The notes under the pieces: model-generated
What the model was told of the DNA's origin: nothing
The model's input: the letters and a program-made list of their open reading frames with translations, nothing else
The model's database searches: none
Shown: piece after piece, positions 1-23,200 of the stretch
How the letters are laid out: the number at the start of each line of letters is the position of its first letter
Position numbering within the stretch: the first letter of the stretch is position 1
Source: a virus
Length of the DNA: 23,200 bases
Virus record (IMG/VR): IMGVR_UViG_3300047667_001319
Location: 1 to 23,200 of that record
Direction: 5' to 3' (one strand)
Made by a program: the position numbers and the translations under genes

Positions 1-218
1 AAACTGTTGGTTGAGTAGCCTTTGTCTGCAATGACCTTACCGCCCACAACAGGGGAAACGGTTACTGCAATATCAACATCTTCATCTAGCTCATCGAGCT
101 TGATCTCTTCTGATTCAGAGTTGTGAATATTGGGATAGAACATCGCCAAAAATAGCGCCTGAAACTTTTGCTTAGTCTCTACTACGCCGAGTAGATCCGC
201 TGTACCAAATGTATCCAT
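1..218 (-). CDS. Major capsid protein, lambda gpE family (partial, N-terminus)
   Basis: The gene starts at an ATG at 218 and runs off the left edge; 72 residues are visible. The start (MDTFGTADLLGVVETKQK) and the following acidic stretch resemble the N-terminus of the lambda gpE-type major capsid protein. Position supports this: it lies just downstream of the decoration protein, the lambda D-E order. A hairpin terminator separates it from the decoration gene, so its level may be set partly by read-through or by an unrecognised promoter. The call rests on the N-terminal resemblance and gene order only. Confidence 0.75.
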   Translation of the reverse strand, partial: MDTFGTADLLGVVETKQKFQALFLAMFYPNIHNSESEEIKLDELDEDVDIAVTVSPVVGGKVIADKGYSTNS

Positions 219-235
219 TTTTGTTTCTCCAGAAA

Positions 236-271
236 CAGAAAAGCCCCTGTTTTAATGCAGGGGCTTTTTAT
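236..271 (-). terminator. Intrinsic terminator between decoration and capsid genes
   Basis: On the minus strand a GCCCCTG/CAGGGGC stem (about 242-266) with flanking A/T runs forms an A-tail hairpin followed by Ts. It lies in the 72-bp gap between gpD-like and gpE-like genes. A partial terminator here would tune the ratio of the two capsid components; this is inference. Confidence 0.75.
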
Positions 272-290
272 TAATTCAATTAATTTACGA

Positions 291-635
291 TTAACCCGCA
301 GACTGCAGACTGATTGGTGTGCCGACAAATGCTGTTAGCTTTTGTGCGTCTGTTGGCGTGCCATCCCATTCGATCAAATCAACATTGAACGTGCCGCTTT
401 TGTAGGCCTGCGTCACTTCATCGCCGCCGGTTGTATCAATCGGCGCAACGGTTAAGCGCGTAGCAACTTCGCTGCCGTCTGTTTCGGTTGGGTCCCACGG
501 TACAAATTTACCCGAGGCCGCAACCTGACCAAGAGGCGACAACGCTGGAAGGTCGTGGCCTGACGCGATTGTGATTTCTGTTGTTGCTGCTTCATCACTG
601 CCTGAGAAGCGGTTATCAGGAACGTAAGTTTCCAT
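291..635 (-). CDS. Head decoration protein, lambda gpD family
   Basis: 114 aa, close to the usual 110-115 aa of the family. It shows the typical layout: a variable N-terminus, then a central GHDLPALSPLGQV segment and a C-terminal GTPISLQ-like end. gpD trimers stabilise the expanded capsid at its local three-fold positions. The ATG at 635 shares one base with the stop of the upstream protease/scaffold gene (TAATG), indicating translational coupling. Family and genome position agree. Confidence 0.88.
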   Translation of the reverse strand: METYVPDNRFSGSDEAATTEITIASGHDLPALSPLGQVAASGKFVPWDPTETDGSEVATRLTVAPIDTTGGDEVTQAYKSGTFNVDLIEWDGTPTDAQKLTAFVGTPISLQSAG

Positions 636-1063
636 TATTTATCACCTGTTACTTTTTCGTAGTTTGCAACCAGAGAATTACCCGGTTGCGCCGTGGTTGC
701 TTGATCCGCCCCGATATTAGGCGCTTGCTCATTAGCCATTGCGTCAGCTAGGGCATTACCCATATCAGAAGCGTCCGCCTTGGCGATCTCTACCGTTGCC
801 AGTAGCGCTTTAGCATTGTCCACACTCATGGAAGTATTGAATGCTAAGTGATTAGCGGTTGCCTCGCGGCCCTTCGCCTCTTCACACTGCATAATGCCTG
901 CAATACGCGCCTGCATTTGTGCCGCTGCATCTGGCTCGTTATCGCCTGAAGACTCAGTCACCGGAGTATTTTCCGATGCCTGAACTGTTGGCGCATCTTC
1001 ACCCGCCGCAGGGCCGGTTGCGTTGGGCGTTTCCGCCGCTGGTTTAACGTCTGTTTTAGACAT
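635..1063 (-). CDS. Nested scaffolding protein (lambda Nu3-like) from an internal start
   Basis: In frame with the protease gene, an ATG at 1063 (MSKTDVKPAAETPNA) is preceded by AGGAGCGAGT, a strong ribosome binding site at ideal distance. It would give 142 aa, acidic and Ala/Glu-rich, with a helical central part. This is the arrangement known for lambda C and Nu3, where the scaffold is the C-terminal part of the protease translated separately. Evidence is the ribosome site, composition and family precedent. Confidence 0.75.
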   Translation of the reverse strand: MSKTDVKPAAETPNATGPAAGEDAPTVQASENTPVTESSGDNEPDAAAQMQARIAGIMQCEEAKGREATANHLAFNTSMSVDNAKALLATVEIAKADASDMGNALADAMANEQAPNIGADQATTAQPGNSLVANYEKVTGDK

Positions 1064-2029
1064 ACTCGCTCCTATTGAGATTGTTCTGCCCTGCGTGGAC
1101 AGCTGTTCTGAGAAAATAGATACCGCATCGATACCGTTTACCAATTCATCCGCAAAGCCGACATCTACCGCCGCTTGACCGCGATACACTGCCGCTTCGG
1201 TCGCTAAGACTGCATTAACATCAAGCCCCATATGATCGGCCACCAGTTGCGCAAATTCGTTACGTAGGCCGTCAGATTCCGCTTGAAAACGATCTAGCAC
1301 ATCAGCACCCAGCGCCTCATAGGGATTACCATCGACTTTATGCGCACCAGAGTGGATAAGCGTCACTTTTACGCCGTCTTCTTCTAGCTTTTTAGACATA
1401 TCCGCATGAGCCATGACTACACCAACCGAGCCTGCTATGCCGGTTTGAGTAATTAAACGGCGATGCGCAGAGCTTGCCAGCGCCATACCTGCACTACAGT
1501 TCATGTCGTAGCAGAGAGACCAGAGCCGCTTTCCTGCCTTATCTGCCATCACTCTTAATGCTTGCGATGCATCAAAACAGCCAGAGACCTCACCACCAGG
1601 CGTATCGTTATCCAACAGAACCCCCAAAACTGCAGAGTCTGCAAACGCTAACGATGCCCGCTGAATAATGCTGTCATAACCCGTCATACCACTAAATGAG
1701 TTTAAATAACCCGACTTATGAACCAGCGTGCCTTTAACCGGCAAAATAGCTACACCGCTTACAACGTGATATATAACTTCTTTTTCGCCATATCGATTAA
1801 GCCGCGTTCGGGTTACTGTTTCGCCGCCACTATCTAGTCGCTGACTACCACCCCACGCCGCCGCCGACTGCCGCATTTTCTCACCCGTAAGGATGGTGCC
1901 TTCGTTGTCTTGCAGTTCTAAAATGCCCAGCCGTGGCGCTAGCGCACTAAAAAAAGTGCGCGCGTATCCAGGCTCTAACAGTAGAGGCGTGTTAAGCACT
2001 CTACTGGCTATATGTGCCATGTTTTTCAT
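635..2029 (-). CDS. Head maturation protease, S49/SppA family (lambda gpC-like) with C-terminal scaffold region
   Basis: 464 aa from the ATG at 2029. The N-terminus (MAHIASRVLNTPLLLEPGYA) matches the start of lambda gpC-type proteases. The S49 core includes a likely catalytic Ser179 in CSAGMALAS and Lys231 in GAHKVDGNP. After about residue 320 the protein becomes acidic and alanine-rich, as expected for the scaffold part. The start at 2029 is chosen because AGGAAA lies just upstream and because an in-frame extension to 2086 would run through a terminator hairpin. The enzyme cleaves capsid components inside the prohead. A nested scaffold gene uses an internal start (separate entry). Confidence 0.92.
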   Translation of the reverse strand: MKNMAHIASRVLNTPLLLEPGYARTFFSALAPRLGILELQDNEGTILTGEKMRQSAAAWGGSQRLDSGGETVTRTRLNRYGEKEVIYHVVSGVAILPVKGTLVHKSGYLNSFSGMTGYDSIIQRASLAFADSAVLGVLLDNDTPGGEVSGCFDASQALRVMADKAGKRLWSLCYDMNCSAGMALASSAHRRLITQTGIAGSVGVVMAHADMSKKLEEDGVKVTLIHSGAHKVDGNPYEALGADVLDRFQAESDGLRNEFAQLVADHMGLDVNAVLATEAAVYRGQAAVDVGFADELVNGIDAVSIFSEQLSTQGRTISIGASMSKTDVKPAAETPNATGPAAGEDAPTVQASENTPVTESSGDNEPDAAAQMQARIAGIMQCEEAKGREATANHLAFNTSMSVDNAKALLATVEIAKADASDMGNALADAMANEQAPNIGADQATTAQPGNSLVANYEKVTGDK

Positions 2030-2053
2030 TGTTTGGTTTCCTGAATTGCAGGC

Positions 2054-2084
2054 ATAAAAAAACCCGCACGGGGCGGGCTTTATC
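2054..2084 (-). terminator. Intrinsic terminator between portal and protease genes
   Basis: Minus-strand reading gives AAAGCCCGCCCCGTGCGGG followed by a run of seven Ts. The hairpin sits in the short gap between the portal stop (2102) and the protease start (2029), and argues against a protease start further upstream. Confidence 0.75.
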
Positions 2085-2101
2085 ATTATAAAAATAAGCA
2101 G

Positions 2102-3688
2102 CTAAGCCGCCGCCGAACTGTCCGGCAGATCCTCTGCAAATTTATCGTTTTGCAACCAAGCCGGTTTTGGCAGGCCAGCCGCAGCGCGTTCGTTTTGCTC
2201 TCGCACTTGTTGCTTAAAGACTTCTTGATAATCAAGCCCCATTTGTGCGAGCTCTTTCTCGTACGTGCTAAAGCCGTATTCAACGCGCATGACGGCTTCT
2301 TTTACGTCTTTGAGGCCGTCGATTGCGAGGCGACCTGTGCCGATAAACTCGCAGTTACACCATGCGCCGCGCGCTTCGTAGAAATTTCGCTTAGCACCTT
2401 TGGGCAGTTTGACAATACCGCTATGCAGGACATCTTCTAAAAACAAGCCAAAGATGATTGCACCTTTGCGGGCGGGGATGATTTTTCGCCGCCCCATAAA
2501 GTAGCGCCACTGCTCTAGCATTGACGCCCGCGCGGTGCTGTATGACAAGCCCGAGAAATCTTTGCTTAACCCTTCTTTTGAGAGGTTGAGCCCTGCCGCG
2601 ATCCAGCCAAGTACGCCGCTTTCTAGTTCAGAATAGCCATTATCTACGTTGCCACTGGTGCGCAGGTTTAGGCGTTCATTAGGCAGTAGCTGCAACGCTT
2701 TAACACCGTCACCGATATTAAGCGCCCCGCCTCTAAAGTTGTTAACGGCCAGCATGTAGCTCTCTAGCGTCGCCTCAGTGGAGTCACCCCCAATCAACGC
2801 CATGCCTGCATCTGGACCTAGTTCAGATTCCAGTGTTACTGCATACATTGCGTTAACGATGGCGTTTTGCAACTTGGTATGGTGCATTTTCGGCAGTATT
2901 TGCAGCTGCTCTAATACGCTAAGAAACTGGTTTGCACCGCGCGTTTGGCCGTCTTCTGTTGGTTCAAATATGTGGATTATTTGAGGCCGACCAAAACTGG
3001 TTTCACGGTTGATGCGCTTCCAGCTATGGCCCATACCATCGCCTAGCCCGTAGGCTGAGGTTTGGCCTTCGCGGATGTTGTACGCTAATGCCGCACCGTG
3101 GGCGTCAAATTCGATACCGCCGTGCATCGAGTCTGTATCCATGCTGTTGCTAGGGTTACAAACCCGCTTTGGCGATATGGATTTAATGCAGGTTTTAATT
3201 AACGATCCCGGTCGGTCAATCCATTCAGCTGCTGCAAAATCCTCGCCCAGTCGGGTATGAATACTGACCGTTTCACGCATCATCATTGTGAATGTGCGTT
3301 TACGTTCTGCATCTAAATAGCAGCCGGTTGGATCTTCTGCTACTTCACGCCAAAGCTCTTCTACATCACGAATAAACGCGATTGCGTCATCCTCGTTAAC
3401 ACCGAGCGTTTCCCAGCGCGGCTTGTAACTTAACCGGAAGCTATCACCGACGATGTTATCAATGTGTAGCTGTACGCCGTTGGCCGCAAATGCATTGTTA
3501 CGCACAACATCTTCAGCACGGGCGTTACCCATTTTAAGGTCGGGCAGCAGTGCGGCATCCGCTGTTTTAAGACCGGGATACCATTTTGATAATTGGCCAC
3601 CATGCCCAGCACCCGCACCTTGGTATGCGCTCATGCTTTGCCGCAGCGGTGCGCCATCCAGCCCGACGATTGCTTGAGGATCATTCAT
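2102..3688 (-). CDS. Portal protein, lambda family (gpB-like)
   Basis: 528 aa, the usual size for lambda-type portals. Conserved features include the N-terminal region with ARAEDVVRNNAFAANGVQ, the DPTGCYLDAERKRTF segment, and HIFEPTEDGQTRGANQFL, all characteristic of the phage_portal_2 family. The portal forms the dodecameric ring through which DNA enters the head. The ATG shares a 4-bp ATGA overlap with the gpW stop, so the two are translationally coupled. The C-terminus (about residues 480-528) is Ala/Gln-rich and probably variable. Confidence 0.94.
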   Translation of the reverse strand: MNDPQAIVGLDGAPLRQSMSAYQGAGAGHGGQLSKWYPGLKTADAALLPDLKMGNARAEDVVRNNAFAANGVQLHIDNIVGDSFRLSYKPRWETLGVNEDDAIAFIRDVEELWREVAEDPTGCYLDAERKRTFTMMMRETVSIHTRLGEDFAAAEWIDRPGSLIKTCIKSISPKRVCNPSNSMDTDSMHGGIEFDAHGAALAYNIREGQTSAYGLGDGMGHSWKRINRETSFGRPQIIHIFEPTEDGQTRGANQFLSVLEQLQILPKMHHTKLQNAIVNAMYAVTLESELGPDAGMALIGGDSTEATLESYMLAVNNFRGGALNIGDGVKALQLLPNERLNLRTSGNVDNGYSELESGVLGWIAAGLNLSKEGLSKDFSGLSYSTARASMLEQWRYFMGRRKIIPARKGAIIFGLFLEDVLHSGIVKLPKGAKRNFYEARGAWCNCEFIGTGRLAIDGLKDVKEAVMRVEYGFSTYEKELAQMGLDYQEVFKQQVREQNERAAAGLPKPAWLQNDKFAEDLPDSSAAA

Positions 3689-3888
3689 AAATAAACCCCC
3701 ATTGGTCGGCGTAGTTTGCCGCTGCCGAGCTCTGATTCTAACTGCTGAATGTAGCTTTCTAATTGATAAAGGTTGGCTTGGTTATACTCAACAGAACGCC
3801 CATCTTTTTGCACTTTAACGGCCTTTGTGCCGGTTATAATCTGGTGTTTTGCTAGCCGAGCTTGTTCTAATTGAGTTTGTGTTGCCAT
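3685..3888 (-). CDS. Head-tail joining / head completion protein, gpW family
   Basis: 67 aa from the ATG at 3888 (MATQTQLEQARLAKHQ). The pattern ITGTKAVKVQKDGRSVEY followed by a Gln/Leu-rich helix aligns by eye with lambda gpW, which starts at the equivalent residue. A second in-frame ATG at 3900 would add four residues and overlap the terminase stop; the downstream start fits the family length better. gpW closes the portal vertex after packaging and prepares it for tail attachment. It sits between terminase and portal, as in lambda. Confidence 0.9.
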   Translation of the reverse strand: MATQTQLEQARLAKHQIITGTKAVKVQKDGRSVEYNQANLYQLESYIQQLESELGSGKLRRPMGVYL

Positions 3889-3892
3889 CGTT

Positions 3893-6019
3893 TTACCCAT
3901 TCATCATGCGGCCCAGCTCTTTAAGAGAAAGACCTTGTTTTTTCGGTGTTGGTTTTGGTTGTTGCAGCGCTTCTGGTTTAGATTCCTGCAGCAATTCAGC
4001 ACCGCTTTCATACGCTGTATCAGTATCAATGCTTGGTCGATGATCGATACTTGTTATCAGATCATCCGGCGATTGATCGCCCAGCATATCGACTTGTATT
4101 AATGCGGCGCGCTTTGCTTCCCACCATGATTTCTTTTTAAGGTGCAGTTTTTCAACCATTGCGCAGTGGATCAGATAACATTCGCAATCCCATGCCTCGA
4201 TAGCTGTACCTGATTTTTGTTGCCAAACCATTTTGCCGCGTTGAGTACGCGACGGCGCTTTGACCTCGCCCGTTAGCTGATCAAAATAATCAGTACGGAC
4301 CGATTCATAAAAATGCATTCGACCTGCGCCCGTGCCAGATAATTTCAACCGCCCCGCAAGCGTATCCTTGGATAACTGCGTACCAACTCGCCAAAGCTCT
4401 AAACCAAATCGATCTGCCTTAGTTTTAGTTGCGTTTAGGTCAATACGGCGGGGAAGTGAAACAATCGGCGCATCAGCTGAAGTAGCACCTTTGATTGCGC
4501 GGATTTTTACGCCTTTACCCTGTCTTGATCGCACATATGAGTACGTAGCACCCTGAGTTACACCGTCACTGGTATCAATCTCCATTGCATCAATGGGAAT
4601 AAACGCCCCGCACTCATGCTGATAGCAACCAAATACCATGCGATCTAGCTCAGACCAGACTGGATCGTTAATGTCGTTAATGTCGTTTTTGGCCCAAATT
4701 TCACCGAAGAAAACGAGCCAACTTTCTTGTGCTTCGCCGTAGGCTCTAATAACGATTGCAAGACGATCTCGCTGTACGTCAACCGTCATCAGCAATACTA
4801 AGCCACCATCTGGAACAACCAGCTCTTGATAATCTTCTGCTTTAGCCCGCAATTCATCAGCCGTGGCGTTATCGTCTTTGTATTCGTAACTTTGGCCAAG
4901 CTTCTGGTTTGTGAATTTAATCAGTAGGTTTTGGTTGCCTTTTTCTGACTCTGCCTTGGCTGAGAGATATTCTTTAACAACATCAGCTAAGCTAGTACCT
5001 GGCATACAAACGTACAGCTCAGACAGACCCATAAAACCAGCTTTGCCTGTAAATTTTGCTGTAGGCGTCCAGCCCGCGTTAACGTCACCTCTGTTATATG
5101 CATCAAAACAGGTGCTTCTTATGTTCGTTTGGCGCTGATAATCATCCCATTCCGTGCCGCAATGCGGGCAGACATAAACCGCTGTATCAGGATCAGCTTT
5201 GCCGTAAATAGGATGGCTAGAATCTAGGTTATCAGTACTCCAAACAACGTTTGCAAAATCAAGCACATGCGAATCACCGCACTCATGACAAACAACAGAA
5301 AGCACCCTCTTATCAGTTTGCTCTAATCGAGCCTCTGTTTTTGACAACCCCTTTACTGCAGGCGTTCCACCTACAACAAGCAGCGACCCGATATAACGCT
5401 TTAATCGCTCCTCAATATTACCAATCGCGTCACCCTGACCCGCTACGTTATCAGCAGTATCATCTGGTTCCTCAACAATCCCCAGCCCAACCTTGGACGT
5501 GGATTTTACGTTACCCGGCGAATTAGAGCCGACCAATTTAATAAACCCGCCAGGGAAAGATCGGTTATCCCAGCGCGCCCCTGACTTACGGGAGGTGCTA
5601 ACATCCATCCGACCATTAACCGATGGATTATCCTGAGCAGTTGGCAAAAACTTCTCATCGTGAAAGTTTTTCGCATCACCTGTTTTTGCAAATAACGCTA
5701 GGATCGGGCAGGGATTAAACTCGCCCTCAGCAATCGTTTTACAGATAACACCAAGCAAGAAAAACGTCCAACCAATTTGAGCCGCCTTCATTAGATCAAC
5801 TTCATTAACCGACGGATCATCAAACGGCGCACAAACACCCAAGAAATAAGGGGTGTAATAAAAATCGTATTCACCAAAGTCAGGCAATACAAACTGTGTT
5901 TCTAAATATTCCTTTGTACTAAGTTTCTTCGGCGGATTGAACAGCTCCGCCACTCTCGCCGTCACTTCCGCCAAGTTTGAGCGCATAGTCTCTAACTCGT
6001 TCGATTGCAGCTCCAGCAT
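3893..6019 (-). CDS. Terminase large subunit, lambda gpA family
   Basis: 708 aa. A degenerate Walker A-like segment is at about residues 77-84 (MKAAQIGW), an acidic Walker B-like segment at 177-187 (VGLGIVEEPDD), and a GGTP motif at 217-220. Two CxxC pairs follow (CHECG at 244-248, CPHCG at 284-288), typical of the zinc-ribbon of gpA proteins. The C-terminal half should hold the nuclease (LLMTVDVQRDRLAIVI). The enzyme cuts at cos and pumps DNA into the prohead. The first ATG overlaps the small subunit gene by about 100 bp; the ATG at 5986 would shorten this to about 68 bp and is a reasonable alternative start. Confidence 0.95.
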   Translation of the reverse strand: MLELQSNELETMRSNLAEVTARVAELFNPPKKLSTKEYLETQFVLPDFGEYDFYYTPYFLGVCAPFDDPSVNEVDLMKAAQIGWTFFLLGVICKTIAEGEFNPCPILALFAKTGDAKNFHDEKFLPTAQDNPSVNGRMDVSTSRKSGARWDNRSFPGGFIKLVGSNSPGNVKSTSKVGLGIVEEPDDTADNVAGQGDAIGNIEERLKRYIGSLLVVGGTPAVKGLSKTEARLEQTDKRVLSVVCHECGDSHVLDFANVVWSTDNLDSSHPIYGKADPDTAVYVCPHCGTEWDDYQRQTNIRSTCFDAYNRGDVNAGWTPTAKFTGKAGFMGLSELYVCMPGTSLADVVKEYLSAKAESEKGNQNLLIKFTNQKLGQSYEYKDDNATADELRAKAEDYQELVVPDGGLVLLMTVDVQRDRLAIVIRAYGEAQESWLVFFGEIWAKNDINDINDPVWSELDRMVFGCYQHECGAFIPIDAMEIDTSDGVTQGATYSYVRSRQGKGVKIRAIKGATSADAPIVSLPRRIDLNATKTKADRFGLELWRVGTQLSKDTLAGRLKLSGTGAGRMHFYESVRTDYFDQLTGEVKAPSRTQRGKMVWQQKSGTAIEAWDCECYLIHCAMVEKLHLKKKSWWEAKRAALIQVDMLGDQSPDDLITSIDHRPSIDTDTAYESGAELLQESKPEALQQPKPTPKKQGLSLKELGRMMNG

Positions 6020-6440
6020 GTTTTTCCACCATTTCCGGAGGAAGCTCTACTTCTAACTGATTATTCATATCATCACGTAAACGCTCAAACGACTGCCTAA
6101 ACTGTCGTGTCGCATACATCGACCAATCAGCTAAAAAACTATAAGCCTCTTCCCTATTTATCGTATTCTCTAATTTTTCGTGATAGTCCAAACGCATCAG
6201 CGCCGTTTTAGTTTTCTTTTCTTCATACGTGGCCTGAGCGACATCAACCTGCCCCTCACCACCTCGACCCGCAGCCTGATCTCTCAACTGATCACAATAC
6301 TCAGTCAGCCATTCACCAAACGTTGCGCCCTCAGATAAATTCCCCTTTTCAATCTGCTTGCTAATCGCCTGTTGCGAAACACCAACCAACCGAGCAAATG
6401 CTGTTTGACTAGCTTTAGCATTCAGATTCAAAGTTTCCAT
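5919..6440 (-). CDS. Terminase small subunit, Nu1-like DNA-binding protein
   Basis: 173 aa with an N-terminal helix-turn-helix (SQTAFARLVGVSQQAISKQI, about residues 12-31), a charged linker, and a C-terminal helical part that should bind the large subunit. It sits immediately upstream of and overlapping gpA. The family recognises cos-proximal sites to start packaging. The ribosome site is weak (GGTGATTT before ATG). The RGG-rich part near residues 58-62 is ordinary linker sequence. Confidence 0.87.
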   Translation of the reverse strand: METLNLNAKASQTAFARLVGVSQQAISKQIEKGNLSEGATFGEWLTEYCDQLRDQAAGRGGEGQVDVAQATYEEKKTKTALMRLDYHEKLENTINREEAYSFLADWSMYATRQFRQSFERLRDDMNNQLEVELPPEMVEKHAGAAIERVRDYALKLGGSDGESGGAVQSAEET

Positions 6441-6594
6441 AAATCACCAACAATCAACCACTTACCACCACAACCCCCTATAGCACCAGATATCTGCGAA
6501 AATTTCGCGCTACTGTGCCCCGTATAGAGCTAGACCTCCCAAAGGACCCGTTCATTTTTCTGAGTCTGCCCAACCCCACCATAGAACCCATGCA
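6441..6594. other. Probable cos / packaging-initiation region
   Basis: Non-coding stretch directly upstream of the Nu1-like gene, the position of cos in lambda-type phages. It holds a 13-bp perfect palindrome GCGAAAATTTCGC at 6496-6508. The cut site itself cannot be located from this sequence alone. The call is mainly positional. Confidence 0.45.
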
Positions 6595-6625
6595 CAAAAA
6601 AAGCCGAGCAAAGCCCGACTTCTTT
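6594..6625 (-). terminator. Intrinsic terminator after the lysis cassette
   Basis: On the minus strand GTCGGGC-TTT-GCTCGGC forms a 7-bp stem with two G-U pairs followed by seven Ts. It lies just downstream of the Rz1-like gene, so late transcription must pass it, presumably by antitermination, to reach the packaging genes. Confidence 0.65.
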
Positions 6626-6646
6626 AAAGATCTACACTCAACCTAT

Positions 6647-6913
6647 CTATGTATCCGGTGCTGGAAGCTCCCGACTTTCGCGCCACTTGCGTATTGCTGC
6701 AAACCTATCATCACACTCATCTATCACGTCTAGCGCTGGTTCTATATATTCCACAGCATCGCCATATGTATTCAGCGGCAAAGATGGAGGCAGGCAAGGC
6801 ATTGTTAAGCTAACTGGTGGGAATTCCGGCGTACTTACCTGCTTGACGATGTATTCTGTTTTGCAGCCGCTGAGCAATAGAGCCAGGCAAAACAGCATTA
6901 GAATTTTCATCAT
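6647..6913 (-). CDS. Outer-membrane spanin lipoprotein (Rz1-like)
   Basis: 88 aa with a short hydrophobic leader and a lipobox LLLSGC ending at Cys17, then a proline-rich stretch (PEFPPVSLTMPCLPPSLP) typical of o-spanins. The start overlaps the end of the Rz-like gene in another frame by 104 bp, the classic Rz/Rz1 architecture. AAGAG precedes the start. The mature lipoprotein would be anchored in the outer membrane and pair with Rz to fuse the membranes at the end of lysis. An ATG three bases later is equally possible. Confidence 0.85.
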   Translation of the reverse strand: MMKILMLFCLALLLSGCKTEYIVKQVSTPEFPPVSLTMPCLPPSLPLNTYGDAVEYIEPALDVIDECDDRFAAIRKWRESRELPAPDT

Positions 6914-7172
6914 CGCTTAACTCTTCTTTAGTTTTTTGTTGTGACGCTCTACTCTGGCTTTCTCTGACCTGCCGCGCCTTAGCTAAATCAGCAATCAATT
7001 GCTCATCCGCTTTCTTGTTTGCTTTTAGCTTTTCTATCTGCAGATTAGCCTCATTGAATGATTGCTTATATTGCGCAACGGCTTGCTCTGCCAGTGCTTT
7101 CTGCTCAACTTGATCTAGTAGCAACCAAACACCCAGCCCTATCATTACAATAAAAAGAATATACGTACGCAT
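6810..7172 (-). CDS. Inner-membrane spanin (Rz-like)
   Basis: 120 aa from the ATG at 7172, which overlaps the holin stop by one base (TGATG). One N-terminal transmembrane segment (YILFIVMIGLGVWLLL) is followed by a long charged helix with coiled-coil character (about residues 20-90). This single-anchor plus periplasmic helix layout is that of i-spanins. The neighbouring overlapping lipoprotein gene makes the assignment firm. Confidence 0.87.
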   Translation of the reverse strand: MRTYILFIVMIGLGVWLLLDQVEQKALAEQAVAQYKQSFNEANLQIEKLKANKKADEQLIADLAKARQVRESQSRASQQKTKEELSDDENSNAVLPGSIAQRLQNRIHRQAGKYAGIPTS

Positions 7173-7489
7173 CACTTAAGCCGCCCCATAAACCATTCAC
7201 TGATCGCCCCGCCTTTTGAATCCAGCAGATTTAAAATAGGCGAAAACATAAAACCAATCGCAATCAACATTCCATCCCTGCCGGGGAAATCAGTAGGGAT
7301 AGACGGACCGATCATGATCACAGTAACCGCGCCCAGCAACACAAACATAATCAAGCCTTTTAAATTAAACGGCTTTCCCTTGTTTGAATGATGGAATAGA
7401 TAGTTAGCACCCGCGCCGATCCCGCCATGCAAACCATAAATAACGTATGACCAAAACAAATCGATCAATGGTGCCAGTAATGCCTTCAT
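7172..7489 (-). CDS. Probable holin (three hydrophobic segments)
   Basis: 105 aa from the ATG at 7489, which overlaps the upstream stop as ATGA. Hydrophobic segments lie at about residues 8-31, 46-64 and 74-89, with a charged C-terminus (EWFMGRLK). Holins form the membrane lesions that release or activate the endolysin. Size, topology and place between endolysin and spanins fit, but I do not recognise a named holin family. A longer frame to 7546 exists but would overlap the upstream gene heavily without a ribosome site. Confidence 0.65.
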   Translation of the reverse strand: MKALLAPLIDLFWSYVIYGLHGGIGAGANYLFHHSNKGKPFNLKGLIMFVLLGAVTVIMIGPSIPTDFPGRDGMLIAIGFMFSPILNLLDSKGGAISEWFMGRLK

Positions 7490-7803
7490 CCCTGCCGTCC
7501 TACTAAAAGCGATTTTTCTATATAGCGCAGCGTTGTTACTAAACACACAGCCACAAACACATCAAACAACGCCCAGTAATGAGCCAGCCACGCGCGCTTA
7601 CCTAGATCTAACGTCATCATAAACAACGATAACGAGACAGCTAACACCGAAATAGTTACAGAGAACGCCACCAAATATTGCGCAAAATTATTAACCTCTC
7701 TCGCCCGCTGCGCATGTTTAACTGCTAGCGCAACACGCCCACACCAAAACAAAACCCAGACATAAACAACAGCGACTAACAGATATGCCAACACCCGCAC
7801 CAC
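7486..7803 (-). CDS. Membrane protein of the lysis cassette (possible second holin or antiholin)
   Basis: 105 aa starting at GTG 7803. Three hydrophobic segments lie at about residues 4-22, 43-64 and 76-92, with a basic loop (KHAQRAR) after the first. The stop overlaps the next start by 4 bp, so it is translated together with the probable holin. Such paired membrane genes often act as holin and antiholin, but which is which cannot be read from the sequence. The start codon is uncertain because the upstream ribosome site is weak. Confidence 0.6.
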   Translation of the reverse strand: MVRVLAYLLVAVVYVWVLFWCGRVALAVKHAQRAREVNNFAQYLVAFSVTISVLAVSLSLFMMTLDLGKRAWLAHYWALFDVFVAVCLVTTLRYIEKSLLVGRQG

Positions 7804-7812
7804 CCACCAAAA

Positions 7813-7902
7813 CTAAATCAAACAAATAGACTGCAACGCCGGAGGCGCATAACTAATCTGCAACAAAAACCCGACACCCATCACCACAAAAACAAACTTC
7901 AT
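7813..7902 (-). CDS. 29-aa hydrophobic peptide coupled to the endolysin gene
   Basis: ATG at 7902 overlaps the endolysin stop as ATGA. The product (MKFVFVVMGVGFLLQISYAP plus nine residues) is a hydrophobic segment with a lysine at the front, resembling a signal sequence or single-span membrane peptide. No family is recognised. Precise coupling and hydrophobicity are the only evidence; it may be a small membrane regulator of lysis. Confidence 0.45.
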   Translation of the reverse strand: MKFVFVVMGVGFLLQISYAPPALQSICLI

Positions 7903-8498
7903 AACAGATCAGATTCCTCAAGCAGCGTGTACGTAAACCGATTGCCATACCATTTTTGAGCAATCTCACACAGCTGCATGATCAACATATGCTCGCCATA
8001 GTCTTTAACAACCTGACACCCTGCCGACCACTGGCCGATATCATCACTCTTAGCACTAGGGCTGCGCGGATGAATATTAATCCCATGCCAGCCATTATCA
8101 ACCGCACCGCCAACATCAACCTCAGCATCACGATCATTATCACGATACACAGGCAACGCCTTAGCTTGAGTAAGCGCCTTGTATTTATCTTTATGCAGAC
8201 CCAGCATGTAAGCACCCGAATACTGCCCAGGAACCAACACCGCAGTACCGAGCTTATTCATCGGATTCAAACGCCAATAAACGCCCGGATCTGTTGTGCA
8301 GTCTAACGTTAGCAACACCCAATGACCGCACTGCTTGAAAGCAACGCATAGATAATCGTTAAACGTATTCGCCTGATTATCATTAGTACGAATACCAATA
8401 ATATTAAGATTAAAATCACCGCTTTCAAAAAATCGATAACCTTTGCGATCGCACGCCTTACGCAACACATCAACCGTTATATCTCGTTTATCAAACAT
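7899..8498 (-). CDS. Putative endolysin with YkuD-like (L,D-transpeptidase-fold) motif
   Basis: 199 aa from the ATG at 8498, with GAGGGTGGGG upstream. The C-terminal part carries GINIHPRSP and, about 15 residues later, WSAGCQV, i.e. a histidine and a cysteine arranged as in the catalytic H...GC motif of YkuD-type L,D-transpeptidase-fold enzymes. It heads the lysis cassette, so a peptidoglycan-degrading role is likely. There is no signal peptide, so it would need the holin for release. The normal phage lysozyme or amidase families are not recognisable here. Function is inferred from motif plus position. Confidence 0.6.
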   Translation of the reverse strand: MFDKRDITVDVLRKACDRKGYRFFESGDFNLNIIGIRTNDNQANTFNDYLCVAFKQCGHWVLLTLDCTTDPGVYWRLNPMNKLGTAVLVPGQYSGAYMLGLHKDKYKALTQAKALPVYRDNDRDAEVDVGGAVDNGWHGINIHPRSPSAKSDDIGQWSAGCQVVKDYGEHMLIMQLCEIAQKWYGNRFTYTLLEESDLL

Positions 8499-8590
8499 CA
8501 CATCGCCCCACCCTCACCTGAACGCGCCCATAAAAAAGCCCGTACCTGCAAAACACAGGTACGGGCAAGCACTGACGCTGAATCACTCAT
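8498..8590 (-). CDS. Possible 30-aa leader ORF crossing a terminator hairpin
   Basis: An ATG at 8590 is preceded by AAGG at six bases, the frame passes through the hairpin at 8532-8566, and its TGA overlaps the endolysin ATG by one base (TGATG). The product begins MSDSASVLARTCVLQV. Good ribosome site and exact coupling favour translation, but the hairpin dictates much of the sequence, so this may be chance. Confidence 0.3.
   Translation of the reverse strand: MSDSASVLARTCVLQVRAFLWARSGEGGAM
8532..8566 (-). terminator. Intrinsic terminator upstream of the endolysin gene
   Basis: Minus strand: an 11-bp perfect stem GCCCGTACCTG/CAGGTACGGGC with a 7-base loop, followed by six Ts. It is the second of two strong terminators between the Q-like gene and the lysis genes, so late expression should require antitermination. 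Confidence 0.85.
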
Positions 8591-8608
8591 GAAAAACCTT
8601 ACGGACAC

Positions 8609-8639
8609 AAAAAAGCCCGAGTCGTTAAACTCGGGCTTA
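8609..8639 (-). terminator. Intrinsic terminator after the Q-like gene
   Basis: Minus strand: AAGCCCGAGT/ACTCGGGCTT, a 10-bp stem with a short loop, followed by a T run. It lies about 25-50 bases downstream of the candidate late promoter, the position of tR' in lambda. Confidence 0.85.
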
Positions 8640-8660
8640 TCCGCACCTATCGCAAGGTAC

Positions 8661-8696
8661 ACGAAAGAGCTTAGTTTAGTGCCACACTTTCGTCAA
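8661..8696 (-). promoter_or_regulatory. Candidate late promoter (pR'-like)
   Basis: Minus strand TTGACG (8691-8696), 17-base spacer, TAAGCT (8668-8673), overlapping the end of the Q-like gene. The -35 is good, the -10 weak. Promoter followed directly by a terminator fits a Q-controlled late promoter; the call leans on this context. Confidence 0.4.
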
Positions 8697-9201
8697 CCCG
8701 TTTTATAAAACTTTTTAACAACGCATCACGCGCACCCGTTTTAACCACCCCTGCGCCTCGATCACTAACCGCAACTTTACGCCCAGGCAACAAGAACAAC
8801 AACGCATGATGCCCCTGCGCAATCCGTCTAAAATACGTTCGACGACTACAACCGCACCGCGCAACCCTAACCGCCTCATCCGCGTCCGCATGCCAGTAAT
8901 GTTCACACAGCGCAGTATGCAGCTTGCTATCACTTGATGACAACTTACGCATCGCACGATCAACCTCATAAACAGAATCCGGCATCTCACCAGCCACCCC
9001 GCCCCCAGTCGAACGAACAACATCGCCCCGCGCATCAATGATCGATGCCAGCGCACTATTGCCATAACCAACACCAGAAACAAAACCGCCCACATCACAC
9101 GCCAGCCACTCAGCCCACGCCTGCAAACGCTTATCAACCCAAGGCACACAAGCCGCCTCAACCCGAGCCCGTTTTATATCTAACTTTTCCGCTGCACCCA
9201 T
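8671..9201 (-). CDS. Late antitermination protein, Q-like
   Basis: 176 aa from the ATG at 9201, with GGAG nine bases upstream; a GTG at 9216 is an alternative. The C-terminal half holds a helix-turn-helix with the pattern CGCSRRTYFRRIAQGHHALL, typical of phage antitermination proteins with a sigma-region-4-like fold, preceded by a segment that reads as the usual ALCEHYWH-type lead-in. Position supports it: last early gene, followed by a promoter-terminator pair and the lysis cassette. It would bind the late promoter region and let RNA polymerase pass the two terminators. No zinc finger of the lambdoid Q21/Q82 type is evident. Confidence 0.7.
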   Translation of the reverse strand: MGAAEKLDIKRARVEAACVPWVDKRLQAWAEWLACDVGGFVSGVGYGNSALASIIDARGDVVRSTGGGVAGEMPDSVYEVDRAMRKLSSSDSKLHTALCEHYWHADADEAVRVARCGCSRRTYFRRIAQGHHALLFLLPGRKVAVSDRGAGVVKTGARDALLKSFIKRVDESVALN

Positions 9202-9277
9202 ACCGCAATTCTCCACAAGCTAAACAAATAAAAGCGCCAGCCACTCCCACGGCCCACGCGCGACCAATCAAACCCTA

Positions 9278-10027
9278 TTAATTTACACGCCCCCTAAGCA
9301 CCCTCAGTGCTGATTCACAAAACTTATCCTCCCAAACCGATTGCGTATACCGCACCTCTGGCCGCTCATTCACCCAATAATTAACAAACTGATCAACAAC
9401 AGAGCTTTTCTGCCAGTCACTCAACTCACGCGGATCAACACCAAATGACGACAACGCCACAGCCACCCGCTGCTCATCAACAGGGACCCAATCAGAATGC
9501 ATCTGAAATTTCTTGCGCGCGTTTAGAATAGAGAGAGAGTTATTCGGACTAACGGATGTATGCCGTTGTAGAATCGATTGGCTGTTTTTTGATATGACGC
9601 TGTTGACGCTAGCGGATTCGCTAACCTGTTGATTATTAATACATAAACTATCGTTATTATGTGCCGTTGTGCTTGCCGCTGTAGTGCCGTTGTAGTGCCG
9701 TTGTACATCTGGACGGACTAAGTCTGTAGACGCCAAACGACACAAAAAAACCAACGGCGCATCACATTTAGAGATCAAACCAACCGCCTCTAAACGCTCT
9801 AAAAACCAACGCACCTGCCGCTGCGTATACGTCTGGCTAGGCACCTTAGACCGTTGCGGCCTACGCACCTCCAACACCTCACGCAACCCCTGATAACTCA
9901 AGCGCCGCGTAACACCCACAATGCCCGTCTTATAATCCATATACCGACGCAGCACACGCATATATAACACCTGGCACTCATGAGGTAAACCCTCAGCATC
10001 TAACGCCTCATACTCAAACTGATTCAT
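9278..10027 (-). CDS. Phage replication initiation protein with DnaT-like C-terminal domain
   Basis: 249 aa from the ATG at 10027, which overlaps the upstream stop as ATGA. The N-terminal ~100 residues look like a winged-helix DNA-binding domain (QVRWFLERLEAVGLISK). The middle (about 110-165) is low-complexity and rich in Ser/Asn/Thr, and may hold origin repeats at the DNA level, as in lambda O. The C-terminal ~75 residues, with WQKSSVVDQFVNYWVNER and SVWEDKFCESALRVL, follow the DnaT-type ssDNA-binding pattern. The protein probably recognises the origin and recruits the host helicase. No separate helicase loader is visible next to it. Confidence 0.65.
   Translation of the reverse strand: MNQFEYEALDAEGLPHECQVLYMRVLRRYMDYKTGIVGVTRRLSYQGLREVLEVRRPQRSKVPSQTYTQRQVRWFLERLEAVGLISKCDAPLVFLCRLASTDLVRPDVQRHYNGTTAASTTAHNNDSLCINNQQVSESASVNSVISKNSQSILQRHTSVSPNNSLSILNARKKFQMHSDWVPVDEQRVAVALSSFGVDPRELSDWQKSSVVDQFVNYWVNERPEVRYTQSVWEDKFCESALRVLRGRVN
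9655..9720. repeat. Tandem GTGCCGTTGT repeats inside the replication gene (possible origin iterons)
   Basis: Plus strand shows repeated units of about GTGCCGTTGT(A/G) around 9660-9705, within the region encoding the low-complexity linker of the replication protein. Lambda-type origins are iterons inside gene O, so this is a plausible origin. The copies are imperfect and few. Confidence 0.4.
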
Positions 10028-10293
10028 GCAGCACACCTCGCCACATCAACTAAACGGCACACCTCATCATGCAAACGCTTAACGATCCGCGCCCCCGTTG
10101 CCGCCTCCAAATTAATCGACTCAGACAACAACAGATCAGGTACAGTCACCACCTCATCACCAATGATCGGCTGGCGCATCAAACACAACTGCACACTCAA
10201 AACCCGACCGTTCGACAACACCGACAAACTAAAATCACTCGGTATTACCGCCCCCAGCGCCACCAACGCGCCAAGCTGCTCATTAAGACCCAT
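10024..10293 (-). CDS. Unknown small protein upstream of the replication gene
   Basis: 89 aa, no recognised family. It is coupled by a 4-bp overlap to the replication gene, suggesting a related job such as a replication accessory factor. Composition matches the surrounding phage genes. The sequence contains a mixed beta/alpha pattern with a run PDLLLSESINLEAATGARIV but no catalytic motif I can name. Confidence 0.6.
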   Translation of the reverse strand: MGLNEQLGALVALGAVIPSDFSLSVLSNGRVLSVQLCLMRQPIIGDEVVTVPDLLLSESINLEAATGARIVKRLHDEVCRLVDVARCAA

Positions 10294-10305
10294 AAACCAG
10301 CCTCA

Positions 10306-10340
10306 TTGCAGGCCTATCACAAACCTGCTTTAATCCACCT
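10306..10340 (+). promoter_or_regulatory. Promoter for a candidate small antisense-oriented RNA
   Basis: TTGCAG (10306-10311), exactly 17 bases, TTTAAT (10329-10334) on the plus strand, opposite to the operon. It lies just before two hairpins, the second a terminator, so an RNA would start near 10341. Confidence 0.5.
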
Positions 10341-10424
10341 GTTGAGATTGCTACGTTAGCCCTGCAAGGTACTAGCAATCTTGATATCGCCCCCTCTACG
10401 CCAATAGACGGGGGCACCTTTTTC
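10341..10424 (+). ncRNA. Candidate ~84-nt small RNA, OOP-like in position
   Basis: A hairpin with 9-bp arms AGATTGCTA/TAGCAATCT (10345-10378) is followed by a second hairpin, GCCCCC-TCTA/TAGA-C-GGGGGC (10389-10415), and then a T run (10419-10423), a good intrinsic terminator. With the promoter just upstream this makes a complete small transcription unit, running against the lytic operon immediately ahead of the replication genes. Lambda OOP RNA has the same relative place and orientation. No sequence similarity to OOP is claimed. Confidence 0.45.
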
Positions 10425-10435
10425 TTATCGTATTT

Positions 10436-10498
10436 ACAATAACACTACGTTCATCGAACAGACTCGTACCTCGCTGTCGTTGAACTGCCTGTTATAAA
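10436..10498 (-). repeat. attC site m2 (end of the minus-strand cassette block)
   Basis: Minus strand: starts TTTATAAC, ends GTTATTGT, with an imperfect inverted repeat between (CAGTTCAACGAC... TCGATGAACGTAGT). It is the same family as the terminal attC of the plus-strand array at 20792-20853. Core ends and hairpin fit an integron cassette recombination site. Confidence 0.8.
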
Positions 10499-10499
10499 C

Positions 10500-10691
10500 C
10501 TAGTTCACTATATGGACTCCTTGAACTTGGTTTTTAAAATTCCCACGCAGAAGCTCAAGAAGCTTTTTAGCACCATCTTCTTCCCGTCTAACTATTGATT
10601 CAGGGGAAGTTCCTGCTTGCAAAATATTTATTATCTGTAGCGCTTCGCGCTCATTTATATCTACAGAAATCGTTTTTGTCTTAGCTTTCAT
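10500..10691 (-). CDS. Integron cassette ORF, 63 aa, unknown
   Basis: Starts at ATG 10691 with GAGGT four bases upstream and stops at the edge of attC m2; a second attC lies just upstream, so the ORF fills one complete cassette of about 270 bp. The protein starts MKAKTKTISVDINEREALQI and is charged, with a helical C-terminal part (EEDGAKKLLELL). The N-terminal strand-helix pattern is faintly like a ribbon-helix-helix protein but I would not name it. Base use differs from the A/C-skewed phage genes on either side. Confidence 0.7.
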   Translation of the reverse strand: MKAKTKTISVDINEREALQIINILQAGTSPESIVRREEDGAKKLLELLRGNFKNQVQGVHIVN

Positions 10692-10703
10692 GTCTACCTC
10701 GAT

Positions 10704-10764
10704 TTATAACAATGCGTTAAATTCGAGCCTCGTTTCACTCGTCCAAATTACCGCGTGGTTATTT
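10704..10764 (-). repeat. attC site m1
   Basis: Minus strand: AAATAACC at one end, GTTATAAA at the other, with inner arms CGCGGTAATTTG and CGAATTTAACGC forming an imperfect hairpin. Closely related to the attC sites at 17724, 18359, 19167 and 20597. The stop codon of the upstream ORF lies in its first core, as usual for cassettes. Confidence 0.85.
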
Positions 10765-10947
10765 GGGCGCTTGAGTTGCATCAGCTTCTGATATGTCTGC
10801 GTTAAGGTTATGGCCGCAACTACCGCAAGGCTCTTCGCTATCGGTGTTATTTTTGTGCTTACAAGCTCCGCAAGGGAAGGCAAAACCTGCTACCGAATGA
10901 GGCGCTTCAAACTTATCGCTTTTAACTATGTACTGTTCAATTCCCAC
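10759..10947 (-). CDS. Integron cassette ORF, 62 aa, with two cysteine pairs
   Basis: Read from GTG 10947 with AGGGG upstream; starts MGIEQYIVKSDKFEAPHSVA. Residues 26-29 (CGAC) and 41-44 (CGSC) form a likely zinc ribbon with a 14-residue knuckle. The frame stays open upstream to a TTG at 11109, but that part runs through a terminator and a half attC, so the GTG start is preferred. The TAA lies inside attC m1. Function unknown; small zinc-ribbon proteins are common cassette contents. Confidence 0.6.
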   Translation of the reverse strand: MGIEQYIVKSDKFEAPHSVAGFAFPCGACKHKNNTDSEEPCGSCGHNLNADISEADATQAPK

Positions 10948-10960
10948 CTTTATCCCCTCG

Positions 10961-10990
10961 CCCCAAATAATAATGCGTTTAATTGTTGTC
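10961..10990 (-). repeat. Truncated attC (right half only)
   Basis: Minus strand AATTAAACGCATTATTATTT matches AATTAAGCGCCTTGTTATTT of the intact site at 20597-20658 except at three positions, and the following bases also match the cassette start there. The partner arm and left core are missing upstream. The core reads ATTATTT instead of GTTATTT. Confidence 0.55.
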
Positions 10991-11023
10991 CCATCTACGC
11001 CTCTAGTGATATTCACTGACTCC

Positions 11024-11048
11024 GGTGCAGGCAGCCTCTGCTTGCACC
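11024..11048 (-). other. Hairpin downstream of the early terminator
   Basis: GGTGCA-A-GCAG-AGG-CTGC-C-TGCACC on the minus strand: ten base pairs with a single A/C mismatch. It is not followed by a T run, so it is not a terminator by itself. It could be a leftover attC-like hairpin, or an RNA element linked to the terminator next to it. Confidence 0.35.
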
Positions 11049-11069
11049 CAAAAACCCCACTAAAGGGGC
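11049..11069 (-). terminator. Intrinsic terminator in the early lytic operon
   Basis: Minus strand GCCCC-TTTAG-TGGGG followed by TTTTT. It follows the small CxxC gene and precedes the cassette block and replication genes, similar in place to lambda tR1. Confidence 0.6.
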
Positions 11070-11105
11070 GTTTATAACAACTAACAACACACTTACTCGC
11101 CACAC

Positions 11106-11276
11106 TCAACTCATATCCCCTACCTCACGCTCAAACTCAACACACTTAACCACGCGCACATTATCTGCATGATCAATCTCAATAACAGGGCAATGCTCAA
11201 ACGCAATCGCAGAACAATCATCCTCTCGATGCTCACAAACAGCGCACATACCGCCCTTAGGGATAAACTCACTCAT
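11106..11276 (-). CDS. Small CxxC protein, 56 aa
   Basis: ATG at 11276 overlaps the stop of the dNMP kinase gene as ATGA. The product (MSEFIPKGGMCAVCEHREDD, then cysteines at SAIAFEHCPVI) has a CxxC pair and further cysteines, suggesting a small metal-binding phage protein. No function is recognised. Coupling to the kinase gene and matching composition support it as a true gene. Confidence 0.6.
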   Translation of the reverse strand: MSEFIPKGGMCAVCEHREDDCSAIAFEHCPVIEIDHADNVRVVKCVEFEREVGDMS

Positions 11277-11869
11277 GCCGCCCGCCTCAGATCACACATA
11301 TCAACCGCCCGATCAAACCACGCATCACAACCCCACTTAACCGCCTTATCCAGCTCATCAAGCCCCGCGTTATTCTCAAGCACAAAATCAACAAGCTCAG
11401 CCGAAATACCCTGATCCGTCACATGATCATTAACCGGCCCCACACCAGGGCGAACAACATTAATCACAACACCCCCCTTAGACCGAACAAACCGCGCTTC
11501 CTCATCCGTGCGCACATCCGTAAACACAACACAATCCGATCCAACCGGCTCAAGCGCATCATCCGCCAACAACATCTCAAGCCGCAGCGCCATACACTTA
11601 ACCCACGTATCCGCCCCAAACACCTCACGAACACACTCAGTACCGATACGCTGCAAAATCTCACGCGGCGAAAGCCCCCAATACGGCACAACCTGCTCTT
11701 TTTTAACGCGGTCATTCATCTGGTCCGCCGTTAAACCAAAAACAGCCCGCGCAACTTCACGCATAGGATCAGCAAACGCCCGCTGATACCCAGAACGCTG
11801 CCGTAACAACATCAACGCCGCCGTATCCTTACCGCTACCTGCAAACCCTGTAAAACCTATAACCTTCAT
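11273..11869 (-). CDS. Deoxynucleoside monophosphate kinase
   Basis: 198 aa from the ATG at 11869, with AGGTG upstream; an upstream start at 11884 is less likely. A P-loop GFAGSGKD is at residues 8-15, followed by the FADPMREVARAVFG nucleotide-binding segment and SPREILQRIGTECVRE, both diagnostic of the phage/T4 gp1-type dNMP kinase family. It phosphorylates dNMPs to dNDPs for phage DNA synthesis. The sequence FTDVRTDEEARFV is the usual Walker-B-side motif. It lies in the early operon between the Cro-like gene and the replication genes. Confidence 0.88.
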   Translation of the reverse strand: MKVIGFTGFAGSGKDTAALMLLRQRSGYQRAFADPMREVARAVFGLTADQMNDRVKKEQVVPYWGLSPREILQRIGTECVREVFGADTWVKCMALRLEMLLADDALEPVGSDCVVFTDVRTDEEARFVRSKGGVVINVVRPGVGPVNDHVTDQGISAELVDFVLENNAGLDELDKAVKWGCDAWFDRAVDMCDLRRAA

Positions 11870-11946
11870 AAAACACCTGTACAAAAAAACAGCCCTAACA
11901 CACGGCTAACAATAACCCGCAACACCACCTAAACTTTAACTACAAG

Positions 11947-12174
11947 CTAAGCAACAGAGGGCAACCCCGCTGCTTCCTGATCTCCCACAGGAAACAGCTC
12001 CTCAACCGACACACCCAAAACACGGGCATAACTAACCGCTTGATGAACATCAGGAGTACGCAAACCAACCTCATGATTACACACAGCCCCCTGCCCAAGC
12101 GGCGGAGACAACTGCAAACCAAGCTCTTTTTGAGTGAGCTTTAAGCGCTCACGAAAATGTTTAATACGATTCAT
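11947..12174 (-). CDS. Cro-like HTH repressor, first gene of the lytic operon
   Basis: 75 aa from the ATG at 12174. Helix-turn-helix at about residues 12-40 (LTQKELGLQL then GAVCNHEVGLRTPD), XRE type, with a short C-terminus and no peptidase domain. It is divergent from the plus-strand repressor, with operators in between. The promoter places transcription start at or within a base of the ATG, and there is no ribosome binding site, so the mRNA is probably leaderless. The size and place as first lytic gene fit Cro rather than CI. Confidence 0.75.
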   Translation of the reverse strand: MNRIKHFRERLKLTQKELGLQLSPPLGQGAVCNHEVGLRTPDVHQAVSYARVLGVSVEELFPVGDQEAAGLPSVA

Positions 12175-12180
12175 AGCGAT

Positions 12181-12209
12181 ATAAAAACACGTTTCGTGTT
12201 TATCGTCAA
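12181..12209 (-). promoter_or_regulatory. Leftward early (lytic) promoter
   Basis: Minus strand TTGACG (12204-12209), 17-base spacer, TTTTAT (12181-12186). Operator OR1 fills the spacer. Start of transcription falls at about 12174, the first base of the Cro-like ATG. Confidence 0.7.
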
Positions 12210-12247
12210 CACAAGACGTGTTTAAGGGTGCAACACAATGCGTGATA
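12185..12247. promoter_or_regulatory. Repressor operators, right cluster (OR-like)
   Basis: AAACACGTTTCGTGTTT (12185-12201) is a perfect palindrome apart from its centre. CAACACAAGACGTGTTT (12207-12223) is a second copy, centre to centre 22 bp. A weaker third copy, CAACACAATGCGTGATA (12231-12247), overlaps the repressor start codon. The same motif recurs at 14177-14236. Confidence 0.8.
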
Positions 12248-12705
12248 ACATCAGCAACATGAAATTTGGACACAAAATAAAACAAGCACGTAACGAGGCA
12301 GGGCTCACACAAGAGCAACTGGGGATAAAGTGCGGCTGGTCAACAGGCAATCCACAAAGCCGCATCGGCAACTATGAAAAAGACGTAAGAAACCCCTCTG
12401 CAACAGACATAGCAATCATCGCAAACGTACTAAACAAAGGGATACTCTTTTTCTACGATCAAGCAGAAGACGCCCCAGGCATCGCAGAAAGCCCCGGCAA
12501 CTACACACAACAAAGCGCACTATCTAACGAGCAAATAGACATGCTCGAAAAAGTCATCATCACAGTTGAACGAAAATTTAACGACATCGACGCAAAAACA
12601 AAAGCAAAACTAATCGCCGAAATGTTTAGCAACTACTCAAACTTAGGATTAACCGCGCAGGATCTAACAACAGCAAACAACGCATCATCAAAAAAAACTA
12701 ACTAA
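12238..12705 (+). CDS. CI-type HTH repressor without a peptidase domain
   Basis: 155 aa. AAGGGTG eight bases upstream supports the ATG at 12238. An XRE helix-turn-helix occupies about residues 8-70 (FGHKIKQARNEAGLTQEQLG then NPQSRIGNYEKDVRNPS). The C-terminal half (about 95-140) is a predicted helix rich in charged residues, likely for oligomerisation. There is no Ala-Gly cleavage site with downstream Ser/Lys as in LexA/CI proteins, so RecA-stimulated self-cleavage is not expected. It is divergent from the lytic promoter and flanked by matching operators, the arrangement of a lysogeny repressor. Confidence 0.8.
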   Translation: MRDNISNMKFGHKIKQARNEAGLTQEQLGIKCGWSTGNPQSRIGNYEKDVRNPSATDIAIIANVLNKGILFFYDQAEDAPGIAESPGNYTQQSALSNEQIDMLEKVIITVERKFNDIDAKTKAKLIAEMFSNYSNLGLTAQDLTTANNASSKKTN

Positions 12706-12901
12706 CCCCCCAACGCTTAGCCCACAACAGCTCTTGCGCCGTAAGCGCCAATAACTCCGAACGATACGACTCATCAGAAATATCCGCATCTTTCTCAAGC
12801 AACACCCGCCGCCGCAACAACGCCCCCGCTTCAGACAACATCTGATGCCGCGTACCAATATCAACCACATTACAATCCGCACTTTTAACTGATTCAGGCA
12901 C
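12698..12901 (-). CDS. LexA-regulated 67-aa protein, candidate anti-repressor
   Basis: GTG start at 12901 with GGAGG six bases upstream; the longer frame to 12958 would put the LexA box inside the coding region. The product (MPESVKSADCNVVDIGTRHQ...) is mostly helical and charged, with no recognised domain. Its stop overlaps the end of the oppositely oriented repressor gene, so transcription continues antisense across it. Direct LexA control and this placement suggest a role in prophage induction. The function is inference. Confidence 0.65.
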   Translation of the reverse strand: MPESVKSADCNVVDIGTRHQMLSEAGALLRRRVLLEKDADISDESYRSELLALTAQELLWAKRWGVS

Positions 12902-12926
12902 AAACCACCTCCATGTAATATAAAAG

Positions 12927-12946
12927 CACTGTATAAAAAAACAGTA
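12927..12946 (-). promoter_or_regulatory. LexA (SOS) box
   Basis: Minus strand TACTGTTTTTTTATACAGTG: CTGT, eight bases, ACAG, the gammaproteobacterial LexA pattern with nearly full extended match. It lies about 25 bases upstream of the GTG of the 67-aa gene. Confidence 0.85.
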
Positions 12947-13052
12947 TACAAAATACACCGCCGCCTATTCTTTCGCAACTACCGCTAAAAATTCAAACAG
13001 ACAAAACCAACAATAACCAGAAAACACACGCGCCACAAATAAAACAAAAAAC

Positions 13053-13080
13053 AAAAAAGCCCACAAAAGTGGGCTTTTAC
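13053..13080 (-). terminator. Bidirectional intrinsic terminator
   Basis: AAAAGCCCAC/GTGGGCTTTT stem (13055-13078) with an AAAA loop and flanking A and T runs. It ends the 13.1-13.7 kb regulator pair on the minus strand and can also work in the other direction. Confidence 0.8.
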
Positions 13081-13097
13081 AGCAACAAATAAGCCAA

Positions 13098-13310
13098 TCA
13101 AACATCCGAATCAAGCTTTATATTAAGCAACTCCCAAAAAGCAGGGTGCATTTTCCTATCCCCTTTCTCCCACTGCTGCCACGCACGGCGGCTAGTGTGC
13201 AGCATCTCAGCGCATCTATCCTGCGCAGCGGTAATGCCTATATTCTCCCGGTCTTGGACTAAAACGCGGAGGGCGATAATATCGTCACATTGTGGGTTTT
13301 TATCTGTCAT
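13098..13310 (-). CDS. Small XRE-type DNA-binding protein
   Basis: 70 aa. TSRRAWQQWEKGDRKMHPAF is the usual recognition segment of a family of short helix-turn-helix proteins found on phages and plasmids. Start ATG overlaps the preceding stop as ATGA, so it is made together with the 144-aa protein upstream. Likely a transcriptional regulator; its target may be the palindrome in the promoter at 14078-14105. Composition is unlike the A/C-skewed phage genes around it. Confidence 0.7.
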   Translation of the reverse strand: MTDKNPQCDDIIALRVLVQDRENIGITAAQDRCAEMLHTSRRAWQQWEKGDRKMHPAFWELLNIKLDSDV

Positions 13311-13741
13311 GCGCTGCCTGCTGGATGGCTAAATGACTGTCCAGACTCGTTTTCTAATCGGGCCTCATCAATCATGGACTCCATTACTGCATTTTTATCA
13401 CCCCCATTTTTTAGGTGCGCTTTATACCATGTATTAATTAACTCACTGAGGTTTTCCTCGGGACCGTCTTCAAATACACGAATATCAACCCCGCTAGCCC
13501 GACATATATTATTTATCACCTCGGTATTAAAACTAATCGTACCGTCTGATTCCATTGATAGATTTAGGTCGTCAAATTTAACGTCATCAGGAATGGCGAC
13601 TTGGGTTAATTTGCTTTGCATGTATGACTCCACAGCATTGGTTATATAGTCCGTTAATTTAACGCCCTGGGCACGACTCGCACGAACCCACCGGGCTTTA
13701 GTAGTACTAGGTACGCTCATATGAATTAAAGATGTTTTCAT
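13307..13741 (-). CDS. Ribbon-helix-helix-like protein of a small regulator pair
   Basis: 144 aa from the ATG at 13741 with GGACGG upstream. The N-terminus, MKTSLIHMSVPSTTKARWVR then GVKLTDYITNAVESYM, has the strand-helix-helix pattern of RHH DNA-binding proteins. The C-terminal ~90 residues are acidic and unrecognised. It is followed by the HTH gene in a 4-bp overlap and a terminator. Regulator and partner, or a small addiction-type pair, are both possible; no toxin motif is visible. Confidence 0.6.
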   Translation of the reverse strand: MKTSLIHMSVPSTTKARWVRASRAQGVKLTDYITNAVESYMQSKLTQVAIPDDVKFDDLNLSMESDGTISFNTEVINNICRASGVDIRVFEDGPEENLSELINTWYKAHLKNGGDKNAVMESMIDEARLENESGQSFSHPAGSA

Positions 13742-13763
13742 TATGTCGCTACCGTCCAATTAA

Positions 13764-13795
13764 AAGAAAAAGCCCAGCAAGCGCTGGGCTAATTA
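13764..13795 (-). terminator. Intrinsic terminator upstream of the regulator pair
   Basis: AGCCCAGC/GCTGGGCT stem at 13771-13790 with A runs at 13762-13770 that read as a T tail on the minus strand. It separates the 68-aa gene from the pair below it. Confidence 0.8.
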
Positions 13796-13796
13796 C

Positions 13797-14003
13797 TTAG
13801 AAAGCCTGTGTAAGCTCAGACATAGCATCAATCAATTCCATATCGCCAGAATGAGGCAGGTCTACAGGGCAGCCATCACAATCAATCAAACGAAACTCAC
13901 CGTCTTTTTTATTTAGACCGTATGTTTCACCATCAATATCAAACCAATCAATAGTGTCGTCATCTTGAGTGTAGTGCTGAGTTTCGATGTGTTTAATATT
14001 CAT
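13797..14003 (-). CDS. Small acidic protein, unknown
   Basis: 68 aa beginning MNIKHIETQHYTQDDDTIDW, strongly acidic, with a beta-rich middle (GETYGLNKKDGEFRLIDCDG). TGGAG precedes the start. It has its own sigma-70-like promoter about 80 bases upstream. The highly acidic, small character is also seen in DNA-mimic or anti-defence proteins, but there is no specific evidence for that here. Confidence 0.6.
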   Translation of the reverse strand: MNIKHIETQHYTQDDDTIDWFDIDGETYGLNKKDGEFRLIDCDGCPVDLPHSGDMELIDAMSELTQAF

Positions 14004-14077
14004 AATCTTGCTCCAGTTATTTGGAATCTAGGTTCCGCCTAGTCGGTGGATGGCTTCCTCGCCAGTCCATGTAACTA

Positions 14078-14105
14078 ATTATACGCGCATTGCGCATATA
14101 ATCAA
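14078..14105 (-). promoter_or_regulatory. Promoter of the 68-aa acidic gene with an internal palindrome
   Basis: Minus strand TTGATT (14100-14105), 16-base spacer, TATAAT (14078-14083), a strong match. The spacer and -10 form an imperfect palindrome TATGCGC-AAT-GCGCGTA, a likely operator. It drives the 13.1-14.0 kb module. Confidence 0.7.
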
Positions 14106-14176
14106 GCGTTTTTAAGAAAATTTTTAACTTTTCTTCTCGTTATCTACATCAACCCAAAAACACACACCAAACATAA

Positions 14177-14236
14177 AAACACGATTTGTGTTGACATAAA
14201 CACAAATTGTGTTTTTAATTAACACAAAACGTGTTT
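14177..14236. promoter_or_regulatory. Repressor operators, left cluster (OL-like)
   Basis: Three 17-bp sites: AAACACGATTTGTGTTG (14177-14193), AAACACAAATTGTGTTT (14198-14214), TAACACAAAACGTGTTT (14220-14236), centres 21 and 22 bp apart. They match the sites at 12185-12223, so the same repressor should bind both clusters. Two-turn spacing allows cooperative binding on one face. Confidence 0.85.
14191..14226 (+). promoter_or_regulatory. Rightward early promoter (pL-like)
   Basis: TTGACA (14191-14196), 17-base spacer, TTTAAT (14214-14219). The middle operator fills the spacer exactly, so bound repressor must block the polymerase. Confidence 0.8.
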
Positions 14237-14265
14237 AAGACAAACGCAACACAGGGAGTAAGCAA

Positions 14266-14748
14266 ATGCCAATCGCACTCGCACCACGCGAAAAAGAATA
14301 CATCGAATGCATAAAGCAGGGGATGAGCGACAAAGAAGCCGCTCGCGAAATGCATTGCGGACTCAGCGGCATCATCTCAACTGCAAAACGCTCACGCTAC
14401 AAACTGTCAGCAAAAAACCGCACAGAACTCATCATCAACGCAATACGCGCCGGGTTTATCGAACTCAGCCTAATCATCTGCGTACTGATGCAATGCACCA
14501 CCACAAACGACATAGAACGCCCATCGCCACGCGGGCGCACAGCCCAGCACCGCACAACCCGCACAGGGCGACCCGCCCGCGGCAGCAACTTGCTACGGAT
14601 GCGTACACGCAACAAAACACACTCACAACTACCACCCAGCGAACTAGCAAACAACCTAATTCACTGGACAGGCGGCGAGATCTACCAAACCTACGACTTA
14701 CAGGGGCTAAATCATGAGCAAAATACTCATACACCCAACCATGTTTAA
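14266..14748 (+). CDS. LuxR-type HTH protein, first gene of the rightward early operon
   Basis: 160 aa, AGGGAG upstream. Residues 5-65 form a LuxR/GerE-like helix-turn-helix (LAPREKEYIECIKQGMSDKE then NRTELIINAIRAG). After a hydrophobic stretch (ELSLIICVLM, about 68-77) the rest is basic and low in structure (RPSPRGRTAQHRTTRTGRPA). There is no receiver or ligand domain. As first gene it may regulate early transcription or act as an antiterminator-like factor. A second overlapping frame is open but lacks a ribosome site. Confidence 0.65.
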   Translation: MPIALAPREKEYIECIKQGMSDKEAAREMHCGLSGIISTAKRSRYKLSAKNRTELIINAIRAGFIELSLIICVLMQCTTTNDIERPSPRGRTAQHRTTRTGRPARGSNLLRMRTRNKTHSQLPPSELANNLIHWTGGEIYQTYDLQGLNHEQNTHTPNHV

Positions 14749-14869
14749 AAATAACCGCCTCATCGCATTAGAGGCAAAAACAGGGCTGCAGGCGCACATC
14801 ACAAACAACGGAAAAAGCGCCCAACTTATTGCAAAACCCAACAACACAACACCGCCAACAGCGGCATAG
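14714..14869 (+). CDS. Small unknown protein, 51 aa
   Basis: ATG with CAGGGG seven bases upstream. It overlaps the end of the LuxR-type gene by 35 bp. The product (MSKILIHPTMFKNNRLIALE...) has no recognised family. Composition follows the A/C-rich plus strand of its neighbours, so it is likely a real member of the operon. Confidence 0.5.
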   Translation: MSKILIHPTMFKNNRLIALEAKTGLQAHITNNGKSAQLIAKPNNTTPPTAA

Positions 14870-14877
14870 GAGCAAAC

Positions 14878-15120
14878 ATGCATCAAGACCCAGGGCCAAT
14901 GCCAGCACCCAACCCACGGTTTAAACGCATAGGCAAATCATGGCGCTACAACGGCAAAAACATACACGGCTACATAGAGCTAACCCGCTACGGATTAGCT
15001 GGAAAACGCTGGATAGCAAACGCCCACGGCATAGGCTCACTCTCATTCGCAGAACGCGACATAGACAACGCCAAACAATGGCTAATCAGGATGGACGAAC
15101 AACAGGAAACAAAACAATGA
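14878..15120 (+). CDS. Unknown phage protein, 80 aa
   Basis: AGGAG five bases before the ATG. A beta-rich basic middle (RIGKSWRYNGKNIHGYIELT) is followed by a C-terminal helix. The sequence reads like a small nucleic-acid-binding or host-modifying early protein, with no named family. Its stop overlaps the next start as ATGA. Confidence 0.6.
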   Translation: MHQDPGPMPAPNPRFKRIGKSWRYNGKNIHGYIELTRYGLAGKRWIANAHGIGSLSFAERDIDNAKQWLIRMDEQQETKQ

Positions 15121-15425
15121 AACACATCAAAAACGGCAAAATAGACATGCAAGAAGCCGCCCAGCGCACAAACATAAAAGGCGGTTTAGTTGGGCTATAC
15201 AAACTACTAAAAGCCCAACAGCTATTTAACAGCGACAACACACCCAAGCGCCACCTAGTGCAGCAAGGCTTGTTCATATTAGAACCAAAGCGCGCCCGCA
15301 TCGAGGGCCGTCCAGATCGCGAATACATTAAAACATGGGCAACCCTAAACGGCCTCCTATGGCTACACGAAATAGTCGAAAAGCACGGCACCAAAAAAAC
15401 CAACCCAAAAAACGAGGCAGCATAA
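15117..15425 (+). CDS. KilAC-like (phage antirepressor C-terminal type) protein
   Basis: 102 aa from ATG 15117, coupled to the gene before it. The pattern LVGLYKLLKAQQLFNSDNTP, then KRHLVQQGLFILEPKRARIE, then TWATLNGLLWLHE follows the KilAC domain found at the C-terminus of phage antirepressors. There is no N-terminal BRO or KilAN part. Could bind DNA or modulate the repressor. Read from the family pattern by eye. Confidence 0.6.
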   Translation: MKHIKNGKIDMQEAAQRTNIKGGLVGLYKLLKAQQLFNSDNTPKRHLVQQGLFILEPKRARIEGRPDREYIKTWATLNGLLWLHEIVEKHGTKKTNPKNEAA

Positions 15426-15427
15426 CC

Positions 15428-15592
15428 ATGAGCACTGCACCCGATATCCTCCTGTTTATCGCCGCCGCCCTAGTGATCATGCTTATTCTGCTTCTGGGGT
15501 GGGGCATCGCAATAGCAGTAACCGCCGCCTACGCATACGCATCAAACAGACCCATTCGCCCAGCAATTCAGGCACTACTAGACGAATGGTAA
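15428..15592 (+). CDS. Small membrane protein, 54 aa
   Basis: MSTAPDILLF then one long hydrophobic stretch (about residues 7-34) and a short polar tail ending ALLDEW. Weak ribosome site (GAGG at 10 bases). A single-pass or hairpin inner-membrane peptide of the early operon; its role is unknown. Superinfection exclusion is one possibility for such early membrane peptides, without direct evidence here. Confidence 0.55.
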   Translation: MSTAPDILLFIAAALVIMLILLLGWGIAIAVTAAYAYASNRPIRPAIQALLDEW

Positions 15593-15626
15593 GCAACAAC
15601 AAAACAAAGCACAAAAGGCACTGAAC

Positions 15627-16196
15627 ATGACAGACATAATGATCGACCTAGAAACACTAGGATTACAAAAACACTGCACCATCCTAAGCATTGGCGCATG
15701 CGCTTTCGACAGAGACAGCGGCAACATTACATCGACATTCAGCATCGACATAAGCCGCACCGCCAGCGAGTTTATTGGCTTCCGTGAAGACCCTGAAACC
15801 CTCAAATGGTGGAACAATCAATGCCCCGAGGCAAAAGCACTACTTCAGCGCTGCGACTCGCCAACAGACAGCGAACTACCCCACCACGCCGCCGAGCGAT
15901 TTGTCACCTGGTTCAATAATACGGCTGGCAAAAACATAAAAGGCGTCTGGGCAAACGAACCCACATTCGACTGCGAAATCCTAAGCCATTTTCTAACATG
16001 GCTCAAAAAAGAAACGCCTTGGCATTTTCGCCACGAACGCAGCTGTCGAACAATCGTTGATCTAGGCCGCGAACTAGGCATCGATCCAAAAAAAGACATG
16101 CCATTTACCGGAACACCACACAACGCAAAAGACGACGCAATACACCAAGCAAAATACGTTAGCGCGATCTTTCAGCACATAAAAAACAACCACTAA
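15627..16196 (+). CDS. DEDDh 3'-5' exonuclease
   Basis: 189 aa. Motif I IDLETLG gives Asp7 and Glu9, motif II has Asp115 ([10 protein letters not shown]), and motif [13 protein letters not shown] gives His165 and Asp170, a complete DEDDh set. The fold family includes ExoVIII/Rv2179c-like exonucleases of phages. Likely role: DNA or RNA end trimming during replication or recombination. AAAGG lies eight bases before the ATG. Confidence 0.85.
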
Positions 16197-16212
16197 AGCA
16201 AGGAGCAACACA

Positions 16213-16407
16213 ATGCTAATACTCACAAGACGTCCAGGCGAATCAGTAATCATCACACTAGAAGACGGAACCGAAATAAACATCGTCACACTAGAAGTAA
16301 ACGGCAACCAAGTACGCACGGGCTACGTTGCCCCGCTCAACGTAAAAGTGAATCGACAAGAGATCCACGACCGCATCAAACAAGAAAAAGAGGCCCGCGC
16401 AGCATGA
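16213..16407 (+). CDS. csrA: Phage-encoded CsrA family RNA-binding regulator
   Basis: 64 aa, starting [14 protein letters not shown] as in CsrA. The GNQVR core (residues 31-35) and [10 protein letters not shown] (with the RNA-binding Arg at 48) are both intact, so RNA binding to GGA motifs is likely. AAGGAG seven bases upstream is strong. It could redirect host carbon, motility or virulence gene expression, or bind phage RNA. It is coupled by a 4-bp overlap to the next gene. Confidence 0.92.
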
Positions 16408-16811
16408 GCACCCAAAAAAACCAAACCGCCGAGATCGCCGCGCTTAAACAACAACTAAGCACAGCCCAAAAACAACTGCAAAAAGCGCGCGAATCAAACG
16501 AAAAACTAGCCGATGCAATCACAAGCACCGAGCTATCACTCGCACTAAGCCAACAAAGCGCCGACCAGCTCATTAATGAAAACCAAGCGCTTATAGATCA
16601 TATCGCAAACACAGAGAACTGCTTTGGCGTAATCGCAGGCAAATACGAAGGCCCCGCCAGCGAGCAAAATATAAAAATTGCCCACAACGACCTAACAATA
16701 GATGCAGCTATTGCCGCCTATGCAGAAGTAGAAAACTACCCATTTAGTTACATCACCTACAAAGAGATCTCATTTATTGCACTAAAAAGCATAGCGGAGC
16801 AAGCAGCATGA
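16404..16811 (+). CDS. Coiled-coil protein, 135 aa
   Basis: Coupled to csrA by ATGA. Residues 5-70 form a long amphipathic helix with heptad-like pattern ([20 protein letters not shown]). The C-terminal ~60 residues are compact and acidic. This layout is common for phage early proteins of unknown role (often annotated as hypothetical coiled-coil). Coupled by 4 bp to the next gene too. Confidence 0.6.
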
Positions 16812-17242
16812 AAACACAGCACCCAAAACAACCACCCACACACAAAATAGACTTTTTACTCTACCGCAAAACAGAGCGCGGGATATTTAGACTAAACAGC
16901 GCGGGCGAATGGGTGCGCTCAACAATAGATCCAGACGACTTTCGCAGACAGGCAAAAAAACTAACAGAAAAAGAGATCTACCCAACACCACCGCCGCCCC
17001 CAAAAAAAACAAAAATATTTCACAAGGCGCGCACCAGAAACAGACTAAAAAGAATAGAACAAATAAAAAACGCAATACAAAAAGAGCTACAAAAAACAGG
17101 GAAAATACCCAACTACAACCACACAAAAAAAATAACACAGTGCGGAAAACCGCTATACAAAAAAGCATTACTCATGCTCACACAAAACATAACCGCCGAC
17201 GACGCAGTAATTATCTATGAACAAAACAACAGGGCAGCATAA
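16808..17242 (+). CDS. Basic unknown protein, 144 aa
   Basis: Starts [21 protein letters not shown] proline run near residue 60 separates an N-terminal beta-rich half from a very basic helical half (KARTRNRLKRIEQIKNAIQK), suggesting nucleic-acid binding. A C-terminal segment (ITADDAVIIYEQ) looks like a short helix. No family is recognised. ATGA overlap with the coiled-coil gene. Confidence 0.55.
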   Translation: MKTQHPKQPPTHKIDFLLYRKTERGIFRLNSAGEWVRSTIDPDDFRRQAKKLTEKEIYPTPPPPPKKTKIFHKARTRNRLKRIEQIKNAIQKELQKTGKIPNYNHTKKITQCGKPLYKKALLMLTQNITADDAVIIYEQNNRAA

Positions 17243-17402
17243 ACAACTAAACCCGCAACACTGGGATTGGCGCCAATGCTCAAAAGCAACAAACAAAAAA
17301 CCAATCCCCCGCTGCAACTTCCCGCACTGCCAATGCCCGTTTGACATAACACCGGACATGAAGTGCCTCAAAGGACGACCCACTAAAAAGCAAGGAGCAT
17401 AA
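17217..17402 (+). CDS. Small cysteine-containing protein, 61 aa
   Basis: Overlaps the end of the previous gene by 26 bp. Cysteines at CNFPHCQCPF and DMKC could bind zinc. The ribosome site is weak. It is immediately followed by the methyltransferase fragment, and the composition is still phage-like. Confidence 0.5.
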   Translation: MNKTTGQHKQLNPQHWDWRQCSKATNKKPIPRCNFPHCQCPFDITPDMKCLKGRPTKKQGA

Positions 17403-17403
17403 A

Positions 17404-17508
17404 ATGATTACAATAAACAGCTACTTTTGCGGCGCAGGACTAATAAATACAGGCAGAGCGAACACTCCGCTATTCAATAGATCAAGAAAAAGAAAAGGTG
17501 ATTCATGA
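17404..17508 (+). pseudogene. DNA (cytosine-5) methyltransferase gene, N-terminal fragment
   Basis: AAGGAG then ATG at 17404; the first residues MITINSYFCGAGLINTG match the start and motif I (SYFxGxGL) of phage C5-methyltransferases. After about residue 17 the similarity stops, the composition changes, and a stop follows at 17508 as the first cassette ORF begins. No other part of the gene is found in the window. The cassette array appears to have interrupted and replaced the rest of the gene. Confidence 0.6.
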
Positions 17509-17729
17509 CGGAAGAGAAGATTAAAGCCGATGCAGTAAAGAATTTTGTTAACTTAATGATTGGCGCGCTAGAAGCAGGTTTTGTTGATTCAAACAGCCCC
17601 ACGCTTGCAGAAATTCATCAAGTGGCAAAACACCACATAAAAGACACTTACGGGATAGACACCCCAAACATTTCTGAAGAATGGGGAGAAGATGTTGCAG
17701 CACTATGCGGGCTTAAAAAGCCGGAATAA
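17505..17729 (+). CDS. Cassette 1 ORF, 74 aa, unknown
   Basis: MTEEKIKADAVKNFVNLMIG... An acidic helical protein with AAGGTG upstream. The middle (SPTLAEIHQVAKHHIKDTYG) reads as a helix. No family is recognised. The TAA is part of the attC that follows. Confidence 0.65.
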   Translation: MTEEKIKADAVKNFVNLMIGALEAGFVDSNSPTLAEIHQVAKHHIKDTYGIDTPNISEEWGEDVAALCGLKKPE

Positions 17730-17785
17730 CCCAGCGGTAATTTGAGCGAGCGGAACGAGATTCGAAATTAAGCGCCTTGCTATTT
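17724..17785 (+). repeat. attC a
   Basis: GAATAAC ... GCTATTT, with inner arms GCGGTAATTTG and GAAATTAAGCGC. Nearly the same sequence as attC c. The right core has GCT where GTT is expected. Confidence 0.8.
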
Positions 17786-17801
17786 TGCGCGGGAGGTAAG
17801 A

Positions 17802-18008
17802 ATGGAAATCGATGTAGATATTAAACGCATAAGTAATGGCTATGTTGTTAAAAGCAATGATAGCTCGAACTCAGAGCGCTATTACCCAACCCTCGGTGAC
17901 ATTATGAGAGCATGGGTAATTGAAGATTTAAACGATAGAGATCGGGAGATTAGAGGGTCTAATTCAGAAGGAACGGTCTGGAAATTTAAGCTTAAGACAG
18001 ACTTATAA
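17802..18008 (+). CDS. Cassette 2 ORF, 68 aa, unknown
   Basis: MEIDVDIKRISNGYVVKSND..., GGGAGG six bases upstream. Alternating strands at the front, one acidic helix (IMRAWVIEDLNDRDREI), then a strand-rich end. It resembles small single-domain cassette proteins of unknown role. The stop lies in attC b. Confidence 0.65.
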   Translation: MEIDVDIKRISNGYVVKSNDSSNSERYYPTLGDIMRAWVIEDLNDRDREIRGSNSEGTVWKFKLKTDL

Positions 18009-18071
18009 CAACGCGATAAAACGCGCGAGAGCAGCGAGCAGCGAGCAGTCGGATTGATTGCATTGTTATCT
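18003..18071 (+). repeat. attC b
   Basis: TTATAAC ... GTTATCT. It contains a triplicated GAGCAGC-like unit (18026-18048) in the loop, making it longer than its neighbours. Intact GTT core. Confidence 0.8.
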
Positions 18072-18091
18072 TTTAAATTAAAGGACGTGTG

Positions 18092-18361
18092 ATGAAAAGA
18101 TTAGGAAATAAAGCAATTAAGAGTGATGAAATGCAGGGTGTCATCGATGGTACTAACTCAAGTATAGAAGTAGGAACGTTGAGACTTGAGCTTGATAGAG
18201 ATACTGCGTGGGCGCTTTGTAATGTTTTAAGCAAAAACCATATTGAAAATGAATGTGTGATGCAGTTAGACAAAAACCAATACAATAGTTTAATTAAATT
18301 AGGTTCTGCTATCGGTGCATTTATTGATCACAGCAACCGCGAGTTCGACCATTTAAAATAA
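18092..18361 (+). CDS. Cassette 3 ORF, 89 aa, unknown
   Basis: ATG at 18092 with AAGGA six bases upstream; a GTG three bases earlier is possible. The sequence (IEVGTLRLELDRDTAWALCN...) has a strand, then helices. No domain is recognised. The stop TAA at 18359 is part of attC c. Confidence 0.65.
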   Translation: MKRLGNKAIKSDEMQGVIDGTNSSIEVGTLRLELDRDTAWALCNVLSKNHIENECVMQLDKNQYNSLIKLGSAIGAFIDHSNREFDHLK

Positions 18362-18420
18362 TAACCCAGCGGTAATTTGAGCGAGTGGGACGAGATTCGA
18401 AATTAAGCGCCTTATTATTT
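18359..18420 (+). repeat. attC c
   Basis: TAATAAC ... ATTATTT, almost identical to attC a in the arms. The right core has ATT instead of GTT, so the cut between G and TT is lost. Confidence 0.75.
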
Positions 18421-18437
18421 GGCACGGGATAATAGAA

Positions 18438-18620
18438 ATGACAGAAATTATTGAATGAGAACCAACAGAAGAATTAAGATGGTTTAGCTATGACGAGCGA
18501 TATTTCCCAAAAAAACTACAACGGAAGTTTATCTGTAAATATTCTGACGGGTGGTCCTGTGAGATATGGGCGGATGTACACGAGAACAATCCTCTTGCTC
18601 GCGTTGAAGCAACCAAATAA
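18438..18620 (+). pseudogene. Cassette 4 ORF with a premature stop
   Basis: Frame from ATG 18438 gives MTEIIE, then TGA at codon 7, then 53 further residues with normal coding character (EELRWFSYDERYFPKKLQRK, then WSCEIWADVHENN) to a TAA that lies in attC d. A single base change (for example TGG to TGA) would explain it. Without it the product would be a 60-aa acidic protein. Ribosome site is poor. A sequencing error cannot be ruled out from this sequence. Confidence 0.6.
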
Positions 18621-18678
18621 CCCCACGGCTTAGCCGATGGAGCGCAACGACAGTCGAGCTTAGAGCCGATTTTTATAC
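18615..18678 (+). repeat. attC d
   Basis: AAATAAC ... TTTATAC, a different attC family with arms CGGCTTAGCCGATGG and CTTAGAGCCG. The right core has TTT for GTT, so recombination at this site should be impaired. Confidence 0.7.
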
Positions 18679-18698
18679 GAATATTTTAGGGATTAGAA

Positions 18699-18937
18699 AT
18701 GACTTACACAGCAAAAAACCATTGGCTAGACAGAGATGAAACTGCCGACACAATGATAGAAATAATGAAGGAGTGCCGGGTATTTAAAGTGCTTAAAAAG
18801 GCTATGAATTTGAAGTTATTGAATGCTGTGATGAGTATTTCGGTGTAACTTTAACTAAAGAGCAAATGCTTGCGCTTGCTGACGAAATTAAAGCTTTAGC
18901 TAATAGCGTACAACCCGAGAGCTCGAGGAAAAGTTAG
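18699..18937 (+). pseudogene. Cassette 5 ORF, first part, frameshifted
   Basis: From ATG 18699 the first ~34 codons (MTYTAKNHWLDRDETADTMI) are coding-like, then the frame ends at 18847. The frame one base back stays coding-like from about 18802 (GYEFEVIECCDEYFGVTLTK then MLALADEIKALAN) to a stop at 18937. The change falls in an A run (CTTAAAAAGG). A one-base loss there is the simplest explanation. Confidence 0.5.
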
Positions 18938-19172
18938 ATTTTGCGGCTCGCGCAAAGAGCGACTTATTAGCGGTTTACGACAGAGGATTGGAGTAACCGA
19001 GGACATTGTCAGCGATGAGGAGCTTCTTGAAAAGACAAAAAACACACTGAGCAGAGCTATAGTTGATTTAGAAATTGCCACGGCGGATTTTACAAAGGCA
19101 GCAACGCCGGAAGTTGTAAAAATAGCTACTGACATAAATAAGGCCTTCACCAAGATTCGGGCGGACCGCTAA
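18900..19172 (+). pseudogene. Cassette 5 remainder, open frame without a start codon
   Basis: A frame opens after a stop at 18897-18899 and reads to the TAA at 19170 (RARGKVRFCGSRKERLISGL then EDIVSDEELLEKTKNTLSRA and DINKAFTKIRADR). No usable ATG with a ribosome site is present. It shares its reading frame with the first part before the shift. It may be the decayed second half of the same gene, or of a second cassette whose attC was deleted. A third frame (ELEEKLDFAARAKSDLLAVY to a stop at 18994) also looks coding-like, so more than one indel is likely. Confidence 0.4.
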
Positions 19173-19228
19173 CCACGCGCTAATTTGAGTGAGTGAAACG
19201 AGATTCAGAATTAAGCGCATTGTTATGC
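19167..19228 (+). repeat. attC e
   Basis: CGCTAAC ... GTTATGC. Arms CGCGCTAATTTGAG and CAGAATTAAGCGC; nearly the same as attC i. Intact core. Confidence 0.85.
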
Positions 19229-19248
19229 GATTGATTAAAGGTAAATTC

Positions 19249-19584
19249 ATGAAGACAAGGCAATACAAAAAACTCTGCAAGAAGGCTATGGAAATATTAG
19301 TGACTGGCGGTATGAATCAGGAGGACTTCTATCAAGGGGAAGACTGTCTGACATATAAAGGAAAAACGCATTGGCTTAAATGCTGGGGCCTAGAGACCGG
19401 CCCTGACTATTTCGGTGAATGCGATTGGTTCGATGCTTGGTATATTCTTACGGAGCGTGTAGCAATTAATACCGCTGATTTCGAATCATGCACTGGTAGC
19501 GACGAAGACGACCCTTGGCGCACAAGCGTTACAGGGACCATAAACATACTGCGACATGGGCGATTAATGTACGGGCTCGCATAA
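19249..19584 (+). CDS. Cassette 6 ORF, 111 aa, unknown
   Basis: ATG 19249 with AAAGG upstream; the frame is open further upstream through attC e, but that part is not coding. The product (MKTRQYKKLCKKAMEILVTG...) has a basic N-terminus and an acidic, aromatic-rich middle (WGLETGPDYFGECDWFDAWY). No family is recognised. Stop in attC f. Confidence 0.65.
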   Translation: MKTRQYKKLCKKAMEILVTGGMNQEDFYQGEDCLTYKGKTHWLKCWGLETGPDYFGECDWFDAWYILTERVAINTADFESCTGSDEDDPWRTSVTGTINILRHGRLMYGLA

Positions 19585-19640
19585 CCCGTGCATAAAACGG
19601 GCGAACGGAGAGAGCATCGTTTTTGATGCAATTGTTAGCA
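19579..19640 (+). repeat. attC f
   Basis: GCATAAC ... GTTAGCA. A third family, with arms GTGCATAAAACGGG and CGTTTTTGATGCAAT. Intact core. Confidence 0.8.
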
Positions 19641-19653
19641 CTTCGAGGTAAAC

Positions 19654-19911
19654 ATGAAAGTTAAAGCAAAATGGAAATACTACGATAGGAGAAAGTACGA
19701 ACTGAAAGAGATTGAGACAACTTACTGCTGCGACGATGCGCGAAACTCAAGCGCGATCACGTTTGGAGAAGTAGACAGCACTCTTAACAGGAATGAGTGT
19801 GTCAACATATCGAGCTGTGCGCCATACCCAGAGGGTGCCGTGTGGGATGAAGAGCCTATTAACTTCTGCCCATTTTGCGGCGCGAAGATACAGATAGATA
19901 TTGAGTGCTAA
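19654..19911 (+). CDS. Cassette 7 ORF, 85 aa, zinc-ribbon-like
   Basis: MKVKAKWKYYDRRKYELKEI..., GAGGT five bases upstream. Cysteine pair YCCDD near residue 25 and a C-terminal INFCPFCGAKIQ knuckle suggest a zinc ribbon similar to small rubredoxin-like domains. Stop in attC g. Confidence 0.65.
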   Translation: MKVKAKWKYYDRRKYELKEIETTYCCDDARNSSAITFGEVDSTLNRNECVNISSCAPYPEGAVWDEEPINFCPFCGAKIQIDIEC

Positions 19912-19965
19912 CCTTTGCCATAAAAGGCGAGCGAAGCGAAGTCCGATTTAATGGCGTTGTTATAC
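19906..19965 (+). repeat. attC g
   Basis: TGCTAAC ... GTTATAC; arms TTTGCCATAAAAGG and CCGATTTAATGGCG. Intact core. Confidence 0.8.
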
Positions 19966-19979
19966 GCCGGGAGCTAGAG

Positions 19980-20306
19980 ATGAGAAACGAACCGACAAAG
20001 GCTTATGTTTACCAGCCAATGCCACCGCAAGAGGATGGAAAGTTTTATGGTGTGGGTGGGCTGCACCAGCTTGGCGTTGACATTGATCACCGTGTGAAAG
20101 GAATTACAAAAGCCGATGCGCAAAAAATTGCCGAACAGTGCAATCAAAAACCAGCCGATGCTGCACAGTTTATAGAAATGGTGCAGGATCGGATAGATAG
20201 CGACTGGCGGCCTGAGTGCGGGTGTCGGTTTGAAAGCATTTTTTCCAATGCGGTTTTGCTGTGTGCGGAGTGTAGCGAACTACCCTGCCACAACAGAGGC
20301 GTATAA
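19980..20306 (+). CDS. Cassette 8 ORF, 108 aa, cysteine-rich
   Basis: ATG 19980 with GGGAG upstream. The front (KAYVYQPMPPQEDGKFYGVG) is followed by a helical middle, then a cluster of cysteines (CGC, then LLCAECSELPCH) typical of a small zinc-binding unit. Upstream open frame is attC g sequence and excluded. No family is recognised. Confidence 0.65.
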   Translation: MRNEPTKAYVYQPMPPQEDGKFYGVGGLHQLGVDIDHRVKGITKADAQKIAEQCNQKPADAAQFIEMVQDRIDSDWRPECGCRFESIFSNAVLLCAECSELPCHNRGV

Positions 20307-20363
20307 CCCAGTTTTTAACGGGTGCGAGTTTAACGAGCATCCACTTTGAAATATTTGTTATTC
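20301..20363 (+). repeat. attC h
   Basis: GTATAAC ... GTTATTC. Arms run CAGTTTTTAACGGG and CCACTTTGAA; less symmetric than others but core intact. Confidence 0.75.
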
Positions 20364-20377
20364 GGCTGGAGCTAGAT

Positions 20378-20602
20378 ATGAGCGAAAAAATGCACCAAGC
20401 AAACCATAGCGAATACCAAATCAGGGTCGATGGAAAGCCAGTTTATTTTAACGGCTGCATCAGCAAGCACACGTTTAACAAATACCGTGAGCTATGCCGC
20501 GAAAACCCTGATTGCTACGTTGATATTGTACGGGTGTCTACTGACATTATTTGCAACCAAGGGACCTACCACGAATTTAAGCGGCACTTTGAAGCCGTAT
20601 AA
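20378..20602 (+). CDS. Cassette 9 ORF, 74 aa, unknown
   Basis: MSEKMHQANHSEYQIRVDGK..., GGAG upstream. A compact mixed alpha/beta protein, with GKPVYFNGCISKHTFNKYRE and a C-terminal helix. Cysteines are present but not in a clear ribbon pattern. Stop in attC i. Confidence 0.65.
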   Translation: MSEKMHQANHSEYQIRVDGKPVYFNGCISKHTFNKYRELCRENPDCYVDIVRVSTDIICNQGTYHEFKRHFEAV

Positions 20603-20658
20603 CCACGCGCTAATTTGAGCGAGTGAAACGAGATTCAGAATTAAGCGCCTTGTTATTT
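20597..20658 (+). repeat. attC i
   Basis: GTATAAC ... GTTATTT, a near copy of attC e with the same hairpin arms. Intact core. Confidence 0.85.
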
Positions 20659-20678
20659 GGCGCGGGAGATAGAAAGTG

Positions 20679-20786
20679 ATGAGTAAAAAAGAGAAGAAAG
20701 AAAAATGCGTGCATTGCGGAAAGAAGATGAAGGCGTGGACAGTTGTTTGCCCTCATTGCGGGAAAGTGAACGGCCACAATAGATAG
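20679..20786 (+). CDS. Cassette 10 ORF, 35-aa two-knuckle zinc ribbon
   Basis: ATG 20679 with GGGAG upstream. MSKKEKKEKCVHCGKKMKAW then VVCPHCGKVNGHN, giving two CxxC knuckles with 11 residues between, a minimal zinc ribbon. Very short but with the right start, stop and attC neighbours for a cassette gene. It is too short for the usual ORF length cut-offs. Confidence 0.7.
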   Translation: MSKKEKKEKCVHCGKKMKAWTVVCPHCGKVNGHNR

Positions 20787-20791
20787 CCGCC

Positions 20792-20853
20792 AAATAACAA
20801 GCAGTTCAACGCCTGCGAGGTTACGAGCTGTACCGATGAACGTAGTGTTATTT
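20792..20853 (+). repeat. attC j (end of the array)
   Basis: AAATAAC ... GTTATTT with arms CAGTTCAACGCC and CGATGAACGTAGT. Same family as attC m2 in the minus-strand block. It marks the right end of the array; sequence after 20853 is not a cassette. Confidence 0.85.
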
Positions 20854-20897
20854 ATGTATTAAACAATACACATGCCACAAGCAACCTAAGCACTGTA

Positions 20898-20926
20898 TAT
20901 TCGGTATTTTATTCGGAAGTATTCGG
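20898..20926. repeat. Three TATTCGG direct repeats
   Basis: Copies at 20898-20904, 20910-20916 and 20920-20926, spaced 12 and 10 bp. They are next to a terminator and the tRNA-Cys fragment. They may be recombinase arm-type sites of an old attachment region. Confidence 0.45.
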
Positions 20927-20930
20927 ACAT

Positions 20931-20960
20931 AAAAAAAGCACTTAGATAAGTGCTTGATTT
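20931..20960. terminator. Intrinsic terminator beside the tRNA-Cys fragment
   Basis: AAGCACTTA-GA-TAAGTGCTT (20936-20955), preceded by seven As (T run on the minus strand) and followed by Ts on the plus strand. It follows the tRNA fragment as a native tRNA terminator would, and could also end the rightward array transcript. Confidence 0.75.
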
Positions 20961-20963
20961 TAA

Positions 20964-21016
20964 TGGAGGCGCGGGTCGGAATCGAACCGGCGTACACGGA
21001 GTTGCAGACCGCTGCA
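20964..21016 (-). pseudogene. tRNA-Cys(GCA) 3' fragment
   Basis: Minus-strand reading gives GCAGCGGTCTGCAACTCCGT, then GCCGGTTCGATTCCG, then CCCGCGCCTCCA. This is the anticodon arm with GCA, the T arm and the acceptor end with CCA of a cysteine tRNA. The 5' half (GGCGCGG plus D arm) is absent upstream. A C/A mismatch in the T stem also speaks against function. A 3' tRNA piece is what integrating elements often carry at their att site. Confidence 0.65.
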
Positions 21017-21086
21017 ACACAACAGGACAGCAAGAAGCCGTCCGTAAAACAGCAATATGATTTGGTTCAAATAAACAGGAACCACC

Positions 21087-21341
21087 ATGAACACATTTTT
21101 TGGACTAATGGCCGAATTTGACACAGCAGAAATACCACTAGAAAAGCTATGCGAAAAGTACTTTAACCTAGACATAAAAACAGCATCAACCCGCGCCGCC
21201 CGATCAAAACTACCTGTTGCCGCATACCGCGCAGGCACCCAAAAAAGCCAATGGCTCGTTAGCGCCCAAGCCCTGGCAAACTACCTAGACGCCTGCAAAA
21301 AAGAAGCAGAAGACGACTGGCAAAAACGCAACGCAGCCTAA
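21087..21341 (+). CDS. PrtN-family protein (pyocin-activator-like), possible excisionase
   Basis: 84 aa. The N-terminus MNTFFGLMAEFDTAEIPLEK followed by CEKYFNLD and a C-terminal WLVSAQALANYLDACKKEAE is the PrtN-family pattern, found in many prophages near the integrase. AGGAACC precedes the ATG. In pyocin clusters PrtN activates transcription; small PrtN-like proteins next to integrases may act as recombination directionality factors. Both are possible. Confidence 0.75.
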   Translation: MNTFFGLMAEFDTAEIPLEKLCEKYFNLDIKTASTRAARSKLPVAAYRAGTQKSQWLVSAQALANYLDACKKEAEDDWQKRNAA

Positions 21342-21380
21342 ACAGACCGCAAAAAACAGGGGCCACACGGCCCCAGCAAA

Positions 21381-22424
21381 CTAATCTATATCCTCGGGCC
21401 TTAAATGCGTATACCGCTTAAGCGTCGCCCAATCCTCATGCAGAGTATGCAACGCCACCTGCTCGATAGGATAACCCTGCTCAAATAATCGGCTAGTCCC
21501 CTCATGCCGCAAATCATGCAGCCGCAAATCATCAATCCCCAGCACTTTGCACGCTTTCGCAAAATACGTTGAAACCGTTTTAGCATTATACGGAAAAATC
21601 AGCTCACCACCCCGAGATTGCCGCTCAACAATCTTCCACGCACCCGCCGTATACTTAAACCGCTTATGATTACCCTTTTTAGCAGTAGGATGCTTTGCGT
21701 CGCGCACCATCCCCGTCCGCCGCTCTGCATTATTATCATCCCACCGCAACCGACACGTTTCCGCATCACGCCGTGCACTATAAATCTGAAACCACATTAA
21801 ATGCAGCATAGGCACCGTCATACATGATCGATACTGCTTGCGCCAAAAATAACGCGACAACGCCCACAACTCAGCCCGCGTTGGCCGCCGATCCCGCCGC
21901 CGCGACCTTGCAATCATCTTATGCTGCCGCAACAACGCCTTAGCATCAGGAATTAACGACAAATCAATCGGAATACCATCACTCGCCCTAACCGTCTTAA
22001 AAATACCCGACAACCAAACATAATCATTATTAATCGTAGACGGCCCCGCCCCCATATCTTTACGATACCGCGCGTGCTCGATCAAATCCTTAACCGTTAA
22101 ACGCATCACAGACTTTTTACTCATCGGACACGTTAACAGCTTATTAATATCGTGCGCCTTAGACCGCCCAAACCCATCATCCGGCGTAAAACTATCAATA
22201 TAACGCTGCACAACATCACCCACCGTTACGCGCTCAGCAAGAACCCTATCCACGCCACCTGCTCCGCGCAACTCTCGCTCCCGCTCAGCTGCCCAATCAA
22301 CCGCCGACGCTTTCTTACTGAATGTTTTAGACTCTCTATGTATAATCTCCCCTTTTTCTTTAATTAAAATCTCAGCCTTATAACGCAATCCCTTTAATGT
22401 TTTGCGCCTGGTAATACTAGCCAT
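21381..22424 (-). CDS. int: Tyrosine-type phage integrase
   Basis: 347 aa from ATG 22424 with AAGGGA upstream; a longer frame to 22454 lacks support. N-terminal DNA-binding part, SAM-like core-binding domain (about residues 65-145), then the catalytic domain. Catalytic residues visible: Arg218/219 (SARRDAETCRLRW), Lys near 249-250, His303 and Arg306 in HDLRHEG, and Tyr338 in LKRYTHL. It is transcribed away from dusA and adjoins it. Integrases at this site form a known dusA-targeting group. The A/C skew of the phage continues through this gene. Confidence 0.93.
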   Translation of the reverse strand: MASITRRKTLKGLRYKAEILIKEKGEIIHRESKTFSKKASAVDWAAERERELRGAGGVDRVLAERVTVGDVVQRYIDSFTPDDGFGRSKAHDINKLLTCPMSKKSVMRLTVKDLIEHARYRKDMGAGPSTINNDYVWLSGIFKTVRASDGIPIDLSLIPDAKALLRQHKMIARSRRRDRRPTRAELWALSRYFWRKQYRSCMTVPMLHLMWFQIYSARRDAETCRLRWDDNNAERRTGMVRDAKHPTAKKGNHKRFKYTAGAWKIVERQSRGGELIFPYNAKTVSTYFAKACKVLGIDDLRLHDLRHEGTSRLFEQGYPIEQVALHTLHEDWATLKRYTHLRPEDID

Positions 22425-22437
22425 TGTGCCATCCCTT

Positions 22438-22495
22438 GGTACGCCTAACGACAAAACAGTACGCCCAGAAATATCAGGCGTACCTTAGGTGTACC
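22438..22495. repeat. Four GGCGTAC(C) motifs, two in each orientation
   Basis: GGTACGCC (22438-22445), GTACGCC (22459-22465), GGCGTACC (22477-22484) and GGTGTACC (22488-22495, one mismatch). They lie between the integrase start and the dusA junction. Likely integrase arm sites or an operator controlling int; they nest as inverted repeats. Confidence 0.6.
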
Positions 22496-22566
22496 AATAT
22501 AGAGAAAACAACAGAAAATAGCCAGAAAACGACCCATAAACAGACTAGAGAAGACCACCAAAAACA

Positions 22567-23200
22567 ATGCCAAGCCCAGTAAACACACCGGATACACTGA
22601 ATAGACGCTTTATGGTTGCGCCGATGATGGATTGGAGTGACCGCCACTGTCGTTATTTTCATCGCCTATTGAGTCAACAAGCGGTTCTCTATTCCGAGAT
22701 GGTAACCACAGGCGCGCTTATCTATGCAGAAGCAGATCGCTTTCTTCGTTATAACATTGAAGAACAGCCCCTTGCGCTTCAATTAGGTGGCAGTAATGCC
22801 GCAGAGTTGGCGCAGTGTAGCAAGATGGCTGAAGATTATGGTTACAATGAAGTGAACCTTAATGTGGGCTGCCCAAGTGATCGCGTACAAAACAACATGA
22901 TTGGTGCGTGTCTTATGGCACACCCTCAAATCGTGGCGGATTGCCTTGAGCAGATGCAAGCAGCGGTCGATATTCCTGTAACGATAAAACATCGTTTAGG
23001 AATAGATGATATGGACAGCTACGATGCGCTAAAGCAGTTTGTCGAAACGGTACGTCAATCGGGCTGTAAGGTATTTATTATTCACGCCCGTAAAGCGATT
23101 TTGCAAGGCTTAAGCCCTAAAGAAAACCGTGATGTTCCCCCACTAAAGTACGACTGGGTCTATCGCATCAAACAGGAATACCCAGAGCTTGAGGTCCACA
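22567..23200 (+). CDS. dusA: tRNA-dihydrouridine synthase A (partial)
   Basis: 211 codons are present and the gene runs off the right edge. Conserved DusA features: RFMVAPMMDWSDRHCRYF, EMVTTGALIY, ALQLGGSNAAELAQC, and NLNVGCPSDRVQ, which holds the likely catalytic Cys102. FIIHARKAILQGLSPKENRD is also typical. The enzyme reduces uridine in the D loop of tRNAs using FMN. The first ~15 codons (MPSPVNTPDTLNRR) are phage-supplied sequence, and there is no good ribosome site before the ATG, so expression after integration may depend on phage-encoded signals. Confidence 0.93.
   Translation, partial: MPSPVNTPDTLNRRFMVAPMMDWSDRHCRYFHRLLSQQAVLYSEMVTTGALIYAEADRFLRYNIEEQPLALQLGGSNAAELAQCSKMAEDYGYNEVNLNVGCPSDRVQNNMIGACLMAHPQIVADCLEQMQAAVDIPVTIKHRLGIDDMDSYDALKQFVETVRQSGCKVFIIHARKAILQGLSPKENRDVPPLKYDWVYRIKQEYPELEVH
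22600..22650. other. Probable prophage-chromosome junction (attR) inside dusA
   Basis: The phage-like A/C-rich composition ends near 22605, and conserved DusA coding sequence starts at the VAPMMDWSDRH segment (22615 on). Integration into the 5' end of dusA is known for this integrase group. The other att copy is outside the window, so the exact core cannot be fixed. Confidence 0.6.

Follow-up and report, generated by a model that had tools for sequence, protein, structure and literature searches.

Reverse-polarity attC cassettes and their turnover at two early-operon loci of a marine-type temperate phage

The DNA analyzed here (the window) is an IMG/VR virus record of 23,200 bases from a marine-type temperate phage. 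Genes for a lambda-type portal, an S49 protease and a terminase are found in its left part, divergent HTH genes at about 12.2 kb, and a tyrosine integrase and a PrtN-like gene in its right part. A block of small genes, block 2, is located on the minus strand at 10438-10984, between the CxxC gene (11106-11276) and the deoxynucleotide monophosphate kinase gene (11273-11884, PF21448), both also on the minus strand, and a DnaT-like replication gene. The original prediction of two intact attC sites and a half attC with two small minus-strand ORFs between these genes was confirmed. The half attC (10957-10984, minus strand) forms the promoter-proximal edge of the cassettes, with the L''-R'' half (attC polarity) as the only part present. 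It is followed by a 62-aa ORF with CxxC pairs and a GTG start (10759-10947, minus strand), the stop of which overlaps a D1-type cassette attC. This site (10705-10763, minus strand in ORF orientation) has the attC polarity of the plus strand, inverted to the ORFs, and is 95% identical to a site of the related prophage found at a tRNA-Cys in G357, a bacterial genome from the family to which Amphritea belongs. A 63-aa ORF (10500-10691, minus strand) comes next and adjoins the terminal site X (10438-10496, minus strand), a 58-bp attC-like sequence, TAACAGGCAGTTCAACG...GATGAACGTAGTGTTAT, in which both DNA strands fold. No family match was obtained for the 63-aa ORF, and none above weak scores for the block 2 ORFs in general; Rfam gave no match for the block, and blastn none for blocks 1 and 2 against phages or for block 1 against plasmids. 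A terminator-like hairpin was seen by pattern match in the interval separating the CxxC gene from the cassettes (11054-11069, minus strand).

A second block, block 1, occupies 17725-20853 of the plus strand and comprises ten sites. Nine of these, listed in ORF orientation (plus strand) and all of inverted attC polarity, are located at 17725-17786 (a), 18003-18071 (b), 18360-18420 (c), 18616-18679 (d), 19168-19228 (e), 19580-19640 (f), 19908-19966 (g), 20302-20364 (h), and 20598-20658 (i). The tenth is the terminal site X of this block (20793-20853, plus strand), which, with the right flank included (to 21016), has 96% identity to the tRNA-Cys prophage of G357. The best family match of the block 1 ORFs, which include one of 90 aa (18089-18361, plus strand), was zinc-ribbon-like. 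A phage-borne CsrA-family regulator (PF02599) is encoded in the plus-strand early operon at 16213-16407. On the integrase side, a tRNA-Cys 3'-end piece (20970-21016) matches the prophage junction in G357 and is probably the phage attachment site; no whole tRNA was detected in the window by ARAGORN.

The window was compared with a relative of its phage, G003 (IMGVR_UViG_3300029263_001577, 36,530 bases), with the records G001 (IMGVR_3300046449_000160), G002 (3300011261_000105), G008 (3300019764_000028), and G009 (IMGVR_UViG_3300040762_000013), and with the Amphritea prophage G004 (IMGVR_UViG_2599185211_000002). The window terminase had no match in G001 or G002. The sites show the attC architecture, with complementary R''/R' (TAAC/GTTA) and L''/L' arms and extrahelical bases on one arm; in the clearest phage cassette sites there are two extrahelical bases at canonical spacing. 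Block 2 sites are 79–89% identical to block 1 sites over 28–52 nt and also match sites in other phage records. Judged by sequence, the block 2 sites are not due to chance. A search with a structural template, thresholded so that shuffled sequence gave 0.04 false positives per 100 kb of strand, recovered four sites of this type in block 1 and none in block 2; it detected no credible sites in phage P12002L, which was left unclassified. A covariance model built on 34 sites yielded no consensus pairs and was set aside, and a viral scan for another attC type returned known records only. Both blocks contain at least two clustered attC (two and a half in block 2 and ten in block 1), and no intI lies nearby in the window record, itself a fragment. 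They resemble in this respect the phage CALINs (attC clusters without integrase) already known, which are also attC arrays with small genes and no intI in the account available from Qi et al. (2023; PMC9892861). The window record is not a complete integron, since it has no integron integrase gene: the best TIGR02249 match reached 16.5 bits vs. a cut-off of 265.

In a canonical attC it is the R''-L'' arm that, by definition, bears the extrahelical bases, as given in the available text of Bouvier (2009; PMC2727003). When the arms of the phage cassette sites were aligned in ORF orientation, the extra bases were on the other arm in most of them. Polarity was assigned with a profile trained on 15 Amphritea attC only, all of which (15/15) were scored as normal in a leave-one-out analysis. 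By this profile, the cassette attC was opposite to the ORFs in 34/34 sites from G000, G001, G002, G003, G008, and Pseudoalteromonas phage PH101, a count that excludes phage TJE1 and the terminal sites and comes from few phage records, partly related to each other. Of the 34 cassette sites, 30 scored beyond the 95% point of the shuffled background, as did 7 of 10 terminal sites; four cassette sites were not above this background at 0.05. The same profile placed both attC of TJE1 on the ORF strand. PH101, represented by two sites only, was inverted by profile and by ORF test. In G357 the chromosomal integron was normal (2/2) and the prophage inverted (8/8), although the coordinates used for two of these eight sites were misplaced by one or a few bases; an inverted lean was obtained for both nonetheless. 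A template match on the other strand of the same prophage (10751-10807) was judged to be chance and excluded from the counts. In 39 of 44 phage intervals the longest ORF ran against the attC (same strand in four, one tie), a 67 bp interval of G003 block 1 having been left out as too short; in bacterial intervals it was on the attC strand in 12 of 14. An ORF oriented as its attC, the mark of a canonical cassette, was found for 0/34 cassette sites and 0/8 sites of the G357 prophage. The reversed polarity of the cassette sites is well supported by these comparisons. The cassettes had been predicted to be co-directional with the phage operon, which holds for the ORFs and fails for the attC sites. 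An initial idea, exchange via attC top strands, was dropped given the observed polarity.

The last site of both window blocks is X (89% identity over 28 nt, 19 nt perfect). A pattern search of viral contigs located X, besides the window and G003, in G001, G002, and G008; in all, 10 complete near-identical 58-bp copies were found in six records. It marks the downstream end of the blocks and is the last site of the array in most cases. One further cassette follows within 50 bases after X in G003 block 1, and in G001 another attC lies about 750 bases past X, while another X of this record stands solo after a gene. The G357 prophage has two arrays, each closed by X. Among 116 genomes of the family, X was present in G357 alone, in two copies; pattern matches in two further genomes were rejected because X's loop was missing. 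In 293 genomes of the order, none of eight pattern matches was X by eye, all being without X's loop. The G009 contig starts (base 1) inside X, as if the assembly broke at a variable array.

By sequence, X leans toward the polarity opposite to that of the cassette sites: nine of the ten terminal sites and both G357 copies favor the ORF strand, though their scores are weak. Were this orientation real, X could not engage in direct attC x attC exchange with its neighbors. X is also without the first extrahelical base. Deletion of extrahelical bases partly depolarised attC and abolished or strongly reduced attC x attC deletion in the results accessible from Bouvier (2009; PMC2727003). The missing base could make X a stable end, yet the same lack speaks against X being an efficient exchange site. 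The two X sites of the window (10438-10496 and 20793-20853) are inverted relative to each other and enclose about 10 kb, the early and immunity region. Recombination between them could invert this segment, but G003 shows the same arrangement.

The comparison with G003 revealed how these loci vary. Both phages are about 94–95% identical over long stretches, and G003 carries cassette blocks at the same two loci, with other genes. Upstream of block 2, identity with this relative ends at 11123, within the final codons of the CxxC gene, after a flank with 147 of 178 columns alike, so the variable block reaches approximately 11122. Downstream, identity restarts at X, with 275 of 300 columns alike over X and the right flank. 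The same is seen at both pairs of homologous loci (window block 2 and G003; window block 1 and G357), where the right flank is kept, whereas leftward of X the sequences diverge starting at TAAC. Moreover, a cassette of window block 1 (18005-18365, attC b and the 90-aa ORF) was found at 95% identity in block 2 of G003, directly before X. Since both loci are common to G003 and their gene content differs, the loci are old, with contents that turn over and cassettes that pass between them. The original prediction of two independent insertions is contradicted by the occupation of both loci in G003, the common X and the cassette moved between loci. The preferred insertion site that it offered as an explanation survives in the form of the recurrent X, independent insertions in the reading direction being unsupported. 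The comparison turned up no relative in which block 2 is empty. A C5 DNA methyltransferase gene of the relative (L002:2913-3848) is absent from the window except for about its first 16 codons, and this remnant (17405-17500) continues into the first cassette ORF of block 1.

According to the available part of Bouvier (2009; PMC2727003), the recombination point shifts to the other box when the extrahelical bases are moved to the other arm. With inverted polarity, exchange is thus expected at the operon-upstream end of each site, between ATAA and C, and the exchanged units should consist of attC followed by ORF. The 90-aa cassette of the window and G003 has the upstream attC in common (0.87 over 90 nt); its downstream sites differ (0.62, about the value for unrelated pairs) and the match stops at TAAC. 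Once again, the upstream attC was kept and the downstream attC differed for the MYLTVQ ORF of G003 and G357, which also have the methyltransferase gene upstream in common. A 74-aa ORF is followed by a different attC in each of the window, G001, and G003, the last having a 29-nt remnant. In 11 D1-type sites, picked by hand (a regular expression caught three), the 25 nt on the ORF side were alike (mean 0.46 vs. 0.29 for shuffled sequences) and those on the other side were not (0.26 vs. 0.25). The MTYTAK cassette was an exception. Its common part is limited to the right half of the upstream attC, which indicates that break points within attC also occur. The left edges of the blocks, which bear on the question of an attG-type target, are half attC, with break points inside the site, and the G003 site L002:1846-1789 is among the hybrid or half sites of this kind. 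Three other arrays likewise have a half attC at their promoter-proximal edge (L019:2218-2243, L002:9210-9240, and L064:7905-7925).

Integron integrases were present on the bacterial side. Amphritea has two, and the G357 one (C24:1798-2762) is split over two frames (231 and 174 bits), whether by a true frameshift or through an error in sequencing; this IntI may be dead. The cassette cargo of the arrays includes phage-type genes, namely the Sf6 gp66 family (PF13876), NinX (PF10765), and MazG-like genes. One side of the G008 array is an ERF gene (PF04404); on the other side, the gene after X is presumably ninB-like, judging by its look.

Taken together, we favor with moderate confidence the explanation that these phages have a pool of reverse-polarity cassettes, carried at two loci in the window phage and shuffled between TAA and C, probably by a host IntI, with X as the fixed end. 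The mobile unit along the operon would be an attC followed by its ORF, the attC facing against the ORF, and the recombination point of each site would be its operon-upstream end. An integron integrase acting in trans, most likely that of the host, would add, remove and reorder such units, and on the sequence evidence turnover driven by an integrase is likely. If X faces like its neighbors, it would be outermost in attC polarity and not excisable, while the units upstream turn over; units entering at X would place new genes last in the operon. The role of X, whose sequence leans against this orientation, is the weakest step of the proposal. The genes may be reversed because transcription enters from the phage operon, at the end opposite to the Pc of an integron. 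Because every attC retains the same orientation when attC recombines with attC, with the genes carried in reverse, co-direction follows from site polarity and need not mean repeated luck at each insertion. Sites broken inside attC (L002:1846-1789 of G003 and four array edges) are left unexplained by IntI.

A more serious competitor, although a rather unlikely one, is homologous or relaxed recombination of co-infecting phages through the homology islands formed by X and attC, with no integron integrase and with the polarity being ancestral. Mosaicism is consistent with it: G001 matches G003 at 96.6% over 4.6 kb (1644-6210), the remainder being mostly different. The spread of X along with its right flank, the hybrid and half attC and the ERF recombinase encoded by one phage also point this way. 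This mechanism fits poorly with three ORF families that switch sites exactly at TAAC(C), where homology beyond amounts to a few bases, and with cassettes that travel as attC-ORF units. Moreover, homology alone would not maintain the attC pairing and extrahelical bases, which have been kept.

The repeats could also be intergenic hairpins of the phage, either transcript stabilisers or weak terminators, that merely resemble attC. Both strands fold similarly and the sites lie between operon genes, as such hairpins would; nevertheless, we consider this very improbable, given that a profile built from bacterial attC alone puts 30/34 cassette sites above the 95% background level and that the clearest sites combine two extrahelical bases with canonical spacing. 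Functional data point in the same direction: in IntI1 assays described in the available text of Qi et al. (2023; PMC9892861), five of six phage attC, two from PH101 being among the six, recombined with attI1. Least probable of all is the idea that ordinary forward cassettes were inserted on two occasions, each time in the reading direction, into targets that are preferred or tolerated. The ORFs are indeed co-directional with both operons, as it supposes, but the cassette attC opposite to the ORFs already contradict it, and it does not account for two loci common to a relative or for one cassette present at both loci in different phages.

The favored explanation, a phage pool shuffled by a host integrase, can be extended, more tentatively, to phages of one marine bacterial family that keep a reverse-polarity pool, in which X is a possible depolarised counterpart of attI at the 3' end of the early operon and host integrases make the delivery. 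New genes would join at the operon end, never beside the promoter, if X is attI-like.

These arrays resemble the sedentary chromosomal integrons of Amphritea and of G357 (contig C24) in attC architecture and cassette modularity. In the integrons, unlike in the phages, the ORFs are in attC orientation, intI adjoins the array and the bacterial cargo is larger. As phage morons and nin-region accessory genes, the cassettes are small co-directional early-operon genes with gp66, NinX, and MazG-like cargo; what differs here is that attC sites bound every gene and that movement occurs at TAAC junctions. With respect to phage CALINs, the cassettes of TJE1 and PH101 are given as having the same, typical direction in the portion of Qi et al. 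(2023; PMC9892861) consulted, whereas in this analysis TJE1 was normal and PH101 inverted. Inverted attC, a recurrent terminal site and turnover at conserved loci, all seen here, do not appear in that portion of the text. No description of phage attC inverted to the ORFs was found in the literature searched, which covered few subscription papers and no preprints. What sets the present arrays apart from known phage attC arrays is a polarity reversed throughout, a terminal site that recurs, and turnover documented at two fixed loci.

If the favored explanation is true, phages exploit the recombination chemistry of integrons for their own genome plasticity, with the arrangement reversed to suit the phage operon. 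It would account for hypervariable, co-directional small genes amid conserved early genes, and would provide a route for cassettes between phages and hosts. Additionally, a natural set of opposite orientation would make it testable why integron cassettes carry genes in the attC orientation; integron orientation and replication are the subject of PMC11023631, as far as its accessible part goes. A single short attC-like site was also observed in the Amphritea prophage G004 (14790-14839), just upstream of the kinase gene, and a short site like it closes a small array in G001 (39943-39994).

Follow-up and report, generated by a model that had tools for sequence, protein, structure and literature searches.

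The window analysed here, a stretch of viral DNA of 23,200 nucleotides, is a dusA-integrated temperate prophage of the marine bacterium Neptuniibacter pectenicola, with terminase, portal, head protease, integrase and host junction all present (Table 1). N. pectenicola LFT 1.8, whose dusA closely matches the host gene at the junction, has no prophage at this site. As in other dusA-integrated prophages, the integrase gene adjoins the 5' end of dusA; what sets the window phage apart is a relic tRNA-Cys attP, kept from a relative whose integration module is a different one. The same 51-base tRNA-Cys end is the att core in the related N. pectenicola prophage P2, and positions 20794-21016 are 96.4% identical to the corresponding end of P2, which comprises att and the terminal attC that we call K. 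The relic adjoins the right-hand array described below. Scanning the window against Rfam and for tRNAs gave no match; the plasmids searched gave none either, and INPHARED phages gave tRNA-Cys matches only.

Two arrays of attC sites and small open reading frames (ORFs) lie in the prophage, each ending a phage operon. Upstream of the right array, positions 14176-17453 are 95% identical to positions 4244-7541 of a sister phage (L012), the match ending at a methyltransferase remnant; the sister's gene is intact and matches PF00145. The array begins after this remnant, and not at 17404 itself, where the preliminary description had placed its start. That description had dealt with the right array only; the left array, the inverted polarity of the attC sites, the terminal K site, the relic attP and the relatives bearing intI were all missing from it.

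Table 1. Features of the two arrays and of the surrounding prophage and host DNA (positions in the window; R1 and R2, covariance models described in the text)
Feature	Position	Strand	Remarks
K-type terminal attC, left array	10436..10497	-	R1 35.7 bits
Left-array cassette ORF, 63 aa	10500..10691	-	
Left-array attC	10703..10764	-	R1 50.8 bits, E 2.7e-10; R2 on +
Left-array cassette ORF	10759..10947	-	preceded by decayed attC half, near 10990-10960
LuxR-type HTH	at 14266	+	PF00196; same early operon as CsrA
Exonuclease	at 15627	+	phrog_255; same early operon as CsrA
CsrA	16213..16407	+	PF02599, 1.4e-15; early operon upstream of right array
C5 cytosine DNA methyltransferase remnant (start), 50 bases	17404..17453	+	gene intact in sister
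Cassette ORF 1, 74 aa	17505..17729	+	homologue in phage G122, then another attC type
attC 1	17724..17786	+	R1 41.1 bits, E 6.6e-8; 3' box GTT to GCT
Cassette ORF 2, 68 aa	17802..18008	+	
attC 2	18003..18072	+	R1 53.2 bits; R2 prefers - (18.8 vs 13.4 bits)
Cassette ORF 3	18092..18361	+	
attC 3	18359..18421	+	R1 38.5 bits; 3' box GTT to ATT
attC 4	18616..18679	+	R1 44.1 bits; R2 on -; 3' box GTT to TTT
Cassette ORF 4	18699..18848	+	frameshifted in window; open and longer in sister
attC 5	19167..19229	+	R1 51.1 bits
Cassette ORF 5, 111 aa	19249..19584	+	weak match phrog_4894
attC 6	19579..19640	+	R1 22.8 bits; R2 on -
Cassette ORF 6, 85 aa	19654..19911	+	zinc-ribbon-like C-terminus; weak match phrog_1494
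attC 7	19907..19966	+	R1 23.3 bits; R2 on -
Cassette ORF 7, 108 aa	19980..20306	+	
attC 8	20302..20364	+	R1 35.9 bits; R2 on -
Cassette ORF 8, 74 aa	20378..20602	+	
attC 9	20597..20659	+	R1 62.1 bits; R2 on -
Cassette ORF 9, 35 aa	20679..20786	+	CxxC...CxxC, zinc-ribbon-like, read from sequence
K-type terminal attC, right array	20792..20854	+	R1 53.0 bits; proposed docking end
Relic attP, 51-base 3' end of tRNA-Cys	20957..21007	-	100% to G005:C182 107879-107929
PrtN-like/excisionase gene	21087..21341	+	PF11112, phrog_1300
Phage tyrosine integrase, dusA type, not IntI	21381..22454	-	phrog_1
Host dusA, from prophage junction	22591..23200	+	98.9% nucleotide identity to N. pectenicola LFT 1.8 (L035)

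attC sites, cassette ORFs and their turnover

The ten attC-type sites of the preliminary description were all recovered on the + strand at 17724-20854 (E 4.3e-13 to 2e-3) by an independent covariance model, R1, which was trained on 19 sites from other phages with the window sequence left out. R1 also found the two sites of the left array on the - strand (10436-10764), and gave no match outside the arrays over the 23.2 kb. The 12 sites fit the definition of an attC, an imperfect palindrome having R''/R' and L''/L' boxes, with covariation in its stem; with 12 pairs, the covariation score of R1 was 0.194 as against 0.085 in shuffles (0/500). The GTT of the 3' box is lost at three + sites (17724, 18359 and 18616). 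An energy-only attC scan was dropped because it was too noisy, the sites being short. With ten and two sites and no integron integrase nearby, both arrays qualify as CALINs (at least two attC sites, no such integrase). The window carries a phage integrase only, with neither the intI nor the attI of a complete integron, as the preliminary description had noted, and no intI above threshold was found in related phage records.

About eight cassette ORFs of the right array are open (starting at 17505, 17802, 18092, 19249, 19654, 19980, 20378 and 20679), in keeping with the earlier count of at least eight, and all run with phage transcription, as had been proposed. These ORFs are real by their third-position excess of differences (7/7/31 by codon position in cassette ORF 1). 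Their products had no Pfam or PADLOC match, and the PHROG matches were weak and to families without assigned function; the cassettes are likely to be small genes with accessory or counter-defence roles, next to a DNA methyltransferase. No excess of internal promoters was found in the array, which is compatible with read-through; the cassettes may be expressed from the phage operon.

The backbone of the sister phage is 94-99% identical to that of the window phage and carries arrays at the same two loci, with cassettes that are almost wholly different. The array is thus not a misassembly, the outcome that the preliminary description had named as fatal to its reading: a separate contig has both loci with the same flanks. 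By the same comparison, cassettes change between closely related phages. One unit, attC 2 with cassette ORF 3 (18004-18365), sits in the other array of the sister at 95.3% identity. The region of cassette ORF 4 is 97.6% identical to positions 9534-9825 of the sister, the protein match stopping at residue 42. The 63-base core of attC 9 is identical to two sites in an unrelated phage (L034/G004). A candidate third array in the sister, a 640-base insert at 16749-17390, was rejected; it holds two small genes and a terminator, and no attC.

Polarity of the attC sites and the terminal K site

Integrons are regarded as taking up genes in one orientation, set by the choice of attC strand, for expression from the integron promoter. 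The preliminary description had claimed both the structure and the orientation of the attC sites; their structure is genuine, but the sites point against their ORFs, in contrast to the canonical polarity, in which an attC closes the cassette gene at its 3' end. As judged from sequence, every site except the terminal K is inverted relative to its ORF. Our reasoning for this is that: (i) R2, a model of canonical attC sites, matched all 30 of the 30 non-K sites, from about 15 sequence families, on the strand complementary to the ORF strand, but chose the ORF strand in two controls, the Shewanella prophage M16-3 (8/8) and phage TJE1; (ii) read in the ORF direction, the base before GTT is T in 27/27 phage sites and the base after AAC is C in 25/27, whereas in canonical chromosomal sites the base after AAC is A in 15/15; (iii) two cleanly shared units (18004-18365 of the window and a MazG-like cassette of P2 and Gpa_13) start and end at ATAAC, that is, they break at the box holding the ORF stop and not at the canonical box; and (iv) three prophages have their array on the attI side of intI, yet the ORFs run towards intI. 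R2 gives the phage sites low scores, 9-26 bits, and the polarity thus rests on many agreeing weak calls together with the other lines of evidence. One shared cassette, at 18699, is an exception to (iii), breaking inside an attC at neither box. Given the inversion, the cassettes would be units of attC, leader and ORF, read towards the end marked by K.

In nine arrays K is the last site on the ORF-3' side, in one it is penultimate, and in phage G121 it occurs alone. It matches R2 on the ORF strand, opposite to all other sites, and so does not fit a simple docking attC of the same polarity, an idea that R2 leaves unsupported; K may act differently from the other sites. Its position suits a docking end equivalent to attI; in sequence it does not resemble the attI-like repeat, and in polarity it is opposed to the other sites. 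In two relatives (L181 and L182) the K-equivalent array end is occupied by an intI scoring over the TIGR02249 cut-off and an attI-like repeat. None of the phage arrays examined that end in K has intI. The prophage intIs are intact and separate from chromosomal intIs; the sequenced chromosomal intI of N. pectenicola is frameshifted. No relatives of the prophage IntI were found in IMG/VR.

A probable inverted integron form and its alternatives

We think it likely that the two integrase-less arrays belong to an integron array type in which the attCs are turned against the ORFs, and which circulates in the phages of Neptuniibacter. The mobile unit would comprise, in gene direction, an attC, a ribosome-binding leader and an ORF whose final TAA lies in the following ATAAC box, and recombination would take place at this box as the true R'. 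Cassettes would pile up 5' of the K end, the end at which related prophages carry attI and intI, with IntI supplied in trans to K-ended arrays by the host or a co-resident prophage. The ORFs run with the phage operon because they are flipped, and could thus be expressed by it without an integron promoter, while the geometry of the att sites relative to intI would stay canonical.

That the spacer bases merely look inverted, in sites that are canonical in function, is very improbable; the low R2 scores and the opposite answer of K would suit such an artefact, but base signature, model, breakpoints and intI geometry all agree, and R2 picks the correct strand in both control phages. We also consider it quite improbable that an ordinary CALIN of canonical ORF-attC cassettes left a host chromosomal integron and hitch-hikes in the prophage. 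The sites and the cassette organisation are genuine, the host genus has chromosomal integrons, and CALINs are on record in phages (PMC9892861). Against this, chromosomal Neptuniibacter attCs show the opposite polarity signature, the attC types of the phage arrays are absent from the host-family chromosomal integrons examined, and the phage attC core is present in several phages, while a search of 116 family genomes allowing up to 3 mismatches, and one of genome contigs for exact copies, did not find it. Outside P2, the phage attC model finds few strong sites in the family.

A further reading, which we hold to be rather unlikely, is that the variation between sisters arises in co-infection by homologous recombination between attC/leader repeats, with no integron integrase acting now. 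The repeats are 60-90 bases long and 80-100% identical, hybrid attCs occur and one break lies inside an attC, these phages have no intI and the chromosomal gene is damaged, and 3' boxes have decayed in three window sites. Ordinary homologous recombination acts as well, since leaders or half-sites are common to some of the attCs. What argues against it as the whole account is the pair of clean units bounded exactly by ATAAC (5-6 bases) and adjoining attCs of different families, along with the intact intI of related prophages. The observation first made on this locus is confirmed, and its interpretation is partly supported: an integrase-less array in a prophage, with ORFs aligned to phage transcription, is borne out, and expression from a phage promoter and passage of cassettes into bacterial integrons are its putative parts.

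Relation to known integrons

It seems to us an even question whether phages have an integron lineage of their own, with an IntI clade and an attI-like site, cassettes flipped to be read by phage operons, IntI-less derivatives docking at K, and a pool shared mainly among phages, temperate and virulent, and less with bacterial integrons. A phage version with all genes flipped and read by phage operons towards intI would show that the polarity of cassette genes is adaptable. It would account for modular swapping of accessory genes by phages, and would define a cassette pool that standard searches, which assume ORF-attC order, might misread. It also opens to testing the old question of how a gene comes to be joined to an attC.

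There is precedent for cassette arrays in phages. Qi et al. (2023, Front Microbiol, PMC9892861) describe CALINs or integrons in TJE1, PH101, P12002L, M16-3 and V. anguillarum prophages. Common to these and the present phages are attC arrays that lack intI and are borne by virulent as well as temperate phages, a prophage with intI (there M16-3) and a DNA methyltransferase that is often near by; the difference is that TJE1 and M16-3 score as canonical in polarity in our analysis. Neither R1 nor R2 reached E 0.5 in the regions of PH101 searched. In the parts of PMC9892861 consulted we found neither an array whose attCs are inverted relative to its ORFs nor a terminal site that recurs, nor sister phages compared for exchanged cassettes; among the literature consulted, we found CALINs in phages but no description of an inverted one.

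The sedentary chromosomal integrons of Neptuniibacter, in which intI adjoins serS (as in N. caesariensis MED92), share with the phage arrays the attC arrays and the geometry of att sites relative to intI. Unlike the phage ORFs, the chromosomal ORFs run away from intI, with the signature AACAAG...GCGTT in the ORF direction, and the chromosomal IntIs are only 41-46% identical to those of the prophages. The reverse integrons of Treponema denticola (PMC3607928, PMC7691350) are alike in that intI and the cassette genes share one direction of transcription. There, it is the intI gene whose direction is reversed, and the ORF stop keeps its usual place in R''; the phage arrays, unlike those of T. denticola, have canonical intI geometry, with the ORFs flipped relative to attC and intI downstream of the cassettes.

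Polarity of the attC sites

R1, a covariance model of phage attC sites, was trained on 19 sites, all from other phage records, aligned on an R/L-box structure of 12 covarying pairs. With R1 we found ten attC sites on the plus strand of the window and two on the minus strand (Table), and all remaining matches there were antisense echoes of these twelve; over 541 kb of other loci, matches fell in array-bearing phages and scarcely anywhere else. The cassette ORFs are genuine: differences in them concentrate at third codon positions (45/71, 31/45 and 17/21).

Several lines of evidence indicate that these sites point against their ORFs: (i) the extra bases that aadA1 attC (orientation verified on an annotated plasmid) carries in its R''-L'' arm lie in the opposite arm in most window sites, the picture being mixed for 18003, 19907 and K, a special attC type at the ORF-3' end of arrays; (ii) AAC is followed by A in the chromosomal Neptuniibacter attCs (15/15) and GTT is preceded by T in the phage attCs (27/27), so that the box-adjacent base separates the two groups completely; (iii) R2, a canonical-polarity model trained on 12 chromosomal sites plus aadA1, placed non-K phage attCs on the strand opposite their ORFs in 30/30 cases from about 15 sequence families, and placed controls outside its training set on the ORF strand, both in Shewanella prophage M16-3 (8/8) and in TJE1; (iv) unit boundaries lie at ATAAC, not GTT, in a unit common to the window and a sister phage and in a MazG-like cassette common to P2, a Neptuniibacter pectenicola prophage, and a prophage of Neptuniibacter MAG Gpa_13, and two more genes keep their coding sequence and are then followed by an attC of a different family; and (v) the three decayed boxes in window attCs are all GTT, none ATAAC.

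Behind one attC type stands a conserved leader, about 25 bases long and containing a ribosome-binding site (GTTATTTGGCGCGGGAGATAGAAATG), that precedes unrelated ORFs; it also stands behind hybrid attCs.

Coordinates of the features discussed
Feature	Record	Position	Strand
Ten attC sites, right array	window	17724-20854	+
Two attC sites, left array	window	10436-10764	-
GTTATTTGGCGCGGGAGATAGAAATG leader	window	17767-17802, 18402-18447, 20640-20682	
GTTATTTGGCGCGGGAGATAGAAATG leader	L034	2773, 3749	
GTTATTTGGCGCGGGAGATAGAAATG leader	L164	3614	
Unit shared with sister phage	window	18004-18365	
AACAC...GTGTT repeats	window	12182-12226, 14174-14239	
Match to K-plus-att end of P2	window	20794-21016	
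tRNA-Cys 3' end	window	20957-21007	
dusA match	window	from 22591	
Insert, sister phage	L027	16749-17390	
Methyltransferase gene ahead of array	L012	7492-8427	
Methyltransferase gene ahead of array	L197	7996-8886	
Methyltransferase gene ahead of array	L175	7451-8077	
Methyltransferase gene ahead of array	L164	before 3614	
intI beside phage integrase	L181	10655-11617	
intI beside phage integrase	L182	10054-11025	
intI beside phage integrase	L206	1492-2451	
Split chromosomal intI	L127	1798-2762	

The phage, its host and its relatives

At 23.2 kb, the window is an entire IMG/VR record. Its minus strand carries the terminase, portal and head protease genes and its plus strand an early operon (LuxR-type HTH, exonuclease, CsrA); it also contains the cassette region, a PrtN/excisionase gene, the gene for a phage integrase and the beginning of dusA. 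The dusA portion shares 98.9% identity with dusA of N. pectenicola LFT 1.8, whose own dusA locus is without a prophage, so the host is N. pectenicola or a very close species. Inverted and direct repeats around AACAC...GTGTT flank the repressor and early region and are probably operator sites.

The window attC families recur in G122, G123, G124, P2 and the unrelated phage G004/L034 (PhoH and sliding-clamp-like genes, named by reading translations), in which one attC core matches the window at all 63 bases. P2 is about 35 kb, sits in tRNA-Cys and runs early operon, methyltransferase, array, K, integrase, array, K, att(tRNA-Cys). Its K-plus-att end is 96% identical to a stretch of the window that includes a 51-base tRNA-Cys 3' end identical to the P2 att core. 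The window phage thus retains a tRNA-Cys phage's relic attP beside its dusA integration module, and the module has been swapped. A DNA methyltransferase gene repeatedly lies directly 5' of phage arrays, a placement that suggests a counter-defence neighbourhood.

The sister phage (IMGVR_UViG_3300029263_001577, 36.5 kb) matches the window backbone at 94-99% identity in most blocks, and its arrays occupy the same two places. Its left array has five attCs versus two in the window, and the cassettes of its right array are mostly different ones. The window unit 18004-18365, from the right array, is 95% identical to a unit in the other array of the sister, whose intact C5 methyltransferase gene corresponds to a 50-base remnant in the window. 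These comparisons show directly that cassettes turned over after the two phages split, by an agent that we infer. The sister phage also carries, between portal and protease genes, a 640-base insert with two small ORFs and then a terminator, in which no attC was found.

K, prophage-borne intI and a working model

K comes last in ORF direction in both window arrays, the sister's left array, both arrays of P2 (a, b), G004, both arrays of G122 (a, b) and the right array of G123; it is penultimate in the sister's right array and stands alone, behind a terminator, in G121. By a hand estimate (four dissimilar phages, with array sizes of 10, 6, 3 and 5), random placement would give this about once in 900. 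K stands where Gpa_13 has attI/intI. Since its polarity by R2 appears opposite to that of the other sites, it is from position that we infer a docking role for K.

No intI above the family cut-off was found in the IMG/VR phage records. Two Gpa_13 prophage ends each encode an intact IntI, 90% identical to one another and 41-46% identical to other IntIs of the genus; in both, a 48-base attI-like repeat directly precedes intI, with one more copy before the excisionase in one of them. Their arrays, like those of any integron, occupy the attI side, but the ORFs are oriented towards intI; the same layout occurs beside phage antirepressor and phage integrase genes in G331 (L206), a genome from another part of the order. 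In a small tree the prophage IntIs stand apart from chromosomal ones. In N. pectenicola LFT 1.8 a frameshift, or else an assembly error, splits the chromosomal intI, so co-resident prophages may be the source of the recombinase.

We propose that IntI supplied in trans would fold the array attCs and cut at the ATAAC-side box, and that attC-ORF units would be inserted 5' of K or attI, each carrying an attC and an ORF whose stop codon is the TAA of the box, in many cases with a ribosome-binding leader as well. The phage operon would read the cassette ORFs; a sequence scan gave no excess of internal promoters.

Comparison with known arrays

Phage CALINs and integrons were already reported by Qi et al. 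2023 (PMC9892861). In the literature searched, which took in few subscription journals, we found no account of an array whose attCs are all inverted relative to their ORFs. The reverse integrons of Treponema differ in that intI is turned there and the cassette ORFs are not (PMC3607928, PMC7691350).
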